IMG/VR virus record: IMGVR_UViG_3300046501_000132
Location: 106,685 to 170,684 of that record
Reading direction: 5' to 3' (one strand)
Origin: a virus
Length of the DNA: 64,000 bases
Shown in pieces: positions 1-64,000 of this stretch. The translations under genes and the position numbers were made by a program. The notes beneath the pieces were generated by a model. The model worked only from the letters and a program-made list of their open reading frames with translations, had not been told where the DNA came from and searched no databases. The number at the start of each line of letters is the position of its first letter. The stretch's first letter is position 1.

Positions 1-41
1 TACTGGAAGCCCTGCGTGATATGGGAGTAGAGCCGCTGTGA
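1..41 (+). CDS. C-terminal end of an upstream gene (partial)
   Basis: The frame ending in TGA at 39-41 is open to the left edge and reads LEALRDMGVEPL. Its stop overlaps the GTG start of the next gene (GTGA), which is typical translational coupling in this genome. Nothing can be said about function. Confidence 0.55.
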   Translation, partial: LEALRDMGVEPL

Positions 42-469
42 GCAAATTTGAACATACCCGCAAGGCGTTTGAGGATCGTACATTCAACCGAAGATTCCTC
101 TGCGGCATCACGAAGGTTAGTGATAGTCAGTTCGCATTTGCAGTGAACTGCCCTCCGCAGCACGAGTTTGTGCAACGCGGTGATGATGGCGAATATCTGG
201 ATGAAACGCTCCGGATTATGTGGTGGGCCTGGAATGAGGCAATGGAAGAATCCACCAAGCTGAAACCGTTCTTCGCCAACTTCGAAGGTCGTTATCTAGG
301 CGCCACTGCGTTTGTGGTCGCTAAGAACAAAGAAGATGCGTTGTCGATTATTAATGATCATCGCGTATTGAACGGCATTTCGGATAAGACCGCCCCCTCG
401 CCTGACGAGGTTGAAGAAGTTGTCCTGACCGTCGAGGGATGTCCATATTTTGATAATGGAGATTATTGA
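38..469 (+). CDS. Hypothetical protein, 143 aa
   Basis: GTG start overlapping the previous stop as GTGA. An acidic soluble protein with no signal peptide or membrane segment. Trp-rich patch near residue 60 (IMWWAWNEAME). Family not recognised. It ends in a TGATG junction with the next gene, so both belong to one plus-strand operon that ends at the terminator near 701-732. Confidence 0.75.
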   Translation: MSKFEHTRKAFEDRTFNRRFLCGITKVSDSQFAFAVNCPPQHEFVQRGDDGEYLDETLRIMWWAWNEAMEESTKLKPFFANFEGRYLGATAFVVAKNKEDALSIINDHRVLNGISDKTAPSPDEVEEVVLTVEGCPYFDNGDY

Positions 470-696
470 TGCGGTTGAATACAACTTTTGAGGGAGAACC
501 TGAAGAACGTGGTTATCTAACCCGGAAGATCACAGTGGATCCATTCAAGGTGACTTCTGTTGAAACGAATGAATGTGGTAAGAATATCATCAGGCTGGAC
601 AATGGTGATGGATTCATTGTGAATTCCAAAGTTCCTGTGACCGAGATTCTTCAAAAGATCGAAGATGGTCGCAACGCTATCGTCCGTAGGCTGTAA
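469..696 (+). CDS. Hypothetical protein, 75 aa
   Basis: ATG at 469 overlaps the preceding TGA; an in-frame TTG three bases earlier is less likely. Small beta-rich protein with the pattern RLDNGDGFIVNSKVPVTEIL. This loosely resembles the small FlbD-like fold (ligand-like N-G-x-x-F-x-V followed by a helix), but the match is too weak to name. Followed directly by a hairpin terminator. Confidence 0.7.
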   Translation: MRLNTTFEGEPEERGYLTRKITVDPFKVTSVETNECGKNIIRLDNGDGFIVNSKVPVTEILQKIEDGRNAIVRRL

Positions 697-700
697 AGCA

Positions 701-732
701 AAAATGACCGGGAGAAATCCCGGTCATTTTGT
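701..732. terminator. Bidirectional intrinsic terminator
   Basis: Perfect stem AATGACCGGG/CCCGGTCATT with a six-base loop, flanked by A-run and T-run. It lies between converging genes and can serve both strands. Confidence 0.85.
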
Positions 733-1503
733 TTAGATCATAGCAAGAACCCTGCCTGTGACAACCAGGTTGGGTAGCGTCGTTGTTACGACTAGATTGA
801 CGTTGTTTCCGCTAATCGAAGATGAAAGGCTGTAGAGGTTGGAGACATTCCCAACTTCATTGTATACGGAAATGTATGTGTCCGATCCGATCACAGTAAC
901 AATCGCTTCCTGGATCTGACGTTGAGAGCCAACTGAGTTCGAAACCGATACCAGAACCTTCATCGTATTGTAACGATCCTTGCGGAATGAGAATAAGTTG
1001 TTTGGTCCAGCAGAGACAATCGTTGTCGGAGTCGTTCCACCAGTATTATACAACCTGATCTTCGCCCAAGATGATGTTGTCGTGTCCCAACGCGAGAATT
1101 CTGATAGTCCATCCCCAGATCCATCGTCTTGGATAAACGTTACCTCATTTCCGGTATAGCCTGTATATTCAGAAGACAACGCCGCAGTACGTTCAGCTGC
1201 GTTCGTGAACACACCTCTAAATGAAGTGGAGCGAGTTAGATAATTGATCTTGCTATACTCAGCATCGGTTAGGACGTGGGTATTTGCATTCGAAAGCAAC
1301 TGAGTCTTAATGTTGGCTGGAAGGTTATTGGCGTCAACCATTCCCTTCAGAATCTTAGCCAACTCAGCGGATGCAACCTTCTGAGTTCCGCCTGAGAAGT
1401 CGTTCACGATAAGCGAAGCACTCAACGCTCCGCGCATTTCGGCAATCGCCTGGTCAATTTCTTGTCCAGTGAATACTGAGATATACTTTTGTGGTGTAGC
1501 CAT
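733..1503 (-). CDS. Putative virion or tail-fibre-type protein, 256 aa
   Basis: Begins MATPQKYISVFTGQEIDQAI. Ser/Thr/Asn/Gly-rich and beta-rich, with a middle stretch reading TSFRGVFTNAAERTAALSSE and GNEVTFIQDDGSG that resembles repeat units of phage fibre or baseplate decoration proteins. No membrane segment. SD (AAGGACC) sits just upstream. The divergent intergenic region carries an AATATTTAG element like those before other structural genes. Structural role is inferred from composition and that late-type element; no family assigned. Confidence 0.6.
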   Translation of the reverse strand: MATPQKYISVFTGQEIDQAIAEMRGALSASLIVNDFSGGTQKVASAELAKILKGMVDANNLPANIKTQLLSNANTHVLTDAEYSKINYLTRSTSFRGVFTNAAERTAALSSEYTGYTGNEVTFIQDDGSGDGLSEFSRWDTTTSSWAKIRLYNTGGTTPTTIVSAGPNNLFSFRKDRYNTMKVLVSVSNSVGSQRQIQEAIVTVIGSDTYISVYNEVGNVSNLYSLSSSISGNNVNLVVTTTLPNLVVTGRVLAMI

Positions 1504-1581
1504 TATTGGTCCTTAAAGGTCTGACCCTTCATTTCCAGGCCATAAATTCATAGTGAGTGATATTAATATTTAGTTTTTAGC

Positions 1582-1610
1582 TTTACTATGCTATGTAAAC
1601 GTAGTAGACT
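1582..1610 (+). promoter_or_regulatory. Early-type promoter for the glycosyltransferase operon
   Basis: TTTACT at 1582, 17-bp spacer, TAGACT at 1605. Matches the promoter family seen repeatedly in this window, with a weaker -10. Confidence 0.5.
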
Positions 1611-1638
1611 AGAGTTTAAGATATGGAGAATATGTAAT

Positions 1639-2865
1639 ATGAAAATTGCGGCTATCTATTGGCCCACTTCCTCGGTTGGAGGAATTAACTCGGTGCTCGT
1701 CGCTCTCCGGAAGGAAGCAGAGGCCAACGGAGACACTTTTGATGTGATCCGTTGTGGGAATCTGAAGACGATCAACCCGACCAAATTCGATGAACCGCAG
1801 CTGATTCGCGGCGGCGACACGTTCATCACCGTCCATGGCGAGTGCTCTCACCACCCGGACAAAGTTCAAGGCACGGTCAAGTTCTTGGAAGAGAACTATG
1901 ACGCGCTATACTTCGCATACATCTGTCCTCATGCCAATAAGGCTTATGGGGATGATCCGGTATTCTTGCCGATCTATACTGACACCAAACTCCCGAAGGT
2001 CGCATTCATCACGGATGCTTACTGGGACACATACAAAGACTGGGGCCTGATGTGCCTCCCTCACGTCAAGAAGACGTTGGTGACTCAACCCGCCTACGCG
2101 GAGCCGCTTCTGAAGTATGGACTGCCGGTTCAAGCAATTGATGCGCCGATCTTTCCTCAAGACGTAAGTCACATCAAGCGTTCGGAAGAACCGCTGGTGG
2201 TCTGGACTTCCCAATGGAAGAACATCAAGGGAATTACCAAGCTGATGCCGGTAATTCCCGAGATCACCAAGGTCGCCAAGATGGATATGTTCTCCAATGG
2301 TATCCTGTATTACCAGATGCGAGAAACCGATGAGTGGAAGGCGGCAATCGGTCGAGATCACTTCAAGGGATTCGATGGTCAAGGTGAAGCAGATTTCTTT
2401 GGCTATGTTCCCCTGGAGCAAATTCCTGAGATTCTGAAGCACTCGTGGTTCATGATTGACCTTCAGGGAATCGGCAATCCGAAATTCAAGGCATATACGC
2501 AAGGTGCGTATAATATCACGACAATCGAAGCGCTGTTGTATGGCTCGTGCCCGATCCTAGCCGATCAAGCCAAGCGTTCGATCATCCCTAATGAATTCTT
2601 CCTGACCGTTGAAGACGCGCGTCAGATTCCGGACCTGATCAAGAATAATCTGAAGTTCGCTCGCGATCAAGATCGTATCGCCGCTGCGCGGGAATGGGTT
2701 CTGGAACGCCATTCGTCCAGCAATATGTATAAGCAAGTGATCGATGCTCTGAACGGGCCGGACCCAGAACCGTTCGATCCAAGCAAGATCGTAGAAGCCG
2801 CGCCTGAACCGGAAAAGAAGCCGGAACCTGCCGCTGCTATGGATATGTTCAATATGTTTGTGTGA
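1639..2865 (+). CDS. GT-B glycosyltransferase (GT4-like), 408 aa
   Basis: Start taken at ATG 1639 (MKIAAIYWPTSSVGG), with GGAGAA upstream; the longer open frame from 1588 crosses the promoter. The N-terminal Rossmann-like half has the nucleotide-sugar glycosyltransferase pattern. The C-terminal half (about 200-350) contains WTSQWKNIKGI, like the start of the donor domain, and ITTIEALLYGSCPIL, the Glu-containing donor-binding motif. The last 40 residues are Pro/Glu-rich and probably disordered. First gene of an operon with a PIG-L deacetylase and a second glycosyltransferase. Acceptor unknown: modified DNA base, virion protein or host glycan are all possible. Confidence 0.82.
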   Translation: MKIAAIYWPTSSVGGINSVLVALRKEAEANGDTFDVIRCGNLKTINPTKFDEPQLIRGGDTFITVHGECSHHPDKVQGTVKFLEENYDALYFAYICPHANKAYGDDPVFLPIYTDTKLPKVAFITDAYWDTYKDWGLMCLPHVKKTLVTQPAYAEPLLKYGLPVQAIDAPIFPQDVSHIKRSEEPLVVWTSQWKNIKGITKLMPVIPEITKVAKMDMFSNGILYYQMRETDEWKAAIGRDHFKGFDGQGEADFFGYVPLEQIPEILKHSWFMIDLQGIGNPKFKAYTQGAYNITTIEALLYGSCPILADQAKRSIIPNEFFLTVEDARQIPDLIKNNLKFARDQDRIAAAREWVLERHSSSNMYKQVIDALNGPDPEPFDPSKIVEAAPEPEKKPEPAAAMDMFNMFV

Positions 2866-2868
2866 TCT

Positions 2869-3432
2869 ATGACGACATTTTACGTGCTGGAAGCCCACAT
2901 TGACGATTCGTTCTTGTCGATGCACCGTCATATGACGGATTGGATCAAACAGGGCCATACCGTGATCATCGGTTCAGTCTACACCGGAGGTCGGAAACGC
3001 GACACGGAAATCAAGGCTTACGCTGAGCTCATAGGAGCCTCTACGCACTGCTATTTCCATGACCCTGAGCTAGACCCAGACCTGGGTGAGTTCACGCTCC
3101 CTAGCTCATTTATGCTGGGCCGTGAAGCACTCACAATCGTATGTCCTATCGCTATCCAGAACCACCAGCACGTGAAGCTGAGGGAATGGGTGGAGAAGTC
3201 GGTCAAGCCCGATCTGTATTACTTGGACATTCCGTACTACACCAAGGCCAAGAACGAAGACGAGGTCAACGAGAAGCTGAAAGGCTTCAAGATTGTGAGT
3301 GTGAAGAAGCCAACTCACATGAAGGGCAAGGACAAGTACTGGAAGTGCTTCAAAGGACAATCCAAGTATTTCTTCTATAACCCGCCTGAGAGTTGGGTTC
3401 AGATTCCGGAAATCCTATTGGAGAAAGAATGA
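2869..3432 (+). CDS. PIG-L/LmbE family sugar N-deacetylase-like protein, 187 aa
   Basis: The N terminus reads FYVLEAHIDDSFLSMHRHM, matching the metal-binding AHPDDE-type motif of PIG-L/LmbE zinc deacetylases (here HIDD), followed by a V-x-x-Y/F-T-G strand. A second histidine-containing stretch (IAIQNHQHVKLREW, about 105-118) fits the other metal ligands. Family members remove the N-acetyl group from GlcNAc-type sugars. The gene lies 3 bp after one glycosyltransferase and overlaps the next by 4 bp, so its substrate is probably the sugar those enzymes handle. The canonical Glu of the motif is replaced by Ser, so activity should be tested. Confidence 0.75.
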   Translation: MTTFYVLEAHIDDSFLSMHRHMTDWIKQGHTVIIGSVYTGGRKRDTEIKAYAELIGASTHCYFHDPELDPDLGEFTLPSSFMLGREALTIVCPIAIQNHQHVKLREWVEKSVKPDLYYLDIPYYTKAKNEDEVNEKLKGFKIVSVKKPTHMKGKDKYWKCFKGQSKYFFYNPPESWVQIPEILLEKE

Positions 3433-4664
3433 AGATCATTATCTATGATAACTTCGTTTGCTCTCCGATGGAAGGTCGTGGTGCGGCGGGTGGTCTGGAG
3501 AAGGTGGCGAAGGATGATGCTTTCAATCTGACTCGCGCTGGTCATGATGTGATCTTCTTGTATGCGGGACATCAATGCAAGTATGACTTCCCGTTCCGGA
3601 CGATGCAAGTTCACGAGAAGTCGAAAGAAGACGTCATCGAGCAAGACGGTAGCATCGTCGCTTGGCAGAATCGGGTCGTGGCGAATGTGATCAACATTAT
3701 CAAGCGTGAAGAGCCTGATATCATGTTGTATCATAGTCATACGACTTCCCCGGCCAAGAAGATCATCAAGGAAACTGGAATCCCGACGCTGATGACGATT
3801 CACGGGTTCCTGACGGGCAATCTGTTTATCGACACCGGGCGGATCACCGCCTATCGTGAACTTTGTGAAATGGGCGCGTATCTGGTCACCAATACAGAAG
3901 CCACCGGAAAGCGCATCTTCAAGCAGGCAAAGTTGGTTCGTGATCGCTACGTCAAGAACGAGCAGGATTATTGGAACTTCGTCCGAATCATTGATGATCA
4001 GCTTCCGTTCTATCATGACTTCCACCGGACATTCATGTTCGTGGAAGAAGAATTTGAGATCAAGGAATCGAGCGGGCGGGCGATCACCGCATCCCGCGCC
4101 GATCCTCTGAAGCTGACCCACAAGTTCAAGGACATCAAGCACCCGCTGGACATCTTCTGGAAGTCGTTCCCATCGACAAGTAAGACTTATCCCAAGTGGC
4201 TTGAAACCAACCGTGGATACTTCGGGGATAATCCTGATATCAAGTTCTATTGGAATTGGAAGTATAGCGGTATCATGGATACGTTCTCTCAAGCCAAGGC
4301 GTGTCTGATTACCTGGCCGGATGAGACTTTCGGATTGACTGCATTCGAAGCCGCACAAAAGGGCGTGCCGTCGATCTGTATGCATAAGGGTGAACTCAGT
4401 TGTACGGCTGAGTTCCTGTCGCGTGTTAGCAAGCCAGTTCTCATCGACTATCGGGACAAGAACTTCGTCGATCAAGTTGTAGATGCGCTCAATAATATCG
4501 ATGATAGTCTTCATACTCGTCAGGCTTTCGCAGAGGACTTCCGTACATACTTCAGCTATACTAGCTGGGTGAATGAGAAAGAGGAATTTATGCGCAGAGC
4601 GATCAATATGATGAAAGAGGTTGGTCGGCCTGAACCGAGTTCCCTGTTTAACGATTGGAGCTGA
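3429..4664 (+). CDS. GT-B glycosyltransferase family 4, 411 aa
   Basis: ATG at 3429 overlaps the upstream stop (ATGA) and has GGAGAAAG upstream. Shows the GT4 signatures: N-terminal GGLEKVAKDDAFNLTRAGHD (the GGLE-R-V/GH-V pattern) and C-terminal PDETFGLTAFEAAQKGVPS, with the conserved E-x7-E donor motif. Soluble. The operon position with a second GT and a PIG-L deacetylase indicates a short glycan-building pathway. Confidence 0.88.
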   Translation: MKIIIYDNFVCSPMEGRGAAGGLEKVAKDDAFNLTRAGHDVIFLYAGHQCKYDFPFRTMQVHEKSKEDVIEQDGSIVAWQNRVVANVINIIKREEPDIMLYHSHTTSPAKKIIKETGIPTLMTIHGFLTGNLFIDTGRITAYRELCEMGAYLVTNTEATGKRIFKQAKLVRDRYVKNEQDYWNFVRIIDDQLPFYHDFHRTFMFVEEEFEIKESSGRAITASRADPLKLTHKFKDIKHPLDIFWKSFPSTSKTYPKWLETNRGYFGDNPDIKFYWNWKYSGIMDTFSQAKACLITWPDETFGLTAFEAAQKGVPSICMHKGELSCTAEFLSRVSKPVLIDYRDKNFVDQVVDALNNIDDSLHTRQAFAEDFRTYFSYTSWVNEKEEFMRRAINMMKEVGRPEPSSLFNDWS

Positions 4665-4665
4665 T

Positions 4666-5109
4666 GTGAGTGTTCTGAATGCAGTGAAGCGCGCCTATGG
4701 GGTCATGGAACAACGTGGGTGGGATACGGTCTATTGGGCTGTCGATCTCCACGGTGTATGTCTGGAATCCAACTACAAGCAGGGTGGTTACCAGTGGATC
4801 AACCAGACCGCGAAAGAGACGCTTCAGTTGATTTCGATGCTCCCCGAGAGCAAGATCATCCTCTGGTCGTCGGTACACGCCAATGAACAATACGATATTA
4901 TCAAGTTCTTTCGGGATGCAGATATTGCAGTTTTCGATTTCAATCAAAACCGATTCGAGAAAAGCAATCACTGTTCCAACTTCGATGAGAAGTTCTACTT
5001 CAGCGTTTTGCTGGATGATAAGGCTGGATTTGATCCGAAAACAGATTGGGCTGAGATTAACACGTATTTGACGTTGCAAGCGTATGGAAGAGGGTTGTTC
5101 AATGAATGA
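4666..5109 (+). CDS. HAD-like hydrolase, 147 aa
   Basis: GTG start at 4666, preceded by GGAGCTGAT at the end of the glycosyltransferase gene. Motif I appears as AVDLHGV (residues about 25-31), motif II as IILWSSVH and a late acidic LLDDKAGFDP motif, the HAD phosphatase layout in a short cap-less form. Motif I has DLH rather than DxD, so it may not be a classical phosphatase. Likely acts on a sugar phosphate or nucleotide, given its operon. Confidence 0.65.
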   Translation: MSVLNAVKRAYGVMEQRGWDTVYWAVDLHGVCLESNYKQGGYQWINQTAKETLQLISMLPESKIILWSSVHANEQYDIIKFFRDADIAVFDFNQNRFEKSNHCSNFDEKFYFSVLLDDKAGFDPKTDWAEINTYLTLQAYGRGLFNE

Positions 5110-5278
5110 ACATGAAGAAGAACTGAAGAAGCAACGCGAGTCGGTGGGTGAGATCATTGCCGACATCGTAGAAGGTGCGGTTGAAGTAGCAGGCGACGTG
5201 ATCGGTGGTTTCATCGAAGGCGTTGGTAATGTATGCGGCGCCATTTCTGAAGCCGCAAGTGAATGTACTTTGGACTAA
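5102..5278 (+). CDS. Small Gly/Ala/Val-rich protein, 58 aa
   Basis: ATG at 5102 overlaps the HAD gene end. Charged N terminus (NEHEEELKKQRE), then a region with regularly spaced Gly and Val/Ile (GEIIADIVEGAVEVAGDVIG) that could form an amphipathic or membrane-associated helix pair. Unknown function. Confidence 0.6.
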   Translation: MNEHEEELKKQRESVGEIIADIVEGAVEVAGDVIGGFIEGVGNVCGAISEAASECTLD

Positions 5279-5289
5279 GGAGTCAATCA

Positions 5290-5550
5290 ATGAGTATGAG
5301 TCAGTACGCGACAAAGGAAGAATACCAAGCGTCGCAAAACAATAAGCCGGTGGTGCATTTTCTCAATGAGGCCACTTTCGAAGACAACTGGATGGGAACC
5401 GGCTGTAAGGTTGCCCATTGTGTGGTGATCGATCACCCGCGTCTTGGTCAGAGTGATGTACGCACGAGTGCAGTCATCAAGATCAATGAGGATGGTTCGT
5501 TCGAAACTCGCAATAGCATCTACCAACCGATTCAACAACTGAACGGTTAA
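5290..5550 (+). CDS. Hypothetical protein, 86 aa
   Basis: Strong SD AAGGAG seven bases upstream of ATG 5290 (MSMSQYATKEEYQA). Soluble and beta-rich; the pattern GTGCKVAHCVVIDHPRLGQS is not from a family I can name. Its TAA overlaps the next ATG. Confidence 0.7.
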   Translation: MSMSQYATKEEYQASQNNKPVVHFLNEATFEDNWMGTGCKVAHCVVIDHPRLGQSDVRTSAVIKINEDGSFETRNSIYQPIQQLNG

Positions 5551-6050
5551 TGGCTGGGCGGGTAGTTAAACCGCCAGTCAGACGAGAAAACGCTTACACA
5601 GAGGTGAGCGTTTTTCTTGCTGGCAGCATCGAAATGGGCAAGGCGGTCGATTGGCAGTACGCACTAGGCGAATCTCTGACCTACTTCCACGAAGTGGGTA
5701 ATATATACAATCCAAGGCGTGACGACTGGGACTCCAGTTGGGAACAGCGCAAGGATAATCCTCAGTTCAACGAACAAGTCACTTGGGAGTTGGATCATAT
5801 TGAGGATGCAGACATCGTATTCTTCAACTTTATCCCCGATACGCAATCCCCCATCACTCTCCTAGAGCTGGGATTTGCGCTGGGTCAGATGAAGGAAGTC
5901 ATCGTTTGTTGTCCTCCAGGCTTCTGGCGTAAGGGAAATATCGACATCCTTTGTGATCGTGAGTCGGTGACAGTTTATGATGACTACACGCAGGCAATCG
6001 CTGCACTATATAAGAGGATACACGGAATCTATGAGGAAATGAAACAATGA
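5550..6050 (+). CDS. Nucleoside 2-deoxyribosyltransferase-like protein, 166 aa
   Basis: Contains the family hallmarks: VFLAGSIEMGKAVDWQ near residue 21, IYNPRRDDWDSSW near 50, and a C-terminal DADIVFFNFIPDTQSPITLLELGFALG block with the conserved acidic pocket and the E-x-G-x-A/F substrate loop. Members exchange bases on deoxynucleosides or cleave N-glycosidic bonds of dNMPs. TAATG start. Together with the deaminase-like gene downstream it suggests salvage or remodelling of deoxynucleotides. Confidence 0.78.
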   Translation: MAGRVVKPPVRRENAYTEVSVFLAGSIEMGKAVDWQYALGESLTYFHEVGNIYNPRRDDWDSSWEQRKDNPQFNEQVTWELDHIEDADIVFFNFIPDTQSPITLLELGFALGQMKEVIVCCPPGFWRKGNIDILCDRESVTVYDDYTQAIAALYKRIHGIYEEMKQ

Positions 6051-6289
6051 ATATTGAAGTGCAAATCGCATTGCTAGAAAAACGCAAGCGTGAAATCGAA
6101 CTTGATTATGAGGCTGATGATAATCGCCTCCAAGGACTTCTGGCTGAAGGTCGGAAGATTGCCAAGATTGTAGACGCCAAGAAAGAAAAAGCCCAACATC
6201 TGGAATTCGCCATCACCAATCTTCGCGCTCTGCATGACATTGAGGTTGAGGAAGCGGTCCCTGAGGAAGACCCTTGGGGTGATGATTGA
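6047..6289 (+). CDS. Small coiled-coil protein, 80 aa
   Basis: ATGA overlap with the preceding gene. Heptad-like, strongly charged helix over residues 5-60 (LLEKRKREIELDYEADD) and an acidic tail. Function unknown. Confidence 0.65.
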   Translation: MNIEVQIALLEKRKREIELDYEADDNRLQGLLAEGRKIAKIVDAKKEKAQHLEFAITNLRALHDIEVEEAVPEEDPWGDD

Positions 6290-6653
6290 CATCACCAAGT
6301 TTCATAATCGGGCCAAACTGATATTCGACCGAGAGAATCTAGGCAACTACAAGCAGCGCGTAGTTGCTTTTGTCTTAGATTCCAAAGGTCGGATACTCAC
6401 AGAAGGATGGAATTCTTATACCAAGACGCATCCAGTCCAACAACAAGCTGCCTTGGCTCATGACGAGAAGAAGTGTTTTCTCCACGCTGAGATCCACGCT
6501 CTCACTCGACTGCGGTATAAGCAGTTGTCTAAGCAAGAAACAATTGTGGTGCTTCGGATGGACGTTAGTAAACGCTTACTTCCGGGCGCGCCCTGTAGCA
6601 TTTGTCAAGATGTTATCTCTCAGTTCGGGATCACGAACATCGTGCATTCCTAA
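6282..6653 (+). CDS. Cytidine/deoxycytidylate deaminase-like protein, 123 aa
   Basis: ATG at 6282 inside the end of the previous gene, with GGGGTGATG upstream. Contains the zinc deaminase signature: CFLHAEIHAL (His and catalytic Glu) near residue 63 and PGAPCSICQD (PCxxC) near 100. Shorter than typical dCMP deaminases and without an obvious allosteric zinc site. T4-like phages use dCMP deaminase to balance pyrimidine pools. Confidence 0.75.
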   Translation: MIDITKFHNRAKLIFDRENLGNYKQRVVAFVLDSKGRILTEGWNSYTKTHPVQQQAALAHDEKKCFLHAEIHALTRLRYKQLSKQETIVVLRMDVSKRLLPGAPCSICQDVISQFGITNIVHS

Positions 6654-6677
6654 ATACAAGATATACTGGGAGAATCT

Positions 6678-6926
6678 ATGAAGACCGTCCAAGAATACCT
6701 AGAACTACTTGAAGTCAACCGGATCATTCAAGGTCTATCCAAGCGCAGTGGGAAGCCCGCCGACCATATCAATTCGATTTGGAAGGATACCGAGAAGGAA
6801 GTGCTGACTAAGCACAAATTCGGAGTTACGGATAAGTACAAAGAGATCGGTAAGCTAGTCCGTTCCAAGCTGGGCGTTGAGCCAAGCGATAAGGAAAAGG
6901 AAGACGAGGCAGATACAAAGAAGTAA
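6678..6926 (+). CDS. Hypothetical protein, 82 aa
   Basis: ATG with GGGAGAA upstream. Lys-rich helical protein with a Glu/Lys-rich tail. Last gene before a terminator. Unrecognised. Confidence 0.65.
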   Translation: MKTVQEYLELLEVNRIIQGLSKRSGKPADHINSIWKDTEKEVLTKHKFGVTDKYKEIGKLVRSKLGVEPSDKEKEDEADTKK

Positions 6927-6928
6927 TC

Positions 6929-6963
6929 ATAAAGAGTCCATATTTCTATGGACTCTTTTTCTT
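6929..6963 (+). terminator. Intrinsic terminator
   Basis: Stem AAAGAGTCCATA/TATGGACTCTTT with a four-base loop and T-run. Confidence 0.85.
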
Positions 6964-6989
6964 TACTTCTGCTATGTAAAGCGTATAAT
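6962..6989 (+). promoter_or_regulatory. Early sigma-70-type promoter
   Basis: TTTACT, 16-bp spacer, perfect TATAAT. Immediately follows the terminator and drives the 74-aa gene. Confidence 0.8.
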
Positions 6990-7041
6990 AGTCCCTATCG
7001 AAACGTTTTACATAGTACGAACTTCCTACCGGAGATATATC

Positions 7042-7266
7042 ATGAAGAACCTGCTCGCAACCCTGTGGTCGATGTTCACGCCGGAAGTCAAGACGACTCA
7101 CGTCAACAGCGTCTATGACTTGGGCTTCAAGGAAGAATCTGCCGAGTTGGCCGCCAAGCGCGCCGCTGCTCAAAAGAATCTGGAAACCTGGGGTCGGAAA
7201 CCGTTACTGAAGGGCGGTGCGTTCTCCCGTAATAATTCGGTTCTCCGCACTCAAGACCAATCGTAA
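7042..7266 (+). CDS. Small hypothetical protein, 74 aa
   Basis: ATG at 7042 with GGAGATATATC upstream, the same leader as the 37178 gene. Starts MKNLLATLWSMFTPEVK; N-terminal amphipathic helix and a helical charged middle (ESAELAAKRAAAQKN). Own promoter and terminator: a monocistronic early-type gene. Confidence 0.7.
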   Translation: MKNLLATLWSMFTPEVKTTHVNSVYDLGFKEESAELAAKRAAAQKNLETWGRKPLLKGGAFSRNNSVLRTQDQS

Positions 7267-7302
7267 GCGAATCTGTACTCACGTTAGGGTAAACCCTGAT
7301 CA

Positions 7303-7334
7303 GAAGTGACGTCATAAAATACGTCGCTTTTTTA
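7303..7334 (+). terminator. Intrinsic terminator
   Basis: Stem GTGACGT/ACGTCGC (one G-U pair) followed by seven T. Confidence 0.7.
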
Positions 7335-7355
7335 CTACGTTACGTTTAGTTACGC

Positions 7356-7384
7356 TTTTCTTTCGGAACTATAGGACGTATAAT
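7356..7384 (+). promoter_or_regulatory. Promoter with TATAAT -10
   Basis: TTTTCT at 7356, 17-bp spacer, TATAAT at 7379. It gives a long (about 150 nt) leader before the 127-aa gene. Confidence 0.6.
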
Positions 7385-7543
7385 AGACCCTGTCGAATCG
7401 AGAAAACGAGCACTTACTTAATAGCGCGGTTTTCGCGGCGACGAAGCACTAAGTTTTAATCTGTATAGCTGGGGTCAAGGGTATAAGGCAATACCGCCGG
7501 TGTACCTATCTCATCAACCTTTTCAGGTAAAGGTATTAACAAC
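7385..7543 (+). other. Long 5' leader with hairpins
   Basis: No open frame of note. Contains CGCGGTTTTCGCGG and GGTAT-N6-ATACC stems. Possibly a structured untranslated region controlling the next gene. Confidence 0.4.
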
Positions 7544-7927
7544 ATGTTCGCCGTTGAAGCCCAAGAAGTTGTGAATTCGGACGTTCAATCCCAAGCTGTA
7601 ACCGAAGTTTTTCTGTCGCACGGGTTCGGGGTATCGTTTCTGGATGACAATTCCGTTGCCCAGAACGGAGCGGTTCTTGAAGCGCTGGAGCGTATCGGCG
7701 CGGTAGAGCCGGGTGATATTGTGAAGGATAACGGCCTCACGTCCTTCACGGTCAATGCAGTTGAGCTGGCACAATTCCTCCACCTGGTGTATTGCAGCAC
7801 CCCGGAAGGAAAGAAACTGGTTGTGGAATTTGACGGACTTTTCCCGTTCCAATCCTACGATACCAGCGGCGTGTCGCGCAACTTCAATGCCCAGCTGATC
7901 ACCATCAGCGAGCAGACGGTACAATAA
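7544..7927 (+). CDS. Hypothetical protein, 127 aa
   Basis: ATG preceded by AGGTAAAGGT. Acidic soluble protein with a mixed alpha/beta pattern (VSFLDDNSVAQNGAVLEALERIG). Single-gene unit with its own promoter and two tandem terminators. No family recognised. Confidence 0.7.
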   Translation: MFAVEAQEVVNSDVQSQAVTEVFLSHGFGVSFLDDNSVAQNGAVLEALERIGAVEPGDIVKDNGLTSFTVNAVELAQFLHLVYCSTPEGKKLVVEFDGLFPFQSYDTSGVSRNFNAQLITISEQTVQ

Positions 7928-7956
7928 AGCCGTCCTCAAAAAGAGAGACAACATAC

Positions 7957-7990
7957 AAAAAGCCGCCCCTTTTGGGGCGGCTATTAAAAA
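7957..7990. terminator. Intrinsic terminator 1 of a tandem pair
   Basis: AGCCGCCCC/GGGGCGGCT stem with T- and A-runs, between converging genes. Confidence 0.85.
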
Positions 7991-8017
7991 TGCCCGGTCG
8001 GTAAAACCGGGCATTTT
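7988..8017. terminator. Intrinsic terminator 2 of a tandem pair
   Basis: TGCCCGGT/ACCGGGCA stem, T-run on the plus strand and A-run upstream; works for the minus-strand late gene too. Confidence 0.8.
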
Positions 8018-8020
8018 GTA

Positions 8021-10114
8021 TTACCACAACTTCGGCTTATCGTCGTTGCGTGTGGTTAGCGGCTGACTGACGATGGTTGTAGAGTTCTGACGGACGCTGT
8101 TATCCGACACAACTTGCACATTCGACTTTCCGGCCTTAGACGCTTCAACATCATCCTTCAAGTTGTTCACTGCGGCGGTCTTATCGACCACAGCCGCCGC
8201 TTGACTTGCCTGATTCGGCTGAATTGATCCGGTCGGCGCGCTCGCGTATTCCTTCATGGACTTCGCTACACCGCCCATCCCCGGAATATACTTCAATAGA
8301 TCAGCGATTCCGCCCACCACACCTTTGAAGCAGTCGATGATCTTGTCGAACAGAGCCACCGCTTTCTGTTTGAATCCCCCAGCAAGATCAGTATCAAATC
8401 CCAACCATCCCGCTACCGTATCAAACAATCCCAGGATCGAACTCACCACATTAGTGAAGCCTGCGTAGACTCTTTTAGTGTAGTTGTCGTCTTCAACCTT
8501 CTCACCAAAGATGCTAGATGCGTCGTTGAATCCTTCCAAGAAGCTGAAGATACCGCCGATCACAGCAGATACTCCCGCGATCACCGGTAGGAATCGACCA
8601 ACTCCCATCACCAACGAACCTACCTTCCCGAAAGCCCCGACGATTCCGGAGAATAGCGAGCCGATCCCGGAGATAATACCTGAGACTCCAGGGATCATCC
8701 CCAGTAGCCCGCCGAACATGCCCCCTCCGGAGCTATTAGCAGCAGCAGGCGCGTTCGAAGCCCCGTTAGCTGGGGGAGGGGCTACCTTTCCGCTCGGAGC
8801 CGCCTTAGCGGTGCTATTCGAGTGCTGTAGCGTGTTGCGTTGCTTCTTGGCTTTATTCTGAGCAAGAAGTCCCTTAACACCCTTGAAGACTTCCACCCCA
8901 GCCGCTGCTACGGGATTCGCTTCGAAGAACCCGGACTTCAACGTGTCCTTGAACTTATCGGCGTCTCTATTTGACTTGGCTTCCTTCTTTGATTGATCTG
9001 CCAGTTGCTTTCTTAACGCCGCCTTACGGATGATTCCTTCGCCCTTGGCATCGTCTTCGATTTTCTTCAAACGAGCCTTATGTTCGATTCCGAGTTCACG
9101 AATCTTTTGGATCCGATCCTTGTTCCGTTGTAGTTGATCTGCCTTCTGTTGAGCAATATCAGACTTGTGCTTAGTCACCTTCAACTGGTAATCATTACGC
9201 AAATCGGACTTCAGCTGCTTGATCTTCCCTGCAGCAACTGCTCGATCAGTCCTCAGTTGATCCTGATCTTGTTGAACCTTAACCTTATGATCAACCTTGT
9301 CTTGATCCAACTTCTTCCTACGAATATCCGCTTGATCCTTTAATTGGGTCTTCAAATTATCGTAGTGTTGGGCCATTGCAACCGACTGGTCCTTAAGGTC
9401 TTGTTTTTTCTTCTCAAGCGTTACCTTATGATCGGCTTTATCTTGTTGAAGCTTCAGCTTAGCACGCTCAATCGTTTCCTTCTGGGCTTGCACTAGATTC
9501 TCAAGACGTTGCTTCTGCTCCATCTTGAGTTCTTTCAGCTTGCTAGACTTTTCCTCAAACAGCGCCTTGGATTTCAGCTTCGATTCATCCGTAATTTGGC
9601 GTGCCTTGGCTGTGGCCTCGGCAACCAAATTCTTATGAAAGGCGTCCGACTTTTCCTTAGTCATCTTGGCTTCGTTCTTAGCCGAATCCTTGATGAGCTG
9701 TGCTTGGTTCCGAGCGATACTGATCATCATCACAGCGGCATTCTTGGTATCCAAGTTGACACTATCAATCTGTCTCAGTAGTGAGGCACGGCGCGATTCC
9801 GTTACCTTCTGCGTTTGCTCAACGAAGTTACGGAATTCAACCAACGCCTTAGTCGCTTCCCGCTTAAAGGCGGCAGAATCCGACTTCTGGGATTTGGCGA
9901 CCATTCTGATCGTGTCCTTGGCGAAGGCAGTAATGTCCTTGGAAGTCTCAGGCGAGTTCTTGGCGTTCAGGGCTTGAGCCAGCGCACGTAAATCCTTCGC
10001 TTCTTGAGTTGCTGCCGCGTTAGTCTTCGGGGTCGCGGGTTCGCTGCGTGATGATTTCTTAGGCGATTCCTTCTTTGTATTAGACTTGGCGACTTGATTA
10101 GGTTCACGTGCCAT
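8021..10114 (-). CDS. Putative tape-measure / baseplate hub protein, 697 aa
   Basis: Basic, low-complexity N terminus, a very long Lys/Gln/Asp-rich coiled coil over residues about 90-400 (units such as KLQQDKADHKVTLEKKKQ), then a Gly/Val/Ile-rich hydrophobic region about 450-610 (GGLLGMIPGVSGIISGIGS) with several membrane-like stretches. This layout is typical of tape-measure proteins. It directly follows the gp27-like hub gene, where T4 places its tape-measure region (gp28-gp29). Length would suit a moderately long tail. Assignment rests on architecture and synteny. Confidence 0.65.
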   Translation of the reverse strand: MAREPNQVAKSNTKKESPKKSSRSEPATPKTNAAATQEAKDLRALAQALNAKNSPETSKDITAFAKDTIRMVAKSQKSDSAAFKREATKALVEFRNFVEQTQKVTESRRASLLRQIDSVNLDTKNAAVMMISIARNQAQLIKDSAKNEAKMTKEKSDAFHKNLVAEATAKARQITDESKLKSKALFEEKSSKLKELKMEQKQRLENLVQAQKETIERAKLKLQQDKADHKVTLEKKKQDLKDQSVAMAQHYDNLKTQLKDQADIRRKKLDQDKVDHKVKVQQDQDQLRTDRAVAAGKIKQLKSDLRNDYQLKVTKHKSDIAQQKADQLQRNKDRIQKIRELGIEHKARLKKIEDDAKGEGIIRKAALRKQLADQSKKEAKSNRDADKFKDTLKSGFFEANPVAAAGVEVFKGVKGLLAQNKAKKQRNTLQHSNSTAKAAPSGKVAPPPANGASNAPAAANSSGGGMFGGLLGMIPGVSGIISGIGSLFSGIVGAFGKVGSLVMGVGRFLPVIAGVSAVIGGIFSFLEGFNDASSIFGEKVEDDNYTKRVYAGFTNVVSSILGLFDTVAGWLGFDTDLAGGFKQKAVALFDKIIDCFKGVVGGIADLLKYIPGMGGVAKSMKEYASAPTGSIQPNQASQAAAVVDKTAAVNNLKDDVEASKAGKSNVQVVSDNSVRQNSTTIVSQPLTTRNDDKPKLW

Positions 10115-10115
10115 A

Positions 10116-11330
10116 TTATGCTCCCATTGTATTCACATCTACGTCGAACGAATCCTTGGTCAATTCGCACACCATAGAGTATGTTGTCTTTGTAATTAGA
10201 TGCTTGATAGACCGAACCAACCACTTTCCTGAAGAGAATTTCTCAGAGTCAACGCCTAGACCCGAGCGGGAAGGAATCTCCATCCAAACGATCTTACCGC
10301 TAGTCAAATTGCTATCACCGGGCAGACTCACTAGGACTCTGAGGTTATCCATCAAAGTCATAGAAGACAAGCGATTAAAGGCAGATAGATGAGACTGATC
10401 AGTGCGGTAAGGAATATACCCATCAATATTACGGATGCTTTTTGCTTCGTCATTCAGCGCATACTTATTCAACTTAATATCTGCTCTACTGAACAAATCA
10501 TCATATGAATTCGTTGTCTTAGTGATCCGCTTGTTAGTCAGGTCCATCGAGAAGAAACCCCCGCCAAAGGCTTCCGCCTCATATTGCGTTAGGCGGTCGT
10601 TCCCTTCCTTATATTCAAAATCATATGCGGTATTGAATAGTCGGTCGCCTGAGTCACCACCTACCATATTGCGACTACCTATGTAGATGTACTTGTCATA
10701 TGCAGTCCGGTAGATTTCCTTCAGACTCTTGAAATGATAGCCATCCGTACTTTCCCAAAAGAACATTGGAGATAGTGTCTTGCTATTTGCACGAGAAGCG
10801 CAAAACTTAATGGCCTGGAATAGACCGCAAGACGGAGTAACATAGTTGACGATTCCAACTGATTCCTCTGCTGATACTTTCTTCTTGGATTTACTCTCAG
10901 CCAGCAACTTCTGAATGATGTCGCTGTAGGTGCCGGTGTAAGCCGCACTCATATCATTGTTCGCCGCCCACCAGACTTCCGGGGTGCAGAGAGACAACTC
11001 ATTGATTTGAATGTTTTCGGTGCTATTGCTTAGACCGCGATCACCTATCTTGTATACAACAAAGTCCAGAGTGCGCGTGTCGGCGTAGATCGGTGTTTTG
11101 AATGTAATGCTCACTTGTTCACCGCCCGTGATCGGAAACGTACCAACCAAGTTAATCTGATCCCGAATCAGTAACTTGGCGGACAACGCACCTTGGAACA
11201 TATCCTCATAGATGATGAATTGTTCCATGATCGGGAAGATATCAAGAATTGTGTTCTTTGAAGGTTTCTTGATTGTGAGCATCTGAACTTCAATCGGTTG
11301 ATTGATGTCGTAGTTATCGGATGCGCTCAT
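10116..11330 (-). CDS. 27: Baseplate hub protein, gp27-like, 404 aa
   Basis: Similar length to T4 gp27 (391 aa). Starts with a beta-rich domain containing ILDIFPIMEQFIIYEDMFQG, typical of the gp27/VgrG-type hub tube domain. Gene order gp48-gp53-gp27-tape measure supports it. Start ATG at 11330 overlaps the gp53-like gene end. Forms the trimeric hub joining baseplate, tube and spike. Confidence 0.78.
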   Translation of the reverse strand: MSASDNYDINQPIEVQMLTIKKPSKNTILDIFPIMEQFIIYEDMFQGALSAKLLIRDQINLVGTFPITGGEQVSITFKTPIYADTRTLDFVVYKIGDRGLSNSTENIQINELSLCTPEVWWAANNDMSAAYTGTYSDIIQKLLAESKSKKKVSAEESVGIVNYVTPSCGLFQAIKFCASRANSKTLSPMFFWESTDGYHFKSLKEIYRTAYDKYIYIGSRNMVGGDSGDRLFNTAYDFEYKEGNDRLTQYEAEAFGGGFFSMDLTNKRITKTTNSYDDLFSRADIKLNKYALNDEAKSIRNIDGYIPYRTDQSHLSAFNRLSSMTLMDNLRVLVSLPGDSNLTSGKIVWMEIPSRSGLGVDSEKFSSGKWLVRSIKHLITKTTYSMVCELTKDSFDVDVNTMGA

Positions 11331-11878
11331 TATGTCTCCGGGTTCATGGCGGTCTCAAACTGAGTCTGGACCGAAGCGATATAGTCAGGATCAATAAGAA
11401 TGATCTTACGTTTCGATTCGTTTAATCCAATCTCAAATTCCTCAATTGAAACGGTTTCCAGTTCAGCTTGATCAATTACATCATCGTCAACGGTCAGGTC
11501 AAGTTCGATTCTCAGAGAAAGAAGATCAGCGATTAGACCGTTAGGATTGATATAGTGATGAACATCGGTTAGATTCTTGCCTGGATACTTCCGTTCAATA
11601 TAGTCATTTAGTTGTGATGGGTTGCGAGGCCACTGATTGTCGAAGTCGTAGATGTTGTTCATCATCAAGATCGTCCACCAGTAGTCTACCGTCCCATACA
11701 AACGGTAGGAGATCATATGTGGAAGCTCACCATCACGGATTTCATAAGGAATCTGGACACGAGCATCCTTCTTCCATTCATCCGTGATATTTGCGTAAGC
11801 TGTAATATCATTGATCAGAGTAGTAGAGCCATCAGGAAACGTATACCAGACGTTTCCCAAGTGTGTGAAGAATGCCAT
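11330..11878 (-). CDS. 53: Baseplate wedge protein gp53-like, 182 aa
   Basis: Carries the recognisable core YGTVDYWWTILMMNNIYD followed by QWPRNPSQL and a Y-I-E-R-K-Y-P-G segment, matching gp53 (T4: YGNPQLYWVLLMCND). T4 gp53 is 196 aa and joins the wedges around the hub. Flanked by gp27- and gp48-like genes. Confidence 0.85.
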   Translation of the reverse strand: MAFFTHLGNVWYTFPDGSTTLINDITAYANITDEWKKDARVQIPYEIRDGELPHMISYRLYGTVDYWWTILMMNNIYDFDNQWPRNPSQLNDYIERKYPGKNLTDVHHYINPNGLIADLLSLRIELDLTVDDDVIDQAELETVSIEEFEIGLNESKRKIILIDPDYIASVQTQFETAMNPET

Positions 11879-11887
11879 TTGTTATCC

Positions 11888-12862
11888 TTAGAATGTAGTT
11901 CCAGTATTGTTGGAGTCAGAACCAACCAAATCTTTGTGTAGAATACTCAATTCGCGGAACGTCAAGCTCAGCTGATATGATTGAGGAGATCCACTAACAG
12001 TCTTGATATAGCTTCCGCCTGGAGTGTAATTTGTCGACATGTTCGTCAGCGCACAAGTGCTAATACGAGGAATGTAGCGATTTGGAGACCCATCCTGCCA
12101 GAATACGATATCAAAGCTAGACGGATACAACAAGTAAGCATTCCCGTTTCCGATGTCGCTGCGGAATTCCGGCAGCATGTGGAAACGTAGCAAACGAAGC
12201 ATATTATCCAAAGTCTCAGCTTCCTTCGCATTACGCGGGGTAAGAGTCCAAGACCAGTTGAATGTACGATTATCCACACTCTTGAATAGCGTCTCAGCAT
12301 ACTGATTTTCAACCGTAGCCGTAGCCAATGATGCAAGTTCCTTAGCTTTCAATGCCCCGCCGGCCAGCTTAGAAGCCATAGAGCCAACTGTGCTCAAGGC
12401 TAAGTATCCAGCCAACTTAGCACCAGAGGCGGCGTTCATCTTACTCAAATCGGAGCCTTGGTCAATGGCCATACCAACTTGACCGAAGTCGGTCTGAGTC
12501 CATTGAGCCGCTTGACTGAAAGATAGACCTGCAGGCAGCGGCAGGGTGATCGACTGATTAGAGCGTTCAAACGTATTAGAGAAAACCTTGACTCCACCGT
12601 TGTCCTTCTGAAGTCCGGTAGAGACTTGATGTACTACAGGCATTTCCCCGTATGCAGAGGTCAATGCGTTCTTAGGAGTAGACAACCCGCCGTTGAAAGT
12701 GATCTGAGCTTTGCTGTTCTTAATCGTGTTGATAAAGAAGGTCATGCAAGATAGGTCTTGACCAGGGTTCAGCAGGTCGGCTGGGAACATCAAGTTGCTT
12801 GACTTAGAATCAAATTCTTGTCCCTTTAGTTTGTCCACCTTAGATTGTGTAGAAGTAGCCAT
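11888..12862 (-). CDS. 48: Baseplate tail-tube cap protein, gp48-like, 324 aa
   Basis: The central segment VDNRTFNWSWTLTPRNAKEA matches the T4 gp48 segment ENRTKVFTWDLTPRSTED, and the C terminus SYQLSLTFRELSILHKD corresponds to the gp48 C-terminal L-x-I-T-M-R-E-I motif. In T4, gp48 sits on the hub and, with gp54, starts tube assembly. First gene of the minus-strand baseplate operon. Confidence 0.8.
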   Translation of the reverse strand: MATSTQSKVDKLKGQEFDSKSSNLMFPADLLNPGQDLSCMTFFINTIKNSKAQITFNGGLSTPKNALTSAYGEMPVVHQVSTGLQKDNGGVKVFSNTFERSNQSITLPLPAGLSFSQAAQWTQTDFGQVGMAIDQGSDLSKMNAASGAKLAGYLALSTVGSMASKLAGGALKAKELASLATATVENQYAETLFKSVDNRTFNWSWTLTPRNAKEAETLDNMLRLLRFHMLPEFRSDIGNGNAYLLYPSSFDIVFWQDGSPNRYIPRISTCALTNMSTNYTPGGSYIKTVSGSPQSYQLSLTFRELSILHKDLVGSDSNNTGTTF

Positions 12863-12921
12863 ATATGACCCCTGTTAAATTAGTAAATAGACATACAATT
12901 ATTTAGTAAAGGACAAGCAAA
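12863..12921. promoter_or_regulatory. Divergent late promoter region (candidate)
   Basis: Between divergent gp48-like and gp4-like genes. Holds ATTATTTAG toward the plus gene and CTATTTACT toward the minus gene. The shared TATTTA core resembles a variant of the T4 late -10 box (TATAAATA). Inference only. Confidence 0.4.
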
Positions 12922-13410
12922 ATGAGTAATAATCGTTGGCTCAAGGGGCGCTATCGTCCCCAGAACCCTAACAAGTATAAGGGTGATATTGATAAGATTG
13001 TTTATCGCTCCAGCTGGGAGAGAACGTTCATGGTTTGGGCAGATACCGATGAAGACATCTTAGCCTGGTCGTCTGAGGAAACTAAGATTCAATACTTCGA
13101 TCCGGTAAAGAAATGCGGTCGCATATATGTTGTAGATTTCAAGATTCTAACCCGCAAGCCGGATGGCGGATACCAAGTCATCCTCATCGAGATCAAGCCT
13201 GAGAAGCAGACGAAGAAGCCGCGCGATAGTCGCAATAAGGCTGAGAAGACGCTGCTGCTGGAACAAGCCACTTATCAGACGAATGTGGCTAAGTGGAGGG
13301 CCGCAATTAAATTCTGTGATGATCGGGGATGGAAATTCAAGATTCTGACTGAAGTGGACCTGTTTGGAGGGATCGACCGAGGCTATAAGCCGCAGAAGCC
13401 TGCTAGATGA
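12922..13410 (+). CDS. 4: Head completion protein / nuclease-fold, gp4-like, 162 aa
   Basis: The pattern NPNKYKGDIDKIVYRSSWER, then ILAWSSEETKIQYFDP, IEIKPEKQTKKP and KWRAAIKFCDDRGWKFKILTE, aligns along its whole length with T4 gp4 (150 aa; KYRGDPKKITYRSNWEK, FIEIKPKKETQPP). Fold is PD-(D/E)xK nuclease-like (D...E-x-K). Needed to complete the head before tail joining. Single plus-strand gene within minus-strand late genes. Confidence 0.9.
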   Translation: MSNNRWLKGRYRPQNPNKYKGDIDKIVYRSSWERTFMVWADTDEDILAWSSEETKIQYFDPVKKCGRIYVVDFKILTRKPDGGYQVILIEIKPEKQTKKPRDSRNKAEKTLLLEQATYQTNVAKWRAAIKFCDDRGWKFKILTEVDLFGGIDRGYKPQKPAR

Positions 13411-13426
13411 GCGTAGGAACGAAAGA

Positions 13427-13457
13427 AAAGGGCAGGAGCTATACGCCCCTGCCCTTT
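13427..13457. terminator. Hairpin terminator
   Basis: AAAGGGCAGG/CCTGCCCTTT stem after the gp4-like gene, also reachable from the spanin operon on the minus strand. Confidence 0.7.
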
Positions 13458-13493
13458 CGCTAAACATCGCTTATATCACATTTAAACTGGTGA

Positions 13494-14027
13494 TCAGTCA
13501 TTCACTTCTTTCTGAAGGTTCATGTAGAACTCTTGTAGTCCGTCAAGACGGCGGGCGCACTCGTAGTAGGATTGGTAATTACGGGTGATGACGCCGATGG
13601 CTTGACCCGCAGTAACTCCAGATTCACCGGCTTCACCATCAGGTCCGCTGGCGCGTCCGGCAATCGTATCCTGATCGTTGGCTCTGGCTGCAGCGTCGTG
13701 CAGGCGGATAAACTCAGGATCAAGAAACTCACTAGCAACAGGAGTCGTTTCATATTTGATGACCTCTTTCGTGATGGTGTTGTACTTCGTTATGATTCTG
13801 TCCTTGTAGATGACTTGTTGTTCATCTTGTTTATCGGACACTTCTTGTAGTTTATCGTTCTTCTCAACAACCTTTTCATTGGCCTTCAGTTGAGCTTCGA
13901 TATAGATTTGCTTCTGATGATCAACACCTTTGTTGTAGGCGTAGAATCCCACACCAACCAGCGCCGCGCCTGAAATGATAGCGACCAAAAGCCACTTTTG
14001 AATAAATGCTATAATACTTGCGATCAT
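13494..14027 (-). CDS. Inner-membrane spanin (Rz-like), 177 aa
   Basis: N-terminal membrane anchor (residues about 8-30, WLLVAIISGAALVGVGFYAY) followed by a long periplasmic helical region rich in Lys/Glu/Gln and a variable tail, the Rz layout. The outer-membrane partner is encoded inside it in another frame. Together they fuse inner and outer membranes at the end of lysis. Confidence 0.82.
   Translation of the reverse strand: MIASIIAFIQKWLLVAIISGAALVGVGFYAYNKGVDHQKQIYIEAQLKANEKVVEKNDKLQEVSDKQDEQQVIYKDRIITKYNTITKEVIKYETTPVASEFLDPEFIRLHDAAARANDQDTIAGRASGPDGEAGESGVTAGQAIGVITRNYQSYYECARRLDGLQEFYMNLQKEVND
13520..13753 (-). CDS. Outer-membrane spanin lipoprotein (Rz1-like), embedded, 77 aa
   Basis: Lies entirely within the Rz-like gene in a different frame. 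Starts MKRLLLLVSFLILSLSAC: a signal peptide ending in lipobox LSAC, then a short Pro-rich mature part (LQPEPTIRIRLPDAPADL), as in Rz1 proteins. Fully nested Rz/Rz1 architecture as in lambda. Confidence 0.85.
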   Translation of the reverse strand: MKRLLLLVSFLILSLSACTTLQPEPTIRIRLPDAPADLMVKPVNLELLRVKPSASSPVITNPTTSAPAVLTDYKSST

Positions 14028-14029
14028 GA

Positions 14030-15052
14030 TTATCTCTGTGGGTAATTCTTGAAGTTGTTTATCTCGCCTTTTAGGCTTCCTAGTTGTGACTTAGTATCAT
14101 TGACGACTGCAACAACTTCCTTCTTGACATCATTGGGGATGTTCTTGATGGCCTTAACATCCTTCACTACTCCCTGAAGAACCTTGACGCCGTCTAGGGC
14201 TTGCATCTTCGCATCACGGACTTGTTCCCGAACGTCACGAGCGACGGCCAGAACTCCATCCAGTTGACCCTTGAATTCCTTAACAGTATTTACTGTCTCT
14301 TTTACAGCGTCACTAAACGAATCTAGCCCTGGAATCGGCAATAGACGATTCTTACCAGAACCAACTCCAGGAATCGCAACAGGCGGAATGCCGTTACCAG
14401 CGAGTTTGCCTAGGGAACCCGAATCTGGTTCAGCGCCATAGGTGACTTTGTGAAAGGCCCAGTTGACGTCAATAACCATTTGTTGATTCTGAGCGGTGCG
14501 ATCTAGACGAATTGCTCCAACAGCAGACGGCCAAGCTTCAGTCAAGGTGAACTGATATACTGTCTTGTCTTGACTATCAAGACATTCTACAATGATACTG
14601 GAAATGTAATCATCATAGAAGTTGACCGCATGTTGGGATTCATCAACGATGAGGTTGTGCCATTGATCAAATAACGTCTTTTCTGCATAGTTGCCTGTAA
14701 CTAGAAACGTTGTATTAACGTCACTATATTGACGACCGTTGGCAATCTTACGTGTATAGTTGCCGTATGAGATTTCAGTATTCGTTTCTTGAACCGCAGG
14801 AATATCGACCATCAGACACGTTAAGGAAATCGTCTTAGAGACATCAGTGGTGCTGTTGATCGCAGAGGCGATGTCTTCCGCAGACGCAAACTGCGATGAG
14901 ATAGCATTGGTCTGATCGGTATTGTTCGCCCGATTTGAAGCCTTTGCTCCTAATCCAGCAGGTAGGTTGAATGTAATCTTGAATCGGTTAACGCGGGCAA
15001 TGTTCTGCTTCTTAACAAGAGCCAGAAAATCCCCAAGAGCAGTCTTAGCCAT
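14030..15052 (-). CDS. 54: Tail tube / baseplate tube-initiator protein (gp54-like), 340 aa
   Basis: Residues 1-215 look like a tube-fold domain: FKITFNLPAGL, LMVDIPAVQETNTEISYGNYTR, FYDDYISSIIVECLD, LTEAWPSAVGAIRLD, ending INWAFHKV-type. This is the gp19/gp54 pattern. A C-terminal helical extension (about 240-340) distinguishes it from the plain tube protein gp19. With the gp48 neighbour, the tube-baseplate junction (gp54) is the best reading; a tail tube protein is the alternative. Confidence 0.68.
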   Translation of the reverse strand: MAKTALGDFLALVKKQNIARVNRFKITFNLPAGLGAKASNRANNTDQTNAISSQFASAEDIASAINSTTDVSKTISLTCLMVDIPAVQETNTEISYGNYTRKIANGRQYSDVNTTFLVTGNYAEKTLFDQWHNLIVDESQHAVNFYDDYISSIIVECLDSQDKTVYQFTLTEAWPSAVGAIRLDRTAQNQQMVIDVNWAFHKVTYGAEPDSGSLGKLAGNGIPPVAIPGVGSGKNRLLPIPGLDSFSDAVKETVNTVKEFKGQLDGVLAVARDVREQVRDAKMQALDGVKVLQGVVKDVKAIKNIPNDVKKEVVAVVNDTKSQLGSLKGEINNFKNYPQR

Positions 15053-15105
15053 GTTCTCTCCGAGTTAAATAGTTGTGAGTGTACTTAATATTTAGGGATC
15101 AGACT
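15053..15105. promoter_or_regulatory. Divergent late promoter region (candidate)
   Basis: Carries TTAATATTTAG toward the plus gene and CTATTTAAC toward the minus gene, the same elements as at 12863-12921 and near 1563. No sigma-70 -35/-10 pair is visible. Confidence 0.4.
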
Positions 15106-15804
15106 ATGGCAGCTATTGACGTCGATGAAGACGACTTCATGAGACCGGAGATCATCCAGTCCTATATCGACAAGTTTCAGAAGGCGACTAGCAGCGGCGC
15201 GACTATGGAACGGCACAGCCGTGAGAGCCTAGACTGGTTTCGCAAGCGGGTGGGTAAGGACTTGAAGTACAACCGTAGGCGTCTGATCAAGGACAACGGT
15301 GACTACAAGATTCGGAAAGGTCGTGAGAACAAGACCCTAGTGGGAAGACTATATTACTTTGAATATGATGCTAAGGAAGCGGGGGACCGTGAACTAGGCG
15401 TCTATGACCGATTCCCAATGGTATTTGTGTTTAACACTTCGATCTCCAATGATGGAGCGAAGCTGATCCACGCTATCAATATGCACTATCTGGTTCCGCG
15501 CGAACGGATGCTTGTATATCTGAAGCTAATGAAGCTACGAAACAAGAAGGGTTGGACTCATGCAACGAAACTCAGGGCCAGCTGGGCCCTGTTGAAGTCG
15601 GTCGCAGAACACAATCTATTGAAGCGTGCAGTTCATACTTACCGCGTTGATCGTGTGGTCGGTTCCAGAATGGTAGAGATTCACGCAGCAGATTGGGAAA
15701 TCGCTACATTCCTACGATTGGAAGACTGGCGCAAGCCCGACTCTACGGCAGCTAACCAAAAGAGCGTTCGTAGGTCACATCTGGCTAAGTCGAAAGGTAA
15801 ATAA
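15106..15804 (+). CDS. Conserved phage virion-associated protein (unnamed), 232 aa
   Basis: ATG at 15106 (MAAIDVDEDDFM) after AGGGA; the longer frame from 15079 crosses the regulatory element. The core reads GRLYYFEYDAK..YDRFPMVFVF..INMHYLVPRERM, a Y-D-x-F-P / H-Y-L pattern that I associate with a widespread but poorly characterised T4-like family. Basic C terminus. Placed among head/tail completion genes; a DNA-end or neck role is possible but the sequence does not look like T4 gp2. Confidence 0.6.
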   Translation: MAAIDVDEDDFMRPEIIQSYIDKFQKATSSGATMERHSRESLDWFRKRVGKDLKYNRRRLIKDNGDYKIRKGRENKTLVGRLYYFEYDAKEAGDRELGVYDRFPMVFVFNTSISNDGAKLIHAINMHYLVPRERMLVYLKLMKLRNKKGWTHATKLRASWALLKSVAEHNLLKRAVHTYRVDRVVGSRMVEIHAADWEIATFLRLEDWRKPDSTAANQKSVRRSHLAKSKGK

Positions 15805-15807
15805 ACA

Positions 15808-15840
15808 AAAGCCCCTCAGAGAAATCTGAGGGGCTTTTTC
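15808..15840. terminator. Intrinsic terminator between convergent genes
   Basis: AGCCCCTCAG/CTGAGGGGCT stem with T-run on the plus strand; its T-run also contains the stop codon of the small minus-strand gene. Confidence 0.85.
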
Positions 15841-15979
15841 ATTGGTACATCGGCTCAACGTGGATCATCCGGACTTCCACATCTTTGTGTCTCAACATAA
15901 TGGCCCGGAAGTACACAGTATAATCCACGGTTTTCCAGTCGTGAGTCGGACCCCACTTTACTTGATATATCACGTGCAT
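15839..15979 (-). CDS. Small hypothetical protein, 46 aa
   Basis: ATG at 15979 preceded by GAGGAAAC. Starts MHVIYQVKWGPTHDWKTVDY; basic, aromatic-rich, two or three beta strands. Last gene of the 16883-15839 operon. Unrecognised. Confidence 0.6.
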   Translation of the reverse strand: MHVIYQVKWGPTHDWKTVDYTVYFRAIMLRHKDVEVRMIHVEPMYQ

Positions 15980-15985
15980 GTTTCC

Positions 15986-16057
15986 TCACACAGCAATCGG
16001 ATAGGGACATACTTCTTGCAGTTCTTCAACCCAGCGCAAATAGTCGGCTTGTTGCAT
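15986..16057 (-). CDS. Very short ORF, 23 aa
   Basis: MQQADYLRWVEELQEVCPYP. ATG with GAGGATGTGAT upstream; its TGA is followed seven bases later by the next ATG. The tight packing supports translation, but the length keeps confidence modest. Confidence 0.45.
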   Translation of the reverse strand: MQQADYLRWVEELQEVCPYPIAV

Positions 16058-16058
16058 A

Positions 16059-16280
16059 TCACATCCTCAAATGTTCGATGGGTCGGGAACCGTAGGACTG
16101 CGCCAGGAGAACCAGCTTGTACGCTAGCAATGCTTCTTGTACATCCCCAACATACATCCCACTCTCTTGAGCCGTATACAGCAACTCGTTGAGATGTGTA
16201 GGTTCGGCTACTTCAATCTTTTTCAGTTCCTCACGGAGACGATCACCGGGTTGTATATCATCTTCGCGCGCCCAGATACT
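16059..16280 (-). CDS. Open frame following an in-frame TGA, 73 codons, start unclear
   Basis: Directly after the TGA (16283-16281) of the metallopeptidase-like gene the same frame stays open to 16059 and looks coding (EDDIQPGDRLREELKKIEVA, then THLNELLYTAQESG). It has no ATG, GTG or TTG near its beginning; the first ATG gives only 31 aa. It may be a readthrough extension, a remnant of a longer gene split by a stop, or a gene with a rare start (ATT after GAGGAA). Confidence 0.45.
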   Translation of the reverse strand, partial: SIWAREDDIQPGDRLREELKKIEVAEPTHLNELLYTAQESGMYVGDVQEALLAYKLVLLAQSYGSRPIEHLRM

Positions 16281-16883
16281 TCACTTTTTGTTCTTGATCC
16301 AATTTTCCATCCTTTCAAAAACCTTAGCAGGAGCACCCATCGCCTCCAGAATATCCTCAGCCGACATATTAGCTATTGGCTTGAGACCTTCAGCCAACAG
16401 TGCATTGTAGGCACGCGGGCGAATCCGTTGGAGCAGGTCCGGATTGGTCACAAACAGACGGAAGATTTCAGCAAACCATTCCATCGTGTTCGGAGCATAG
16501 GACGTGATCGGCTTCTCACCAGAGATCGCCCGGATACGGTCTGAGAAGAAGGAACCAGCGCGGGTTCGGTAGACGTTCACGCCAGACTTGACTTCATCGA
16601 CGTGGTGACCGAGTTCATGTTGGATGACGCCAAGCGGCGTCCGATCAGATATGAACGTTGGCCAGCTATACGAAGGATTGGGATGAGCGCAGAGCGGGAC
16701 CGCAACCGTGATCTTGTTCGAGCGGTAATAGCCACAGGTACCAATGCGCTGGATGAGAGCGCACTCTTTATCGGTCTTATCGTAGATGATATTGAGGACC
16801 GGCTGGGGAATCTCGTTGACATCGCAAAACTTCTGGCAGATCAAGATTCCCAGCTTGGTCTGCCCGATTCGTTCCTGGTTCAT
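16281..16883 (-). CDS. Zinc metallopeptidase-like (HExxH) protein, 200 aa
   Basis: Contains VIQHELGHHVDEV near residue 88, the zincin HExxH motif, and EWFAEIFRLF about 45 residues later that can give the third ligand. No signal peptide, so it would act in the cytoplasm or virion. Has its own TAGACT/TATAAT promoter, first of an operon of small proteins. Substrate unknown; host-protein cleavage or head maturation are guesses. Confidence 0.7.
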   Translation of the reverse strand: MNQERIGQTKLGILICQKFCDVNEIPQPVLNIIYDKTDKECALIQRIGTCGYYRSNKITVAVPLCAHPNPSYSWPTFISDRTPLGVIQHELGHHVDEVKSGVNVYRTRAGSFFSDRIRAISGEKPITSYAPNTMEWFAEIFRLFVTNPDLLQRIRPRAYNALLAEGLKPIANMSAEDILEAMGAPAKVFERMENWIKNKK

Positions 16884-16910
16884 TTCCGGCTCCGTTTAAT
16901 CCATAACTCT

Positions 16911-16939
16911 ATTATACCTGAGCTATGTGATGAAGTCTA
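16911..16939 (-). promoter_or_regulatory. Promoter (TAGACT-17-TATAAT)
   Basis: -35 TAGACT and perfect -10 TATAAT with 17-bp spacer, upstream of the metallopeptidase-like gene. Confidence 0.75.
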
Positions 16940-17146
16940 GAACTTTCTTTCGATGGAACCTATGGACAGATAGAAGTCAAACGCCTCATGGATCATAGTC
17001 TGAGTACCGAGCATGATGAATTTGGTGCCCAAGATATTATAGGAAAAAGCCGGGGCTGAGCACCCGGCTCTCAGAACGGTTTGAGGAATATCCTTAACAA
17101 CTCGATACTCCGCAATCTCGTAAGCGTTACACAACCACTTCAACAT
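16937..17146 (-). CDS. Hypothetical protein, 69 aa
   Basis: Starts MLKWLCNAYEIAEYRVVKDI at ATG 17146 inside the end of the previous gene (an upstream in-frame TTG is possible). Unrecognised small soluble protein; its last codons overlap the -35 of the next promoter. Confidence 0.6.
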   Translation of the reverse strand: MLKWLCNAYEIAEYRVVKDIPQTVLRAGCSAPAFSYNILGTKFIMLGTQTMIHEAFDFYLSIGSIERKF

Positions 17147-17420
17147 TGGGTTCAAACTCCATAACGGGGAACATCAGAGCAGCAGTCGCATTCGCTTGTT
17201 CGGAGGTACGGGAGGTTTCAACCGTTTCCTGACCGTATAGGTATCGCTTGCGCTTTACCACTTGTAGAGTCACACCATTGGTCGTCTCACGCACCGCACG
17301 ACCGATGGTGACATAAATCCAACCGGACTTCGACACCGAGTAGCCATACAGCTTGCCTTCGATGATCGGATTGCCTATGGCATCCAGCTTCTCAAACTTA
17401 TTCACGGAAGACGTATCCAT
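17127..17420 (-). CDS. Hypothetical protein, 97 aa
   Basis: ATG 17420 chosen (MDTSSVNKFEK) within the end of the upstream gene; an in-frame TTG lies 27 bases before it. Beta-rich middle (KLYGYSVSKSGWIYVTIGR). Operon member, unknown function. Confidence 0.6.
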   Translation of the reverse strand: MDTSSVNKFEKLDAIGNPIIEGKLYGYSVSKSGWIYVTIGRAVRETTNGVTLQVVKRKRYLYGQETVETSRTSEQANATAALMFPVMEFEPNVEVVV

Positions 17421-17676
17421 ATTGATACTTCGTTGCGTTTTCTTCAAGCCAAATCTGAGCAGTGTTCAGCTTCTGGATCAGTTCAGGCAACCAGTAGGTC
17501 GATATGCCACCGCCTGCTTTATCAAACCAACCCCCGTCATCTTCAACGAGGATATGGAAGCAGACGTGTTGATCATCCGTTAGACCCATCCCGCCACGAG
17601 GACGCAGGCCGACTCCCAAACACTTCCCCAGGAACACAACCTTGAAGTCTTTATTTACATCCACAAGCTTGCTCAT
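17398..17676 (-). CDS. Hypothetical protein, 92 aa
   Basis: ATGA overlap with the 39-aa gene upstream. Pattern MGLTDDQHVCFHILVEDDGG and ISTYWLPELIQKLNTAQIWL; soluble. Unrecognised. Confidence 0.65.
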   Translation of the reverse strand: MSKLVDVNKDFKVVFLGKCLGVGLRPRGGMGLTDDQHVCFHILVEDDGGWFDKAGGGISTYWLPELIQKLNTAQIWLEENATKYQYGYVFRE

Positions 17677-17792
17677 CCAAACCTCTTCACTACGTTACCC
17701 GACACCAGGTATGTCTTTCCAAAGAAATTCACAACCGTCTTGCCGGTGATCACACTTTGTAGAATGATCAGGTGGTACTTAATCGTGTTCAC
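17673..17792 (-). CDS. Very small protein, 39 aa
   Basis: GTG start overlapping the upstream TGA (GTGA), with GAGGGT eight bases upstream. Hydrophobic/basic (TIKYHLIILQSVITGKTVVN), ends in an ATGA overlap with the next gene. Confidence 0.55.
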   Translation of the reverse strand: MNTIKYHLIILQSVITGKTVVNFFGKTYLVSGNVVKRFG

Positions 17793-17974
17793 GGCACTAC
17801 TACCCTCAAATTTGAACCGGCTTCCTTGATCATGTCGTAGGCGCGGGCAGTAGCACAACTGAAGGCCACCGGGTGTTCTTTACCTTGGTGATGACAACGT
17901 TCGCTCATCCCACACTCTACGAGAAAGGGACATTCCGTTTGTGCCGGAATTTTGCCCGCGACTAGTTGGCTCAT
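17789..17974 (-). CDS. Cys-rich small protein, 61 aa
   Basis: ATG 17974 just after the upstream TGA (TGACATG). Four cysteines in ECPFLVECGMSERCHHQG...FSC suggest a small metal-binding fold. Longer frame upstream overlaps the Ser-rich gene and is not used. Confidence 0.6.
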   Translation of the reverse strand: MSQLVAGKIPAQTECPFLVECGMSERCHHQGKEHPVAFSCATARAYDMIKEAGSNLRVVVP

Positions 17975-17975
17975 G

Positions 17976-18203
17976 TCAGTCCCAGCTTCCGCCGCAGCTA
18001 CCAGAGTCCGAAGAACTGGACGAATCACACGACGATGAATAACCACTATCACCGCCGCCACTGAACGAATCGTTCAGAATTGCAAAGGCGCTGACTGGAT
18101 CGGTATCGCTGCTATGCGAACTACCGTTGGTGCCTGAAAACCGCGAAGCCGGACGACCTTGGATCTTTTGCCCCGGCTTTTTCTTGTTTGCGTTATAACT
18201 CAT
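17976..18203 (-). CDS. Ser/Gly-rich low-complexity protein, 75 aa
   Basis: ATG 18203 with GGAGTG six bases upstream. Basic N terminus (MSYNANKKKPGQK), then an almost pure Ser/Gly/Asp C terminus (SSSCDSSSSSDSGSCGGS). Probably disordered. Function unknown. Confidence 0.6.
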   Translation of the reverse strand: MSYNANKKKPGQKIQGRPASRFSGTNGSSHSSDTDPVSAFAILNDSFSGGGDSGYSSSCDSSSSSDSGSCGGSWD

Positions 18204-18253
18204 ATCAATCACTCCATTTGATGAGGAAAGTAGATCTGAAATTACCGACAACT

Positions 18254-18556
18254 TCAGTCGCCCCACTTTCCATAAAATAGAACCCCTTCGGGTTCATCTT
18301 GAGTCAGTACAGTCAATCGGTTGATATACTCACGACCGGAGAGAACTGTAATGGCTTCCGATCCCAATTGCTCCGGCTTGGTGCCAATCCAGCTAACGTC
18401 TTCAGCACCTTCCGAGATTTCCTTGATTGCCGCCTCTCGGGTTGTGTAACCTTCAAAGCTGCCAGCAAGAAACCCACTATCACCGAACCCGTAGAACATC
18501 GCCTCGTAAATCTTGGCTCCGGTGGGTTCATCGTGAAAAGGCCAGTTTCCTTCCAT
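18254..18556 (-). CDS. Hypothetical protein, 100 aa
   Basis: ATG 18556 four bases after the prepilin-like gene stop. Acidic alpha/beta protein (YTTREAAIKEISEGAEDVSW) resembling small phage proteins that carry an extended hairpin; not assignable. Confidence 0.65.
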   Translation of the reverse strand: MEGNWPFHDEPTGAKIYEAMFYGFGDSGFLAGSFEGYTTREAAIKEISEGAEDVSWIGTKPEQLGSEAITVLSGREYINRLTVLTQDEPEGVLFYGKWGD

Positions 18557-18559
18557 CGA

Positions 18560-18688
18560 TCACCAGAATTTTGCGATGAAATGAACAGCTACATAAATAG
18601 CACTGCCGATCAGACTCAGAAGGAACAGGAACCAAAACGTCAGCAAAAGTTCAATCAGGGTAAACCCGCCTTGTTGTTTGCTTTTCAT
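18560..18688 (-). CDS. Miniature type IV prepilin-like membrane peptide, 42 aa
   Basis: Reads MKSKQQGGFTLIELLLTFWF, then a hydrophobic stretch to residue 36. The short basic leader, Gly, Phe at +1, Glu at +5 and following hydrophobic helix are the hallmark of the class III (type IV pilin) signal cleaved and methylated by PilD-type prepilin peptidases. There is no globular pilin domain after the helix. ATG overlaps the upstream stop (ATGA). It might poison, plug or exploit the host type IV pilus or type II secretion machinery. Confidence 0.7.
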   Translation of the reverse strand: MKSKQQGGFTLIELLLTFWFLFLLSLIGSAIYVAVHFIAKFW

Positions 18689-18870
18689 ACCTTCACCTTG
18701 GCTTGTTCTTCCTCCCAGGCGACGTATTCTTCATACGACTGGAAAGAGGGATACTGCTTTTGTTGCTTTTCGAAGTTTGTATTGGCCAACATTGCCACGT
18801 TCTTGCTCATCGTGACTCGTCCAACCGGAGTTTGACGAATCCAACCACCACTTACACGACTGATAACCAT
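18685..18870 (-). CDS. Hypothetical protein, 61 aa
   Basis: ATG 18870 preceded by GAGGCCCAA. N-terminal basic beta region, C-terminal charged helix (YEEYVAWEEEQAKVKV). Coupled by ATGA to the prepilin-like peptide. Confidence 0.6.
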   Translation of the reverse strand: MVISRVSGGWIRQTPVGRVTMSKNVAMLANTNFEKQQKQYPSFQSYEEYVAWEEEQAKVKV

Positions 18871-18922
18871 TTGGGCCTCGAATTGAACTACAAAGAAAGC
18901 GCCTCGAAGGGCGCCCTATTAC

Positions 18923-19501
18923 TTACACAGCCGAAGCAGCGGCAATAGCTTGCTTCGCGGCGGTACGAGCTTTGAATGCATTGCTCTTCACAGCCAGATT
19001 TGCGTTGTCCAATGCGACCTGACACGATTTCGCATACAAGCGGAAGTCTTCAACGTCGGCTTCCGGACGATATTCCACACGATTGTCACCGAACATCAGA
19101 CGAGTACGCACTTGTTCTTCGTACCAGTTGGAACCCATGACTTCCGTCAGGTCTTGATCATAGGTCAGTTCGCAGAACTTTTCGGTCAGTTCGGCGCGAG
19201 CGAACGGCGTCAGCGTCGGGAAGTTCATCACCACGATGCCGGCCGAGGCAGCGACATTCCGCAGGTTCTGCTTCGGAATGTAGAAATATGCCGGCTTGTT
19301 TTCCAGATTTTCCAGGGCTTGGTCACGACCATACGACTTGACGAAGCGTTCATCTTCGCGGCAGCGAGCAGCTTGGCCCACGACGATGTTGCCTTCGTCG
19401 TCCACCTTCCAAGCGATGGTGACGCCACCCAGGTGATTGAACTGGCCGGTCACCGGGTCTTGTTCACGAGCGTGGATGTAGTAGACTTTGTTCTTGATCA
19501 T
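18923..19501 (-). CDS. Hypothetical protein, 192 aa
   Basis: Starts MIKNKVYYIHAREQDPVTGQ. N-terminal half beta-rich (GGVTIAWKVDDEGNIVVGQA), C-terminal half helical and Ala-rich. SD is weak. No family recognised; codon use is cleaner and more GC-rich than that of the small operon genes, suggesting good expression. Confidence 0.7.
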   Translation of the reverse strand: MIKNKVYYIHAREQDPVTGQFNHLGGVTIAWKVDDEGNIVVGQAARCREDERFVKSYGRDQALENLENKPAYFYIPKQNLRNVAASAGIVVMNFPTLTPFARAELTEKFCELTYDQDLTEVMGSNWYEEQVRTRLMFGDNRVEYRPEADVEDFRLYAKSCQVALDNANLAVKSNAFKARTAAKQAIAAASAV

Positions 19502-19601
19502 TTGAAAACTTTCCAGTTAGTTAAGAAACATTCGATTTCCTATCGAATAGAGGATATTTTACCTATGTAAATGTGTTTCGTCTAGCTATGGAGTATGACT
19601 T

Positions 19602-20102
19602 TCAGTCCGAACCGATGAGTGCGCGGGCCTTCAAATACGCAGCCCAATTAACGCCATCATAGACATCACACTTCACAAAATAATCTTCGAAGGGAGCAAT
19701 ATCCGAGTCATCATCCAAGATAATGAACATGCGGGTCCATAGATCATACTTCCGCAGCCATTCCTTAATCTCTGACCCGCGCCGGTTCTTTTCGTCGGGA
19801 TAAACATCCAAGCTGGGTGTTCTCCAACCAATATCATCATAGAAGATGTAATTACCAAGGTTGGGGCATGCGGCGTTCAGAACCATCTTGAAAGACTCAA
19901 GCGTCATTCCGTAACGCCAAGTGGACGATATCACCAATTGGCAATCAAAGTCTTCACAGAGATTCCTGACCAACATACAAGAAATGGGGTCAAGGTAACT
20001 TGCGCCACCTTCATTCCCCATTGCGATACAGGCACGGGGTGTACAAAGCACCCCGTCCATATCCAAGAAGATGATATTAGATTTTCTCAACGTTTCAGCC
20101 AA
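19602..20102 (-). CDS. HAD-superfamily phosphatase-like protein, about 166 aa
   Basis: Motif I IIFLDMDGVLCTP, motif II LVISSTWRYG, motif III region MFIILDDDSD: a cap-less HAD enzyme of the kind seen with polynucleotide phosphatase or nucleotidase activity in phages. Starts at TTG (20102, or 20090 as a TTGA overlap with the upstream stop). Unlike the 4666 protein it keeps the DxD motif. Confidence 0.78.
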   Translation of the reverse strand: MAETLRKSNIIFLDMDGVLCTPRACIAMGNEGGASYLDPISCMLVRNLCEDFDCQLVISSTWRYGMTLESFKMVLNAACPNLGNYIFYDDIGWRTPSLDVYPDEKNRRGSEIKEWLRKYDLWTRMFIILDDDSDIAPFEDYFVKCDVYDGVNWAAYLKARALIGSD

Positions 20103-20299
20103 TCCTTCATCTGCTCATCCGTCAGCGAGTTCATATGATTGAGAATGTTCTCAATGGGCAACCCAGGCATGACTCCAAGGTCTTTCGTCTTGCCGGTTTC
20201 CTTATCCTCAATCGTAACCCACTCCCGATACACGGAATGCGATTCTTCGGACGGCGGACAGTGATATCGGAACAAATATCGATCAGAATGCAACCGCAT
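20087..20299 (-). CDS. Hypothetical protein, 70 aa
   Basis: ATG 20299 has the strong SD GAGGAAG six bases away and is preferred over the ATG at 20314. Contains YLFRYHCPPSEESHSVYREW. Unrecognised. Confidence 0.6.
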   Translation of the reverse strand: MRLHSDRYLFRYHCPPSEESHSVYREWVTIEDKETGKTKDLGVMPGLPIENILNHMNSLTDEQMKDWLKR

Positions 20300-20516
20300 A
20301 GTTGTCTTCCTCATAATCCCCTGTGGGATCGTTGTCTTCCACTTGGAAGGTTACGTGACGATAGTTACTCTTGGTCTGATGTGATTTCAGGTGGGTCAAC
20401 AATCCCAACTGAATCCGATCAATACCAAAATACACGATAGTCAGAAAAGCGAGCTCACCACTATTTTCCGGGTAATGCGCCGGCTTGATACCATACTGCT
20501 TAATTGCTTCAATCAT
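20283..20516 (-). CDS. Hypothetical protein, 77 aa
   Basis: ATGA overlap with the membrane protein gene. Soluble; acidic C terminus (VEDNDPTGDYEEDNY). Confidence 0.6.
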   Translation of the reverse strand: MIEAIKQYGIKPAHYPENSGELAFLTIVYFGIDRIQLGLLTHLKSHQTKSNYRHVTFQVEDNDPTGDYEEDNYAVAF

Positions 20517-20791
20517 GGCTTAAAGAACCAAAAGAAAACGTCACTAATCGTGGTGTTGTTGACACGGTCGTAATAGGCGAAGTAATAAAGCAAATCACCT
20601 ATTCCGATAAGAATGAAGAAGTATATGATGAGCACCAGATACATCGGTGCTTCGATGTCCACCAATAACCTCTTTGATACTGCACACTTATATACCCATA
20701 GTCCCAGAATCGCAATTGCTGCGGATAGCTGTAGCCAAAGCGGCGTTTTAATTGCTATAATTACGCAGATGATTATGTGAATGATGGGCAT
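20513..20791 (-). CDS. Small multi-pass membrane protein, 92 aa
   Basis: Two to three hydrophobic segments (about 3-33 and 49-72), N terminus MPIIHIIICVIIAIK. No cysteine or charged motif that identifies it. Could be a host-membrane modulator. Confidence 0.65.
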   Translation of the reverse strand: MPIIHIIICVIIAIKTPLWLQLSAAIAILGLWVYKCAVSKRLLVDIEAPMYLVLIIYFFILIGIGDLLYYFAYYDRVNNTTISDVFFWFFKP

Positions 20792-21168
20792 TGATAATTA
20801 TGAACCTCAAATTTATAAATACGATCCTTAGCACGTAGATTATTCACATTAGGAACCGTCACGCCGTTCTTCATCGCATCTTTCCAATCTTCATTGTAAA
20901 GAACATCTGTCCAGAATAAAGCCAGTGCTCCATCCCAAAACTCGATGATAAAGGATCGGCCAATCAGACTCTTACGGCTGATCTGCTTGTATGAACTATA
21001 GCTGGTCGAACCGCCTGTGCCCAATAAACCACAACTCATAGTCTTATACTTCCACAGAGTCGCATCCGCCTCGTTCAAAACAAATTCAAGCGCGGCGGAT
21101 GGACTTTGGAGAAATAGATCATAAATCCGAATTCTTGGCCTTACTACCAAATCGCTGGGAAGGGTCAA
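20773..21168 (-). CDS. Hypothetical protein, 131 aa
   Basis: Start set at TTG 21168, which forms a TTGA overlap with the upstream stop and has GGAGGGA five bases upstream, far better than the frame's first TTG at 21216. Soluble alpha/beta protein (KSLIGRSFIIEFWDGALALFW). Unrecognised. Confidence 0.6.
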   Translation of the reverse strand: MTLPSDLVVRPRIRIYDLFLQSPSAALEFVLNEADATLWKYKTMSCGLLGTGGSTSYSSYKQISRKSLIGRSFIIEFWDGALALFWTDVLYNEDWKDAMKNGVTVPNVNNLRAKDRIYKFEVHNYQCPSFT

Positions 21169-21299
21169 GGTAGTCCCTCCACTCGTATCTTCCCAATCGA
21201 GAATTCCCAACCCCAAGAGTTGCGAATATCCTCAAGTCTGATGGATTCATGATAGACAGCATATACATTACTACCCGCTGTTACGACCCAGACATGCAT
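21165..21299 (-). CDS. Small hypothetical protein, 44 aa
   Basis: Begins MHVWVVTAGSNVYAVYHES at an ATG overlapping the TelA stop (TAATG). Probably one beta-hairpin domain; too short to classify. Translationally coupled on both sides. Confidence 0.6.
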   Translation of the reverse strand: MHVWVVTAGSNVYAVYHESIRLEDIRNSWGWEFSIGKIRVEGLP

Positions 21300-22468
21300 T
21301 ACTTGCTCCAGCTCAACATTTCCGTCTTCATCTGCTCGCGCAGTTGATCGATCTTGGTCGAAGCGGCGGCGCGTTCCTGGCGTCCAGCTTCCTGGATCTG
21401 CTTCACTTGCTTGACCGAGTCGATCAGCTTGTTCTGGCAGTATTCCAGAGTCTCGACATCAACCACCGAGCGTTCGGATGCCTTTGCCACTGCAATTGCG
21501 TTCATATTATTCAAATCTGCCGCCTTCTTGAAGAATTCGTTTGTTTTATCGTCCATAGCGGACCCGATCTCAGCGTTTTCCTTCTGCTTCAGCTTGATGA
21601 TCGTGAGGCTGATCTGCTTCTTCCAGGCCGGAATCGTCGTATTGATCAGATCGTTGAACTTCTCCACCATCGCCACATTGCCGGTCTGAATCTGACGGAT
21701 TTCCGGCGCGGTCAGAAGAGCAATCTGCTGCATTCGCTTCAGACGGTCGATCTGCTTTTCCCACAGCTTGATCCGCTGCTCGAATTCGTTGACCGCCTGA
21801 ATCTCAAACTGATCGGTCGAACTCTCCGCGTGTGCTTTCTGAACCGCATAGTCTTGGTTCATTTCGACCAGGAGCGCCTGAGCCGCTTCGATGGAGTTAC
21901 CCAAGTCGTGGTATTCCTGGAGATTCTTCTCATACAGGTCTTCCAGGAACTTGTTGTCGGAGCGCATCGCGTCTTGACGCTTCTCCAGATCGGACACGAC
22001 CTTACCAATGGAAGTGCTCGTGTCTTCGAACTTCGCCAGGACTTCAACCTTTTTCTTCTTGGCCGAGCCAATCAGCTTGCTCAGGAAGCCCTTATTCTTG
22101 TCCATGTTCAGATCATCGACTTTGACCTGGCTCGTCAGCGCGAGAATCTGGGTGATGCCATCACCAAACTCGCCCATCTTGCCAGTTGTCGTTCTCTGAA
22201 GGATGACGTCCGAAAGGCGCGCGACTTCCTTACCGGCTTCAGTGCCAAACTCGCTGATGGTCATCTGATCCTTGACGCCCCGCGCTTTGGACAGTTTCTG
22301 CCCGACCTGGGCATTCAGAATTGGAACCGTTGCCGGGAGATTCCGAACCGGGTCAATTCCATCAGTGTAATTGCCCAACACCTTCATCGGAGCGACTTGC
22401 GGGGCCTCGGCCATCATGACCTTGTTTTCGACTTTCGGCTCATTACCGAACATACTTGCATAAGACAT
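21299..22468 (-). CDS. TelA-family (toxic anion resistance) protein, 389 aa
   Basis: ATG 22468 (MSYASMFGNEP) with AAGGAAAC upstream. Helical, with the TelA hallmarks: GFLSKLIGSAKKKKVEVLAKFEDTS (F-x-K/L-F-G-K), QRIKLWEKQIDRLKRMQQIALLTAPEIRQIQ and a long C-terminal coiled coil. TelA proteins associate with Ter stress systems. Part of the gene block from 29.2 to 21.3 kb that also encodes TerD, TerC-like and vWA proteins. Confidence 0.88.
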   Translation of the reverse strand: MSYASMFGNEPKVENKVMMAEAPQVAPMKVLGNYTDGIDPVRNLPATVPILNAQVGQKLSKARGVKDQMTISEFGTEAGKEVARLSDVILQRTTTGKMGEFGDGITQILALTSQVKVDDLNMDKNKGFLSKLIGSAKKKKVEVLAKFEDTSTSIGKVVSDLEKRQDAMRSDNKFLEDLYEKNLQEYHDLGNSIEAAQALLVEMNQDYAVQKAHAESSTDQFEIQAVNEFEQRIKLWEKQIDRLKRMQQIALLTAPEIRQIQTGNVAMVEKFNDLINTTIPAWKKQISLTIIKLKQKENAEIGSAMDDKTNEFFKKAADLNNMNAIAVAKASERSVVDVETLEYCQNKLIDSVKQVKQIQEAGRQERAAASTKIDQLREQMKTEMLSWSK

Positions 22469-22478
22469 TTTGTTTCCT

Positions 22479-22730
22479 TTATTGATAGTAGGGTGTAGAA
22501 ACACAGCCGACGACCGAATATTTCAGCGACCTCTTGGGAGGAAGCTCATCGATGTATTGGTGGTCAAACAACCAATTCCGAATCAGTTCCGCCGCGACTT
22601 CATCCTTGGCGTAGAACAGCGCAGGCCATTGGATGCATGGGATATAGTCATTAATGAACCGCTGCCCAAGACGCTGGTGATCCTCTTTCTTGCGTTCATG
22701 GATCTCCAACAGGATATCAAGACTCTGCAT
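22479..22730 (-). CDS. Hypothetical protein, 83 aa
   Basis: ATG 22730 in the end of the upstream gene. Starts MQSLDILLEIHERKKEDHQR; helical. Ter-block passenger, function unknown. Confidence 0.6.
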   Translation of the reverse strand: MQSLDILLEIHERKKEDHQRLGQRFINDYIPCIQWPALFYAKDEVAAELIRNWLFDHQYIDELPPKRSLKYSVVGCVSTPYYQ

Positions 22731-23067
22731 CGACAATCCCCAACTTGTTACGAACCCAGGCAAGACGCTTTTCGTTCGTATGGGCCTTATGCTTCGTTCC
22801 CTCTTGAATATAGTGGATCATATCTTCATTGAATGGATAGGATTGGCTCAGACCATCATCCTTGAGCATGTCCTGAAGTTCCGTCCCCACTCGACCATAG
22901 TGCCAATCACCCAAGTTGGCTTGGTTTGACCAAAAATAAAGATTAGAACACAGACCGTAGCCACGAGAGAAATTCTTGGATTTCAATCCATAATCTCCCG
23001 CCAAGGGCGCGCCGGACTCCACCCATGTAATGTAGGCCGTCAGAAACTGCTTCATCAAATCAGACAT
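22717..23067 (-). CDS. Hypothetical protein, 116 aa
   Basis: ATG 23067 overlapping the upstream gene end (MSDLMKQFLTAYITWVESG). Pattern SRGYGLCSNLYFW is reminiscent of small phage proteins of unknown role. Ter-block passenger. Confidence 0.62.
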   Translation of the reverse strand: MSDLMKQFLTAYITWVESGAPLAGDYGLKSKNFSRGYGLCSNLYFWSNQANLGDWHYGRVGTELQDMLKDDGLSQSYPFNEDMIHYIQEGTKHKAHTNEKRLAWVRNKLGIVDAES

Positions 23068-23284
23068 CAGAATACACCCTTCCCGGAACCGGCTCAAAGC
23101 CAGCAAGTTGTACATGAGTTCCCCAGAAAGTCCGATAACCTTGACCGATCACGCAATAATAGCAGATCGCATGGTCTACGAACTCCGGAAACCGTTTCAG
23201 AAACTCAGCTGAATGTACATCATTCAGTTGAATCTTGTAAGCGTCACCCGCCTTTGTGTTAGCGAGGATTTCATCCAGCGTCAT
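23060..23284 (-). CDS. Hypothetical protein, 74 aa
   Basis: ATGA overlap with the 275-aa gene. Starts MTLDEILANTKAGDAYKIQL; soluble. Unrecognised. Confidence 0.6.
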   Translation of the reverse strand: MTLDEILANTKAGDAYKIQLNDVHSAEFLKRFPEFVDHAICYYCVIGQGYRTFWGTHVQLAGFEPVPGRVYSDV

Positions 23285-24108
23285 AGAATCCCCTTGAGAG
23301 CCTTGGAAATATCCTCCAGCCCATCCTTCCCGCTGATCATGGAGTTACGAATCACGTTCTCCACGAGAGGGATGATAGTCATCCCGAGTTCATCGGCAAA
23401 CGTATCACTATCGGACAGCGACTTCTCCATCTGTTCCAACTGGCTCTTGTTAAGAACCATCAGAGACAGAGATTTGGCAAACATTTCCTTGCGCTTCAGA
23501 GCCAAGTCCTTGACCATCTGATCCGGATTCTTCACCGCAACGTAGTTCAGAGTATTGACGGTGTTATCCAAATCCACATACAATCGGTTCAGAATCAACT
23601 TGGCACCAGAGAGTCCGTCCAGGAAAGGCTTAATATGAATTTTGGCCAGTTCCTGATATTTCCTCATCGCCGCGTCTAGCTTCGATTTTACCTCGTTTCG
23701 CACCTGAGCGGGGTCGGTCTTAGATGAGCGTAGGAAGCCGAAAATACCCGCGCCCTTACCGGAGGACTCGATTAGCTGTAGCGCCTCCAGGATGAGCGTT
23801 TTAGGCTCATTTAGCATAGTCTTCAGCTGAGCGAACTCGGTAACGACGTTATCAACACAGCGGTTCGCTTCGGTCGCTTCGGAGACGTGCCAATCGCCAA
23901 CGTCGCTGATGTCGGTGACTGCCAGTTTGGCGACTTCTTTCCCATTGAGAATAAAGTCAACTCGCGTCGAAGTGGTTGTGAGATTATTTTCCTTCAACCA
24001 GGCTTCGATGTCATCAAACCGGGAGTTGCTTTGCTTCGTTTCACCAAACAGATTCATTTTCTTGTCCACCACCCCGTTGGAATCTCCGAACAGGTTCTTG
24101 TAGCTCAT
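23281..24108 (-). CDS. Helical protein of the Ter block, 275 aa
   Basis: N terminus MSYKNLFGDSNGVVDKK shares the MSYxxxFG start and spacing with the TelA protein. The rest is helical (LNEPKTLILEALQLIESSGKG, GIFGFLRSSKTDPAQVRNEV) and loosely TelA-like in composition, so it may be a diverged TelA or a partner. TGATG coupling with the zinc-ribbon gene. Confidence 0.65.
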   Translation of the reverse strand: MSYKNLFGDSNGVVDKKMNLFGETKQSNSRFDDIEAWLKENNLTTTSTRVDFILNGKEVAKLAVTDISDVGDWHVSEATEANRCVDNVVTEFAQLKTMLNEPKTLILEALQLIESSGKGAGIFGFLRSSKTDPAQVRNEVKSKLDAAMRKYQELAKIHIKPFLDGLSGAKLILNRLYVDLDNTVNTLNYVAVKNPDQMVKDLALKRKEMFAKSLSLMVLNKSQLEQMEKSLSDSDTFADELGMTIIPLVENVIRNSMISGKDGLEDISKALKGIL

Positions 24109-24305
24109 CAGTATCTCTGAGTTGTTACTTCGTTACCGCAAGGAGGGCACTTGATGAACTTGTGGACGTCGGCCCCTCCACCAATATCCCTCGAAGTATG
24201 AGTTTGGATATCAGCCGGAACATATTCCAACGTTGCTCCACAATTACGACAGATGATCTCTTTGACCACAGACGGATGCGGAGTTGCATTAACTACACGG
24301 ACCAT
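24108..24305 (-). CDS. Zinc-ribbon protein, 65 aa
   Basis: ATG 24305 with GAGGAAAT upstream. Two CxxC knuckles (ICRNCG near residue 20, KCPPCG near 52) form one zinc ribbon. Small, possibly an adaptor for the Ter-block proteins. Confidence 0.7.
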   Translation of the reverse strand: MVRVVNATPHPSVVKEIICRNCGATLEYVPADIQTHTSRDIGGGADVHKFIKCPPCGNEVTTQRY

Positions 24306-24312
24306 TATTTCC

Positions 24313-24657
24313 TCACTTGCACTTACGTTCGATTTCAGCCACAACGCGGTCGATCACGCCTTGCGGATCGGGAGTCAGAACCCGGACGCTGTTATAGCGA
24401 CCAAAGTAATAGGTCACACCCGAATCACCGTCCACTTCACGCTTCCCGCCGCTGATGTAGGAAAGAGTATTGGCGTTGATGTACGTGCCAGAAGCCGTCA
24501 CCTTGATCAGACATGGGCGACCACCACCTTCAGTGCGCGGCGTATATTCGTCTTGCGGGTGGGAAATACCCTTACCAAAAGCGGGAGCAACCATCGTGAA
24601 GAACACGAGAGTTAGAGCAGCGGTCCAGATGATGAGTTTGCGGAGAGCTTGGTCCAT
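24313..24657 (-). CDS. Secreted/periplasmic protein with signal peptide, 114 aa
   Basis: ATG 24657, GAGGATT upstream. Residues 1-28 form a Sec signal (KLIIWTAALTLVFFTMVAPAFG, cleavage likely after AFG). Mature part has two Cys that could form a disulphide and a beta-rich core (YINANTLSYISGGKREVDGD). Exported from the infected cell's cytoplasm; role unknown. Confidence 0.7.
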   Translation of the reverse strand: MDQALRKLIIWTAALTLVFFTMVAPAFGKGISHPQDEYTPRTEGGGRPCLIKVTASGTYINANTLSYISGGKREVDGDSGVTYYFGRYNSVRVLTPDPQGVIDRVVAEIERKCK

Positions 24658-24659
24658 AT

Positions 24660-25103
24660 TCAATCCTCGTAATAGTCAAAGAAATCATCAAGATCATCCG
24701 GATCATCATAGAAACGATCCGGATTTTCCGCATTCCAGGCCAACGCGGCCTTATGATATTTCACAGCGGCTTCGCGGGTCAGACAGAGACGGTTGGTGTT
24801 ATGGTTCGTACCAATTCCGCAGTCACCTAACGAGCGCCAACAATCGGAGTGACGGCCGTGATGATCATACTCGCGGGCGTAGACCCAGTTGCTACGTAGA
24901 TCAAAGTCGCTGTGCCCCATCGGATTTCCTTTAGCGAACCGATGATTCCGATAGCTTTGTGGAATCTGGAGAATCTTCACTTTTTGGGGTTCACCCCACA
25001 GGTGTCCATAGACGTGCCAAAGCACTACGCCAGGCTTGATATCATCATATTTGGCGATACCCTTGCAAACAGTATCCGGATGGGGCAGCAACTTATTATC
25101 CAT
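24660..25103 (-). CDS. Hypothetical protein, 147 aa
   Basis: Starts MDNKLLPHPDTVCKGIAKYD. Rich in His, Trp and Asp, with an all-acidic C terminus (DDPDDLDDFFDYYED). First gene after the 25.1 kb promoter region. Unrecognised. Confidence 0.62.
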   Translation of the reverse strand: MDNKLLPHPDTVCKGIAKYDDIKPGVVLWHVYGHLWGEPQKVKILQIPQSYRNHRFAKGNPMGHSDFDLRSNWVYAREYDHHGRHSDCWRSLGDCGIGTNHNTNRLCLTREAAVKYHKAALAWNAENPDRFYDDPDDLDDFFDYYED

Positions 25104-25131
25104 TATACATTCTCGTTTAGTCGATAGGTCT

Positions 25132-25137
25132 ATTATA
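25132..25137 (-). promoter_or_regulatory. -10 box (TATAAT) of a possible promoter
   Basis: Perfect TATAAT upstream of the 25103 gene, but no TTTACT or TAGACT at the usual distance. It follows the terminator at 25175-25214. Confidence 0.4.
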
Positions 25138-25174
25138 CTATGGATCCATACTTACGGGGATAATAACCCTAAAA

Positions 25175-25214
25175 GAAAAAGGGGGAATGTCTATGACGAC
25201 ATTCCCCTTTTTCT
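25175..25214. terminator. Strong hairpin terminator
   Basis: AAAAGGGGGAATGTC/GACATTCCCCTTTT (one G bulged) with A- and T-runs; ends the vWA / 20-aa peptide unit on the minus strand. Confidence 0.85.
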
Positions 25215-25222
25215 TGATACAT

Positions 25223-25285
25223 TTACTTCTTCACCCAACCATACCACACAAGTGCTGCACCACAGATAAATCCGATAATGAACAT
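25223..25285 (-). CDS. Tiny transmembrane peptide, 20 aa
   Basis: MFIIGFICGAALVWYGWVKK, ATG three bases after the vWA gene stop (TAAGTAATG) and before the terminator. One membrane span with a positive C terminus. Placement in a Ter operon and a second similar peptide at 26395 support it being real. Confidence 0.5.
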   Translation of the reverse strand: MFIIGFICGAALVWYGWVKK

Positions 25286-25288
25286 TAC

Positions 25289-26320
25289 TTAAACTCCGTT
25301 AGGCCAATAGAGAACAGCCGAACCTTCAAAGAGTTTCCGATTTGTGGATGTCGACTGAACATAAATCACAAACGAACCGTGATCACCAGGATTGATCTTG
25401 CAATCGCCATAGTGAGGCAGACCCATCAGATCACGAGCAGCGGCACCTTCATACACAGCGCCGGACTTCTTGTCCTGGATGATGATCTTCTTGTAGTCCT
25501 GAACCTTCCGTTCGGGCTTCACCAGTTCATAGAAACCAGCGCCCTTGGTATAACTACCCTTGATGCGACGTTCACAGAAGTCCTTGATCTGATCGCCATC
25601 TTCATCTTCGGACACCGGCCAGATAGACACTTCCTTGGAAATATCGGTCAACACCTTCTTGACGTCAGAAGCCTTCACTTGGGACATATCGGTGTAGAAA
25701 CTGGAAACCGACTTCGCACCCGAAGCCCGCGCCGCGTAGAAGCCCTTCATAGCGGTCGTGGTCGCTTGGGTGGCAACTTCCATACCACGAGCCGAATTGG
25801 TATCCCATTCCAGCACATTCCCTTCCGGTAGGCCAAGATCGCGCATCAAGCGAGACTTATAGCCGCGCGGAACCCGGAACACGAAGGTCCAGCGGTCGGT
25901 AGATTGCAGCTGTCGAATCAGACGACCCAGCGACGCGCCGGTGTATTTACGCGAAGAATTGTCTTCCCCATCGGTCGTCACCATGATCAGAAACGAAGTG
26001 GTTTCATCGTTCACGTCCGGGACATCGTTAAATTGCTCGATCAGAACACCAACCGAGTCGTATAGCGGAGTGCTCGAACCATCGGCAGCATAGCTGGACA
26101 GCGGAGTCAGGGCGGTCACGCTCGACAGTTTGGTTTCAAAGACATTCCCAGCCGGACGGCCAGTACCACACTTCACCACTGATACAATCGTATCCTGGTT
26201 ATGGGCAATCGCTTCTTCCTTGATCGAAGACACGTTTGCATTATAGTCACGCATCGCCGCCGTGGTAATATGACCCATCGAAGCCGAGTGATCCCGGCTC
26301 AAACCAATATAATTACGCAT
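25289..26320 (-). CDS. vWA-domain protein of the Ter block, 343 aa
   Basis: N-terminal vWA domain with MIDAS motif DHSASM (residues 10-15), the Thr region and VTTDGED near 117. Such vWA proteins (TerY-like) occur in tellurite-resistance-type operons. C-terminal about 100 residues (DQIKDFCERRIKGSYTKGAG) form a second domain I do not recognise. SD AAGGAAAAT upstream. Confidence 0.8.
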   Translation of the reverse strand: MRNYIGLSRDHSASMGHITTAAMRDYNANVSSIKEEAIAHNQDTIVSVVKCGTGRPAGNVFETKLSSVTALTPLSSYAADGSSTPLYDSVGVLIEQFNDVPDVNDETTSFLIMVTTDGEDNSSRKYTGASLGRLIRQLQSTDRWTFVFRVPRGYKSRLMRDLGLPEGNVLEWDTNSARGMEVATQATTTAMKGFYAARASGAKSVSSFYTDMSQVKASDVKKVLTDISKEVSIWPVSEDEDGDQIKDFCERRIKGSYTKGAGFYELVKPERKVQDYKKIIIQDKKSGAVYEGAAARDLMGLPHYGDCKINPGDHGSFVIYVQSTSTNRKLFEGSAVLYWPNGV

Positions 26321-26364
26321 GTTGCTTATTTTCCTTATTCAATACTAACAACTCACACAAAGAG

Positions 26365-26396
26365 AAAGCCGCTCGACAGGAGCGGCTTTTTGTTTT
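26365..26396 (-). terminator. Intrinsic terminator
   Basis: AAAGCCGCTC/GAGCGGCTTT-type stem after the TerD / 21-aa peptide unit. Confidence 0.75.
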
Positions 26397-26460
26397 ACAT
26401 CTTCATGATGGCGTATACAAAGATCAGCGCCATGATGATAATGAAGACTTCGTTGGACAT
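26395..26460 (-). CDS. Tiny transmembrane peptide, 21 aa
   Basis: MSNEVFIIIMALIFVYAIMK..., ATG overlapping the TerD stop (TAATG), followed by a terminator. Single hydrophobic helix. Similar in size, position and nature to the peptide at 25223. Confidence 0.5.
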   Translation of the reverse strand: MSNEVFIIIMALIFVYAIMKM

Positions 26461-27065
26461 TAGTAGCCCGGAACCTTGTAGGCCTGGAAGAAGTCTTGCA
26501 GACCCTTGTTGAAGCCCTCACCAACCGCTTGCATCACCCACTCGCCGCTGCTGTTCTTCTTGAATTCCACGAACATCATAGCGGTGGCTGTCGATGCGTT
26601 CTCGTCCAGATCGTACTCCGCGAGGCACGTATTGTTCACGTCGTAAATCTTGGCGTAGGCGTCATCCACCTGGCCGAAGTTTTGACGGCGATTGACTGCG
26701 TCGTGGATCGTCACGATCACGGTAGCCCGCGAGGCTTCAGCCGGCATCTTGCTGAAGTCGACCACGATCTGTTCATCGTCGCCATCGCCATTACCCGAGC
26801 GATTGTCGCCGCTGTGCTTCGCCACGCCACCAGGCAGTTCCTTTTGACCGTAGAAGCAGACCCAGCCATCGTCAGCGGTCGGCAGAGTCAGCACACGGCC
26901 GAACGGGGTTCCATCTTCCTTGAGGATGAACAGCGTTGCGTCCAGGTCGAAGTCTTGTTGCGTGTCGAACTTCTTGGGAGTCCAACCCAGACCAATGGTT
27001 GCAACCTTCAGACCGAATTCCTTGCTGAGATTCAGCTTACCACCTTTTTCAAGCGAGAGAGGCAT
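26460..27065 (-). CDS. terD: TerD-domain protein, 201 aa
   Basis: ATG 27065 (MPLSLEKGGKLNLSKEF). Contains TerD signatures GLGWTPK, DFDLDATLFIL, and the acidic Ca-binding loop NGDGDDEQIVVDFSKMP, then VTIHDAVNRRQNFGQV. Length equals bacterial TerD (about 190 aa). TerD proteins bind calcium and are core to Ter stress operons linked to tellurite, colicin and phage resistance. Confidence 0.93.
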   Translation of the reverse strand: MPLSLEKGGKLNLSKEFGLKVATIGLGWTPKKFDTQQDFDLDATLFILKEDGTPFGRVLTLPTADDGWVCFYGQKELPGGVAKHSGDNRSGNGDGDDEQIVVDFSKMPAEASRATVIVTIHDAVNRRQNFGQVDDAYAKIYDVNNTCLAEYDLDENASTATAMMFVEFKKNSSGEWVMQAVGEGFNKGLQDFFQAYKVPGY

Positions 27066-27137
27066 TTCCAATTCCTTGTTACGTTTCGAGAAACGGGCGG
27101 GTTATCCGCCCATTACATAATTATACTGCGTTTCTAC

Positions 27138-28148
27138 TTACGCCGCTACTGCATTCGTATGACGATTAGCGATGAAGCTATGAACTACGGACACCGCCAG
27201 AATCGCCGCAGCAACCCCACCCGTCAGGATTTCGTGGATTTCGAACTTGGTTGCCAGGATCATCATCAGAGCCAGCGAACCGATGGACCAGAAGGCACCG
27301 TGTTCCAGGAACTTGAGCGAACCAAGCGTACCAGCATCGACCATATGAATCGTCATCGACCGGACGAACATTGCACCAATCGCCAGACCGAGGGTAACGA
27401 TGATGATCTGGTCGGAGATTGCAAAGGCGCCAATCACACCATCGAAAGAGAACGAAGCATCGAGCACGTTCAGGTAGCAGAACATACCAAAGCCATTCGC
27501 AGCGGCGCCGGCAGTATTCTTGCTTTCGAGGACATGTTGCAGCAAATGCACGAGCATCCAGGTCACCACACCAGCAATCGCCGCGTATTGGAATTCCATG
27601 ATATGGTCGGTCGGCACGATCATGATCGACAGGATCGCCAGAATGCCCATACCCACGAGTACCAGACCGAGCGTGCCAGCCTTACCCAAGAAGGTCATCA
27701 GCGGTTCGATACCAGGGATCCAGTGATGTTCCTTTTCTTGATCCATGAAGAAAGCCAGGAATACCATTAGCAGGAAGGCACCGCCATAGCCGGCAATCTT
27801 CGTATGTGCCGCTTGTACCGTGGCAGCATAGTTGGCCGCATCCTGGAACGGTAGAGCGAAGGATTGTCCCAGACTCAGAGAACTCGTGGCGTACACGATC
27901 AGGATCGGGAACAGGAAGCGAACCGCGAACACGGAGAACAACATACCCCACGTCAGGAACCGCTTTCGCCACTTATCGTCCATATCCTTCAGAATTTTGG
28001 CGTTCACTACAGCGTTGTCGAGGGACACCGAGACTTCCAGCAGACCGAGAATCGCAGCGGTCAGTGCGCCGACCGGACCATAGAACCAACCGCATACCGC
28101 GATTGCAACGACCGTGAAGATCGCACTTGCTTTGTAATACTTGAACAT
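27138..28148 (-). CDS. TerC-like integral membrane protein (DUF475), 336 aa
   Basis: About nine membrane segments. The two internal repeats LLEVSVSLDNAVVNAKIL (about 37-54) and VLDASFSFDGVIGAFAI (about 228-244), with conserved D-N and D-G in the membrane, are the TerC/DUF475 signature of metal-ion exporters. In Ter operons TerC anchors the complex at the membrane. Adjacent to TerD. Confidence 0.88.
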   Translation of the reverse strand: MFKYYKASAIFTVVAIAVCGWFYGPVGALTAAILGLLEVSVSLDNAVVNAKILKDMDDKWRKRFLTWGMLFSVFAVRFLFPILIVYATSSLSLGQSFALPFQDAANYAATVQAAHTKIAGYGGAFLLMVFLAFFMDQEKEHHWIPGIEPLMTFLGKAGTLGLVLVGMGILAILSIMIVPTDHIMEFQYAAIAGVVTWMLVHLLQHVLESKNTAGAAANGFGMFCYLNVLDASFSFDGVIGAFAISDQIIIVTLGLAIGAMFVRSMTIHMVDAGTLGSLKFLEHGAFWSIGSLALMMILATKFEIHEILTGGVAAAILAVSVVHSFIANRHTNAVAA

Positions 28149-28175
28149 TTCAGTTACCTTTGATGATTGAAGGGT

Positions 28176-28859
28176 TTACTTCTTGATCCAGTTGCAGAAT
28201 TCCTCGCACAGCAGGGCTTCGTACATCACATCGTCGCTCGTTGCTTCCAGATCGGGGAAGGTCACGAAGCCCACGTGATCATACTTGTCGGCCATACGCT
28301 TCAGGAAATCGAAACGCTCACGACCGATGCCGATCAGTTGCACGTAGGTATTCGCTTCACCCAGGAGCACGATCTGCTTTTCGGCTTCGATGGAGGAACC
28401 TTGATCTTCACCATCCGTAATGAACATCAGGTATGACGGTGCATCAACGGTCTTCTTGCCGAACAGACCGCCGAGGAAACCCGACTTCTTGGCGCTGCTG
28501 TCCTTGCGAATCTGGTTCATCGCAATGGCGTATTCCGTACCGGACCACAACACCCCACCGGCTTCACGGAGGAACTTGTTGCTCACGTAGGAACCGAAGT
28601 CATCCGGCGTCACATCGTTCATCTTTTGGATGGACGAACCGAATGCGTAGGATTCGATGGATTGGTTATCATCGAAGCGCATTGCAACCGGAATCAGACG
28701 GTCCACCAGTTCCGACATCACACCGCTGCGATATAACGGGCGCGCCGAACCGGACACATCCAGCGCCATCTTGACAGCCAGCTTGATGTCGGTCGGAACC
28801 TTGCGCTTTTCCAGGCAGAGGCGAACCAGTTCTTGTTTCTTTTCGAGATTGAGAGGCAT
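28176..28859 (-). CDS. vWA-domain protein, TerF/TerY-like, 227 aa
   Basis: MIDAS DVSGSA near residue 34, then FITDGEDQGSS near 146. The charged N-terminal helix KKQELVRLCLEKRKVP is as in TerF C-terminal domains. Ends YDHVGFVTFPDLEATSDDV, typical of the TerF vWA family. Located between TerC-like and the 113-aa gene. Confidence 0.85.
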   Translation of the reverse strand: MPLNLEKKQELVRLCLEKRKVPTDIKLAVKMALDVSGSARPLYRSGVMSELVDRLIPVAMRFDDNQSIESYAFGSSIQKMNDVTPDDFGSYVSNKFLREAGGVLWSGTEYAIAMNQIRKDSSAKKSGFLGGLFGKKTVDAPSYLMFITDGEDQGSSIEAEKQIVLLGEANTYVQLIGIGRERFDFLKRMADKYDHVGFVTFPDLEATSDDVMYEALLCEEFCNWIKK

Positions 28860-29201
28860 TTACTTCTTTCCTTTGATTTCGCGGATCATATCCTTGATCC
28901 AGAGTTGGCGGTAGATGCGAGCGTTTTTGCTGCCGATCTGTTTGATGCCTTGCTTTTCCAGCCAGTCGGTTACGTATTCAAACGGACCACCGATGCGGTT
29001 TGCGATTTCTTCTTTGATTTCGTCGTAAACATGCATATATTGGCAGTGCCTCACACCGCGAGCACCCACGAGTTCATACACCGAGGATAGCAGAGCGCCA
29101 CACACCGCCGGATTGCGATCTTCCTTAATGCGTTTCTTTGCATTTTCGAGAAGAGCAATTGCAATTTCTTGTTGTTTCTTCGTTTTGATGTCCGAGAACA
29201 T
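28860..29201 (-). CDS. Hypothetical first gene of the Ter operon, 113 aa
   Basis: Own TTTACT/TATAAT promoter. Helical, basic at both ends (MFSDIKTKKQQEIAIALLEN). TAAATG junction with the vWA gene. No family named. Confidence 0.68.
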   Translation of the reverse strand: MFSDIKTKKQQEIAIALLENAKKRIKEDRNPAVCGALLSSVYELVGARGVRHCQYMHVYDEIKEEIANRIGGPFEYVTDWLEKQGIKQIGSKNARIYRQLWIKDMIREIKGKK

Positions 29202-29230
29202 TTTATTTCCATCGGTTAGTCGATAGAAAG

Positions 29231-29259
29231 ATTATACCTATATGTTCTATGGAAGTAAA
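29231..29259 (-). promoter_or_regulatory. Early promoter of the Ter operon
   Basis: TTTACT, 17-bp spacer, perfect TATAAT. Confidence 0.85.
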
Positions 29260-29274
29260 TACCATTTCAGAAAT

Positions 29275-29302
29275 AAAAATGCCCCGGCTATGAACCGGGG
29301 CA
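29275..29302 (-). terminator. Intrinsic terminator of the replication operon
   Basis: GCCCCGG/CCGGGGC stem, T-run on the minus strand (TTTTTATTT). Confidence 0.85.
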
Positions 29303-29308
29303 AATCAA

Positions 29309-29548
29309 TTATGTTTCCAACTTACTCAGCTTCAGGGGAATTCCCTTGTATGAATAATAAGACTTGCTAAAACTATGATATACATTAGCCAATCCATCTT
29401 CCATCAGCCCGGAGAACTCTTCAAGGAAAGCCCTTGTCTCTTGTATATCCAACTCTATACACTCAACAGGATGATCTCTCATCCTCTGGACCATCTCATA
29501 CTCTTTTGCTAATTCTTTAGCAATGTCAATCTTGTAGATAATACGCAT
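29309..29548 (-). CDS. Hypothetical protein, 79 aa
   Basis: ATG 29548 overlaps the helicase stop (TAATG). Starts MRIIYKIDIAKELAKEYE; helical. Last gene of the helicase operon, function unknown. Confidence 0.65.
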   Translation of the reverse strand: MRIIYKIDIAKELAKEYEMVQRMRDHPVECIELDIQETRAFLEEFSGLMEDGLANVYHSFSKSYYSYKGIPLKLSKLET

Positions 29549-30963
29549 TATCCAAAATCCCATCCGCCCGTACTAGGCGCAGCATCGTCACCAGCGCGAC
29601 GACTAATCATTTGACCCGCCGACTGAGGTTTGATCTCGTTAGGAAGACCAAGTTCAGCCAGTTCCTCTTCAGACAACCCTGCCGCCTGACTATCTACTTC
29701 ATAGAACTTCTGTTTATCCGGATTCAACCCTAGAACAAACTTACCCTTATAGCTGCTATATCGGTTCTTGATGATCTTACCGATTACCATCCCTCGCGCC
29801 GCCATTTCTTCCGGAGTAAGAATTGCGAACATAAAGTCAGCAGTAGCAGCAATACCAATAGCCAGAGAGATATTGCCCATACCCGCATCTGATGCACCTT
29901 GAGTCGCTCGATCAAACTGTACCGCAGTCCAGATCGGCACACCGGCTTCTTGAGCAAAGGCGCGAATCTCTTCAGCCACGCTCGTGAAGTACGTATTCGT
30001 GTTACCCTTGGCGCTTGCCGGCAGCTTCGAACTTGCACAGATCGTCAGATAGTCGATACAGATCATATCTGGAACGAACTTCTTCTTGATCTTCAGTTCT
30101 TGTAGAAGATGTCGGAAGTGACCCACGTGGGCCGTGCCTGCCGGGAATTCCTTAACAACCAAACGTCCTGCGGACTTACGCTTGAGCTCATTGATTCGGT
30201 TCATATATTGAACCTTCTGCAATGAGAAGACTTGGTCGAAAGTCATATCCATGTTACATACGTCAATTCGCTCACGACAAGTCATCTCATCCATTTCCAT
30301 AGAAATGTACAAGACGTTCTTACCGCGCATCAACCATTCAGACGATTGCTGAATTAGGTGAATCGACTTACCACCATTGATCGGGGCGAGTACAACGTTC
30401 AGAGTCTTATCCTTGATACCGTTCTTGGTAACTCGGTTCAGAATCTCTAGGGCGAAGGGGTGACGTGCATGCTCAGAGTGCAACGTATCATAATGAGTCT
30501 CAGAGTCTTCCCAGTAATCGTGACCGATATGACTATCAAAACTAACCGATAGCGCCTCCATCAACATACCAGGAATAATATTAGGGTCGGCTTCCTTATT
30601 GTTACCTTCTGCAATATCAATAGCTTTATACATTGCATTGAACAATGCCGAGCGTTTACAATGCTGTTCGGTCTCATCAACCAACCATTGGAACGAGGGT
30701 TCATCCGGGTCTTTATCCATCCCCTTGATTACGCACAGAACTTCCTCAAAGAATCCCTCATGGAGATTCGAATTCGTGACCCCAATAGCTAATGCCTCCT
30801 TAGTTGGAGGTACGGTATACTTCGAGACAAACTCTTTGATCTGCTTGAAGACAAACTTATCAGCTTCGCCACTGAAGTAATCTTCTTGCAAGAACGGCAG
30901 AACGGTTCTTAGATATGATTCATTATGAAGCAAGTTGGTGAGGATAACTCTCTCGATGGCCAT
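29548..30963 (-). CDS. 41: Replicative DNA helicase, gp41-like (DnaB family), 471 aa
   Basis: ATG 30963 (MAIERVILTNLLHNESYL) overlaps the HNH stop (TAATG) and matches the N terminus of T4 gp41. Walker A appears as LAPINGGKS (T4 MAGVNVGKS), followed by NVLYISMEMDEMTCRERID, nearly identical to gp41, Walker B-like DMICIDYLTI and VPIWTAVQFDR (sensor Gln). The N-terminal scaffold domain is present. Forms the hexameric helicase of the replisome. Confidence 0.93.
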   Translation of the reverse strand: MAIERVILTNLLHNESYLRTVLPFLQEDYFSGEADKFVFKQIKEFVSKYTVPPTKEALAIGVTNSNLHEGFFEEVLCVIKGMDKDPDEPSFQWLVDETEQHCKRSALFNAMYKAIDIAEGNNKEADPNIIPGMLMEALSVSFDSHIGHDYWEDSETHYDTLHSEHARHPFALEILNRVTKNGIKDKTLNVVLAPINGGKSIHLIQQSSEWLMRGKNVLYISMEMDEMTCRERIDVCNMDMTFDQVFSLQKVQYMNRINELKRKSAGRLVVKEFPAGTAHVGHFRHLLQELKIKKKFVPDMICIDYLTICASSKLPASAKGNTNTYFTSVAEEIRAFAQEAGVPIWTAVQFDRATQGASDAGMGNISLAIGIAATADFMFAILTPEEMAARGMVIGKIIKNRYSSYKGKFVLGLNPDKQKFYEVDSQAAGLSEEELAELGLPNEIKPQSAGQMISRRAGDDAAPSTGGWDFG

Positions 30964-31457
30964 TAAATGTGTCTCCACGTCTTTCGATTAACGATAGCAG
31001 AGATTGCATCTTGTCCAACCCCATACTTACTTGCTAGGTGCGTTTGCTTAGCCCCATCTTTATATTGTTCACGAATTTCTAGAACGTCCGCTTCAGTCAA
31101 TTTTGCCCTACCATTCTTTGAACCATTTCCAGGATTTGTGTAATATTCGCCCCGTCTATCTCTACCGCGAAAGAACATATCATCCACATTATCCTGTTGA
31201 GTTCCCCAAACCAAATGTCTCGGATTACAACAAGCAGGGTTATCACAACTATGTCTAGCCACCAACCCTTGAATATTGGAAGCTAGAAACAACGAAACCC
31301 GGTGGGCCGGGTAATTGCGATTTTGAATCCGTATCGAACCATAGCCGTTGATTTTTCCGGAGGTCCAATTCCAACATTCATTATCTGTTTTGATGTTTAC
31401 CTTCTCCCAGAACCGCTTGATATCATTCTGAGTCAGTTCTGGTATAGGATTAGCCAT
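30963..31457 (-). CDS. HNH homing endonuclease (free-standing), 164 aa
   Basis: Contains CWNWTSGKINGYGSIRI, YPAHRVSLFL, VARHSCDNPACCNPRHL (HNH with Cys/His zinc site) and a C-terminal helix-turn-helix (THLASKYGVGQDAISAIV). This architecture is the common phage HNH_3 plus HTH homing endonuclease. Inserted between the gp40-like and gp41-like genes, with its start 8 bp inside the former and its stop on the latter's ATG. Confidence 0.9.
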   Translation of the reverse strand: MANPIPELTQNDIKRFWEKVNIKTDNECWNWTSGKINGYGSIRIQNRNYPAHRVSLFLASNIQGLVARHSCDNPACCNPRHLVWGTQQDNVDDMFFRGRDRRGEYYTNPGNGSKNGRAKLTEADVLEIREQYKDGAKQTHLASKYGVGQDAISAIVNRKTWRHI

Positions 31458-31761
31458 CTTGCTCCTTAACCTTCGTTACTGAATTATACAGCAATAGCTC
31501 AGACAGATTCGTCATGAGGATATTACCGATGTAATCTACAAACTTTTCTGATCGGGTGTCGAGATTATTGCGATTCTCGAAAACCTCATAATCAAACTTT
31601 ACTCTCAGAGAATCGTTTTCCTCCGAGAGATTAACCTTACCAAACTGAAAGAGCACACCAGGGTATGGTGACCGCTTAGTCAGTTTAATTTGATGGAACA
31701 TTTCGTCCCCACGATCAATGATCTCATAATCATCGTCGTCTACTCTATCCAACCTTGCCAT
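31450..31761 (-). CDS. 40: Putative head-vertex assembly chaperone, gp40-like, 103 aa
   Basis: ATG 31761 with GGAGAAACG upstream. Sits between uvsX and 41 exactly as T4 gene 40 (about 114 aa). Core YPGVLFQFGKVNLSEEND and a helical C terminus agree with what I recall of gp40. The call depends mainly on synteny. Confidence 0.6.
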   Translation of the reverse strand: MARLDRVDDDDYEIIDRGDEMFHQIKLTKRSPYPGVLFQFGKVNLSEENDSLRVKFDYEVFENRNNLDTRSEKFVDYIGNILMTNLSELLLYNSVTKVKEQDG

Positions 31762-31777
31762 TCGTTTCTCCATAGGA

Positions 31778-31800
31778 CAGCCGGGGATTATACCCCGGCA
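31778..31800 (-). other. GC-rich hairpin after uvsX
   Basis: Perfect GCCGGGG/CCCCGGC stem whose loop reads TATAAT-like on the minus strand; no T-run. Could slow transcription between uvsX and the gp40-like gene, or act as a weak internal promoter. Confidence 0.4.
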
Positions 31801-31820
31801 TTACATATTCAGAATTACGA

Positions 31821-32924
31821 TCAGCTGAGGATTTCGCCCGTTTCCGAATCTACCTCTTGATAGTCTGGCTTACGACCAACATCCTCTTCAACCGCAGTAT
31901 TAGCCAGATCGTACTTGAATCGCACGTATTCCTTGAACTCTGCGTTCTTTACTAGGGCATCAAAGAAGTCCTGACGGTTTTCTTCAATATCCTTACGACG
32001 ATACGACTTACCGTCAATGAAGCCATCTAGGTTAAACTGATAGAAACCTTGTTTCTCAGACTTCAGATGTCCCGACTCCATAGCCCAATCGAACAGACCA
32101 GAATTCTGATAGATACCGCCTTCATAGGTAACGATCAAGCTGAACTTAGACTTCTCACGCACATAGCGGGACTTGAAAGCTGTGTAGTTGAAACTCCAAC
32201 CCTTCAGTTCCTTATCATCCTTTACTTGAGCGCGGGTAACCATCAACACCACGTCAGAAGAAAGGAATACTTGTTTACCGCCCTTGATAGTCGGTTCGGC
32301 GTATTGATTAACCATACTATCGTAGTATGAGTTGATCGCAAAGCACGGAATCTTCTTCAGCATCAGCTTAGGGGTGATGATACGGAAGAAAGAGTTGAGC
32401 TCACGAGCACGAGTCAAGTCGGCGGCTGCGTTTTCGTTCAATGCATTTTCCACTTCCTTCTTGGAAGCGATTTGAGAAATCGAGTCGATGAACACGAATA
32501 CCTTACCGGCAGAGGATTCGTCAATTTCATCTAGAGCCTGAGTCATCTTGAACTTCAGGTCTTCGATATTCTCTAGAGCGTAGTGGATAACCCGGCTTTG
32601 ATCAATACCGCGAGCTTCAAAGCACTTCTTCGCGCCGAACTCAGAGTCAAAGAACAAAGCGATGTTCTCTGGATCTTCATCCAGGAAGTCGCCCATCAGG
32701 TCTACGCAGAAGTTGGTCTTGAAGGTACGCGAGTCCCCCACGACCAGATAGATACCGGGACGAACACCGCCGTCAATATAACCAGATAGCATCTGATTAA
32801 TCAGCGGAGTCTTCGAACGGAACACGATGTCCTTATCAAAGAAAGACGAACTGTCCAGAACCGTTACCTTGTTGTCCTTAGCGGCCTTCTTCAGAAGCCT
32901 GGACATGAGACTATTTGCTGCCAT
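31821..32924 (-). CDS. uvsX: UvsX recombinase (RecA family), 367 aa
   Basis: Walker A GDSRTFKT (T4 GPSKSFKS-type), Walker B GKVFVFIDSIS, and loops as in UvsX: KEVENALNENAAADLTRARE and CFAINSYYDSMVNQYAEPTI. Length about that of T4 UvsX (391 aa). Strand exchange in recombination-dependent replication. SD AAGGAATT. Confidence 0.93.
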   Translation of the reverse strand: MAANSLMSRLLKKAAKDNKVTVLDSSSFFDKDIVFRSKTPLINQMLSGYIDGGVRPGIYLVVGDSRTFKTNFCVDLMGDFLDEDPENIALFFDSEFGAKKCFEARGIDQSRVIHYALENIEDLKFKMTQALDEIDESSAGKVFVFIDSISQIASKKEVENALNENAAADLTRARELNSFFRIITPKLMLKKIPCFAINSYYDSMVNQYAEPTIKGGKQVFLSSDVVLMVTRAQVKDDKELKGWSFNYTAFKSRYVREKSKFSLIVTYEGGIYQNSGLFDWAMESGHLKSEKQGFYQFNLDGFIDGKSYRRKDIEENRQDFFDALVKNAEFKEYVRFKYDLANTAVEEDVGRKPDYQEVDSETGEILS

Positions 32925-32968
32925 TTTAATTCCTTTTGTTTAAGTTTTCATTTTCATTTTCTTAGTGC

Positions 32969-33562
32969 TTAATGAATTGTATGCAGCGTGAGATCTTCAA
33001 GCAGGTCTGGGTCTACCGCCTCAGCGAGTTGTTGAACGGTCTTGACTAGACCATTAACATTCACGTAAGAATGTAGATACGTTTGGAGCATTTCATAACG
33101 ACGTTGAACAGCTTGTACGGCCATCGTATTGGTACCCACCGCGTCAAGCACCCCATTGAACTGAGAAAGCGTAATTGAATAATTACGATTCTGTTCTTGA
33201 ATCTTGTTATGGAGATAGAGATTTTGTTGCTTGAGTACGGCAATTTCATTACCTTCCTCGACAACCACCTCAACTCTCGCATCACCAAAAATCATATCAA
33301 GGACATCTTCTTCATCCTCGACACAACCATCATTCACGGCATCAATCTGCACTAGACAAGTATTTAACTTATCGGTTTCGACACGTAGAGTCACCCGGCC
33401 CACCGCATAGGAACCATTCGGGCCTTCAGTCGTCTCGACTTGCTTCTCACTTGCGTCGCAGTCCCAAGATTCGATATCAACATTGGCAGCTAGGAGTTCA
33501 GCATATTTCTGGACCCCCTCCAAATTCACGGCAGACAGATCTACGAAAAGTGTGGTCAACAT
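32969..33562 (-). CDS. Hypothetical protein, 197 aa
   Basis: Starts MLTTLFVDLSAVNLEGVQKY. Middle acidic (DGCVEDEEDVLDMIFGDA), then a coiled coil (VLKQQNLYLHNKIQEQNRN). No family recognised; upstream of uvsX in the replication operon. Confidence 0.65.
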   Translation of the reverse strand: MLTTLFVDLSAVNLEGVQKYAELLAANVDIESWDCDASEKQVETTEGPNGSYAVGRVTLRVETDKLNTCLVQIDAVNDGCVEDEEDVLDMIFGDARVEVVVEEGNEIAVLKQQNLYLHNKIQEQNRNYSITLSQFNGVLDAVGTNTMAVQAVQRRYEMLQTYLHSYVNVNGLVKTVQQLAEAVDPDLLEDLTLHTIH

Positions 33563-33570
33563 ATTTGTCC

Positions 33571-34161
33571 TTAATTCAGGGTCAGCGGAGTTTCCTTGGA
33601 CTTATCATAAGTCCCAGCTTGTTGTCCGCCTTCAACACGCTTTTGATTCTGAGCATTCTTGAGATAGTATGCCTTGGTGATATCGCCTTCATTCAGTCCG
33701 ATCAGAACCGCGCCAGTCTCAATCAGATTGAGTAGGCTAATCAGCGCCCGGAATTCATTCTCATTATAGATTGATTCGATGAAGTTGTATTGGGCCTTAG
33801 CAAAGTACAGATGTTTATCCTCATACTTCCCATACATAGTCGTTTCGACTTGTTCGTTTTTCAACAAGTCTTTGATATACGATAGATCGTTGTTCAGAAG
33901 GACAAGAAGCATCGCAAAATGCACAGCATCGATCAGTTCGAATGCCGCTTTGTCTTTGTCGATAGGGACAGCAAGCGCCTTGCCGGACCACCACTTCCAG
34001 GTCGAACGGATTTCCTCAGCGAACTCAGCAACTTCCGTTTGGAAGGCAAAGATCGCCTGTCCCTTCATCACAGTCTTACGCCATTCTGGACCGTTATACT
34101 TGATATTCAGAGCCTCTTGGGCTTCGAACATCTCAATCAGGTCCATCTTATCGAAAATCAT
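33571..34161 (-). CDS. 56: dUTPase/dCTPase (all-alpha NTP pyrophosphatase, gp56-like), 196 aa
   Basis: Helical, with the all-alpha NTPase metal-binding pattern E-x-x-E in FAFQTEVAEFAEEIRSTWKWWS and E-x-x-D in AFELIDAVHFAMLLVL, as in dimeric dUTPases and T4 gp56. In T4 the homologue destroys dCTP and dUTP so that the modified base is used and feeds the TS-like enzyme with dUMP/dCMP. ATGA overlap with the kinase gene. Confidence 0.82.
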   Translation of the reverse strand: MIFDKMDLIEMFEAQEALNIKYNGPEWRKTVMKGQAIFAFQTEVAEFAEEIRSTWKWWSGKALAVPIDKDKAAFELIDAVHFAMLLVLLNNDLSYIKDLLKNEQVETTMYGKYEDKHLYFAKAQYNFIESIYNENEFRALISLLNLIETGAVLIGLNEGDITKAYYLKNAQNQKRVEGGQQAGTYDKSKETPLTLN

Positions 34162-35042
34162 AGCGCTCCTTCTTGATGTATGAAGGAATAGAAGAAACGA
34201 TCAAACTCAGCCGTCCCATTCATTCGATTAATGAATAGTTGATCATAATCCTTGAACTCACGAACATACTGTTCGAAGTCCGAAGGGGGCAGGCCATCCC
34301 GGCTTTCACGTTCGATCTTCAGAACCGGGATACCAACGTCCTGAATGAATTCCCATTCCTGTGGAGTCCGGAAGTCCGTAATGATAAACAGCTTATCAGG
34401 ATTATAGCACTCGTCCAGAGCGTTCCAGTTGTTATCTTCGAACTTATGAACAAAGAAGTGCGGATCAACGTCACGAACCTTACCGACCGTCAACCAGATT
34501 TGGCGTGGAGTTAGGTTATTCGGGTTCTGTGGATGTACAAACGGCAAATCCTTCTGCTCCGGGGTGATATCCATCGGGAGCCAAGGGAAGATTTGAGATG
34601 CAAGACGGCGCACCTCATCCGAAAAAGAAAGGCGCACCGCGCCCCGAGTTGCTACCAGATGATCACAAAAGAAGTCCTTGCCGCTTTTGTATTCACCCAT
34701 AAATGCTACGATCATTTTGCCTCTTTTAACTTGATAACTCTCATCGTAGATCCATCGTTCCCTCAGGTTTTGCTCCTTGGTGATAAATCTACAATTTCCC
34801 ACACGATAAACGCCTTCATCCCGATACCTTCCGAGTTGGTAAGAATCGGGTTCCAATCCAATTTGGTTCGCTCGCGTCAACCCGGCATCTACAGCTAACC
34901 GGGTGTACTGCTCAAACGTCAACTCACATTGTCTCTGGAGCCTAACTGCTCGTGCCTTTAGGTTTTGCCAATTCTTTAACCAGGCACGCAGTTCGCTAGG
35001 ATCCAGTCCAATGACTTTTAGATAGTTTTCACGAGCATCCAT
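34158..35042 (-). CDS. 1: dNMP kinase (gp1-like) with N-terminal HNH-like extension, up to 294 aa
   Basis: Residues from MIVAFMGEYKSGKDFF onward (ATG 34715) form a dNMP kinase: P-loop GEYKSGKD, LTPRQIWLTVGKVRDVDPHF, and KLFIITDFRTPQEWEF. AGAGG lies just before 34715, so the kinase can start there as a 186-aa protein. The frame continues upstream without a stop into about 100 residues ending GVYRVGNCRFITKEQNLRER, the C-terminal signature of phage HNH/AP2-type proteins. Starts at ATG 35042 or TTG 35069 (GAGGTG upstream) would give a fused protein. The kinase phosphorylates dTMP, dGMP and modified pyrimidine monophosphates in T4. Confidence 0.8.
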   Translation of the reverse strand: MDARENYLKVIGLDPSELRAWLKNWQNLKARAVRLQRQCELTFEQYTRLAVDAGLTRANQIGLEPDSYQLGRYRDEGVYRVGNCRFITKEQNLRERWIYDESYQVKRGKMIVAFMGEYKSGKDFFCDHLVATRGAVRLSFSDEVRRLASQIFPWLPMDITPEQKDLPFVHPQNPNNLTPRQIWLTVGKVRDVDPHFFVHKFEDNNWNALDECYNPDKLFIITDFRTPQEWEFIQDVGIPVLKIERESRDGLPPSDFEQYVREFKDYDQLFINRMNGTAEFDRFFYSFIHQEGAL

Positions 35043-35070
35043 CAACGCCTTGACCTCAGCCCGTTTCAAC

Positions 35071-36156
35071 TTACACCTCGATGTCGAATTTGCGGAATGA
35101 AGACAACTCGATGGCTCGAACCAATTCAACCGGGGCTTCAGTCAGATCAACAACCGCACTCAACTCAACACCCCGCTTCGCGGCGATATAATGAGCAACG
35201 AGTTGTGCATACACCCACATCAGGTTATTTTCAAGCGGAACGTTGTATTCCAAGAAGGTATGACCCAGATGAGAGATAATCGTGCTCAGAATGAACTCAG
35301 GCTCATCGGTCGTGATCGCTTCGATATATTGAGCAACCAGATCGCTGAAGAAAGCCTTCCATAGTCGAATCTCAGGGCCGATTAGCGGAACATCACTCTC
35401 ATCATACGAATTCGTATAGTTGGCGGAGATTTCGGTTGCATCATCCGCTTGACCCCGCGAAAAGTCGTATAGGTGGGCATTCGTCACGTGCCAGCGATAT
35501 GGGCCCAGCTTCAGTTGAGGGCTGCTCTTCTTGATCTCGTTGTACATCAACTCGTGAAGGAACGAGAACTCAAATGGATTGATCGAGCCGGTACCAAAGA
35601 TGATGTCGCCACTTCGCTGAATCACCTTAGTACAGAATTGATCTTCGCCTTCAACGTAGAAGTTGATACCCAAGTTACAGGGTCGATCCTTACCCAGTTC
35701 TCCGAAGCCGAACCGCTCTTCAATTGCCTTGGTCGAATCCTTATGAAGATCATGAATCGTCACATACGCACGGCGGGTATATAGACTATCTCGGATGAAC
35801 AGATCGGGGATAGACACCAACTGATTCTCATCATAGAATCGCGGGCCATAGGCACCGCTCCAAGTCTCACCATCATCCGAATACTGAGGCGCACGCGGGA
35901 GGAAGAAAGACAAGTAAGGATTCACACGATCATCACCGGCCATAACCCAGAAAGTCTCCGCGATTAGAGCGAAGATATTGGATTTGCGACCTTCAAGGTG
36001 TAGATGTCGGGATCGGGGATTGCCTAGCTCAAACGTTACGTCAAAGATAGACGTGCAACCACCGTTACGGGAAGGGCGATAATGGCCCTCATTGATAATT
36101 GTATTGAATGCTTCTAGAACAACTTGTGAAACGGTCCTGCCTCTTACCAGGTGCAT
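35071..36156 (-). CDS. Thymidylate synthase-fold enzyme (TS or dNMP hydroxymethylase), 361 aa
   Basis: TS family landmarks in order: TRRAYVTIHD (S/T-R-R), RPCNLGINFYV with the catalytic Cys, VIQRSGDIIFG (Q-R-S-x-D), SINPFEFSFLHELM, and RWHVTNAHLYDFSR (D/N-x-H-x-Y). The usual His after the Cys is Asn. The residue equivalent to E. coli TS Asn177, which is Asp in dCMP hydroxymethylases, is Ile or Asn depending on one-residue alignment. Longer than TS (264 aa). Neighbours dUTPase and dNMP kinase repeat the T4 42-56-1 logic, so hydroxymethyl-pyrimidine synthesis is a serious alternative to plain TS. Confidence 0.85.
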   Translation of the reverse strand: MHLVRGRTVSQVVLEAFNTIINEGHYRPSRNGGCTSIFDVTFELGNPRSRHLHLEGRKSNIFALIAETFWVMAGDDRVNPYLSFFLPRAPQYSDDGETWSGAYGPRFYDENQLVSIPDLFIRDSLYTRRAYVTIHDLHKDSTKAIEERFGFGELGKDRPCNLGINFYVEGEDQFCTKVIQRSGDIIFGTGSINPFEFSFLHELMYNEIKKSSPQLKLGPYRWHVTNAHLYDFSRGQADDATEISANYTNSYDESDVPLIGPEIRLWKAFFSDLVAQYIEAITTDEPEFILSTIISHLGHTFLEYNVPLENNLMWVYAQLVAHYIAAKRGVELSAVVDLTEAPVELVRAIELSSFRKFDIEV

Positions 36157-36195
36157 CTTGAACTACTAGCCTCTATGGAAAATTAAAGAACGACT

Positions 36196-36224
36196 ATTCT
36201 ATATGGATTTTACATCGAAGTAAA
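36196..36224 (-). promoter_or_regulatory. Early promoter of the nucleotide operon
   Basis: TTTACT, 17-bp spacer, TAGAAT. Confidence 0.75.
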
Positions 36225-36231
36225 ATGAAAC

Positions 36232-36495
36232 TCACTCCACCGTAACAGTCAACGTATCACCGGGTTCGTACATGCGAATCACTTCATAGTCACCTTTGTC
36301 TATAAAATTATCACGAGTCGAATGGAGGATTGATCCATCAGATTCAAACCAAATTACAATATCTCCCTGAATAATAACGGTAGATATACGACCACCTTCT
36401 CCAGCATCACGCACCAGAATCGGGGTACGAGACGGCAAGTCAGACTTACTTGAAGTAAATTTTGAAACGGTAGGCATAGAAATCTTGTAATTCAT
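36232..36495 (-). CDS. Small beta-rich protein, 87 aa
   Basis: ATG 36495 (MNYKISMPTVSKFTSSK) two bases after the upstream TGA. Beta-rich (GRISTVIIQGDIVIWFESDG), ends near the next promoter. Unrecognised. Confidence 0.62.
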   Translation of the reverse strand: MNYKISMPTVSKFTSSKSDLPSRTPILVRDAGEGGRISTVIIQGDIVIWFESDGSILHSTRDNFIDKGDYEVIRMYEPGDTLTVTVE

Positions 36496-36497
36496 TA

Positions 36498-36677
36498 TCA
36501 AAAATCCTGTAGATAAAATTCGATGAAGTCATCCTCTTCCAATTCGAGGATTTGTTTTTGATGGAGGGTATCAACATAATCCCCACCTTCGTCATAAAGG
36601 TTCAGCTCATAAGCTAGACCCTCGTTGAGACGTTTACCATATTGTACTGCCAACTGCTTTGCTCGATCAACCTGCAT
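36498..36677 (-). CDS. Small acidic protein, 59 aa
   Basis: Reads MQVDRAKQLAVQYGKRLNEG, then a Glu/Asp-rich helix (LELEEDDFIEFY). TGATAATG junction with the next gene. Codon pattern and placement make it likely real; SD is weak. Confidence 0.55.
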   Translation of the reverse strand: MQVDRAKQLAVQYGKRLNEGLAYELNLYDEGGDYVDTLHQKQILELEEDDFIEFYLQDF

Positions 36678-36702
36678 GCCACTCTATTGAAAATTACAGA
36701 CA

Positions 36703-36730
36703 AAAAGAAAGGCGCATTAAGCGCCTTTTT
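36703..36730 (-). terminator. Intrinsic terminator
   Basis: AAGGCGC/GCGCCTT stem with five-base loop, T-run on the minus strand, after the 140-aa membrane protein gene. Confidence 0.8.
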
Positions 36731-36755
36731 GTAAACCACCTAACTACAACCAGAA

Positions 36756-37178
36756 CTACTTCGGTACTGCCGATGCGTCGATCCAGGCGCAGAACTTCGC
36801 CCAGAGTGCAAATCCTTGATCAACAAGGGCCAGCCACATGTCCCAGAAGGAACCGTGGATCACGTGAGCCGTTTCTGGAAACTTTTGGCTGAAGACCATC
36901 CATAGCACGAAGAACGCACCCATGTATAAGAAAAACTTGAGCATCTTGACTTCCGTTCTGAGATCCACACCACCGCCTACGATGTCGGAAACCGAGCTGT
37001 CTTGACTACCTTGCCGTTGAAACGAACCGGGGATCAGGCCATTGCTGATATACAGTTCCCTGATCTGTGCCGCCTTGACGTCTTGAGGCAACCCCGGAGT
37101 CTGGATGATCTTCATCTCAGCATCGCGGATTCGCACTTGTTCGTCGGGGGCGAGGGTATCACCAATGAAATAGGCCAT
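36756..37178 (-). CDS. Membrane-anchored hypothetical protein, 140 aa
   Basis: Residues 1-75 hydrophilic (FIGDTLAPDEQVRIRDAEMK), then one transmembrane helix (MLKFFLYMGAFFVLWMVF) and an aromatic C terminus that may insert again. GGAGATATATC SD and its own promoter. Unknown function. Confidence 0.7.
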   Translation of the reverse strand: MAYFIGDTLAPDEQVRIRDAEMKIIQTPGLPQDVKAAQIRELYISNGLIPGSFQRQGSQDSSVSDIVGGGVDLRTEVKMLKFFLYMGAFFVLWMVFSQKFPETAHVIHGSFWDMWLALVDQGFALWAKFCAWIDASAVPK

Positions 37179-37242
37179 GATATATCTCCGATTAGGTAAG
37201 AGTCTTACATTCGGCGGTGTCTCCGCGTTTAACTATGTCTCT

Positions 37243-37271
37243 ATTATAGGGTATTATGGAACAGAAGTAAA
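37243..37271 (-). promoter_or_regulatory. Early promoter
   Basis: TTTACT-17-TATAAT; the -35 lies inside the end of the 55-aa coding region. Confidence 0.85.
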
Positions 37272-37421
37272 GCCCATTTTCTGTTTCTCAGCCTCTAATT
37301 CTCTGATTTTCTCTTGAATCGCCTTACCTGTCTCAACAACCGCCTTTAAATTGAGTTTCAACTGGTCAATCGTCTGTTGACGCGGGTATTCGGGGATAAC
37401 CCCAGAGCCATACTTAATCAT
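37254..37421 (-). CDS. Small coiled-coil protein, 55 aa
   Basis: MIKYGSGVIPEYPRQQTIDQ, then a charged helix (QEKIREL...EAEKQKM). Preceded by a terminator and overlapping the next promoter, with a poor SD (GGTGAAT), so expression may be low. Confidence 0.5.
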   Translation of the reverse strand: MIKYGSGVIPEYPRQQTIDQLKLNLKAVVETGKAIQEKIRELEAEKQKMGFTSVP

Positions 37422-37432
37422 ATTCACCAAAA

Positions 37433-37460
37433 ATAAAAGGGGCCGAATTCGGCCCCTTGT
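37433..37460 (-). terminator. Intrinsic terminator
   Basis: GGGGCCGAATTCGGCCCC perfect palindrome followed by TTTTATTTTT on the minus strand. Confidence 0.85.
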
Positions 37461-37477
37461 TAATCCGCCTGAGAGTA

Positions 37478-38224
37478 TCAGGTCGTCGCCAACCAGGACT
37501 TGATCGAGTGCTTCATCGCACTCGTACCCTTACCGGCAACCCTTCGGTATTGTCCCCACACCGGCATCTTCTTCAAGACGTTCTCCGCTGCATGGGACAT
37601 CTTCTGGGTCAGACCGAAGACAGCATCCATATTGGCCATCTTGGCCCGGACTTCTTCAGATCGGCTGGAGTTTTCCACAAACTCAAAGTCGAACTGAGGA
37701 AACTCGGACTTGACCGATTCGGCCTGGATCGGGAGCAAGCCGATCACCCCCACGCGGAGCTTCTTGGGTGTTGCGGCCTTATGAGCCAACGCCGATTGAA
37801 CTGCAACCTGTGACGGTATCAGGTTACTCACCGCTTGCTGAATGTAGCCGTCGATCATCGGCTTCAGATGTTCAAACATCTGCTTCGCCAGAAGTTGAGC
37901 CAGGGGTTCCAAGGCATTCTTCGCCTTGTCTTCTTCCTGAGCATACTCCGCTTTCTCTTGCTCTTGACGGTCGTGTTCCAACTGGTTCAGGCGCTTACGC
38001 AGACGCTTGAACCCTGCGAGTAGAATCGGTCGCGTTTGAGTCATGTTCATCGAAATACGATGTCGCGACTCCGGGAGCACTTTCCGCATTGCTCCAAATA
38101 CATCATCGGACTTGATCCCCATCAGCGTGGAGGAATGGGTCTCAGCCGGGAACCGACGATGCAGTTCAAAGCAGACCTTATCCCATTCTTCTTGCGTCCA
38201 ACGGGTCTTCGTACCTTGCGTCAT
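37478..38224 (-). CDS. Coiled-coil protein with DUF2325-like C-terminal domain, 248 aa
   Basis: Residues 1-70 basic helical, 75-115 coiled coil (LNQLEHDRQEQEKAEYAQEE), 155-248 Rossmann-like: KLRVGVIGLLPIQ, FDFEFVEN, NMDAVFGLTQKMSHAAENVL, YRRVAGKGTSAMK. The D-x-V/x-F..SHA..G-x-S pattern recalls DUF2325, a small domain found fused in defence- and chromosome-related bacterial proteins. Own early promoter and terminator. Confidence 0.65.
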   Translation of the reverse strand: MTQGTKTRWTQEEWDKVCFELHRRFPAETHSSTLMGIKSDDVFGAMRKVLPESRHRISMNMTQTRPILLAGFKRLRKRLNQLEHDRQEQEKAEYAQEEDKAKNALEPLAQLLAKQMFEHLKPMIDGYIQQAVSNLIPSQVAVQSALAHKAATPKKLRVGVIGLLPIQAESVKSEFPQFDFEFVENSSRSEEVRAKMANMDAVFGLTQKMSHAAENVLKKMPVWGQYRRVAGKGTSAMKHSIKSWLATT

Positions 38225-38294
38225 GATGTTAGCCTCAGATTTTGTTAAAGATCGTTCTTTGCGGTATCGGGTCTAACTAAGCCCCGATATAAGA

Positions 38295-38323
38295 ATTATA
38301 CTCTTTTCTGAGGATAAGGTAAA
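38295..38323 (-). promoter_or_regulatory. Early promoter
   Basis: TTTACC-17-TATAAT. Confidence 0.8.
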
Positions 38324-38339
38324 GCCTTAACTACGTTTT

Positions 38340-38771
38340 TTAGTCTCCGTTAGTCTCGCCCCACCAGTAATCCTGGTTTGCGATATTAAACAGATCGTGA
38401 TACACATGATCCGTCCGGAAAACGAAACTACGCTTTTCCAACTTCTTCATGTAGTTGATCATATGCTTCGTCCCTCCCGAGACTCCATCCCAAACGGCAA
38501 TCAGAGCGTCAGCATAATCACCCATAGATTCGTTCCGCTCGAATCCGGCTAACTTATTGTAATGTCCATTAATATACCAATCGGCAGGACAGGACTTAAC
38601 TGCGACACCATTCGCAATTGCCCATTTCTTCCCAAGTCGGTCTGGACCTTCGGCTTCACCGCAAACAACTTCAGCAATAGAAAAGCCCGATAGTTCAACA
38701 GCTTGAACGACCAGGCCATATTGCTTCACGCTGCGGCTTCCGGCAATAATTACCTTCAGCCCTTCGGTCAC
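38340..38771 (-). CDS. SLOG/DprA-like DUF2493 protein, 143 aa
   Basis: KVIIAGSRSVKQYGLV at the N terminus, then EVVCGEAEGPDRLGKKWA and KSCPADW, with DALIAVWDGVSGGTKHMI: the GS/GG nucleotide-binding pattern of YspA/DUF2493 proteins of the SLOG superfamily. These bind nucleotide ligands such as ADP-ribose derivatives. ATGA overlap with the ligase gene. Confidence 0.8.
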   Translation of the reverse strand: MTEGLKVIIAGSRSVKQYGLVVQAVELSGFSIAEVVCGEAEGPDRLGKKWAIANGVAVKSCPADWYINGHYNKLAGFERNESMGDYADALIAVWDGVSGGTKHMINYMKKLEKRSFVFRTDHVYHDLFNIANQDYWWGETNGD

Positions 38772-40219
38772 TTCTTCGCTTTTGCCTTCTTGCGAGTTGC
38801 CTTCGATTCAGCAAAGGATTCCTGCTCGATTGCGGCCTGCTGAATCGCCTTCATCTGTTCCAGTGTATCAGCCTTGGTCTTGTCCAGCCGTTCTTCGATG
38901 AAGCGGGGGAGGAAGCCAGACCAATAACCTTCGGTGTCTTGGCTCGGTTCCATCAGGCCGTTGATCGTGATCGTGATGATCCGCTTACCCAGAAGTTCAT
39001 CACGACGATTGTAGATGTCCAACCGCTCCGCATCCGAAAGCCCCGCCGCGTTACACCGGAACTTCCCGCACTCCGATTCGCACATCAGGGAACCGAACAA
39101 ATCCTTGTTCTTGGACTTGGTGTCTGCAGCCTTGAGTCCGACCAGGCGAACGTCAATGTCCATCTGGAGCTTAATCTTGACTTGATCCTTGGATCCGTCC
39201 GAATCTTGCCAAATGCCATCCGGGTGCTTGACTACGGTTCCTTCCAGCCCGCGCTCCATTGCGTTCTTAGCATGCAGGCGAGCTTCCTTGACCGAATAGA
39301 CAAGCTTGTATTCGATCAGCTTGACCGCGCTTTGCCCCGCTGCGCCGATGAAGGCTTCCAGCTGTGCGATACGCTTCACGCGCGGTACGTTGTACTTGTT
39401 CTTCGGCTTGAACTCATCAATTGGGATGATGTCCCAGGCGTGATACTCGATTCGATAGCCCGGTTCCAGTTCACCGTCTTGGAGCAGAGAGTTGAATTTA
39501 CCATTGCCTTCTTGCCGGGGAAGCATCTTGCCGTCCTTGAACAGCAGAAGTTCTCCGTGGAGCACGAAGCCTTCGGGGACGTGGTGCTTCACTACCGTCA
39601 CGACATCACCGAAGTAATCCAACGGCATCGGTGAACCGTTGCGGCTTTCGATAGAGACGGCGCCGCCCTTGTGATGGTAGACGTTGGCGAACTGACCATC
39701 AGCCTTGATTTCAGAGTATACCCCACGTTCCCACGGCCAAGCGTCCAGATTTGCTTCGGCGGGAAGCGTACACCGCATGTACGGGATATTGGTGATCAGA
39801 CCAGGCCAGACCTTGTTAATCGATCCGGTGGAGACCCCTGCCTTGACGTCGCGCTGAATCAGCAGTTGTAGTAGTTCCTTAGACCAATCACTGTCCATAT
39901 CGGCGTAGAGATTCGTCAACCATGTCTTGGCCGCGTTACCGGTCAGATCACGCTTGGCGAGGGTGTCGTACACTTCCGCCATAACGTCAAACGTAAATTC
40001 GTTCGGCTCACCAGTCAGGTTGTCGAAATACGCGACTTTGCCTTTGGCAACCTTGGTATCCACCTTCCTCTGATAGAAGTTGATACGAGGTTCATAGGCC
40101 ATCCGGAGATACGCTTTCAGGTCGGCGTCGTCCTTGTTGGCCTGGAGGATCGCCAACTTGTCGTTACTACTGTTCGTTGCACGCAGTTGCGTGAGTACGT
40201 CAAATACTTGTTTCATCAT
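38768..40219 (-). CDS. 30: ATP-dependent DNA ligase, gp30-like, about 483 aa
   Basis: Start at ATG 40219 or the adjacent ATG 40216 (AGGAAA upstream) gives MMKQVFDVLTQLRATNSS, like T4 ligase. GNAAKTWLTNL and AGVSTGSINKVWPGLI align with gp30. Motif I EIKADGQF carries the nucleotidyl Lys; motif IV EGTVVKHPDG and motif V QVKIKLQ follow. Lys-rich C-terminal tail. Seals nicks in replication and repair. Confidence 0.93.
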   Translation of the reverse strand: MMKQVFDVLTQLRATNSSNDKLAILQANKDDADLKAYLRMAYEPRINFYQRKVDTKVAKGKVAYFDNLTGEPNEFTFDVMAEVYDTLAKRDLTGNAAKTWLTNLYADMDSDWSKELLQLLIQRDVKAGVSTGSINKVWPGLITNIPYMRCTLPAEANLDAWPWERGVYSEIKADGQFANVYHHKGGAVSIESRNGSPMPLDYFGDVVTVVKHHVPEGFVLHGELLLFKDGKMLPRQEGNGKFNSLLQDGELEPGYRIEYHAWDIIPIDEFKPKNKYNVPRVKRIAQLEAFIGAAGQSAVKLIEYKLVYSVKEARLHAKNAMERGLEGTVVKHPDGIWQDSDGSKDQVKIKLQMDIDVRLVGLKAADTKSKNKDLFGSLMCESECGKFRCNAAGLSDAERLDIYNRRDELLGKRIITITINGLMEPSQDTEGYWSGFLPRFIEERLDKTKADTLEQMKAIQQAAIEQESFAESKATRKKAKAKK

Positions 40220-40247
40220 TTTCCTAGTATGAGAATCCCTTACCGAT

Positions 40248-40276
40248 ATTATAGATGGATTCTCAGATGAAGTAAA
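40248..40276 (-). promoter_or_regulatory. Early promoter for the ligase gene
   Basis: TTTACT-17-TATAAT. Confidence 0.85.
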
Positions 40277-40283
40277 GGGATCG

Positions 40284-40478
40284 TCAGAGGCTATATGCAG
40301 GGTATTTGAAATCCGGACATTCCTCTTGAGTATTTCCACGAACCTCACTGCAAGTGGGGAAGTCGGATACAGGAATGGTCGCCTTTTGGGTCACAGGATG
40401 GTATACCTGCGCTTGAGTACAACGCGCCTCACTAATCAAACCGCGCTTGCGAAAAGCACACTCATTACAATAGTTCAT
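40284..40478 (-). CDS. Small Cys-rich protein, 64 aa
   Basis: MNYCNECAFRKRGLISEARC: CxxC near the start and further Cys at residues 20, 43 and 54, a likely zinc site. It overlaps the end of the 117-aa gene. Function unknown. Confidence 0.65.
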   Translation of the reverse strand: MNYCNECAFRKRGLISEARCTQAQVYHPVTQKATIPVSDFPTCSEVRGNTQEECPDFKYPAYSL

Positions 40479-40818
40479 ACGCCTTCATTTTATCAAGCCA
40501 GTGATAATTCCATTCAAGAATTGCCTGACGGAAATTGTCGAAAGCCTTGTCGCGTTTCTCATTAGTTCCAAATACCATAGAACCGGAGCGGAATGCCCGG
40601 TCCTCTTGGGAGGCGCCCAGCAACCATACACGTTCAGTTTGAATATCCATCACCGAACGGGAGATCACCTCATAACCGTTTGAGGCTTTGAATATATAGT
40701 ATTCTCCGTCATCATCCCCATACCATTTGGTTTCAGGATGTTGCCAGATGATATCAAACGTCAGACGTTTCGTGGTGCGGATGAGTCGATAATGAATTAG
40801 TTCAAGTTCAGCTTCCAT
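40465..40818 (-). CDS. Hypothetical protein, 117 aa
   Basis: Starts MEAELELIHYRLIRTTKRLT; acidic/aromatic, with KWYGDDDGEYYIFKASNGYE. Follows the hairpin at 40831-40861. Unrecognised. Confidence 0.65.
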   Translation of the reverse strand: MEAELELIHYRLIRTTKRLTFDIIWQHPETKWYGDDDGEYYIFKASNGYEVISRSVMDIQTERVWLLGASQEDRAFRSGSMVFGTNEKRDKAFDNFRQAILEWNYHWLDKMKAYELL

Positions 40819-40830
40819 TTCCTTTAGACA

Positions 40831-40861
40831 TAAAAAAAGCCCTCAAGACTTCTGAGGGCAA
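40831..40861 (-). terminator. Intrinsic terminator
   Basis: GCCCTCA/TGAGGGC stem with T-run on the minus strand, after the 58-aa gene. Confidence 0.75.
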
Positions 40862-40879
40862 GGGACGACGATCTTGGAA

Positions 40880-41056
40880 TTACCAGCGCCGGTCAATTTC
40901 GATCACGCGGCTATCCCAATATACAGTTACATTATACAAGCGATACTTTCCCCGCTTCCAGAAGTGCCAAGTGCCTTCGGTGGGTGCATTTTCGATCCAA
41001 CCCCACTTAGGATTACCAAGCCTGCGTAATGCGCGAATGAATTTATCGTCTCTCAT
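40880..41056 (-). CDS. Small basic protein, 58 aa
   Basis: MRDDKFIRALRRLGNPKWGW; Trp- and Arg-rich, likely beta-sheet. ATG overlaps the upstream TGA (ATGA). Codon use fits the neighbours. Confidence 0.62.
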   Translation of the reverse strand: MRDDKFIRALRRLGNPKWGWIENAPTEGTWHFWKRGKYRLYNVTVYWDSRVIEIDRRW

Positions 41057-41280
41057 GATTCCACCCGTTTGAAGTTCCTGTCGAGAATAAGCACTTCAAT
41101 TTCGTCCGGAATCTCGTAAGTCAACTCCGGATACCAACGATCCAACATTTGGAACAACTGGTCCCACTCCGGATATTCCACAACCAAAGAGAACCTGCCT
41201 TCCCTGATGACCGCTCTGGCTTGTTCGCGTGCGGGCCGATAAGCCCGGTATACAACAGACGCGAAGCTAACTGTTTTCAT
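41053..41280 (-). CDS. Hypothetical protein, 75 aa
   Basis: Starts MKTVSFASVVYRAYRPAREQ with GGAGAGAAC upstream. Acidic centre (IPDEIEVLILDRNF). Unrecognised. Confidence 0.62.
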   Translation of the reverse strand: MKTVSFASVVYRAYRPAREQARAVIREGRFSLVVEYPEWDQLFQMLDRWYPELTYEIPDEIEVLILDRNFKRVES

Positions 41281-41335
41281 GAGTTCTCTCCACCCTAGGT
41301 GAGCCGTAGAGCGTTAGAAACGCTTCGGGGCTACC

Positions 41336-41373
41336 GGAGTATAGGCGAGTCGTTTTAAGCCCGCCTATACTCC
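41336..41373 (-). terminator. Long hairpin, probable terminator
   Basis: Twelve-base perfect stem GGAGTATAGGCG/CGCCTATACTCC with a 14-base loop directly after the 41376 gene. No clear T-run, so attenuation or RNA protection is also possible. Confidence 0.55.
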
Positions 41374-41375
41374 GT

Positions 41376-41615
41376 TTATACGGGAAGCCGCGCCAGCTTC
41401 ACCTCACAAGGAATTGCGCCGTTTCCAGAATCAAATTGGTTCATGCGTTCCAACAGGACCGAGACGCTGATCCTGGAGGTATTGTTGATTGACACATCCA
41501 ACAACACAAATTCCTCTATGTTTGGCGCGCAAACAATGATGTAATCTCGGTCCTTCATCTTGAAGGCGGTGCCAATGGCTAGATCACTCTTTTCCCAAAG
41601 ATACTTGATCTTCAT
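41376..41615 (-). CDS. Hypothetical protein, 79 aa
   Basis: TAATG start. Starts MKIKYLWEKSDLAIGTAFKM; beta-rich. Second gene of a two-gene unit. Confidence 0.62.
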   Translation of the reverse strand: MKIKYLWEKSDLAIGTAFKMKDRDYIIVCAPNIEEFVLLDVSINNTSRISVSVLLERMNQFDSGNGAIPCEVKLARLPV

Positions 41616-41920
41616 TATTCGATCCTGAAGTTGCCGGATTCGAGCAGAAGTGCGAATTCAGCGCGCGTGTACATTGCTGTAGGATTGCCAACTTCACGCA
41701 GATGTTGGATCACTTGGCTGTATTCCAGGTCTTGATAGACGTGGCTCTCATCGTAATACAGCGGACAAGAATCACGAGTCAGCGTAATACGAATACCACC
41801 ATAGTTGTCTCCGCATCGCAGGACTTCCATCTTGGAGGTTTCCGGATTTCTCAAGACGAATCGGTCACCATCATTAGCTTTCATTACCGACTGTGGAGTC
41901 AGTTCAATCAATTGACGCAT
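41615..41920 (-). CDS. Hypothetical protein, 101 aa
   Basis: Starts MRQLIELTPQSVMKANDGDR, GGGGAAAG SD, own early promoter. Beta-rich N-terminal half with a helical C terminus (MYTRAEFALLLESGNF). Unrecognised. Confidence 0.64.
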   Translation of the reverse strand: MRQLIELTPQSVMKANDGDRFVLRNPETSKMEVLRCGDNYGGIRITLTRDSCPLYYDESHVYQDLEYSQVIQHLREVGNPTAMYTRAEFALLLESGNFRIE

Positions 41921-41944
41921 TTCTTTCCCCTATGGATTACAGCG

Positions 41945-41973
41945 ATTATAGATCCATAGTATGGGAAAGTAAA
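41945..41973 (-). promoter_or_regulatory. Early promoter
   Basis: TTTACT-17-TATAAT. Confidence 0.85.
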
Positions 41974-41976
41974 GTC

Positions 41977-42519
41977 CTATTCTATGAACCATTCTGGTGG
42001 ATCACAATTAGTCCAGGTTGCTATTTCTCGCTTCTCACCCCGATAATAGGCGCGGTAGGATAACACCACATTGGCCTGATGATATTTGAGAGGCATACAT
42101 CTTGGAGGAACAGTGAAACCGATGTCAGGAAGATTCTTGGGGGCTTTGGCTAATAACTTACCCAATTTGATGATCGTCGCGTGATCCTTATCTTTGTTAT
42201 ATCGCCTCACGAACTCACGGTTGAGTTCCATCATTAACTCATATACCCAAAAGTAATTCTGAGTTGACTCCCTCACCCAAATCGCGCAAGGGTGATTGAT
42301 GTGCGTTGCAGAATAGAGAAACGTCTCATATCGAATATCGGGATGCACCCATGACTTGGTCTTACCACCATCGATCGTCCGGATAATCTGAGTTCCATCA
42401 AGAACTCGGTGTGCCGTACAGAGTAGTTGAGCCGACTCCAGTATCATCTTGATCACGTGACGATCGCAATGATACCGGGCCGCTTCTATTGGAGCACTTG
42501 CTAGGAAGAATATGTTCAC
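41977..42519 (-). CDS. Conserved phage protein (RYHCDRHVIKM family), 180 aa
   Basis: MNIFFLASAPIEAARYHCDR, HVIKMILESAQLLCTAHRVL, and THINHPCAIWVRESTQNYFW form a pattern I recognise from many T4-like and marine phages, where the protein is conserved but uncharacterised. Conserved His, Cys and Asp suggest an enzyme active site. ATGA overlap with the upstream gene. Confidence 0.75.
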   Translation of the reverse strand: MNIFFLASAPIEAARYHCDRHVIKMILESAQLLCTAHRVLDGTQIIRTIDGGKTKSWVHPDIRYETFLYSATHINHPCAIWVRESTQNYFWVYELMMELNREFVRRYNKDKDHATIIKLGKLLAKAPKNLPDIGFTVPPRCMPLKYHQANVVLSYRAYYRGEKREIATWTNCDPPEWFIE

Positions 42520-42893
42520 ATTGAGTTACGCACATCAATAATGCGTCCCTCTTTATTGATGATCATATTGAAATGGGACTCAGCTACTTCAAGTCCCAGA
42601 CCATCCATTGCCTTTTTGTGAACATGGATGCGGAGCTTCACAATGCGAGCGGATTGCTCCATACACAAAATCACTTCAGGCTCTAAGACGAATTGACCAA
42701 TTATAAGCAACTCCTCATGTGGAGTCACATACTGACGCGCGTAACCTAATATAAGGGCCAGACGCGCCATTATCCCCTTGAAAGTCCGGGTAGAGCTACT
42801 GCGGCGGACAATTTCAATTGCCCGCTCGTTCATCAAAGGCAAGGGAAACTTATTTGAGTCACCCAGCAACTCCCAGAAGTTACCTTCATTCAT
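42516..42893 (-). CDS. Hypothetical protein, 125 aa
   Basis: Starts MNEGNFWELLGDSNKFPLPL. Helical N-terminal half, beta C-terminal half (ARIVKLRIHVHKKAMDGLG). Unrecognised. Confidence 0.64.
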   Translation of the reverse strand: MNEGNFWELLGDSNKFPLPLMNERAIEIVRRSSSTRTFKGIMARLALILGYARQYVTPHEELLIIGQFVLEPEVILCMEQSARIVKLRIHVHKKAMDGLGLEVAESHFNMIINKEGRIIDVRNSM

Positions 42894-42928
42894 GTCTCAC
42901 CCCATTTGGTTTCGATAGACAAAAAAGA

Positions 42929-42960
42929 AGGGTGACGCCTCCGCCCTGGAAACGTCACCC
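42929..42960 (-). terminator. Intrinsic terminator
   Basis: GGGTGACG/CGTCACCC stem with T-rich tail on the minus strand, after the 89-aa gene. Confidence 0.75.
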
Positions 42961-42997
42961 GTCAAAATGGCCTAACACAGCCGCAAAGAAAACGATC

Positions 42998-43267
42998 TTA
43001 CTTGATGGCCCTGAGAACCTTCTTGGCCCAGCGGGCTTCTTCCCCGTTCCAGCGTTTGAGATTTAGCATCAAGTATATGATGTTAGTCTTCACGCCTTCT
43101 ACCCCATATTCACTATACGCGCGCTCCATGCCTAAGGCATAGGATTGAGCGTATATATCGACCTTGGAGCTCACCATCGCAGCCGTAAGGGCTTTGATTT
43201 GATCTGCTGTGAATCCGTCGCGCAATAGATTCTGAGCGAGGGGTTGGGTCAACAGAACGCCATCCAT
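42998..43267 (-). CDS. Hypothetical protein, 89 aa
   Basis: Starts MDGVLLTQPLAQNLLRDGFT; helical (LKRWNGEEARWAKKVLRAIK at the end). Own promoter and terminator, GGGAGAG SD. Confidence 0.66.
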   Translation of the reverse strand: MDGVLLTQPLAQNLLRDGFTADQIKALTAAMVSSKVDIYAQSYALGMERAYSEYGVEGVKTNIIYLMLNLKRWNGEEARWAKKVLRAIK

Positions 43268-43294
43268 GTAAAAACTCTCCCTGAGCGTAAGACT

Positions 43295-43323
43295 ATTCTA
43301 GTCCGGTTCCTATCGGAAGTAAA
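43295..43323 (-). promoter_or_regulatory. Early promoter
   Basis: TTTACT-17-TAGAAT; its -35 abuts the stop of the 51-aa gene. Confidence 0.8.
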
Positions 43324-43325
43324 CC

Positions 43326-43481
43326 CTAGATTTCCGACAGATCATACCAATCTTCTTGCGCCTCGCGCCGCTTTTTCTTGTCCTTCTTGCCGGTGTTATG
43401 CCGACCTGGTTTCACATGCAGAAGGGTTTCGAACAATTCTCGATTACGCGGGCTGGGTGCTTTCTTTTTGCGCTTGCTCAT
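43326..43481 (-). CDS. Small very basic protein, 51 aa
   Basis: MSKRKKKAPSPRNRELFETL with a second Lys/Arg cluster (GKKDKKKRREA). Probably nucleic-acid or ribosome binding. It overlaps the upstream gene end by 38 bp in another frame. Confidence 0.6.
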   Translation of the reverse strand: MSKRKKKAPSPRNRELFETLLHVKPGRHNTGKKDKKKRREAQEDWYDLSEI

Positions 43482-43662
43482 ACAATTTCTCATTCAAATA
43501 AACTGCGTGGAACGCGGCGCGGTCACGTGCTTCACGCACCACCTTGGTATTTGGCTTGGATACTTGCTCCACGCGCCAGATTCCGCCTTTGAAGTAGATG
43601 CGGGGTCGTTGTTCAATCGTCAGGGGCCAGCGATACGCTCCCATCATAATTACTTGTGCCAT
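43444..43662 (-). CDS. Hypothetical protein, 72 aa
   Basis: ATG 43662 sits seven bases from AAGGGG and is preferred over the ATG 6 bases earlier. Basic, beta then helix (AFHAVYLNEKLYEQAQKE). Unrecognised. Confidence 0.6.
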   Translation of the reverse strand: MAQVIMMGAYRWPLTIEQRPRIYFKGGIWRVEQVSKPNTKVVREARDRAAFHAVYLNEKLYEQAQKESTQPA

Positions 43663-43673
43663 GCTCATTCCCC

Positions 43674-44822
43674 TTAATAGACCCGGCAGCGGGTCAGTAC
43701 GGTTTGTTTGGTGCCCCGGAACTCATCATGCTTCTTGACGGTTCCGGTCAGGTTCACCACGGCGTCAATCTCACCGATATTCCGGGAAGCGAACCAGGTG
43801 AACTTGTTACCTTTCTCGTCCGCCAGCCCGTAGATATAAGTATAACCGTAAGCCCCCTCAGAAACCGTCAGGCGTGTGATACGCAGGCCTTTCAGGTCCA
43901 GCCTAGCCCCTACGGTCCCCTGATGCTCTGAGGCGCTCTGCTGAGCTTCCCGCGCGTCAGCCAAGTCCTTCATCCAAACCATCACAGCCGCCGCGATATA
44001 GCCGAACAGCTTGGGACGGCAGATTTCAGATTGGAGAGCCAGTTGGACGTTGTGGATGAAGTCGTTGCCGACCGAAGACTTGGCTAGCATGTGGGGGATA
44101 AAACCTGAGAGTTCAACCCGCAGGTTGTCCATATCAATCCCCTTATACATTTCCGCCTCGCGTTTGCGACCAGGATTGATATCGCTGGATGTCGGCGGCG
44201 TACCTGTTTCTTCGGACTTAGATTTGGACACAAATCCGCATTGCTTGATGGACACGTAGGCATCCATGATCGCGCGGTCGGTATAATAAACGTGCCATTG
44301 GGCAGGAATATCGCCGTCAAACTCATCATCGCCGCTGAGCTCTGCGATTTTGTTCATGTAGGCGATCAGCGACTCCACATCCACCGAAGGGAGGAAGTCT
44401 TTGAGGCAGGTCGCGCCGACCATCATTTGGCGCCCATCCTCGTGAACGATCCAATAGGCATTCTTCTTGAGGCGGCGGGATTGGCAGTGGTCGCAGTAGA
44501 GCGGCTGCACGCGCAGCCCTTCCTTGAGTTCGTGTCCGGGCGTCGTGAATACGTAATTCTGACCGGCGATGTCCGAAGGTTGAACCTTGGAGTGGATCGA
44601 CCAACCGGCCAGGCGCGGCACGTCGCCTTGAATCTCAAGCTTGACGTACTCCACTTTGATCATGATGGCGCGGCCTTCCTCATCCACACCAACCGCACGC
44701 TCTTCAACGCCTTCCTCAGTTACCTGATATGTGATCAGGGGGAGGTTCCACTTGGCTGCCTTCTTATTGAACTTAGCAACCTTAGCCTCAAACTCAGGGA
44801 GACGGAAAGCCAGGATTTTCAT
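43674..44822 (-). CDS. Zinc-finger, OB-like phage protein, 382 aa
   Basis: Residues about 115-150 have CDHCQSRRLKKNAYWIVHED..GATCLKDFL, a Cys4-type knuckle widespread in phage proteins of unknown function, and the C terminus FTWFASRNIGE..GTVKKHDEFRGTKQTVLTR looks like an OB-fold nucleic-acid-binding domain. Probably acts on nucleic acid early in infection. Own early promoter. Confidence 0.72.
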   Translation of the reverse strand: MKILAFRLPEFEAKVAKFNKKAAKWNLPLITYQVTEEGVEERAVGVDEEGRAIMIKVEYVKLEIQGDVPRLAGWSIHSKVQPSDIAGQNYVFTTPGHELKEGLRVQPLYCDHCQSRRLKKNAYWIVHEDGRQMMVGATCLKDFLPSVDVESLIAYMNKIAELSGDDEFDGDIPAQWHVYYTDRAIMDAYVSIKQCGFVSKSKSEETGTPPTSSDINPGRKREAEMYKGIDMDNLRVELSGFIPHMLAKSSVGNDFIHNVQLALQSEICRPKLFGYIAAAVMVWMKDLADAREAQQSASEHQGTVGARLDLKGLRITRLTVSEGAYGYTYIYGLADEKGNKFTWFASRNIGEIDAVVNLTGTVKKHDEFRGTKQTVLTRCRVY

Positions 44823-44865
44823 TTCAGAGTCCTATCGAGTTAGTGTTGTATCGAACTATGAATCT

Positions 44866-44894
44866 ATTATACGATAGGACTCTGAAAAAGTAAA
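44866..44894 (-). promoter_or_regulatory. Early promoter
   Basis: TTTACT-17-TATAAT, with a leader containing the inverted motif CCTATCG. Confidence 0.85.
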
Positions 44895-44898
44895 GCCC

Positions 44899-45393
44899 TT
44901 ATGAGGAAATATTTTCAACACCCAGCAGCGCAATTTCCCGCTCACCAATTTCTGCTGCACGTTTGGCGAGTCGGCGGGCGCGGGCTAAGGCTTCCTCACG
45001 TTCCGCTTTGACCATACAATGGTGGTTGAACCCTTTGAGCACCTGCTCCGACAATTTCTCGTGGAGCCACCACTCTCCCTCCAGCCGATAGGTAGCCCGA
45101 ACGGTTTGAGGGCGACCATCAAGTGCATCGCCGTCCCAAACGACAAGTAGGATATAATCCGGGCTGTCGTCATCAGCAGGATGCAGCGAGACTTCGATGC
45201 AATCCTGGTAGGTGCTCGTTGAATTCGGGTTCTTGAAGTCTTCAATCAGCCGCCAGTCATTGGGCCTGTCGTAGTTGGTGACATCCATCAACTTGCCCTT
45301 GAGAACAAGTTCCCGGAAGACACGAGCGTGATGATAGCCGGTGAGATAGGCGGAACCGATAACGGCCAAACGCTTCTGAATATCGTTCCTCAC
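44899..45393 (-). CDS. Hypothetical protein, 164 aa
   Basis: Starts MRNDIQKRLAVIGSAYLTGY. Beta-rich acidic centre (DSPDYILLVVWDGDALDG) and Arg/Glu-rich C-terminal helix. ATGA overlap with the previous gene. Unrecognised. Confidence 0.66.
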   Translation of the reverse strand: MRNDIQKRLAVIGSAYLTGYHHARVFRELVLKGKLMDVTNYDRPNDWRLIEDFKNPNSTSTYQDCIEVSLHPADDDSPDYILLVVWDGDALDGRPQTVRATYRLEGEWWLHEKLSEQVLKGFNHHCMVKAEREEALARARRLAKRAAEIGEREIALLGVENISS

Positions 45394-45845
45394 CGGACCT
45401 CCAATACCCAGGCTTCCGCTGCATCCAGAGCAGCGGCGGACGACTCGTGACGGGTGGTCGGCTTTCCTTCGCCTTCCACAGCAGCGAGATAGTAGTGGAC
45501 GTTGTATACGTCGCTTTCCACGTTGTGAAGATCGAGCATGACCAATGCAGAGCGGTCACACGACATCACCATCCAATCGGTTCCTCGTTCCTCCACCACC
45601 AACCTATCCTTCAGAATTTTGGTCTTCAGGACGTTGATACGCTTGGTCAGCTCATCAATGAAAGCCTGATGAGAGGCGCGGGGCGATAGACCCATTTCTC
45701 CCGCGATCAGGGCGCGGGTAGAGCGACCCTTAGAGCGTAACCCCTGCGCCTCCAGCTTGATACGTCCCTTGAAGGAAGCGAGTCGATACAATTCGATACC
45801 ATCCGGGGTATCGAACACCAACTCAGTCTTTCCGTTTGCGCTCAT
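45390..45845 (-). CDS. Hypothetical protein, 151 aa
   Basis: Starts MSANGKTELVFDTPDGIELY. Helical basic segment (MGLSPRASHQAFIDELTKRI) resembling an HTH-like module. Ends Ala-rich. ATGA coupling on both sides. Confidence 0.64.
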   Translation of the reverse strand: MSANGKTELVFDTPDGIELYRLASFKGRIKLEAQGLRSKGRSTRALIAGEMGLSPRASHQAFIDELTKRINVLKTKILKDRLVVEERGTDWMVMSCDRSALVMLDLHNVESDVYNVHYYLAAVEGEGKPTTRHESSAAALDAAEAWVLEVR

Positions 45846-46027
45846 TTGCTTCTCCGAAGCGCCGGATCAAAGTCCGGCTTACACTTGTAGACTTCGTAAT
45901 CGCCGTTGGTGAGCTTGCCGTTGACAAACTCCCCGAACAAGCGACATTCTTTGGCGACGACTGACACGCCGTATTCGTGACCGATCAAGAATGAAGTAAT
46001 AATCAATACTACGGTCAGTACCTTCAT
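45842..46027 (-). CDS. Small exported or membrane-anchored protein, 61 aa
   Basis: Start at ATG 46027 (GGGAGA six bases upstream): MKVLTVVLIITSFLIGHEYG is a signal or anchor, then a short periplasmic part with two Cys. Two upstream in-frame ATGs are possible. Confidence 0.62.
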   Translation of the reverse strand: MKVLTVVLIITSFLIGHEYGVSVVAKECRLFGEFVNGKLTNGDYEVYKCKPDFDPALRRSK

Positions 46028-46041
46028 CGCCATTCTCCCGA

Positions 46042-46809
46042 TCAATTGCCGATTTTCGGCGCCGGTGCATTCGTGCCGACCTGCTTCGACAGGTTGACCT
46101 TATCACCGTATTCCAGGCCCTGGCTCAGCGCGTTGTTGGACTTGTTCACCACATTGAGCTTTTTCTTCTTGACCTGGATACCAAGAACCTTTTCGATGAA
46201 GGAATCGTTGGCGTCAGCTTCAGTCTGGTAGACGTTGGATAGCACCAGGGCGGTTCCGGTCGACACCGGGGAGGGTTCGTCATCCTCCACGTCCTTCAGG
46301 TAATCTTCCGTCTTGGTTTCCTCTGCTTCCTTTCGCAGAGCAAAGCAGCGCTGGCTGATCTTCAGGGCCGCGCCGTTGCGGAAAGTGGTTCCCCAACCGG
46401 CATTGCCACCGGCGTCGCGTTGAGCCCGGTTCGATTCATCCGAAACGCTCTTGATCGCGTAGAGCGTCATTTCACGAGCGGTGATCGCGTTGCTTTCCAG
46501 GCCCACGAAGTGGAAGTTGTACTTCTGCTTCCCTGGAACCTTCGTGCGAAAGAACTTGCAGAAGAACAGTTCGGCAATCGCGTGTCCGATCATCGTGCGA
46601 TACGGATCAGGGAATTGCTCCAGGAGCAACTCGTCACGATCCTCCTTGTTCTCGATGCTGACCTTGTCCATCGACAGATTGTGCTTGGTCATCAACTTCA
46701 GGGCCATCCGCATCGCGGTATCACGTTCAGCTTCCGCGCCAGCAGCGCCATCCTTGGCGTGGTTCAGCAGCTTTTGGATCTTTGCGATGATTTTGTTTTG
46801 GTCCGACAT
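46042..46809 (-). CDS. DUF2786-containing protein, 255 aa
   Basis: N terminus KIIAKIQKLLNHAKDGAAGA..ERDTAMRMALKLMTKHNLSM is the DUF2786 helical domain. The following YRTMIGHAIAELFFCKFF...VGLESNAITAREM is the domain that usually accompanies it in phages. Lys/Asn-rich C terminus. Function unknown, DNA-related by association. Confidence 0.8.
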   Translation of the reverse strand: MSDQNKIIAKIQKLLNHAKDGAAGAEAERDTAMRMALKLMTKHNLSMDKVSIENKEDRDELLLEQFPDPYRTMIGHAIAELFFCKFFRTKVPGKQKYNFHFVGLESNAITAREMTLYAIKSVSDESNRAQRDAGGNAGWGTTFRNGAALKISQRCFALRKEAEETKTEDYLKDVEDDEPSPVSTGTALVLSNVYQTEADANDSFIEKVLGIQVKKKKLNVVNKSNNALSQGLEYGDKVNLSKQVGTNAPAPKIGN

Positions 46810-46833
46810 TTTTATTACCCTTTCGCGGTCTGT

Positions 46834-46842
46834 TGTGTTAGG
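46834..46842 (-). promoter_or_regulatory. Conserved leader element CCTAACACA
   Basis: Same nonamer occurs in the leaders of the genes starting at 49524 and 51466, always between promoter and start codon. Confidence 0.4.
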
Positions 46843-46878
46843 TTATCGCCTTACTATGTTTCGTTCAGCGATGTAATA

Positions 46879-46907
46879 ATTATAGTCGCGTATTCATGAT
46901 TCGTCTA
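46879..46907 (-). promoter_or_regulatory. Promoter (TAGACG-17-TATAAT)
   Basis: Belongs to the TAGAC variant class; drives the DUF2786 gene. Confidence 0.75.
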
Positions 46908-46942
46908 GTTCTTTTCTGACGAAACTTTCAGACTTTTACCTA

Positions 46943-46971
46943 TAGACTTTTCTGCAGGATGGGTATATAAT
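46943..46971 (+). promoter_or_regulatory. Plus-strand promoter of a non-coding or micro-ORF transcript
   Basis: TAGACT-17-TATAAT on the opposite strand to all neighbouring genes. Confidence 0.7.
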
Positions 46972-46977
46972 AAAGGG

Positions 46978-47297
46978 TTCATGGTGGTCGGTATTCAGAC
47001 GGTAGCATCATGAAGGTTGTTTCGGCTTACTATGGGATCGGATTAGGCCAAACCCGCAATCTAGGGCAATATGCTCGGTGTGACTCAGGGTATCCGACTG
47101 ACCAGACGTTTGGTTAGCGTAAGTGAGTGTGACTTGTAGAGAACAACGTTTGTAATCTCTACGCCTGACTGGCTCCGATACTGGGACCTGAGGCTTGATG
47201 AGCTACTGCCTTTGCTGGCAGGGCCATCTTTCGCCTTTCCTTCACCGTCCAGGGGATAAAAGAATAAAGCCCCTAGCGGATTAGGCTTAGGGGCTTC
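46978..47297 (+). ncRNA. Probable structured RNA (about 320 nt)
   Basis: Runs from the plus-strand promoter to the terminator at 47267-47297. No long ORF: only a 10-codon ORF at 46981 coupled by ATGA to a 35-codon ORF at 47010 (MKVVSAYYGIGLGQTRNLGQ). Contains a strong hairpin GTAGAGA/TCTCTAC (47137-47163) with an inner ACAA/TTGT stem, and CTGCC/GGCAG. No tRNA cloverleaf is found. A regulatory RNA or leader-peptide transcript is the best description. Confidence 0.5.
47267..47297. terminator. Terminator of the structured RNA (bidirectional)
   Basis: AAGCCCCTA/TAGGGGCTT stem; on the minus strand it lies just after the 34-aa gene. Confidence 0.75.
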
Positions 47298-47402
47298 TCA
47301 GAGAATCAGGGTTATTAGAAAGGCTACCAGACGTTCAGATAGCGTAGGAAAGGCTAGATAGACCGCTAGAGCGAGTCCCGCCAGTAGACCAACAACGCTC
47401 AA
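47298..47402 (-). CDS. Small membrane protein, 34 aa
   Basis: TTG start overlapping the upstream TGA (TTGA). Reads SVVGLLAGLALAVYLAF, then another hydrophobic stretch LVAFLITLIL: one or two membrane spans. Translationally coupled. Confidence 0.5.
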   Translation of the reverse strand: MSVVGLLAGLALAVYLAFPTLSERLVAFLITLIL

Positions 47403-47746
47403 GCCGGAACCCTCCGACGATGATAACCTGAGCTAGTAGCGGCTTGTTCAGACTGAAACTTTAAGTCGGCCAAGCGAATCTTATCCCGCTCGATAACCCG
47501 GAACATTTCCTTGATCTCCGCGATACGAGGCTCACCAAAGAGTAATTCCTCAATATCGTAATACGCGATCACTTGGGAATAGTTCATGATCGCTTCGGGG
47601 TAGACGGAAAAGGCTGTCTTGTAATTTCCCTTTCGGATAGCCTCTTCAAACTGTTCTTGGTAGAGTTTCCCGCTCTCCAAGTGGTCAGCTATTCGCTGCT
47701 TGAGTTGGTCCCTGACGGAACCGATAAGATTTGATATTTCAGACAT
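47399..47746 (-). CDS. Hypothetical helical protein, 115 aa
   Basis: Starts MSEISNLIGSVRDQLKQRIA, GGAGATATACC SD. All-helical with a basic C terminus (GYHRRRVPA). Unrecognised. Confidence 0.66.
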   Translation of the reverse strand: MSEISNLIGSVRDQLKQRIADHLESGKLYQEQFEEAIRKGNYKTAFSVYPEAIMNYSQVIAYYDIEELLFGEPRIAEIKEMFRVIERDKIRLADLKFQSEQAATSSGYHRRRVPA

Positions 47747-47775
47747 GGTATATCTCCGCGCTGCTGGGCGCGTTT

Positions 47776-47805
47776 AGTATAGCCCTGAAAGCTCATGAGA
47801 GTCTA
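47776..47805 (-). promoter_or_regulatory. Promoter (TAGACT-18-TATACT)
   Basis: Its upstream TTTTACGTATAGACT block resembles the plus-strand promoter at 46943. Confidence 0.65.
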
Positions 47806-47810
47806 TACGT

Positions 47811-47840
47811 AAAAACCCCTAGCGGGTTAGGCTAGGGGCG
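47811..47840 (-). terminator. Intrinsic terminator
   Basis: CCCCTAGC/GCTAGGGG stem followed by TTTTT on the minus strand, after the 88-aa gene. Confidence 0.8.
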
Positions 47841-47856
47841 TCGTGACTTGGTGAGA

Positions 47857-48123
47857 TCAGTCGGAGTTCAGGACGTGCAACGGGAGTTGGAAGTCACCGT
47901 ATTGTCCTTGTTCGTTGTCGACAAGGACCATATTCGTGCTCAGAGAACCGGGCTGCACGTCGGTCATATCCATCTTGAGAAACACGACGTGTGGATTGTC
48001 CATCGCCATCTGCAGGGTTTCGCGGTTGGCTTCGTAGAACGATACGTCAGGGTCGGAAACCTGGTGAGCCTGGGAGAGTTGCTCCATGCAGGCGACGATC
48101 TCTTTCAGTTGGCTGAGCTTCAT
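47857..48123 (-). CDS. Hypothetical protein, 88 aa
   Basis: ATG 48123 overlaps the upstream stop (ATGA): MKLSQLKEIVACMEQLSQAH. Helix plus beta C terminus. The longer upstream frame overlaps the membrane protein gene and was not used. Confidence 0.62.
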   Translation of the reverse strand: MKLSQLKEIVACMEQLSQAHQVSDPDVSFYEANRETLQMAMDNPHVVFLKMDMTDVQPGSLSTNMVLVDNEQGQYGDFQLPLHVLNSD

Positions 48124-48332
48124 TCTGCGCTCTCCAGATTGCGTTGTGTGACACGATTGGGCTCGGATTCCTTCGCAGGGCCGCCATATTTGTACAGATA
48201 GCCCAGACCCCCGAACGACAGCAGGAACACGAGCGATGACCATTCGTATTGGCCTGCTCCTGCCAGGAAAGTTGCGATTGCCAGCAGAATCGCAGCGCCG
48301 ATCAGGATGGTGAAGAACTTGATAGAGTTCAT
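48120..48332 (-). CDS. Two-span membrane protein, 70 aa
   Basis: ATG 48332 with AAGGAAA upstream. Membrane spans about 5-24 (FFTILIGAAILLAIATFLAG) and 31-48, cytoplasmic basic tail. Unknown. Confidence 0.64.
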   Translation of the reverse strand: MNSIKFFTILIGAAILLAIATFLAGAGQYEWSSLVFLLSFGGLGYLYKYGGPAKESEPNRVTQRNLESAE

Positions 48333-48510
48333 TTGGGTTTCCTTGTTGGCCATGATTATACCTTTTGGAGATATTCAACAGCACGCGAGCCGGACAGAAC
48401 CGCGTCGATGTCCGCTTTGCTTTACGAACAACAAACAGCGCCCCCTGTTGGCGTAAGGGGATTATAACCGCGAACCCCTCTGAATTTCTATCAGAGGGGG
48501 TCCAGCCGGA
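48333..48510 (-). other. Intergenic region with terminator-like hairpin and a TATAAT
   Basis: Holds the CCCCTCTGA/TCAGAGGGG hairpin (48475-48499) ending the ATPase gene and a TATAAT near 48460 without a good -35. An open 21-codon stretch lacks a start codon. Confidence 0.5.
48475..48499 (-). terminator. Hairpin terminator of the ATPase gene
   Basis: Nine-base stem with seven-base loop downstream of the AAA+ gene; weak T-run. Confidence 0.6.
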
Positions 48511-49524
48511 TTAGTTGACCAGAGCGTCCAGAGCTTCAACCGTGAATCCGTTATTGCGGACCATCGTGGCCTCTGCAATATCCTCCCAGCCGTTCGGATC
48601 GCCCTTCATGAACGCCGCCAGCTTGAGAATCGAGCGGAGCGAAAGCTCACGCAGATTTTCATAGTTGGCTTCCATCCATGCCATCATCATCGCCTTCTGC
48701 TCGTTGTCGATGCCGTGCACGTCGAGCATCGTCGTGTTGTTGACGACTTGCTTGATGCGCGTCATGATCTCTTTGTTCGTGTGGATGCCCAGATCCAGGT
48801 AGATCGAACGGGAGATCAGAGCCTTGAAGTGGGGTGCCAGGTTGGTCCCCTTCTCCATCAGGCGGTCAAAGTCCAGGTTGGTGATGAACACGCAGGCGCC
48901 TTCAAAATCAAACGCTTGGTCCACGCCTTGATCAGCAAGCCACTCGGATGCCGTCAGCCACGACAGATGGCGGACGTCGCCCGTATCCAGCGCCCCCTTC
49001 AGAAGATTGAGAGACGTCTCATCTTGAAAGATGACGTCGATGTCGTCCAGGACCAGGATGTCCCCTTTGTTCCGGTGCTCGAACAACTGCTGGAACAGGG
49101 CGATGGCGCTGATCTTACCTTTGAGGATCGTGAATTGGCCGATCTCATTTCGGTCGATAGCCTGATTCAAACGCTTCTCCAGGCTATACGATTTGCCGAT
49201 GCCGGCCGCGCCGGAAATGATCAGCGACCGCACCGCACCTTGGATCACAAACTCTGTGAGTTTGGCCATGATGTCGAAGCGGCGTTCAATCCGAATGCTC
49301 AGCTCACACTCAGCCGGCGCGTGGACTGGCGTCTTGCTCGTGTCCTCTACAATATGGAAGTCAGCCCGATTCGCGTGGACGTTGATTTCCTTCCCGTTGT
49401 GAACGATGCGCAAGTACAATTCTCGCTTGCATCCAACATCGCCTTGTCGTTGAGCAACCAGCGGGAATTGGCCATAGAGACTCTTGCCCCGGTACAGGCT
49501 ATCTTTGATCGATACGATTTGCAT
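48511..49524 (-). CDS. AAA+ family ATPase, 337 aa
   Basis: ATG 49524 (MQIVSIKDSLYRGKSLYGQF) with GGAGAG. Beta-rich N-terminal about 80 residues, then AAA core: Walker A ISGAAGIGKSYSLE, Walker B DILVLDDIDVI, sensor-like VFITNLDFDRL, Arg-rich ALISRSIYLDLG and C-terminal lid. Resembles the clamp-loader/DnaC-type ATPases of phages with unknown targets. Own early promoter. Confidence 0.82.
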   Translation of the reverse strand: MQIVSIKDSLYRGKSLYGQFPLVAQRQGDVGCKRELYLRIVHNGKEINVHANRADFHIVEDTSKTPVHAPAECELSIRIERRFDIMAKLTEFVIQGAVRSLIISGAAGIGKSYSLEKRLNQAIDRNEIGQFTILKGKISAIALFQQLFEHRNKGDILVLDDIDVIFQDETSLNLLKGALDTGDVRHLSWLTASEWLADQGVDQAFDFEGACVFITNLDFDRLMEKGTNLAPHFKALISRSIYLDLGIHTNKEIMTRIKQVVNNTTMLDVHGIDNEQKAMMMAWMEANYENLRELSLRSILKLAAFMKGDPNGWEDIAEATMVRNNGFTVEALDALVN

Positions 49525-49543
49525 TCTTATTCTCTCCAACGAT

Positions 49544-49552
49544 TGTGTTAGG
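49544..49552 (-). promoter_or_regulatory. Conserved leader element CCTAACACA
   Basis: Second of three copies, between the promoter and the ATPase start. Confidence 0.4.
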
Positions 49553-49595
49553 TTATCGTTGCAGCGTTATTCGTTCGTTGCATCCGATACAGGTA

Positions 49596-49623
49596 ATTCT
49601 ACGCCGATTCCTATGAAAGTAAA
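49596..49623 (-). promoter_or_regulatory. Early promoter
   Basis: TTTACT-16-TAGAAT. Confidence 0.75.
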
Positions 49624-49728
49624 GACTTTTTATGAATATTTTTAGGCGTGAATAGCAGTGCTTAGATCGCCTAGAATCGTTCGGGCTAGGGTATCCAGGG
49701 CCAGAGCCCTAAACGCGCCTAGCCAGCT

Positions 49729-49762
49729 AAAAAGCCCCGCGATTCTCATCAACGGGGCTTTC
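49729..49762 (-). terminator. Intrinsic terminator
   Basis: AGCCCCG/CGGGGCT stem, T-run on the minus strand, after the zinc-finger gene. Confidence 0.75.
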
Positions 49763-49768
49763 CTAGGT

Positions 49769-50359
49769 CTATTCGGTATCGTCAGCCTTCGCTTCGCTTT
49801 CGGCTTTCGCTTCCTGCGCCGCTTGTAACTGTTTCTTAACAAATTTAATCGTCTTGAGCGTTTCGATAGCGGGAATTAATTCTGCCTGTCCTTTGTTTTC
49901 CAATATCGCCTTATCACGGTTCAAATACCCCTGGAACCGTTTTTCGGGTGAGGCTTCCCGGAATTTCCCGATTAATTGGCGCTCCATTTCCGCTCTCAAA
50001 TCCTCCGGGGTTTTAATATCCGGATTCTTCAAAAAGCGCATAATAGACTTATCCGCCTGATGGTGCCTAGCGACGCCTAGAACTTGGAGATACTTCTTGA
50101 TGAAGAATCCCTTATATTGTAATCCAATCATCGTTTCTAGACGGTCTACGTACCGCTGCACCAACGCGTCAATATCCGTATCGGGGTGTCGGCATTCCAC
50201 AAAATACCTTTCCAATTGGACTTCGGTAATCTCCGGATGATGCCGGCTGACGTGCGTTCTCAAATCCTTAGAAGCCCGCATGACGCCTTGACACGCGGGG
50301 CACGCATATTTGCGCGATACCTTTTTGCCGTTAATATCCCTCAAAATCCACCGCCTCAT
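49769..50359 (-). CDS. C2H2 zinc-finger protein, 196 aa
   Basis: Residues 19-40 read YACPACQGVMRASKDLRTHV followed by SRHH: a classical C2H2 finger, rare in phages. The rest is helical and Lys/Glu-rich (KFREASPEKRFQGYLNRDKA). Start region lacks a good SD. Probably DNA-binding, perhaps a regulator of the early region. Confidence 0.7.
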   Translation of the reverse strand: MRRWILRDINGKKVSRKYACPACQGVMRASKDLRTHVSRHHPEITEVQLERYFVECRHPDTDIDALVQRYVDRLETMIGLQYKGFFIKKYLQVLGVARHHQADKSIMRFLKNPDIKTPEDLRAEMERQLIGKFREASPEKRFQGYLNRDKAILENKGQAELIPAIETLKTIKFVKKQLQAAQEAKAESEAKADDTE

Positions 50360-50399
50360 TATTAGTTAATATACAAAAATTTAGGGCGGCGGAAACGTA

Positions 50400-50430
50400 A
50401 AACCCCCTGCTAGATTCTAGCAGGGGTTGG
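50400..50430 (-). terminator. Intrinsic terminator
   Basis: CCCCTGCTAG/CTAGCAGGGG stem, TTTT on the minus strand, after the 329-aa gene. Confidence 0.8.
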
Positions 50431-50476
50431 GGGTAAATCGCCCAGAGCGAGGGGGCGAACCCCCTGAACTTGTCGC

Positions 50477-51466
50477 TTAGGCCGTCGCTTGCTGGCGCTT
50501 GTTCGAGCGGCGGGTCACCGTACCGGCACCGGCGCCAACCGGGGCATCCTTCGGCACCTTGACCGGTGCCTTCGGGGTCGCTTCGGGCTTCGCCTTGGCT
50601 TCTGCCTTCGGGGCTGCGTCCGGGGTAGGCTCGTTTTCACCGGCAGCTTGCTTCACCGCCTTGACGGCATCCTTTTCCGCCTTGATCTGAGCGAACTTGT
50701 CGCGCATTTCCTGCGGACGCACCAGGCGCTTGTCGGTCGTCAGAATTTCTTCCGGAGTGTAGCGGCGCCCCGTGCCGATTTCCGACACGTAGTAGGCCAT
50801 CGCGCCGTCATCGCGCTTCATCTTGTTCAGGAAGTACCCCTTGGCTTTCGGTTCCCAGTGGATCACCCCGGCCAGGCCGCCAGCCGACCAGCCGAACTCG
50901 TCCATCAGTTCCTTCTTGGTCGCGCCGTTCGGATCGCAGAGGCGCACCAGCAGCTTGTGGATCTTGGAGTCCGTCTTAACTTCGACAGGCGTTTGCGGGA
51001 GCACCACCGTCCAGTCGGTGCCGCGAACCACGGCGCGCTTGTCTTGCGTCGGCAGCGCCTTTTCGACATCAGCGGCCAGCTTCGCTTGCTCCGGGGTCAG
51101 GGTCTTGCCCTTACCCTTCGCGCCGGCAGCCGGCTTGTTGCCCCAGGCCGATGCTGCCGCTTCTTGTTCCTTCGTCATCTTGCCTTCCATCTTGACGTCG
51201 TCGGTCTTGACTTCGTCCGCCGGGGCTTCGGTCTTGGCCTTCGCAGCCTTCGCCTTGGCGGCGGCGCCCTTCGGGGTCGGCGCGGCTTCGGACTTCACCA
51301 CGAAGTCACCGGCTTCAGTCTTGGAACCGTTCATCAGAGCGGCCAGGGACTTTTGGCCCAGGGTGAAGCCAGCGGCTTTGATCGCTTCCACGATCTTGGC
51401 TTGCGACAGGCCTTCGGTCGACAGGTTGAAATCGGCGGTCTTGTGGGCGATAACGATTGCGGTCAT
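50477..51466 (-). CDS. Ala/Lys/Pro-rich protein with DUF3489-like wHTH, 329 aa
   Basis: ATG with AGGAGAAT SD. Residues about 60-130 and 270-329 are low-complexity (KAKAAKAKTEAPADEV), surrounding a folded part about 165-245: KIHKLLVRLCDPNGATKKEL, DEFGWSAGGLAGVIHW, YYVSEIGTGRRYTP, a winged-helix-like domain of the DUF3489 type. GC-rich compared with neighbours. Two promoters lie upstream, suggesting strong expression; possibly a nucleoid-like DNA-binding protein. Confidence 0.72.
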   Translation of the reverse strand: MTAIVIAHKTADFNLSTEGLSQAKIVEAIKAAGFTLGQKSLAALMNGSKTEAGDFVVKSEAAPTPKGAAAKAKAAKAKTEAPADEVKTDDVKMEGKMTKEQEAAASAWGNKPAAGAKGKGKTLTPEQAKLAADVEKALPTQDKRAVVRGTDWTVVLPQTPVEVKTDSKIHKLLVRLCDPNGATKKELMDEFGWSAGGLAGVIHWEPKAKGYFLNKMKRDDGAMAYYVSEIGTGRRYTPEEILTTDKRLVRPQEMRDKFAQIKAEKDAVKAVKQAAGENEPTPDAAPKAEAKAKPEATPKAPVKVPKDAPVGAGAGTVTRRSNKRQQATA

Positions 51467-51490
51467 GGTAATTCTCCTGAAAGGATGGAT

Positions 51491-51499
51491 TGTGTTAGG
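51491..51499 (-). promoter_or_regulatory. Conserved leader element CCTAACACA
   Basis: Third copy, in the leader of the wHTH-like gene. Confidence 0.4.
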
Positions 51500-51549
51500 T
51501 TTCTTTACTTCCGATTCGTCGGTCGTTTTTTGTATCGACCGTAGAATCT

Positions 51550-51578
51550 ATTCTAGTCTTGATTCAACCGGAAGTAAA
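51550..51578 (-). promoter_or_regulatory. Early promoter P1 of the wHTH-like gene
   Basis: TTTACT-17-TAGAAT. Confidence 0.8.
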
Positions 51579-51656
51579 GAGAAATTTTAACTTTTTCGCT
51601 TTCAACTTCCGCTTCGGTATCGCGCCGCTTTCGCGTTTCGTCCTACCGATGATTAA

Positions 51657-51685
51657 ATTCTAGTGGTCTCACGTATGGAAGTAAA
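51657..51685 (-). promoter_or_regulatory. Early promoter P2 of the wHTH-like gene
   Basis: TTTACT-17-TAGAAT, 107 bp upstream of P1 with no gene in between. Confidence 0.75.
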
Positions 51686-51984
51686 GAACTATTTTCGTGA
51701 TTTTTGTAGGTACAAACCCTAACAGCAACCCTTATTCGCGCCTATATAGAACGGGGCGATTTACCCCGAATCGTCATAGAGCGGTCTAGCAGCTCATAGG
51801 ATCGATTCTGTGTCTAGTCGATAGGGAAGGATAGACCACTTCCAGATCATCGATCCTAGGCTCATCTAGGCAGTACTATCGGAAACGCGCGCCGATAGAT
51901 TTATCCATATCTGACGCGCAGGGGCGGATTAACTAACCGGAATAACCGCTAGTGATATAATCATATATGAACTTCAGAAAAAAG
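51686..51984. other. Non-coding stretch, about 300 bp
   Basis: No convincing gene on either strand. It contains an ACAAACCCTA motif, a TATAG-rich part and, at 51933-51956, one copy of the 24-bp repeat also present at 55677-55700. Confidence 0.6.
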
Positions 51985-51986
51985 AA

Positions 51987-52010
51987 AAGCCTAGGGCAAA
52001 CCCTAGGCTT
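51987..52010. terminator. Intrinsic terminator
   Basis: AAGCCTAGGG/CCCTAGGCTT, perfect ten-base stem with four-base loop; T-run TTTTC on the minus strand. Confidence 0.85.
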
Positions 52011-52028
52011 CGGTTGATATCTGGTATA

Positions 52029-52658
52029 TCACATTGACCAGCGGGCACGCTTCCAACCGTAGCCATATTGGTCAGTAAACACATTTCCCAGCTCAAGAAC
52101 CCAGATGCGTTCCGTAGCGGCGATGGCCTCTTCAACCGTCATCTTCGGGGCGTTTATGGGCTTGTAAAACACGTGTACGCCGCCAGCGGTCAGATTCGCC
52201 ACCCGACGCACCGGGTCAATCCGAAGCGTGCACTTGTGGAGGGTATGACCGCCCGAAGCGTTGGACATGATCGCGAATATCAAACGAGCGCATTCCTCCG
52301 GCTTTTCAAAATCAAAAGTTTCCGGCAGCGGCAAAGTCTCGTTTCGCTCCACCGGATAGGCGCTTGAACCGTAGTAGAGTCGGGCGAAGTCCAACGACGC
52401 GGGTTCCGCAGCGGAAACGTAGTTGGTGACGTTCCCCATGGAGGTCGGCGTACCGTTGATGGGCGGGCGGGCTTCGCGTCCAATCATAGCATCGTTCGGC
52501 AACTCGCGTCCTTCCCATACAACGCGGTCTACGCGGATAACGTAGCAATCGCAGTTGCTATTATCCTTCGAATAGTCGATCAAAACACCTTCCACGTAGC
52601 AGTCCGTGCGAGTCGGAAACTCCAGCGAGCGCACGCGATATCCAATCGGGAAGTCCAT
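52029..52658 (-). CDS. Hypothetical protein, 209 aa
   Basis: Starts MDFPIGYRVRSLEFPTRTDC, GGAGAAAC SD. Contains VEGVLIDYSKDNSNCDCYVI and RLIFAIMSNASGGHTLHKCT; beta-rich N terminus. Unrecognised, own promoter and terminator. Confidence 0.68.
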   Translation of the reverse strand: MDFPIGYRVRSLEFPTRTDCYVEGVLIDYSKDNSNCDCYVIRVDRVVWEGRELPNDAMIGREARPPINGTPTSMGNVTNYVSAAEPASLDFARLYYGSSAYPVERNETLPLPETFDFEKPEECARLIFAIMSNASGGHTLHKCTLRIDPVRRVANLTAGGVHVFYKPINAPKMTVEEAIAATERIWVLELGNVFTDQYGYGWKRARWSM

Positions 52659-52690
52659 TTGTTTCTCCGGTATTTGTCTTAGGTGTTCTT

Positions 52691-52719
52691 AGTATAGCGA
52701 ACTTGGTCCAAGAAGTAAA
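52691..52719 (-). promoter_or_regulatory. Early promoter
   Basis: TTTACT-17-TATACT; the -35 flank has the CCAAG inverted repeat. Confidence 0.8.
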
Positions 52720-52743
52720 GACAAATTCGCTAGGTAAAAACCC

Positions 52744-52932
52744 TTAGCAACCAGCCGGGGATGGATAGGTTGTCCCACAGACGGTCGGCTTGGGCGGCGC
52801 GACCGGGTTTGGGTCGTTGACGTGCTTGGTGGGCGCTTCATCCTCGCCTTCGCCACCGCCACAAGCGGTCAGGGAGAGTAGAAGCGCCATGGCCACTGCC
52901 AACAGGATGATCTTGTTCAGGTTCGTACTCAT
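52744..52932 (-). CDS. Small lipoprotein, 62 aa
   Basis: ATG 52932 with GGAGCTCC upstream. Signal peptide then lipobox LSLTAC followed by GGGEGEDEAPT; two further Cys near the C terminus. Predicted outer- or inner-membrane lipoprotein, a candidate for superinfection exclusion at the envelope. Confidence 0.72.
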   Translation of the reverse strand: MSTNLNKIILLAVAMALLLSLTACGGGEGEDEAPTKHVNDPNPVAPPKPTVCGTTYPSPAGC

Positions 52933-52966
52933 TTGGAGCTCCATTCTATGGATTCAAGGTAGTTCT

Positions 52967-52996
52967 ATCATAGCTGACTTCCATATGGAAAGTCTA
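52967..52996 (-). promoter_or_regulatory. Promoter (TAGACT-18-TATGAT)
   Basis: The spacer contains the palindrome TTCCATATGGAA. Confidence 0.6.
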
Positions 52997-53020
52997 GAGA
53001 AATCAGCTAGGTAGAAACCC

Positions 53021-53350
53021 TTAGTTGCGCCCGAAGTTCGTGCCGGCCACGACGCCATCGGCCCAGATCACGACGCAGCGCCGTTCGCTATCGGTAATCT
53101 GCCACGCTTCCGCGCCGGTATCGAGAACTACACCGCCTTCGCAATCGCGTATTGTTTCGATGAAATACCGGGAAACGAATTGTCCCAACGGGTCATACTT
53201 GGTCACGTACCGGCCGTCAAAGAACTCGACCATCGGCGGGTTCTGGTCATGCACGAGGCAATTCCCACGGCCATACCGCTCACCCTTTTGGATTACACGA
53301 ACCAGGAAGGTCACGCCGGACTTCGCCTTGAAACTCATCAACGTCGTCAT
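53021..53350 (-). CDS. Hypothetical protein, 109 aa
   Basis: Starts MTTLMSFKAKSGVTFLVRVI; beta-rich throughout (YVTKYDPLGQFVSRYFIETI). Single-gene unit. Confidence 0.66.
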   Translation of the reverse strand: MTTLMSFKAKSGVTFLVRVIQKGERYGRGNCLVHDQNPPMVEFFDGRYVTKYDPLGQFVSRYFIETIRDCEGGVVLDTGAEAWQITDSERRCVVIWADGVVAGTNFGRN

Positions 53351-53379
53351 TTCAAACTCCGAATTGTTTAAGTGATTCT

Positions 53380-53408
53380 ATTCTAGCGGACTCCGGTTTG
53401 AAAGTAAA
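53380..53408 (-). promoter_or_regulatory. Early promoter, copy A of the duplicated module
   Basis: TTTACT-17-TAGAAT, part of a 47-bp identical sequence (53379-53425 and 54100-54146). Confidence 0.85.
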
Positions 53409-53435
53409 CCAAAATCCGCTAGGTAGAAACCCTAA

Positions 53436-53657
53436 TCAGGGCTTTCCGGCCCAGGTACGCGGGTGCTCCGGATATAGCTTGGAAGTTTGCTCCAGTATAT
53501 CGGTATAATCCCGGATAGCGGATTCATACATTCCGCCGCAAGCGTCACGATCCAGCGGCGGCATATCCGCCAGGATTTGCTTGTAGCGGTTCAGCGATTC
53601 CGTCAGCGCCGTTTCAATTCGGACGACTTCAAAATATTGCAGATCAATGGTGGCCAT
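53436..53657 (-). CDS. Small helical protein, 73 aa
   Basis: Starts MATIDLQYFEVVRIETALTE. Helical hairpin-like protein (YESAIRDYTDILEQTSKLYP). It lies right after the 134-aa gene. Confidence 0.64.
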   Translation of the reverse strand: MATIDLQYFEVVRIETALTESLNRYKQILADMPPLDRDACGGMYESAIRDYTDILEQTSKLYPEHPRTWAGKP

Positions 53658-53663
53658 GATATA

Positions 53664-54068
53664 TCAGTCGCCCAGGTAGAAATCAAAATCTTGCTTATCA
53701 GAGAAAGGCTTAAAGACTCCGCGCCCCAGGCCCATTCCGAATTGCTGAACGTCCTTGTAATACTTGCTGTTAGCCCAGTCGGACGTGAAGCGATAGGACA
53801 CCATATAGATTTTGTCGCAACGGCGTAGAGCCATGAATTCCACTACCGGCCAGCCGTTACCATCCTTCACCAACGCCAGTTCTGCGAGGCGATTCACCAC
53901 GGACTCAAATTGGTCGATGGACCGTTGGTCCAACGGTTGGTTAACCGGGTCGTGAGTATTGGTGAAATACGTGGAAGCGCTGGTGCTCGCCTCGCTGTTA
54001 CCGTACCACTTCACCTTGGTCCCTTCGGACTTCTTCAGATACTCCATCCAATCGGCTGGGTCTCTCAT
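53664..54068 (-). CDS. Hypothetical protein, 134 aa
   Basis: Starts MRDPADWMEYLKKSEGTKVK, GGAGAAC SD. Mixed alpha/beta; KIYMVSYRFTSDWANSKYYK. First gene of a two-gene unit. Confidence 0.66.
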   Translation of the reverse strand: MRDPADWMEYLKKSEGTKVKWYGNSEASTSASTYFTNTHDPVNQPLDQRSIDQFESVVNRLAELALVKDGNGWPVVEFMALRRCDKIYMVSYRFTSDWANSKYYKDVQQFGMGLGRGVFKPFSDKQDFDFYLGD

Positions 54069-54100
54069 TTTGTTCTCCGGTTATTCGTCTAGGTGTTCTT

Positions 54101-54129
54101 ATTCTAGCGGACTCCGGTTTGAAAGTAAA
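54101..54129 (-). promoter_or_regulatory. Early promoter, copy B of the duplicated module
   Basis: Sequence identical to copy A, TTTACT-17-TAGAAT. Confidence 0.85.
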
Positions 54130-54155
54130 CCAAAATCCGCTAGGTAAAACCCTAA

Positions 54156-54377
54156 TCAGGCCTTAGCGCGTTTGTAGTGATCGTGGAAAATCCCTACGGA
54201 ATAGCTCAGGGAATCAACCGCGCGTTTCTGCGCTTGCGGATAGGCTCCCGCCGCGTAGAGTCGCTCAGAATCGTTCAGACACAACGCGGCGCTGGTCTGC
54301 ATCGACCTCGGGTCGTTGACGTGTTCCTTCGCTGCGGCGATTGCTTGCTCAGCCTTTTCCTTATCGGTCAGGACCAT
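54156..54377 (-). CDS. Small helical protein, 73 aa
   Basis: Starts MVLTDKEKAEQAIAAAKEHV; all helical, possibly a TPR-like hairpin (ERLYAAGAYPQAQKRAVDSL). GGGAGTAAC SD. Confidence 0.64.
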   Translation of the reverse strand: MVLTDKEKAEQAIAAAKEHVNDPRSMQTSAALCLNDSERLYAAGAYPQAQKRAVDSLSYSVGIFHDHYKRAKA

Positions 54378-54408
54378 TTGTTACTCCCGGTTAATTGTCG
54401 ATATAGGT

Positions 54409-54437
54409 ATCATAGGCGATTCCCCTCAAAAAGTCTA
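54409..54437 (-). promoter_or_regulatory. Promoter (TAGACT-17-TATGAT)
   Basis: TAGAC-class -35, upstream of the 73-aa gene. Confidence 0.65.
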
Positions 54438-54501
54438 GTAGGCAACCGCTAAAAATTTCTATCAGACCCACCCACCGATAACTTCTGACTATCACCATCC
54501 A

Positions 54502-54543
54502 ATAAAAAAGGCGCGCTAGTCCGGGGTAGAGCCTAGCGCGCCG
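54502..54543 (-). terminator. Intrinsic terminator
   Basis: GGCGCGCTAG/CTAGCGCGCC stem followed by TTTTTT on the minus strand. Confidence 0.85.
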
Positions 54544-54567
54544 AAAGTCCTGCGGAAGCAGGGTTGT

Positions 54568-54960
54568 TTACCGCAGGGTAAGGGTTTTCGCCACGAGCCA
54601 AAAACCGCGGTTGCGATCATCGTTGCGGAAAGTCTTGATATGAATTCGGGTTCCGGGAGGAAGGGCAGCCAACTTCTTTTCGAGTCTCGCGCCACTACGC
54701 TCCCATTTTTCCTGGAGAATTGAGGAAATCGTCGGTTCGTATAGCCCCGAACGATTGCCCAGGCCTGGCCACAGATTCTTTCCGTCAGCCACAATACGGT
54801 CGCCTTCATCCTTCGCCCAATAGACGATTTCCTTCAGGACTTTCGCGTTGTGTGCCTGCCGTTCCTTCTCCGGGTCGATAGGCGGCGGCGCTGGCGGCGC
54901 CACGTAGAATTGGTCCACAGCTGGTAGGGCCAGCGAGGTGGGTTGAGTCACGTGCTGCAT
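54568..54960 (-). CDS. Hypothetical protein, 130 aa
   Basis: ATG 54960 with GGAGTGA (MQHVTQPTSLALPAVDQFYV). Pro-rich N terminus (VAPPAPPPIDPEKE), then a basic helical part with KLAALPPGTRIHIKTFRNDD. The upstream extension to 55029 is not needed. Confidence 0.65.
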   Translation of the reverse strand: MQHVTQPTSLALPAVDQFYVAPPAPPPIDPEKERQAHNAKVLKEIVYWAKDEGDRIVADGKNLWPGLGNRSGLYEPTISSILQEKWERSGARLEKKLAALPPGTRIHIKTFRNDDRNRGFWLVAKTLTLR

Positions 54961-55091
54961 TGATTCACTCCGATAGGTGATGAAGATGACCTTCGTGGAT
55001 CTTGCTGTCTTTTTATTCTGGACACTCAAGGATTAATTCTAAGGGACTTTCGATTAAAAGTCCCTAGGGGTTAACCCTAATAGACGCGGAA

Positions 55092-55352
55092 TCAGTAAAG
55101 CGTTTCCGCGTGGAATTCGTCCGCCGATTGGAACTGGCGATAGTCGTTCCAAACTTCGAATCCCTCCGGATTATCCGTCCGACGAAGCGAAACACCAAAG
55201 TATTCGCCATCACCACGGAACAGGATAGCAGCAAATTCCTTGCCTTCCCGATAGGCCAGCGCGGTCTCCAGTTTCTTGGTGAAACCGTATTCTTGGTACG
55301 CGGTCTTGACGGCCGCTGGGATCTTGGATTCCACCGAGTGGGGGCGAGGCAT
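55092..55352 (-). CDS. Hypothetical protein, 86 aa
   Basis: ATG 55352 with CGGAGTTTGAA (MPRPHSVESKIPAAVKTAYQ). Alpha/beta; GKEFAAILFRGDGEYFGVSL. The CGGAG leader recurs in most genes up to 59.2 kb. Confidence 0.65.
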   Translation of the reverse strand: MPRPHSVESKIPAAVKTAYQEYGFTKKLETALAYREGKEFAAILFRGDGEYFGVSLRRTDNPEGFEVWNDYRQFQSADEFHAETLY

Positions 55353-55730
55353 TTCAAACTCCGGGTTAGTTATCAGTAAGAGAATCATAAAGGAAAACCC
55401 TGACAATTCAAACGATTCGATTATTATCATAGGCGAAACTATGAGACGGTTTCCGTATATAGCGCGCTATCGGGGTCCGTAGAGCCTAGCGGGTGAGGGT
55501 GGGTTGAGCGTCTATGCGTCTAGGTGAGCCTGAGAGCGATTCTGAATATGGGCCTTGGCTAGTATAGCCTCACTATAGCGCAGCGCCTATAGCTCATTCT
55601 AGTTGGTAATAGGCTTTGGCTATCGTCTATTGATCTTGATAGGTAAAAACGATTGGTTCACCCAGGATCGAATTAGCTAACCGGAATAACCGCTAGTGAT
55701 TAAAGTATAGTTGAACTATGAGAAAAAGAA

Positions 55731-55750
55731 AAGCCCCTTTCGGGCTTTTT
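55731..55750. terminator. Intrinsic terminator not preceded by a gene
   Basis: AAGCCC/GGGCTT stem with T-runs on both strands, isolated from coding genes. Confidence 0.65.
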
Positions 55751-55833
55751 GTGCGAGGGGAAACCCTTATAGACTTGCGGACAATCTCCGTAGTATAATA
55801 AACCAAACCACCTCCATTTCAGCTATGCGGAAA

Positions 55834-55856
55834 TAAAAATTGCCCCCGAAGGGGCG
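55834..55856 (-). terminator. Intrinsic terminator
   Basis: GCCCC/GGGGC with T-rich tail on the minus strand, after the 107-aa gene. Confidence 0.75.
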
Positions 55857-55863
55857 AGCGCGT

Positions 55864-56187
55864 TTAGAGCGAACCGGAGAACGAAAACCGCTGGTCAAGC
55901 GAAAGGAAATAGATCACCTCAAAAAGCGAATTTGAGGCGTTGATAGCGCGGGTAGCGTCCTCCACGGTTCCCGCGTTCCATTCCGCACCGTAAATAAGGG
56001 TTTTCCCGCTATAGTCGGTAATATCAACCGAAACGGCGTTAGAATCTTCGTGGGCGTCCGCTACTACCGTAACCGTACCGCAGCCGGGAATTTCCCGCGA
56101 AGCGATACGGGCAAATTCGGACGCGCCTGCGTAGTTACGTTGTTCGTTCGCGTCCAGCGGGTTGAACGTCAGAAGGGTATTTTGCAT
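55864..56187 (-). CDS. Hypothetical protein, 107 aa
   Basis: Starts MQNTLLTFNPLDANEQRNYA, CGGAGAACGAA leader. Beta-rich (CGTVTVVADAHEDSNAVSVD). Unrecognised. Confidence 0.65.
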   Translation of the reverse strand: MQNTLLTFNPLDANEQRNYAGASEFARIASREIPGCGTVTVVADAHEDSNAVSVDITDYSGKTLIYGAEWNAGTVEDATRAINASNSLFEVIYFLSLDQRFSFSGSL

Positions 56188-56213
56188 TTCGTTCTCCGGT
56201 AGGAATTGTTTAA

Positions 56214-56228
56214 CTAGACTCTAGTATA
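56214..56228 (-). promoter_or_regulatory. CTAGACTCTAG palindrome plus TATACT -10 (copy 1)
   Basis: Perfect 11-bp inverted repeat overlapping the TATACT box of the 56187 gene. Confidence 0.6.
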
Positions 56229-56232
56229 AACT

Positions 56233-56258
56233 AAAAAGCCCCAAACGGGGCTTTTATT
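56233..56258 (-). terminator. Intrinsic terminator
   Basis: AAGCCCC/GGGGCTT stem with T-run, just upstream of copy 1, so promoter and terminator nearly touch. Confidence 0.75.
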
Positions 56259-56274
56259 TTGTAGGGAGAAACCC

Positions 56275-56670
56275 CTATAGACGAATCCACAGATCAATAA
56301 TTTCCGCCTCAGCCGTAACGCGATTAACGTAACGGATATAGCGCGCGTTATCATCCGCCATTTCTTCAGGCGTCGCGCTAAAATCAGGCATCGCTTCCAC
56401 GAAACCCAACTGTGCCTCCACCTTTTCCCGAAACGACATTTCAGCGAACGGAACCGCATCAGCCGCCCAGCGACGATAGCGTTCCAGTCGAACTTTCAGG
56501 TCCGCTACGTAACCCGGATACGCCGCGTTTTCCTCAATATCCTTTTCGATACGCGCCGGCATCGCCTTCAGATCATAGATATTAGCGTCAATCGCGTCGA
56601 TTAGGTCCGCATCGAACAGGCGACGACCAAACTCAGCGTCAATAATCGGAAACAGAAATTCAAAGGTCAT
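56275..56670 (-). CDS. Hypothetical helical protein, 131 aa
   Basis: Starts MTFEFLFPIIDAEFGRRLFD; helical, with many Ala/Glu/Arg (RLERYRRWAADAVPFAEM). Unrecognised. Confidence 0.65.
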   Translation of the reverse strand: MTFEFLFPIIDAEFGRRLFDADLIDAIDANIYDLKAMPARIEKDIEENAAYPGYVADLKVRLERYRRWAADAVPFAEMSFREKVEAQLGFVEAMPDFSATPEEMADDNARYIRYVNRVTAEAEIIDLWIRL

Positions 56671-56696
56671 TTTTATACTCTGTTATTAATTTCGAT

Positions 56697-56711
56697 CTAG
56701 ACTCTAGTATA
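56697..56711 (-). promoter_or_regulatory. CTAGACTCTAG palindrome plus TATACT -10 (copy 2)
   Basis: Upstream of the 56670 gene. Confidence 0.6.
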
Positions 56712-56746
56712 GTCGATTGGCTAGAAACAACTATTAGGGGAAACCC

Positions 56747-57076
56747 TTATTCCGCATCCTCAAATATCAGATCCAGGATTTTCGCCGTCACCAGGCTAAT
56801 CGTCACCGTTCCGGAATCGCTTTGAAATTCCGTCCCTTCGTCGTTCAAGCGGCATCCGCCCACGACGGCGTCATAGGACTCATCATCCAACCCCTCCAGC
56901 TCAGAGTTAGCAATCGCCAGTTCCTCAGCGGAGAATCGCTTGGAGACCCTTTTCATCGCTTCAGCAGCGGGAGTAAAGGCGGTTGAAACCGAATCGCCCG
57001 CGTCCACAAAAATGTCGATAGCGGTTTGATAGAGCTTACCCAGGTAATTGCGCGGGTCGGTATAATCGGGGTGCAT
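56747..57076 (-). CDS. Hypothetical protein, 109 aa
   Basis: ATG 57076 with CGGAGATTG upstream (MHPDYTDPRNYLGKLYQTAI). Acidic; ends DLIFEDAE. The upstream extension crosses the promoter and is rejected. Confidence 0.64.
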   Translation of the reverse strand: MHPDYTDPRNYLGKLYQTAIDIFVDAGDSVSTAFTPAAEAMKRVSKRFSAEELAIANSELEGLDDESYDAVVGGCRLNDEGTEFQSDSGTVTISLVTAKILDLIFEDAE

Positions 57077-57098
57077 TTTCAATCTCCGGTTTTGTTTA

Positions 57099-57113
57099 CT
57101 AGCCTCTAGTATA
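57099..57113 (-). promoter_or_regulatory. Palindrome variant CTAGCCTCTAG plus TATACT (copy 3)
   Basis: One mismatch to the consensus; TTTTCT lies 17 bp upstream as a plausible -35. Confidence 0.5.
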
Positions 57114-57130
57114 GTCGATCCCCGCAAAAA

Positions 57131-57158
57131 AGAAAAGCCCCTTTCGGGGGATTTATTT
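57131..57158 (-). terminator. Intrinsic terminator
   Basis: GCCCC/GGGGG-type stem with T-rich tail; overlaps the -35 of the promoter at 57099. Confidence 0.6.
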
Positions 57159-57174
57159 TGGTAGGTAGAAACCC

Positions 57175-57393
57175 TTAGAACAGGCAATTCAGGATTTCAA
57201 ACACGTACTCCCCACCCTTCCGACCGTTCCGGAGTTTATCACGGTATTCGATCGCATCCGCCTTATCCGTAAAAGCGCAAGCCCGTTCGGAGTCGTCGGA
57301 GATAAACCCCGCGACCGTGACGAATTGGAATTCGCGTTGGTCAACTTCCGCCAGGGTCGGATAGCGAGGGGCGGCGATTACGGTATAGGACAT
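57175..57393 (-). CDS. Small hypothetical protein, 72 aa
   Basis: ATG 57393 with CGGAGTCC (MSYTVIAAPRYPTLAEVDQR). Beta-rich then helical (KADAIEYRDKLRNG). Unrecognised. Confidence 0.62.
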   Translation of the reverse strand: MSYTVIAAPRYPTLAEVDQREFQFVTVAGFISDDSERACAFTDKADAIEYRDKLRNGRKGGEYVFEILNCLF

Positions 57394-57406
57394 TTCAGGA
57401 CTCCGA

Positions 57407-57493
57407 TTAGAAGCAAGCCAGCGCGAACAGCGAACCAACGCACAGGACGCAGATCAGGGTACCAAACGCATTCACAAAGTCATTTCCGAACAT
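57407..57493 (-). CDS. Tiny membrane peptide, 28 aa
   Basis: MFGNDFVNAFGTLICVLCVG, then SLFALACF: one hydrophobic span with four Cys. Its leader CCGGAGTTTGAAA is the standard one of this region, and it is coupled to the 72-aa gene. Confidence 0.5.
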   Translation of the reverse strand: MFGNDFVNAFGTLICVLCVGSLFALACF

Positions 57494-57518
57494 TTTCAAA
57501 CTCCGGGGTTAATTCGAT

Positions 57519-57533
57519 CTAGACTCTAGTATA
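57519..57533 (-). promoter_or_regulatory. CTAGACTCTAG palindrome plus TATACT (copy 4)
   Basis: Upstream of the 28-aa peptide gene. Confidence 0.6.
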
Positions 57534-57580
57534 GCCGATAAATTGCGGCTTAGAGAATTGTCGACCAAACTATAGGGTTA

Positions 57581-57655
57581 TTAGGCGCGGGTAACGAAAG
57601 CGTAAATCGCCAGGATCAGGGCGGGCGAAAGGCAGATCAGCGTCGTCAGGGTCAT
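57581..57655 (-). CDS. Tiny membrane peptide, 24 aa
   Basis: MTLTTLICLSPALILAIYAF, then VTRA. A single span with its own promoter and the CCGGAGTAACGAA leader also used by the 58043 gene, so translation is likely. Confidence 0.5.
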   Translation of the reverse strand: MTLTTLICLSPALILAIYAFVTRA

Positions 57656-57681
57656 TTCGTTACTCCGGTATAAGAATTGAA

Positions 57682-57696
57682 CTAGACTCTAGTATA
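57682..57696 (-). promoter_or_regulatory. CTAGACTCTAG palindrome plus TATACT (copy 5)
   Basis: Followed by a leader almost identical to that of copy 6. Confidence 0.6.
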
Positions 57697-57797
57697 ACCG
57701 ATATTTCAAATTCACGTACTAGGGGAATACCCTATAGACGCAAAACCAAGTTTCAAGTTATACTAACCCAAACAGATTAATTTTCCGTGGACTTGGA

Positions 57798-57826
57798 AAT
57801 AAAAATCACGCCCCGAAGGGCGGATT
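57798..57826 (-). terminator. Intrinsic terminator
   Basis: CGCCC/GGGCG stem with TTTTTATTT on the minus strand, after the 70-aa gene. Confidence 0.75.
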
Positions 57827-57830
57827 CTTC

Positions 57831-58043
57831 TTAGAAATCGAGCGAATCAATCTCCGCTCCATCCGCACGAGCGAACTTAGCGAGGGTTTCGAACGAAGTA
57901 ACGAGACTTTCAAAAGCCAGCCGATAATCATTCGGAAACCGATAATTAGGCCGGCACGTGCCAATATAGACCGTATCCGATTGCAGGGCTTCAATCGCTT
58001 CCTTCAGAGCCTTCATCGAATTAGCAGTATTCACCAGGGACAT
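57831..58043 (-). CDS. Small helical protein, 70 aa
   Basis: Starts MSLVNTANSMKALKEAIEAL; helical with YIGTCRPNYRFPNDYRLAFE. Standard CGGAG leader. Confidence 0.63.
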   Translation of the reverse strand: MSLVNTANSMKALKEAIEALQSDTVYIGTCRPNYRFPNDYRLAFESLVTSFETLAKFARADGAEIDSLDF

Positions 58044-58069
58044 TTCGTTACTCCGGTATAAGAATTGAA

Positions 58070-58084
58070 CTAGACTCTAGTATA
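58070..58084 (-). promoter_or_regulatory. CTAGACTCTAG palindrome plus TATACT (copy 6)
   Basis: Drives the 70-aa gene. Confidence 0.6.
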
Positions 58085-58136
58085 ACGGAAATTCGCCAAC
58101 CGCGTACTAGGGCAAACCCTACTTCCCGTAACCACC

Positions 58137-58176
58137 TCCTATGTGAACCGGAGGTGTTTGGTCTAGTATAACTGAG
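58137..58176. repeat. Hairpin and GTTATACTA element (copy 1)
   Basis: CCACCTCC/GGAGGTG inverted repeat, then GTTTGG and TAGTATAACTGAG, matched at 58843-58866. Confidence 0.6.
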
Positions 58177-58193
58177 TTTTCAAAATAACGCGA

Positions 58194-58214
58194 GGGTTTC
58201 CAGGATCAAGACCG
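58194..58214. repeat. 21-bp direct repeat, copy 1
   Basis: Starts GGGTTTCCAGGATCAAGACC; second copy at 58884-58904. Confidence 0.75.
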
Positions 58215-58236
58215 ATAGACTAGGGAGCAAAGAAAA

Positions 58237-58257
58237 AGCCCCGTTCGCGCGGGGCTT
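58237..58257 (-). terminator. Intrinsic terminator
   Basis: AGCCCCG/CGGGGCT stem with TTTTTCTTT on the minus strand, after the 151-aa gene. Confidence 0.8.
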
Positions 58258-58280
58258 CGGAGTGATTCCGGGGGAGGGGC

Positions 58281-58736
58281 TTAGACTTCGAACTGATCCG
58301 CGTAATCGGTTTTGGCGATAAAATCTTCCACGGTCACATAGGTCGAATCGGCTTTATGCACGCCGACACAGATTTCGTCGGAGTATACCGCGATCACCGA
58401 GCCGTTCGAACCACGAGCCACGAAAACCGTCACGCCGTTAGCCAGTACCTTCACGCCCCCGGCCGGCAGACCCACATCAGCCGCCGCCGCCGCGAGAATT
58501 TGAAAGAATTCCGAACGGTTGATTTTGTGGGCGATAGCCGGGAATTCGGCATAGAGTCGGTTAGCCTCATCAGCGGCGCGGGCGGCCCAGGCTAGTTCAC
58601 CCCGCGTATAGAAACCGTTCATCGACACGGCCCACTCGCCTTCGTCGCGGATGTAGGTGAACGGCGAGTGGTCTTCTTGGAGGCGGGCGATACCGGCGTT
58701 GGAGAGGATTTGTTCGATAGTACGGTTGGCTTTCAT
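58281..58736 (-). CDS. Hypothetical protein, 151 aa
   Basis: ATG 58736 (MKANRTIEQILSNAGIARLQ). C-terminal beta region (GVKVLANGVTVFVARGSNGS) and central Ala-rich helix (QILAAAAADVGLPAG). Unrecognised. Confidence 0.65.
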   Translation of the reverse strand: MKANRTIEQILSNAGIARLQEDHSPFTYIRDEGEWAVSMNGFYTRGELAWAARAADEANRLYAEFPAIAHKINRSEFFQILAAAAADVGLPAGGVKVLANGVTVFVARGSNGSVIAVYSDEICVGVHKADSTYVTVEDFIAKTDYADQFEV

Positions 58737-58762
58737 TTTCGTTATCCGGTAGTAAGTTGTAG

Positions 58763-58778
58763 TAGAGTCTCTAGAATA
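58763..58778 (-). promoter_or_regulatory. Palindrome variant TAGAGTCTCTAG plus TATTCT
   Basis: Diverged relative of the CTAGACTCTAG module upstream of the 58736 gene. Confidence 0.45.
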
Positions 58779-58842
58779 GGCGGAATCGGCAAATTCGTCT
58801 ACTAGGGACAAACCCTAACAGGGGAACCCAGCTGTTTTGAAA

Positions 58843-58866
58843 GGTGTTTGGGGTAGTATAACTGAG
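58843..58866. repeat. GTTATACTA element (copy 2)
   Basis: GTGTTTGGGGTAGTATAACT, near-copy of the element at 58153-58176. Confidence 0.6.
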
Positions 58867-58883
58867 ATTTCAAGTTAGGGGAA

Positions 58884-58904
58884 GGGTTTCCAGGATCAAG
58901 ACCG
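58884..58904. repeat. 21-bp direct repeat, copy 2
   Basis: Identical to 58194-58214; both lie upstream (minus sense downstream) of a GCCCCG terminator. Confidence 0.75.
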
Positions 58905-58925
58905 CTAGGCGTCTAGAAAAAGAAA

Positions 58926-58945
58926 AAGCCCCGTTTCCGGGGCTT
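58926..58945 (-). terminator. Intrinsic terminator
   Basis: AGCCCCG/CGGGGCT stem, T-run on the minus strand. Confidence 0.8.
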
Positions 58946-58967
58946 CAGGAGGGGGAGAACCGCGCGT

Positions 58968-59228
58968 TTAGCCGATTACGTTAATCCCCGCGCCTAGGGC
59001 GATACTGAGGACTTCCGACTGAACTTGATGACGAATCGCGTAGATGACCGGGAAGAACCGACCGTCTTTCCCCGCGAGGATAGCGAGGCAGAAGCCAATA
59101 TTCCCCGCGTTTTCGAGCGAGATTCCGACGGCGGCGAGGCGCTTATACGCGGCTTTCTCCGCATTCTCATAGGTCGCGTAGGTCTTCACAGCTTCAATAT
59201 CGCGGCGGATAAAGGTAGCAACGGTCAT
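58968..59228 (-). CDS. Hypothetical protein, 86 aa
   Basis: MTVATFIRRDIEAVKTYATY from ATG 59228 (CGGAG upstream; ATG 59234 also possible). Alpha/beta, Ala-rich. Unrecognised. Confidence 0.63.
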   Translation of the reverse strand: MTVATFIRRDIEAVKTYATYENAEKAAYKRLAAVGISLENAGNIGFCLAILAGKDGRFFPVIYAIRHQVQSEVLSIALGAGINVIG

Positions 59229-59266
59229 TTTCATTTTCTCCGGTAGTAGGGTATTAGGAGGGGATT

Positions 59267-59416
59267 TTAGAGATAGCCGCGAGAAAAGGCGAACGAGCGG
59301 ACGCGGGAATCGTCCGACTCAATCCACCCATTCGAGCCGCCCTCATCGCGTTCAATCCGACCGTCCCAGGTCACGCGGTATTTCCGGCCAGCGTACATAA
59401 ATTCAATCGCGTTCAT
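59267..59416 (-). CDS. Small beta-rich protein, 49 aa
   Basis: MNAIEFMYAGRKYRVTWDGR, then GGSNGWIESDDSRVRS. TTGGAGATTGGGG leader. Own palindrome-type promoter. Confidence 0.6.
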   Translation of the reverse strand: MNAIEFMYAGRKYRVTWDGRIERDEGGSNGWIESDDSRVRSFAFSRGYL

Positions 59417-59440
59417 CCCCAATCTCCAATAACGTTTTAG

Positions 59441-59455
59441 CTAGACTCTAGTATA
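59441..59455 (-). promoter_or_regulatory. CTAGACTCTAG palindrome plus TATACT (copy 7)
   Basis: Last copy; marks the right end of the early small-gene array. Confidence 0.6.
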
Positions 59456-59984
59456 GCCCGGATTACAAGATTCAGGGGCGATTACTATAACTTTTTTTAT
59501 TAGGACAAACCCTAATACATACCGGACTTTAACCCGCGAATCTATGCTAATGCGTCTAGAATGTGATCTAAGCGATTTTCGGCCCTAGACGTATCTACCC
59601 TTGAGGTGCCTGTTTATATCCTTATCTATGAGCTAATAGAGCCTATACGACGATTAACCCTAGAGAACCCGTAGAACCGTATAGGACGAGAAAGAACCGT
59701 GCTCTATAGGGCTTCGCTATATAAGAAAGCCGATAGGTTCAAGACACTCCCGCTTCCCGTAAAGCCTATTAGAGTCCTACCGGCCTATAGGGGGAATTCG
59801 GGGCGTGGAATAACAGAGTAAGTGCGTACTAACTTTGTTCGGTGATATATAACCGTATAGGATCGCGCTATCATTCGCCTAAATATGATATGTTTTGCCT
59901 ATATGTGTAGTGATAGATTTTGACGATGCGAGCACGATTGTGATAGGCAAAACCTTGATAGGACGTGGCTATGCTCTCTTATTT

Positions 59985-60008
59985 GCTATAGGATGAGCCT
60001 ATGAATAG
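59985..60008 (+). repeat. Iterated element (copy 1)
   Basis: GCTATAGGATGAGCCTATGA..., 21 of 24 positions identical to 60070-60093. Confidence 0.65.
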
Positions 60009-60069
60009 ATTGTGACTATGAGACTTGTGTTGTTGATAGGCAATAGTGAGCATCTATCACACCTATTGT

Positions 60070-60093
60070 GCAATAGGATATGCCTATGAATAG
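60070..60093 (+). repeat. Iterated element (copy 2)
   Basis: GCAATAGGATATGCCTATGA..., ends in the same AATAG as copy 1. Confidence 0.65.
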
Positions 60094-60153
60094 CAAAATT
60101 CTATCGGAACACATCAGCAATAGTGTTTAGCCTAGGGCTATTGTCTAGTCCTC

Positions 60154-60177
60154 CGTATAGGGAATGACTATGAACAC
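60154..60177 (+). repeat. Iterated element (copy 3)
   Basis: CGTATAGGGAATGACTATGA..., same architecture; spaced about 85 bp from copy 2. Confidence 0.55.
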
Positions 60178-60253
60178 ACGATAGCGAAAACCTTTCAATT
60201 GGGCTCTAGGGATAGACACATGGCCTATGGCCGGTCGTCTCCCGATAACCATT

Positions 60254-60275
60254 GCCTATTAGGGAAAAGCTATGG
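60254..60275 (+). repeat. Iterated element (copy 4)
   Basis: GCCTATTAGGGAAAAGCTAT..., with GGG following. Confidence 0.5.
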
Positions 60276-60651
60276 GATCTGCATTGGGATAGCCTAGAGC
60301 TATATTGAACCATCTACTATAGATCGCAAGAAAAGTAAAGGGTTTCACAAAAATATTCCTATATACCGAATCCCTATAGAAAACGTGAATCCTTATCCTC
60401 CATGGAAATAGCTCATTTAAGCTGTTTTTCACGTTTTAGCTACTACCCCCTAGACCACGGTGCGTTTGTCGAGCTACTGGGTTCTGGTCATAGGACCGTG
60501 CTAGCAGTGCTCTAAGCCTAGGCAGAGTCATTCCCCATAGGGGTATAGCCTCGCCTAGCGAACTTCGCCCCGTAGCTCATCCTATAGGGTTATAGCTCAT
60601 TATTGTCCCTGCCTATAGGGAAGCGTATGTGATAGGGAGAATTATCTTTAC

Positions 60652-60680
60652 TTTCCTATAGGGATAGGCTTGTGTATAAT
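60652..60680 (+). promoter_or_regulatory. Promoter-like sequence in the non-coding region
   Basis: TTTCCT-17-TATAAT, with TTTACT five bases further upstream. Confidence 0.45.
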
Positions 60681-60772
60681 ACCCATATACCCGAAGGGGA
60701 TATGGATCAATGTACCCTAGTACGATGCAAGGTTATTCTAAAGTCTAATCGTATCATTCTATCAAGTCATTC

Positions 60773-60796
60773 GTCCTATAGGGGAAAGCTATGGGA
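60773..60796 (+). repeat. Iterated element (copy 5)
   Basis: GTCCTATAGGGGAAAGCTAT..., close to copy 4. Confidence 0.5.
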
Positions 60797-61096
60797 GGGT
60801 CATTAGTATTACCTATAGGGAGAACCAATGCAATAGTCAGGCACGATCACCTGGGCTGTGTAGAGCAGTGGATACATCTATCAAGATCGTGTGGGGAATA
60901 GGCAATGTTAATGCAGGGCGTGAAGCGGGGATAGCTTTGGCCTATGGGGCTGTGGGATGCGATTGGAAAATGTAACTAGACTTTTGGTTGAATGTCGTAT
61001 AGGGAGAATTGCGGGCTCCCGAAGGGGGTGGGCGTAACCATCACAGTTTATGTTTAATCACCATCAATCAGGATAACCTTGGAAAATAAATTGTGT

Positions 61097-61180
61097 GGGG
61101 GGGGGTATATGTGGAAAAAATTTGGACCCCCACCCCCTATGAAATAAAAACACCAGGCCGGGGGTATATGTGCAAAAATT
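61097..61180 (+). repeat. G-tract direct repeat pair
   Basis: Nine consecutive G at 61097-61105 followed by TATATGTGGAAAAA; second copy GGGGGTATATGTGCAAAAA at 61160-61178. Unusual for this genome. Confidence 0.7.
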
Positions 61181-61204
61181 CTGAGGGGTGGGTACTACAG
61201 GCAT

Positions 61205-61375
61205 CTACAGATGTCGTTGTTTATTATACAAGATACCATCACTCTTTCTATACCAAATAAATGGGCCGTCTGGATCTTCTCTATCTACGACAAACACTGA
61301 TTTATATGTCAATAACGCACTATGTCCTTCCCTCGTCTTGAAATATCCTAGATCATCAAAGATATGCTCAATCAA
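61205..61375 (-). CDS. Small hypothetical protein, 56 aa
   Basis: TTG start in a TTGA overlap with the upstream stop, GAGGGG five bases before it. Reads MIEHIFDDLGYFKTREGHSA, then VVDREDPDGPFIWYRKSDG. Coding pattern clear although the start is not ATG. Confidence 0.6.
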   Translation of the reverse strand: MIEHIFDDLGYFKTREGHSALLTYKSVFVVDREDPDGPFIWYRKSDGILYNKQRHL

Positions 61376-61668
61376 TTCAACCCCTCTAGAACCTCTTTCA
61401 ATCCTGTAGTGTCAATATACCAAGTTCCATATTGTAGTCGATACAATACTGCTTCCTTGGAAGTTTCTTCCTCGCTCCACTGTCCCTCTAGACCGTAACA
61501 AGAACAATGTGATCCGTTACACTCATACAACTGACCGTCTTTGAGATAGAGAGTGAATGCATGCCCCTCATATTTGGCATACTCATAGCAATGGAACAAG
61601 ACCGTAATCCCTTCCACCTGCTCGTCCGTCAATACCCAATCACTCTTTACCTGTTCCAATAGATTCAT
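61372..61668 (-). CDS. Hypothetical Cys-containing protein, 98 aa
   Basis: Starts MNLLEQVKSDWVLTDEQVEG; centre LYECNGSHCSCYGLEGQWSE, a motif I recall from other phage proteins of unknown function. Overlaps the upstream gene. Confidence 0.7.
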   Translation of the reverse strand: MNLLEQVKSDWVLTDEQVEGITVLFHCYEYAKYEGHAFTLYLKDGQLYECNGSHCSCYGLEGQWSEEETSKEAVLYRLQYGTWYIDTTGLKEVLEGLN

Positions 61669-61846
61669 ATTCCCTCTCTAATCTGATCCTATGATTCAAT
61701 ACTCTCCGAGCGTGACGATGCTCTATCTTCTTATCCCTTGAACGCGCTCTCTTACTACGATTGTTCCTATAGGTCTCATTGGGGTAAATATCATGCCCGG
61801 GACAACACCAACCTGGCTCTGTTACCGTTAGAATCTCACGTCTCAT
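61640..61846 (-). CDS. Small basic protein, 68 aa
   Basis: MRREILTVTEPGWCCPGHDI, then a strongly basic helix (SKRARSRDKKIEHRHARR). Cys pair may bind metal. Possible nucleic-acid binding. Confidence 0.6.
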   Translation of the reverse strand: MRREILTVTEPGWCCPGHDIYPNETYRNNRSKRARSRDKKIEHRHARRVLNHRIRLEREYESIGTGKE

Positions 61847-61898
61847 ATTCGTGTCTCAGGATACTCGCACACCCCATATCGGGTGGTATAGACGATCT

Positions 61899-62075
61899 TC
61901 ACTTTGCCATTTCTCCGATCTCACGCGCGCACGGAAGACAAATATGTATGTTCATTCCCCGATTCCGATAGCTATACCAAGACACCATAGTCTGTCCCTT
62001 CTCAATCGGCTTATCACAACACCGACAAAAAGCAACTCGTTCGGCGGCTCGAACCTCTGCACCAAATGTGTCCAT
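61899..62075 (-). CDS. Zinc-binding protein, 58 aa
   Basis: ATG 62075 overlaps the upstream stop (TAATG). FCRCCDKPIEKGQ and HICLPCAREIG give two CxxC knuckles, a LIM/treble-clef-like arrangement. Confidence 0.7.
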   Translation of the reverse strand: MDTFGAEVRAAERVAFCRCCDKPIEKGQTMVSWYSYRNRGMNIHICLPCAREIGEMAK

Positions 62076-62560
62076 TATAGTGTCGCGTAACGAATCTTGA
62101 AACACCACATAGGATTGAACGAGTCTTTACCAATACTTCGATACCGTTCCACCTTCATAAATGCAACCGCCTTTGGTTTGAACTTACTGAAGTTGTCATA
62201 GAATTGTTCATAGTATCCATTGGCAGTCGCTTCCTCACCACCCGGTCCTAGGCGATACTTCTCACCCGGAGTGTAAAGACCGCGAGATACAGCAGTCAGC
62301 TGCCCTTCTTCACGATTCTCTACCGGAAGTTTCATATCATCCAAAAGATGGATGCCGAGATTCTTCACAGCCAACTTGAACGCTCGTTCCACGTCCGTCT
62401 GGGTGTAGTCGTAAACGGTTGGATCAGATTGAAGTGCATGAACAACCTGATGCTCAATGGATTGTGCGAACTTCAGTAGTTCATTTTCATTCAGCAAGGT
62501 CACTACAATCCCAGCGGCCTGGGCCGTCGACATAATGCTGTGTTTCTCAAAAATACTCAT
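62075..62560 (-). CDS. Hypothetical protein, 161 aa
   Basis: Starts MSIFEKHSIMSTAQAAGIVV; helical. TGA overlap with the upstream gene (ATGA). Unrecognised. Confidence 0.66.
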   Translation of the reverse strand: MSIFEKHSIMSTAQAAGIVVTLLNENELLKFAQSIEHQVVHALQSDPTVYDYTQTDVERAFKLAVKNLGIHLLDDMKLPVENREEGQLTAVSRGLYTPGEKYRLGPGGEEATANGYYEQFYDNFSKFKPKAVAFMKVERYRSIGKDSFNPMWCFKIRYATL

Positions 62561-62748
62561 TCCATATCCTCCGGCTTGGGGTACTCATACCCCTCTGCTG
62601 TGTTCAGCAAATAACAAATCCGTTGTGCGTCTTTAGGACTATCACAACGACAAATCTCACGGCCCTGTCCTTCAAATGATGTGTCGATGATGAGATTCCA
62701 CAGAGGCGACCTCACCGGCATATACTTGACCGGGACGGCATCAGTCAT
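62557..62748 (-). CDS. Hypothetical protein, 63 aa
   Basis: ATG 62748 inside the end of the 72-aa gene, GAGGAAG upstream (MTDAVPVKYMPVRSPLWNLI). Short alpha/beta protein. Confidence 0.6.
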   Translation of the reverse strand: MTDAVPVKYMPVRSPLWNLIIDTSFEGQGREICRCDSPKDAQRICYLLNTAEGYEYPKPEDME

Positions 62749-62959
62749 CATCTTCCTCACGATACATACGTTGGGCTTCTTCAATACCTTCCCAATTATC
62801 AACACCTGCGTCCTCTAGACAAGAGAGCCAATGTAGCTGATCTTCATTCTTGTCCAACTTATCTGCTGCCTCTTGCAGCAGTGGAATAATATTGGCCAGA
62901 TGCATCGGTGTGCGACGCAGTTCCTGAATTACATCACGTAGTTTTTCTTGAATCGACAT
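62741..62959 (-). CDS. Helical protein, 72 aa
   Basis: MSIQEKLRDVIQELRRTPMH; amphipathic helices, acidic tail (REEDDD). Overlaps the following start. Confidence 0.62.
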   Translation of the reverse strand: MSIQEKLRDVIQELRRTPMHLANIIPLLQEAADKLDKNEDQLHWLSCLEDAGVDNWEGIEEAQRMYREEDDD

Positions 62960-62965
62960 ATCTGG

Positions 62966-63484
62966 TTAGTTTCCTTCAAAATCATTAATCCAAAATTGAT
63001 GACGAATGTGCATTAGCGCTTTACCCAGGAGATTCAGACCTCTCCAATTCTTACGGTTAAGCGCACGTTCATCATCCGGTGCAAGACCAATGCCCCAGAC
63101 CTTATCCACAGGCGAGGCTTCAACAATCTCGTTAGGATATGTGGCGATCAGTGCATCCTTAAGTCTCTGGCACTGTTCAAACTTTGCTTGAACAGCTTCA
63201 ATCATACACCAATAGCGTTTCTGTTCCCAAACCTTTTCATCAAAATTTGGAATACCAGCACGGCCAAATCGCTTGGCATGATAGGGAGACATCTTCGAAA
63301 TCTCACGCAAAATCTCCGGGCCTGTCCCGAAAGTCTTTGCCTTCAATGCGATAAACAATCCCTCACTATGGTCGTACTCTAGGCCATCCGCCGTCCGAAT
63401 CTTCAGATCATCATCCTCATACCAATTGGAGTAGATACTATCATTCTGCCAAAACAGAATCATTCCATTCTTTTCAACTTGCAT
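62966..63484 (-). CDS. NADAR-domain protein (YbiA/RibX-like), 172 aa
   Basis: ATG 63484 overlaps the upstream gene end. Shows the NADAR pattern: ILFWQNDSIYSNWYEDDD near the start, FIALKAKTFGTG, KRFGRAGIPN, CMIEAVQAKFEQC, IVEASPVDKVWGIGLA and the closing NWRGLNLLGKALMHIR. Family members cleave N-glycosidic bonds on riboflavin intermediates or ADP-ribose-modified substrates. In a phage it may counter host ADP-ribosylation or NAD-based defence. Confidence 0.85.
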   Translation of the reverse strand: MQVEKNGMILFWQNDSIYSNWYEDDDLKIRTADGLEYDHSEGLFIALKAKTFGTGPEILREISKMSPYHAKRFGRAGIPNFDEKVWEQKRYWCMIEAVQAKFEQCQRLKDALIATYPNEIVEASPVDKVWGIGLAPDDERALNRKNWRGLNLLGKALMHIRHQFWINDFEGN

Positions 63485-63680
63485 CGTATTCGATATACAT
63501 ATTATTGTCTTCAACAATCGTCATTACGACTGTCGCGCCACCAACACGATCTGCAATCAAATCTACAGCCTCATCTTGCGTATCTCGATTCCCAAGAAAC
63601 TTGTCCATTCCTAGGGAATTCGCCGCGCGCTGTACGGCATCAAACGATCCATCGTGTCTTTTATACAAACGGAAAAACAT
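63474..63680 (-). CDS. Hypothetical protein, 68 aa
   Basis: ATG 63680 with AAAGGATATACCA (MFFRLYKRHDGSFDAVQRAA). Coupled to the NADAR gene. Unrecognised. Confidence 0.63.
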   Translation of the reverse strand: MFFRLYKRHDGSFDAVQRAANSLGMDKFLGNRDTQDEAVDLIADRVGGATVVMTIVEDNNMYIEYDAS

Positions 63681-63706
63681 TGGTATATCCTTTGCGCTGG
63701 CGCGCA

Positions 63707-64000
63707 TTAAAACCGACTAGTCAAACGAATGCCTAGATCAACAAAGTCATCAGCCTTCAGCTTTTTCTCAGCAAAAGGATCAATAAAGACGTTATCAAGA
63801 CGCTTGCCAATCAGACCGATTCTCATATTTGTCATGGTCAGGAAATAGACCTTACAGCCATTTTTGAATCGAATCATATCCTTCAGAACCTGATCAACTT
63901 CCGTATACAGATCCAGAGAATCAAGAATCTCGCGGAACAACTCACGCGGATGACCGCTTTCTGGAGCATAGATGTAGGCCAGGGTTCCATTCGGCAGTAG
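63707..64000 (-). CDS. C-terminal part of a gene running off the window (partial)
   Basis: The frame is open to the right edge (LPNGTLAYIYAPESGHPREL), then LDLYTEVDQVLKDMIRF and FIDPFAEKKLKADDF. An internal TTG at 63940 is not the start. Stops just before the 68-aa gene. Not identified. Confidence 0.65.
   Translation of the reverse strand, partial: LLPNGTLAYIYAPESGHPRELFREILDSLDLYTEVDQVLKDMIRFKNGCKVYFLTMTNMRIGLIGKRLDNVFIDPFAEKKLKADDFVDLGIRLTSRF

Follow-up and report, generated by a model that had tools for sequence, protein, structure and literature searches.

Two predicted glycosyltransferase genes, a gene for a PIG-L (LmbE-type) N-deacetylase homologue and a gene for a HAD-like protein form an operon near the beginning of the analysed window (the whole stretch of 64,000 nucleotides, positions 106,685 to 170,684 of IMG/VR record IMGVR_UViG_3300046501_000132), and together with its genomic context this operon suggests the decoration of phage DNA with an amino-sugar. 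Judging from its genes, the virus is a T4-like phage related to PhiW-14 and the Ackermannviridae; its nearest gp23 is that of PhiW-14 (59%).

A translationally coupled operon shared by two phages

All four genes are present on the plus strand at positions 1639–5109, where the preliminary description had placed them. The first encodes GT1 (1639–2865, 408 aa), whose ATG start at 1639 is conserved in the sister phage IMGVR_UViG_3300046678_000067 (hereafter L001, a 117 kb fragment record). It is followed after 3 bases by the PIG-L-like gene (2869–3432, 187 aa), the stop of which (3432) overlaps the start of GT2 (3429–4664, 411 aa) in an ATGA. The gene for the HAD-like protein (4666–5109, 147 aa) most likely starts with the GTG at 4666 and not at 4621, taking the L001 start at 9812 as a guide. 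The order of the four genes is identical in L001, with identities of 80% for GT1 (L001 6777–7997), 89% for the PIG-L homologue and 71% for GT2. The pN/pS ratios were 0.17, 0.10 and 0.27, respectively, and 0.32 for the HAD-like protein, with synonymous sites being saturated (pS 0.71–0.78). The operon is translationally coupled and under purifying selection, and a chance set of open reading frames is excluded as its explanation, the gene order being kept in L001.

L001 is the one other IMG/VR phage in which the operon was found: wider IMG/VR searches with three of the operon proteins returned L001 alone or nothing. The operon proteins were not found in other INPHARED phages, apart from remote glycosyltransferase matches, and the plasmids searched gave no match. 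None of the four proteins shows transmembrane-like segments, which fits a cytosolic substrate.

Downstream on the same strand lie genes for a nucleoside 2-deoxyribosyltransferase-like protein (5550–6050, PF15891, E=2.7e-33) and a dCMP/cytidine deaminase-like protein (6234–6653, PF00383, E=1e-9), the latter also being encoded by L001 (PF00383, E=1e-11). The transcription unit probably runs to about 6926 and includes both genes. A possible terminator, consisting of a 12-pair stem followed by a T-rich tail, is predicted at 6931–6958 (plus strand) as the end of the unit; terminator-like sites in the region do not exceed shuffled expectation. On the other side, the operon is adjoined by a divergent fibre/baseplate-like gene (733–1503; matches to phrog_25346 and phrog_967).

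Assignment of the operon proteins

The gene calls proposed earlier hold for GT2 and the PIG-L homologue, whereas those for GT1 and the HAD-like protein are plausible. By its profile matches, GT2 is a GT4-type GT-B glycosyltransferase (PF13439, E=4.2e-8, 33.8 bits against a cut-off of 28.5), and it aligns with GT4 proteins of Acinetobacter and Rhizobium phages with an hhalign probability of 98.1%. GT1 is probably also a GT-B glycosyltransferase, an assignment that is not firm and that draws on the motif layout as judged by eye and on PF13524 matches below the cut-off of 25 (13.2 bits, E=0.09 for the whole protein; 15.5 bits, E=0.018 for the C-terminal half). The suggested comparison with the T4 glucosyltransferases revealed no likeness: neither GT1 nor GT2 resembles the alpha- or beta-glucosyltransferase, the hhalign probabilities being 0.1–1.7% (obtained with two-row query profiles). 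The HAD assignment of the 4666 gene is plausible and weak: it draws on a D-L-H motif I, the sequence LLDDKAGF and a phrog_1238 match of E=4e-4, and no match was obtained against Pfam.

Homology of the protein encoded at 2869 to PIG-L extends over its full length, in agreement with the preliminary description (hhalign against 76 bacterial PIG-L proteins: 97.2%, E=3.4e-11, 182/187 residues; hmmsearch with the same proteins: E=1.4e-14). The Pfam PIG-L profile (PF02585) scored 15.7 bits (E=0.022), under its cut-off of 28.2. The proposed inspection of the active site by HMM gave a divided result. Motif 1, AHIDDS (H10, D12, D13), is the same in both phages and aligns with PHLDDA, so that the HxDD motif with its metal-binding His and Asp and its catalytic Asp is intact. 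Motif 2, the second metal motif, NHQH (residues 98–101), reads H99-Q-H101 in both operon phages and is one residue shorter than HxDH, lacking the Asp conserved in 75/76 relatives (the flanking His residues occur in 74/76 and 72/76), a deviation that the preliminary description overlooked. Taken together, the sequence comparisons indicate a true full-length PIG-L homologue with a variant site and not a canonical member; the variant could mean altered or lost activity.

A bacterial subfamily profile assigns the protein, which also has a DIPYY motif at 120–124, to the PHLDDAVLS/HxDH/YEDxPY branch. A profile of five phage PIG-L proteins aligned with residues 1–58 only, and a search of INPHARED phages with a PHLDDAVLS-subfamily member gave no match. 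When the PDB was searched by sequence, the PIG-L homologue and GT1 matched no PIG-L or glycosyltransferase entry, and GT2 matched a single mannosyltransferase weakly. AlphaFold models from two-row alignments were too poor (pLDDT 56 for the PIG-L homologue, 32 for GT1), and fold searches with them were uninformative.

Genes for a probable 5-hydroxymethyl-dU base and an apparently missing branch

Approximately 30 kb from the operon, the minus strand carries genes for a dUTPase/NTP pyrophosphohydrolase (33571–34161, phrog_173, E=8e-24; a PF08761 dUTPase match is among those of the window proteins), a deoxynucleoside monophosphate kinase, probably an hmdUMP kinase (34158–35129, phrog_139, E=4e-31), and a dUMP hydroxymethylase of the thymidylate synthase superfamily (35071–36156, phrog_3676, E=1e-85). 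The latter has a PC catalytic motif and is 42% identical over 99% of its length to PhiW-14 gp230 and Ackermannviridae proteins (52% in the N-terminal half). dCMP deaminases are also encoded. Because the dUMP hydroxymethylase, the dNMP kinase, the dUTPase and an HMUDK-helical protein are encoded, the modified base is probably 5-hydroxymethyl-dU (hmdU) rather than hmC. PhiW-14 DNA itself carries hmdU-derived putrescinylthymine (PMC5977210).

As other sources of the hydroxymethyl group, TET/JBP enzymes were searched for and not found, and a PF00303 search for a T4-type dCMP hydroxymethylase was empty. The latter negative is unreliable, since PF00303 also misses the divergent hydroxymethylase, which was detected by phrog_3676 and tblastn. 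The distance of about 30 kb means that nothing links the operon directly to DNA. No hydroxymethylase was found in the 117 kb fragment of L001, and an IMG/VR search with the hydroxymethylase retrieved no relative.

Both operon phages keep the HMUDK-helical protein without its usual partners. The amino acid:DNA transferase (ADDT, PF18724) is present in 6/6 related phages, and a clear hmdU-DNA-kinase domain in five of these six. In the two operon phages, whose records may be incomplete, ADDT was not found, and of the 5-hmdU DNA kinase the helical domain alone was detected. The P-loop kinase match corresponds to a 163-aa kinase-like ORF, in our reading a gene of the polynucleotide-kinase type with an RNA ligase as its neighbour. 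The contrast is one of two sister phages against six relatives, and these kinase/ADDT-positive and operon-positive relatives make the question testable by LC-MS in a laboratory strain.

Proposed pathway and alternative explanations

We propose that the dUMP hydroxymethylase, the dNMP kinase and the dUTPase, as their homologues suggest, would supply hmdUTP. After replication, one glycosyltransferase would take an N-acetylhexosamine from a UDP-sugar of the host and attach it to hmdU at the hydroxymethyl group, and the PIG-L homologue, its activity, substrate and place in the order being presumed, would strip the acetyl group to leave a free amine. The second glycosyltransferase may add a further sugar before or after deacetylation. 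The product would be a nuclease-resistant thymine analogue bearing an amino-sugar, partly neutralising the charge of DNA as putrescinylthymine does. That a phage of the PhiW-14/Ackermannviridae lineage with hmdU DNA has exchanged the kinase/ADDT branch for a glycosyltransferase branch leading to an amine-bearing base is, in our estimate, about evenly balanced. It is possible, and proposed more tentatively, that part of the thymine is replaced by 5-hydroxymethyl-dU carrying an O-linked amino-sugar (glucosaminyl-type, perhaps a disaccharide), formed by transfer of an N-acetylhexosamine and its deacetylation by the PIG-L homologue on DNA. This would be a second, independent route to amine-bearing thymine, taking the place of the kinase/amino-acid route inside a single phage lineage. 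The earlier idea of an N-acetylated sugar being attached and then deacetylated is compatible with both the gene families and the genomic surroundings, its target, sugar and enzymatic activity being inferred.

The operon might instead glycosylate a virion protein or a host surface glycan so as to mask a receptor, exclude superinfecting phages or shield against immunity; deacetylation would then adjust the charge, and the hmdU genes would be an unrelated trait of the lineage. GT4 and PIG-L enzymes are common in polysaccharide pathways, the divergent neighbour is fibre/baseplate-like, and glycosylation of phage virions is known (Freeman et al. 2023, cited in PMC12619734). However, the four proteins lack membrane segments, no genes for a lipid carrier, a flippase or sugar nucleotides are among the Pfam matches, the unit continues into nucleotide-metabolism genes, and ADDT and the kinase are missing only where the operon occurs. 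We regard this explanation as unlikely.

Lower still we place the synthesis of a soluble, low-molecular-weight amino-glycoside (a metabolite resembling bacillithiol or mycothiol, for example) or of an anti-defence small molecule, which appears improbable. BshA/BshB and MshA/MshB work in just this way, with a GT4 step followed by a PIG-L step. Among phage PIG-L genes, some bear the annotation BshB1, and a DLP3 glycosyltransferase is annotated as the malate synthase (PMC7326821). Against this, no ligase such as BshC or MshC was noticed, there are two glycosyltransferases and not one, and the PIG-L homologue falls into the PHLDDAVLS/HxDH/YEDxPY branch and is not matched past its residue 58 by profiles of the other phage PIG-L proteins. 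It seems similarly improbable that the DNA is glycosylated and the PIG-L homologue is no DNA deacetylase, its activity being lost or changed or directed at the sugar nucleotide prior to transfer. The HxDH Asp missing in both phages and the sub-threshold Pfam score would agree with such a role, yet this protein is the most conserved of the operon (89%, pN/pS 0.10) and the base and metal residues of motif 1 are intact, which points to strong functional constraint.

If the amino-sugar reading is true, an amino-sugar would join the known decorations of DNA bases, two unrelated chemistries would lead phages to an amine-bearing thymine, and a deacetylase working on sugars linked to DNA would be at hand. 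The charge and melting of DNA, and perhaps its packaging, are influenced by free amines on its bases; acetylation of putrescinylthymine lowers the Tm to the value expected for unmodified DNA (PMC5977210). Amine-bearing bases may also evade restriction and modification-dependent nucleases.

Comparison with known systems

The preliminary statement that no such decoration is known is too strong with regard to gene content, as TET/JBP–glycosyltransferase–PIG-L trios and sets of two glycosyltransferases with PIG-L exist in other phages. Nor is the idea wholly new: a glycosyltransferase and PIG-L beside makers of hydroxymethyl-pyrimidines recur in actinophages. Pyle et al. in 2024 (cited in PMC12619734) reportedly described N-acetylhexosamines on phage 5hmC. 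A literature search covering papers accessible without subscription found none linking PIG-L to phage DNA modification.

BshA/BshB, MshA/MshB and PIG-A/PIG-L likewise combine GT4-type GlcNAc transfer with a PIG-L deacetylase, but their acceptors are malate, inositol and phosphatidylinositol, neither phage nor DNA. With the glycosylation of hmC or hC in T4 and RB69 (alpha- and beta-glucosyltransferases, arabinosyltransferases), the operon phage would share a T4-like background in which GT-B enzymes glycosylate a hydroxylated pyrimidine after replication. On the other hand, homology to the T4 alpha- and beta-glucosyltransferases, the enzymes compared here, is not detectable, the pyrimidine is probably uracil-derived and a deacetylase is added.

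Acinetobacter phage vB_AbaM_3098 has a back-to-back GT4 pair and, 0.9 kb further on, a PIG-L gene; among phage proteins, GT2 is matched best by one member of this pair. Its PIG-L is a canonical HQDH protein, unlike the HQH of the operon phages, and neither a phrog_3676 hydroxymethylase nor HMUDK_hel was found in its genome. Arthrobacter phage Altadena (TET/JBP, glycosyltransferase and PIG-L genes, overlapping) and the Mycobacterium Acadianvirus likewise combine a hydroxymethyl-pyrimidine enzyme, a glycosyltransferase and PIG-L. In these actinophage clusters, a dioxygenase creates the hydroxymethyl group on DNA, whereas in the operon phage this group would arise at the nucleotide level through the dUMP hydroxymethylase; they have one short glycosyltransferase (about 245–252 aa) instead of two of about 410 aa, and their PIG-L lies on a different branch.

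The thymidine hypermodification of PhiW-14, M6 and ViI, which proceeds via hmdU, the 5-hmdU DNA kinase and the amino acid:DNA transferase, shares with the operon phage the dUMP hydroxymethylase, the dNMP kinase, the HMUDK-helical protein and the T4-like backbone. It differs in that the operon phage has two glycosyltransferases and a PIG-L homologue, the hmdU DNA kinase and ADDT not having been found there. In PhiW-14, M6 and ViI the end product carries a free amine, as is predicted for the operon phage.

Organization and conservation of the operon

The window comprises the final 64 kb of a 170,684-base IMG/VR virus record. Following a divergent fibre-like gene (733-1503), four closely spaced plus-strand genes encode a glycosyltransferase (GT1, 1639-2865), a PIG-L homologue (2869-3432), a second glycosyltransferase (GT2, 3429-4664), which shares an ATGA overlap with the PIG-L homologue gene, and a HAD-like protein (4666-5109). 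The transcription unit probably extends through a plus-strand nucleoside 2-deoxyribosyltransferase-like gene (5550-6050; PF15891, E = 2.7e-33) and a deaminase gene ending at 6653 to a possible plus-strand terminator at 6931-6958, in a region where terminator-like sites are no more frequent than chance. Placed in this unit of a phage of the 5-hydroxymethyl-dU (hmdU) type, the deoxyribosyltransferase-like protein could act on modified nucleotides.

The gene order is the same in one other virus record, IMGVR_UViG_3300046678_000067 (L001), with identities of 80% (GT1), 89% (PIG-L) and 71% (GT2). The pN/pS values were 0.17, 0.10 and 0.27, respectively, and 0.32 for the HAD-like gene; because they are low despite saturated synonymous sites, purifying selection acts on the operon genes, most strongly constraining the PIG-L homologue. 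Gene order and coordinates, the same arrangement in L001 and this selection confirm the four-gene operon of the preliminary description. L001 (9812-10441) carries an in-frame fusion of the HAD-like gene to a protein that the window encodes separately (5263-5550 region), and no nucleoside 2-deoxyribosyltransferase-like protein was seen there. Among INPHARED phages, GT1 and PIG-L had no match even at E = 1, and GT2 matched only three records, all remote.

Homology of the operon proteins

GT2 matched PF13439 above the cut-off and is, judged by sequence, a GT4-type enzyme; hhalign aligned it with glycosyltransferases of Acinetobacter phage vB_AbaM_3098 and Rhizobium phage RHph_Y68 at 98% probability. 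Of the two GT-B enzymes proposed to flank PIG-L, GT2 is thus supported, whereas GT1 can be assigned only from PF13524, its sole match and under the cut-off, and from motif layout. In hhalign sequence comparison, neither showed likeness to T4 alpha- or beta-glucosyltransferase. The HAD-like protein has Asp-Leu-His as motif I and no Pfam matches.

The Pfam PIG-L model matched the window protein under the cut-off (residues 6-50, E = 0.022) and the L001 protein at E = 0.041. We took the phage sequence to resemble a branch of bacterial PIG-L proteins whose motifs are PHLDDAVLS, HxDH and YEDxPY, and a subfamily profile was made from 76 branch members retrieved by DNA pattern. The phage pair matched it over 182/187 residues in hhalign (probability 97.2%, E = 3.4e-11) and at E = 1e-14 to 3e-15 in hmmsearch; these full-length matches establish PIG-L homology. 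Both the first motif (H10, D12, D13) and the D-x-P-Y motif line up with those of the bacterial relatives. The second motif, however, is H-Q-H in both phages instead of H-x-D-H, one residue shorter, its positions being conserved in 74 (H), 75 (D) and 72 (H) of the 76 relatives. The gene at 2869 therefore keeps its PIG-L identity in homology and first motif but not in the second, because of which deacetylase activity is likely, not assured. AlphaFold models were of low quality, so fold searches based on them were uninformative.

hmdU supply genes and the kinase branch

The remaining genome is T4-like (gp20, gp23, sheath, terminase, polymerase, clamp loader, UvsW/UvsY), with the closest major capsid protein in Delftia phage PhiW-14 (59%), followed by Acinetobacter, Vibrio and Ackermannviridae phages. 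In PhiW-14, hmdU arises at the nucleotide level and is then turned, within the DNA, into alpha-putrescinylthymine by way of a pyrophosphorylated intermediate (PMC5977210). The window encodes a dUMP hydroxymethylase (35071-36156; phrog_3676, E = 1e-85; 42% over 99% to PhiW-14 gp230), an adjoining dNMP kinase (34158-35129) and, next to that, a dUTPase/NTP pyrophosphohydrolase (33571-34161); dCMP deaminases are also encoded. An HMUDK (hmdU DNA kinase)-helical protein lies outside the window at 77575-78639 of the record (L006:17575-18639; PF18723, E = 1e-63; phrog_2396), beside a pyrimidine 5'-nucleotidase-like gene, with relatives in 388 phage records, chiefly Ackermannviridae types. As these genes are present and TET/JBP was not found in the genome, the modified base is likely hmdU rather than 5-hydroxymethylcytosine. 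The Pfam thymidylate synthase model PF00303 missed the hydroxymethylase at every reported threshold; absences judged with this model therefore miss such genes.

Tellurite-resistance-type genes (TerD, TerC, TelA, vWA-TerF-like and DUF475 Pfam matches) occupy the minus strand at 12000-36156 of the window. The genome also encodes an NAD-related set: NAMPT/nicotinate phosphoribosyltransferase, NUDIX and Macro domain proteins at 40001-80000 of the record and, within the window (36756-63517), a protein with a NADAR domain.

Six related phages (PhiW-14, phiA8-29, nACB2, 3M, D506, ZQ1) served for comparison. All carry the amino acid:DNA transferase (ADDT) PF18724, and the hmdU-DNA-kinase part of phrog_800 is clear in five (E = 2e-16 to 9e-71), with only a weak partial match in D506; none has the operon proteins. 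Profile searches found neither function in the two operon phages, whose sole kinase-profile match besides the helical domain was a P-loop segment within a short ORF next to an RNA ligase. The simplest reading, that glycosylation took the place of the phosphorylation/amino-acid branch, is suggestive only, since the two sister genomes amount to a single event and each of the records may be only a fragment. Both phages keep the stand-alone HMUDK-helical protein despite the missing partners.

Phrog_800 (e.g. L011:31347-32132, L154:1-495), labelled "terminase small subunit" in PHROGs, is matched by PhiW-14 gp37 (kinase-like) and HMUDK-helical proteins and is probably, from these matches, a misnamed hmdU DNA kinase family; the name has passed to several GenBank phages, e.g. 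Serratia phage 3M gp153.

Proposed function

The operon had been proposed to attach a GlcNAc-type sugar to DNA or virion and deacetylate it to an amino-sugar, a reading partly supported: the PIG-L and GT4 homologies favour it, and the suggested comparison with T4 glucosyltransferases showed no resemblance. Given the genes demonstrated, their conservation and these homologies, together with the hmdU supply genes and the lack of kinase and ADDT, we see an even chance of DNA glycosylation with a deacetylation step. An N-acetylhexosamine would be placed on hmdU and deacetylated on DNA, and the second glycosyltransferase may lengthen the glycan.

A virion or surface target for the operon is a lesser but real prospect. 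The altered second motif leaves room for glycosylation with PIG-L inactive or acting earlier, which we consider improbable, and synthesis of a small molecule seems, if anything, slightly more so.

Comparison with known systems

Phage PIG-L genes were searched by profile and by annotation for precedents. Arthrobacter phage Altadena has overlapping TET/JBP, glycosyltransferase and PIG-L genes in that order, and Acadianvirus a Tet_JBP-matching gene (annotated DpdA-like), a glycosyltransferase and PIG-L, neither Tet_JBP match reaching the Pfam cut-off; two glycosyltransferase genes and PIG-L lie inside 4 kb in Acinetobacter phage vB_AbaM_3098. In Mycobacterium phage PRodriguez, a gene annotated as DpdA-like tRNA-guanine transglycosylase, possibly a misannotation (L025:813-1691; Tet_JBP, E = 2e-6, below cut-off), directly precedes glycosyltransferase and PIG-L genes. 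By these gene arrangements, the pairing of glycosyltransferase and PIG-L with an enzyme making 5-hydroxymethyl-pyrimidines has arisen more than once, which strengthens the DNA reading and makes the operon less new. In 2024, Pyle et al. (cited in PMC12619734) reportedly found N-acetylhexosamines on phage 5hmC.

Putrescinylthymine, 5-NedU and 5-NeOmdU are amine-bearing bases (PMC6449724), and the amine of the proposed product would be similar to theirs in charge. The operon would be a variant of phage base hypermodification, a view that yields a specific, testable prediction.

Follow-up and report, generated by a model that had tools for sequence, protein, structure and literature searches.

A viral hydroxymethylase, kinase and dUTPase cassette predicted to supply the precursor for DNA with a thymine-derived modified base

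Gene order of the cassette

5hmdU-derived hypermodified thymidine has been published for PhiW-14, a Delftia phage carrying alpha-putrescinylthymine, and for Vi01, which is grouped with CBA120 in Kuttervirus and carries 5-NeOmdU. Both 5hm-dUMP and 5hm-dUTP are made in PhiW-14-infected cells (PMC5977210), and the conclusion drawn below on the role of the cassette had already been reached by Kutter et al. with the same genes for the Vi01-like phage CBA120 (PMC3184105). In Bacillus phage SPO1, gp29 is annotated as a dUMP hydroxymethylase, while in T4, the DNA of which contains 5hmC, gp42, gp56 and gp1 carry out analogous C5 hydroxymethylation, pool cleaning and monophosphate phosphorylation. The locus studied here lies in a stretch of 64,000 nucleotides, called the window below, belonging to the IMG/VR virus record IMGVR_UViG_3300046501_000132 (positions 106,685 to 170,684), and the original prediction had taken T4 as its model.

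The clustering of three functions claimed in that prediction was confirmed: the three ORFs follow one another closely on the minus strand (36156-35071, 35069 or 35042-34158, and 34161-33571). They encode a predicted TS-fold dUMP hydroxymethylase of 361 aa (35071..36156; phrog_3676, E=1e-85), a dNMP kinase matching phrog_139, and a 196-aa dUTPase of the dimeric type, an all-alpha NTP pyrophosphatase (33571..34161; PF08761, E=1e-19; phrog_173, E=8e-24). On the same strand they are followed by a small ORF to which no function was assigned (32969..33562) and by a gene encoding a UvsX-like recombinase (31821..32924; phrog_97, E=6e-70; 49% to PhiW-14 UvsX), which closes the conserved gene order. This order, including the position of the small ORF between the dUTPase and UvsX, is kept in Ackermannviridae-like phages and was found in PhiW-14 (genes 230-234, dUTP diphosphatase third), MAM1, Vi01, D506, and G001. 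The adjacent triad occurs at 25 of the 78 homologous IMG/VR loci, and UvsX is also present in 22 of these 25; many of the phages are related and the loci are not independent. The conservation of the gene order exceeds chance.

The kinase stop codon shares the sequence ATGA with the dUTPase start codon, and 1 or 28 nt separate the hydroxymethylase stop codon from the kinase start codon, so that the three genes are likely to form one transcription unit. The further claim that they are under one promoter found no support in the sequence, since the number of promoter-like sites in the region (10) equals that expected from shuffled sequences (9.0 +/- 3.4), none of them standing above chance; one promoter-like match is located upstream of the cassette (36224-36196).

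Substrate and chemistry of the 361-aa protein

The 361-aa protein matches PhiW-14 gp230 (42% over 99%), and in the phylogenetic tree it clusters with this protein, nACB2, and G001 (support 96/92), apart from ThyA and T4 gp42. The profile alignment proposed in the original prediction gave SPO1 gp29 as the best match (hhalign, E=7e-44), followed by E. coli ThyA (2e-19) and T4 gp42 (1e-10), the latter being the most distant of the three families tested. The AlphaFold model (pLDDT 94.2) has MilA as its top structural match (Z 32.5). Despite the common fold, the Pfam family Thymidylat_synt (PF00303) gave no match to the protein either with hmmscan or in the search of the record itself, and no proteins of the ThyA or ThyX families were matched in the record. 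A search of viral contigs with the single sequence yielded no matches, while an alignment used as the query did retrieve homologs.

The amino acid sequence was analyzed in the light of two positions. Asn177 of E. coli ThyA is involved in uracil selectivity; in the two enzymes acting on cytosine, T4 gp42 and MilA, this position is occupied by Asp, and in TS and dUMP hydroxymethylase by Asn (PMC5175136). The original prediction had described the equivalent position as ambiguous by one residue. The spacing was correct, and the ambiguity is resolved as Asn193 (codon 35578..35580, minus strand), which hhalign pairs with Asn177 and which is invariant in 26 homologs; the one-residue insertion behind the ambiguity is common to SPO1 gp29, PhiW-14 gp230, M6, and Vi01. 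The corresponding role is played by Asp179 in T4 gp42 and Asp186 in MilA. The second position is that of Asp157 (codon 35686..35688, minus strand), located three residues before the invariant catalytic nucleophile Cys160 (codon 35677..35679, minus strand), itself equivalent to T4 Cys148 and to the catalytic Cys of ThyA. Asp157 corresponds to Asp145 of the T4 dCMP hydroxymethylase, the proposed activator of the water molecule forming the hydroxymethyl group (PMC6400193). It is present in 26/26 homologs, SPO1 gp29, and T4 gp42, and is replaced by Leu in E. coli ThyA and the RL38J1 TS.

Both residues characteristic of the dUMP hydroxymethylase group (Asn at the Asn177 position and Asp three residues before the Cys) are therefore present, and the Asp of the T4-type dCMP hydroxymethylases is replaced by Asn193. 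A dCMP hydroxymethylase giving the phage 5hmC-containing DNA like that of T4 would share Asp157/Asp145 with gp42 and would be in keeping with the best solved-structure match, MilA being a CMP hydroxymethylase, as well as with the presence of a glycosyltransferase (GT)-like operon; since Asn193 stands where T4 gp42 and MilA have Asp, T4 gp42 is the farthest of the families tested, and the gene neighborhood is that of 5hmdU phages, we rejected this extremely improbable reading. The product is expected to be of the uracil/thymine type (5-hydroxymethyl-dUMP) rather than the cytosine type because Asn193 occupies the Asn177 position. An ordinary thymidylate synthase, producing dTMP for normal DNA within a cassette devoted to plain nucleotide metabolism, would have the identical fold and the ThyA residues conserved here (Cys, Arg, Ser, Asp, Asn, His, and Tyr), and PHROGs and many GenBank records do label the family "thymidylate synthase". 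This possibility is disfavored because of the hydroxymethylase-type Asp157, which replaces the Leu of ThyA; ThyA is also much farther by profile than SPO1 gp29, the nearest named relatives belong to phages whose 5hmdU chemistry has been published, and HMUDK_hel is present in the record, which makes it very improbable. Of the three activities the original prediction had left possible, dUMP hydroxymethylase is thus the one retained: judging from its residues and family, the 361-aa protein is very probably a uracil-type hydroxymethylase, neither T4 gp42-like nor an ordinary thymidylate synthase. In this often misannotated family, the two positions can serve to read both the substrate and the chemistry.

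Kinase, dUTPase, and proposed pathway

The whole kinase ORF (35069 or 35042-34158, minus strand) comprises a dNMP kinase core, predicted to be a 5hm-dUMP kinase, which starts MIVAFMGEYKSGKD (34158..34715; phrog_139, E=4e-31), and an in-frame N-terminal extension of about 118 aa (34716..35069; start codon TTG at 35069 or ATG at 35042). The core shows 44% identity to the G001 ortholog and 39-42% to those of PhiW-14, MAM1, and Vi01. It scored 16.5 bits against DNMK (PF21448), which is under the cut-off, and matched T4 gp1 in its C-terminal half (hhalign, E=4e-6); the phrog_139 match and the conserved P-loop motif GEYKSGKD place it among the T4 gp1-like phage dNMP kinases. The extension is missing from all seven aligned orthologs, and the PhiW-14 kinase lacks it. 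Since its domain stands alone as an ORF in Vibrio phages, as well as in the sister phage G011, and gave a weak HNH match (phrog_374, E=0.03), it is probably a captured mobile domain.

The dUTPase scored 71.8 bits against PF08761 (cut-off 22.9), and the metal-binding motif of the dUTPase_2 family, E43xxE46...E75xxD78, is invariant in six orthologs. Its nearest solved structure, 1w2y, is itself a dUTPase (E=3e-4), and its C-terminal half matched T4 gp56 (hhalign, E=5e-7).

We estimate at about 0.85 the probability that the cassette supplies the precursor for DNA with a thymine-derived modified base. In the proposed pathway, the 361-aa enzyme would move the one-carbon unit of methylene-tetrahydrofolate onto C5 of dUMP, as its active-site residues and family suggest: Cys160 would attack C6, Asn193 would pick uracil, and the water activated by Asp157 would quench the exocyclic methylene, giving 5-hydroxymethyl-dUMP and not dTMP. 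The gp1-like kinase might then phosphorylate 5hm-dUMP toward 5hm-dUTP, while the dUTPase_2-type pyrophosphatase might clear dUTP, and perhaps dTTP, returning dUMP and keeping the unmodified base out; we infer the substrates of these two enzymes from their context. The phage polymerase would insert 5hmdU in the DNA in place of T, and part of the 5hmdU may be processed further. A dCMP-deaminase-like protein encoded on the plus strand (6234..6653; PF00383, E=1e-9) could be a source of dUMP. A second deaminase-like ORF is located outside the window (G000 80373-80894).

Finishing enzymes and comparison with known systems

The original prediction of a hypermodified DNA was supported as regards a modified pyrimidine, whereas among the 5hmdU hypermodification genes only HMUDK_hel, outside the window, was recognized in the record. 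This protein (PF18723; G000 77575-78642, domain match 77653-78519) gave E=3e-65, over the cut-off. It is nearest to the Ackermannviridae (Vi01) type (36-41%) and just 24% identical to its PhiW-14 counterpart. HMUDK_hel was found in 12 of the 14 relative records (13 distinct viruses, PhiW-14 being counted twice), including those of PhiW-14, Vi01, and M6, but not in SPO1. No 5-hmdU DNA kinase (PF18748, or the kinase part of phrog_800) was recognized in the 170.7-kb record, PF18748 also missing the kinase of PhiW-14, and ADDT (PF18724) gave no match in this record, the ends of which are not closed and which may be incomplete; the sole match of a locally built ADDT profile was the HMUDK_hel protein (17 bits). 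The end product cannot be read from the genes, because neither a 5-hmdU DNA kinase nor an amino acid:DNA transferase is recognizable. The closest relative, as judged by a single gene, carries HMUDK_hel, the DNA kinase, and ADDT.

That the phage stops at 5hmdU like SPO1, with no further hypermodification, is a possibility worth keeping, although the less probable course. It would account for the lack of a recognizable 5-hmdU DNA kinase and of ADDT over threshold in the record, where the relative G001 has both; on the other hand, HMUDK_hel is retained here (80% identity in the sister phage G011) and missing from SPO1, the ends of the record are open, and a divergent kinase could escape detection. 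Two P-loop proteins were considered as such kinases. The PNK-like protein (G000 61618-62097) matches phrog_2071 and polynucleotide-kinase families and adjoins an RNA ligase, and is more likely to be involved in RNA repair. Relatives of the AAA_28 P-loop protein (G000 2135-2698) lie directly upstream of the dNMP kinase or the hydroxymethylase in L025, L026, L034, and L045; it is at most a candidate replacement kinase, since at least one of these phages also carries the PF18748 kinase.

The glycosyltransferase operon reported elsewhere in the window does exist (1588..5109, plus strand), and nothing ties it to DNA. It encodes a GT-like protein (1588-2865; weak match, 0.097), a PIG-L-like protein (2869-3432; PIG-L, 0.022, sub-threshold), a clear GT4-like protein (3393-4664; Glyco_transf_4, E=5e-8), and a HAD-like protein. 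Glycosylation of 5hmdU by these proteins, perhaps with an amino sugar, might be suggested by their sharing one operon that is conserved in G011 (80/89/70/66% identity), the PIG-L-like protein being the most conserved in the listed comparison (89%). It nevertheless seems quite improbable: the operon is unlinked to the cassette, 30 kb away on the opposite strand and beside an ORF taken as tail-related; no GT4 or PIG-L-like matches were found in 50,697 phage records; and the structure model of the first GT-like protein (GT1), attempted with each of two sequences, failed with a pLDDT of 32. The usual targets of GT4/PIG-L sets are surface glycans or small molecules. A GT2 peptide-pattern search of viral contigs gave no matches, yet the sister phage carries GT2, which the patterns missed.

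The lineage thus has the 5hmdU precursor genes but no recognizable copies of two of the usual finishing enzymes, which raises the question of HMUDK_hel acting alone and suggests that its DNA might contain a thymidine derivative not described before. Such a derivative, whether formed by the Vi01-type HMUDK_hel together with a replacement kinase acting ahead of it or by addition of a sugar or amino sugar via the GT/PIG-L-like operon, would be a rather unlikely outcome.

SPO1 gp29 shares with the 361-aa protein the Asp and Asn signature, the one-residue insertion, and a strong profile match, whereas SPO1 belongs to another phage group, and gave no HMUDK_hel or ADDT match, and no kinase-dUTPase cassette was seen around its gene 29. 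PhiW-14 has many core genes in common with the present phage, as well as HMUDK_hel, and differs from it in having gp36, a kinase of phrog_800, and gp109, which is related to ADDT; neither was found here. Vi01 has the same gene order and the closest HMUDK_hel type, and differs in carrying ADDT and a PF18748 kinase, the gene of which lies immediately upstream of that of the hydroxymethylase. With T4, all three proteins show remote profile similarity, but the T4 substrate is cytosine (Asp179), and the comparison is misleading because genes 42, 56, and 1 are scattered (at about 25.5-26.2, 16.3-16.8, and 74.6-75.4 kb, respectively). Since PhiW-14 and Vi01 share the gene order and have a published 5hmdU-derived thymidine, the triad is a further case of a known cassette, for which PhiW-14/Vi01 is the right model.

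Identity and specificity of the cassette enzymes

The three ORFs of the cassette are present on the minus strand, as had been proposed, and encode a TS-fold protein of 361 aa (36156-35071; phrog_3676, E = 1e-85), a deoxynucleoside monophosphate kinase (35069 or 35042 to 34158; phrog_139, E = 4e-31), and a dUTPase_2 (34161-33571; PF08761, E = 1e-19). The dUTPase start overlaps the kinase stop (ATGA), while the hydroxymethylase stop is separated from the kinase start by 1 nt (TTG at 35069) or 28 nt (ATG at 35042). A promoter-like site was detected upstream of the cassette (36224-36196), but the suggestion that a single promoter drives the triad carries no evidential weight, since the scan of the region yielded 10 sites versus 9.0 expected. 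An ORF resembling HNH endonucleases, judging by its sequence only, lies at 30963-31457, with the helicase gene (29548-30978) on one flank and the UvsX side of the cassette on the other.

The original prediction could not choose among TS, dUMP hydroxymethylase, and dCMP hydroxymethylase, as the Asn that should follow the conserved Asp by eight residues was shifted by one. In the alignment, the same one-residue insertion occurs in SPO1 gp29, Goe10 gp29, M6, Vi01, PhiW-14, and every other phage homolog tested; together with the hhalign pairing of E. coli Asn177 with Asn193, a residue invariant in the 26 sequences, this settles the position as Asn193. Asn occupies this position in TS and dUMP hydroxymethylase, whereas T4 gp42 and MilA, both cytosine enzymes, have Asp in its role (PMC5175136; PMC8670742).

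In the T4 dCMP hydroxymethylase, Asp145, three residues N-terminal of the catalytic Cys148, is the proposed activator of the water molecule that becomes the hydroxyl (PMC6400193). Its place is occupied by Asp157 in the 361-aa protein. Asp was found at this position in all 26 homologs, in SPO1 gp29 and T4 gp42, and apparently also in MilA; Leu takes its place in E. coli ThyA and in the RL38J1 synthase. The position of Asp157, taken with the published mechanism, suggests that the enzyme would perform hydroxymethyl chemistry. In profile comparisons, the protein matched SPO1 gp29 (E = 7e-44), ThyA (2e-19), and T4 gp42 (1e-10). The maximum-likelihood tree places it (support 96/92) with PhiW-14 gp230, nACB2, and G001, a viral record of 165,148 bases, apart from ThyA and T4 gp42, the deeper order being unsure because the branches are long. 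An AlphaFold model of high confidence (mean pLDDT 94.2) has the MilA hydroxymethylase (Z 32) as its top structural match, followed by ThyA (Z about 22).

Phage relationships and the downstream pathway

The window covers bases 106685-170684 of a virus record that is 170,684 bases long. Sequence comparisons show the virus to be distantly related to Delftia phage PhiW-14 and to the Ackermannviridae. Its hydroxymethylase shares 39-42% identity (coverage 99%) with the enzymes of PhiW-14, Serratia phage MAM1, Acinetobacter phage nACB2, and Vibrio phages, and PhiW-14 matches many of its replication and structural genes. The closest hydroxymethylase among the viral contigs is that of G001 (50% identity). 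A search of 50,697 phage records with the 16 kb surrounding the cassette gave no relative at the nucleotide level. The sister phage record G011 (116,826 bases; median protein identity 69%, n = 102 proteins) spans bases 1-117 kb of the present record, the cassette not being included.

The proposed route in PhiW-14, M6, and Vi01 starts with phosphorylation of the DNA-borne 5hmdU by a 5-hmdU DNA kinase, followed by substitution (PMC6449724). The present record carries HMUDK_hel at record bases 77575-78642, outside the window (PF18723, E = 3e-65). This protein is nearest to the Ackermannviridae form, named aGPT-Pplase1 in two GenBank records, and shows only 24% identity with that of PhiW-14. HMUDK_hel occurs in 12 of the 14 relative records, i.e., in 11 of 13 viruses (PhiW-14 being represented twice, by G009 and W01), and is missing from SPO1 and G010, another relative. 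ADDT was matched in 11 of the 14, the G001 match falling under the curated cut-off; G001 has HMUDK_hel, ADDT, and the kinase, the latter showing 52% identity to PhiW-14 gp36. Searches of the present record for ADDT, for PF18748, and for the kinase portion of phrog_800 were all negative, and locally built profiles run with the filters off gave a concordant result. This apparent absence is weaker than it appears, because the ends of the record are open and PF18748 also misses the kinase of PhiW-14 itself.

An AAA_28 P-loop kinase-like protein is encoded at record bases 2135-2698, outside the window. Relatives of it immediately precede either the hydroxymethylase gene or the dNMP kinase gene in four loci (L025, L026, L034, and L045), and it is a possible additional kinase of the pathway.

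Neighboring and accessory genes

An in-frame stretch of about 118 aa (34716-35069) extends the dNMP kinase ORF at its N terminus and is missing from the seven aligned orthologs. The same domain forms a separate small ORF adjoining the primase gene in Vibrio phages and the topoisomerase gene in G011, and it has a weak HNH-family match. We take it for a mobile domain that has been captured, in a putative fusion with a metabolic enzyme; the two may or may not be translated together, since an ATG inside the frame (34715) is a possible kinase start.

The glycosyltransferase operon, which had been taken to support DNA modification, is indeed present on the plus strand (1588-5109), but nothing observed points to DNA rather than a surface glycan as its target. 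Four proteins are encoded: one with weak GT similarity, one PIG-L-like (E = 0.022, under the cut-off, yet with an initial H-x-D-D and a later H-x-H), one clearly GT4-like, and one HAD-like that resembles phrog_1238. All four are kept in G011 (80, 89, 70, and 66% identity, respectively), the PIG-L-like protein being the most conserved among the proteins listed in that comparison. Neither the PIG-L-like nor the GT4 protein matched anything in annotated phages.

A minus-strand cluster (21299-28859) includes a TelA match together with proteins that, going by their sequences only, we read as TerD-, TerC-, and TerY-like, which would make it a tellurite-resistance-type set in a phage. A relative of PhiW-14 gp99 (DUF1768) is encoded at 62966-63517 and is probably the protein giving the NADAR match (E = 3e-38). 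Outside the window, an adjacent pair (record bases 47244-49779) putatively encodes a nicotinamide phosphoribosyltransferase and an NMN adenylyltransferase, possibly restoring NAD against host defence, and a polynucleotide-kinase-like gene adjoins an RNA ligase gene (record bases 60705-62097), likely forming an RNA repair pair.

Comparison with 5hmdU phages

The same gene order, running from the hydroxymethylase through the dNMP kinase, dUTPase_2, and a small ORF to UvsX, also occurs in PhiW-14, MAM1, Vi01, the Vibrio phage D506, and G001. Among the 78 IMG/VR loci carrying a hydroxymethylase, which are not independent, 27 have the adjacent kinase, 25 the triad, and 22 the triad with UvsX. In cells infected by PhiW-14, 5hm-dUTP is present and dTTP is absent, 5hm-dUMP being the product of the phage-specific synthase (PMC5977210). 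CBA120, a relative of Vi01, was interpreted in this way by Kutter and colleagues on the basis of the same gene set and of thymidine not being incorporated; they also suggested that its dUTPase removes dTTP as well (PMC3184105). The lasting interest of the present system lies in the remaining pathway; the cassette itself is very probably of the 5hmdU type, as in PhiW-14 and Vi01, a kind already known, which corrects the T4-style interpretation, and in T4, unlike here, genes 42, 56, and 1 are unclustered.
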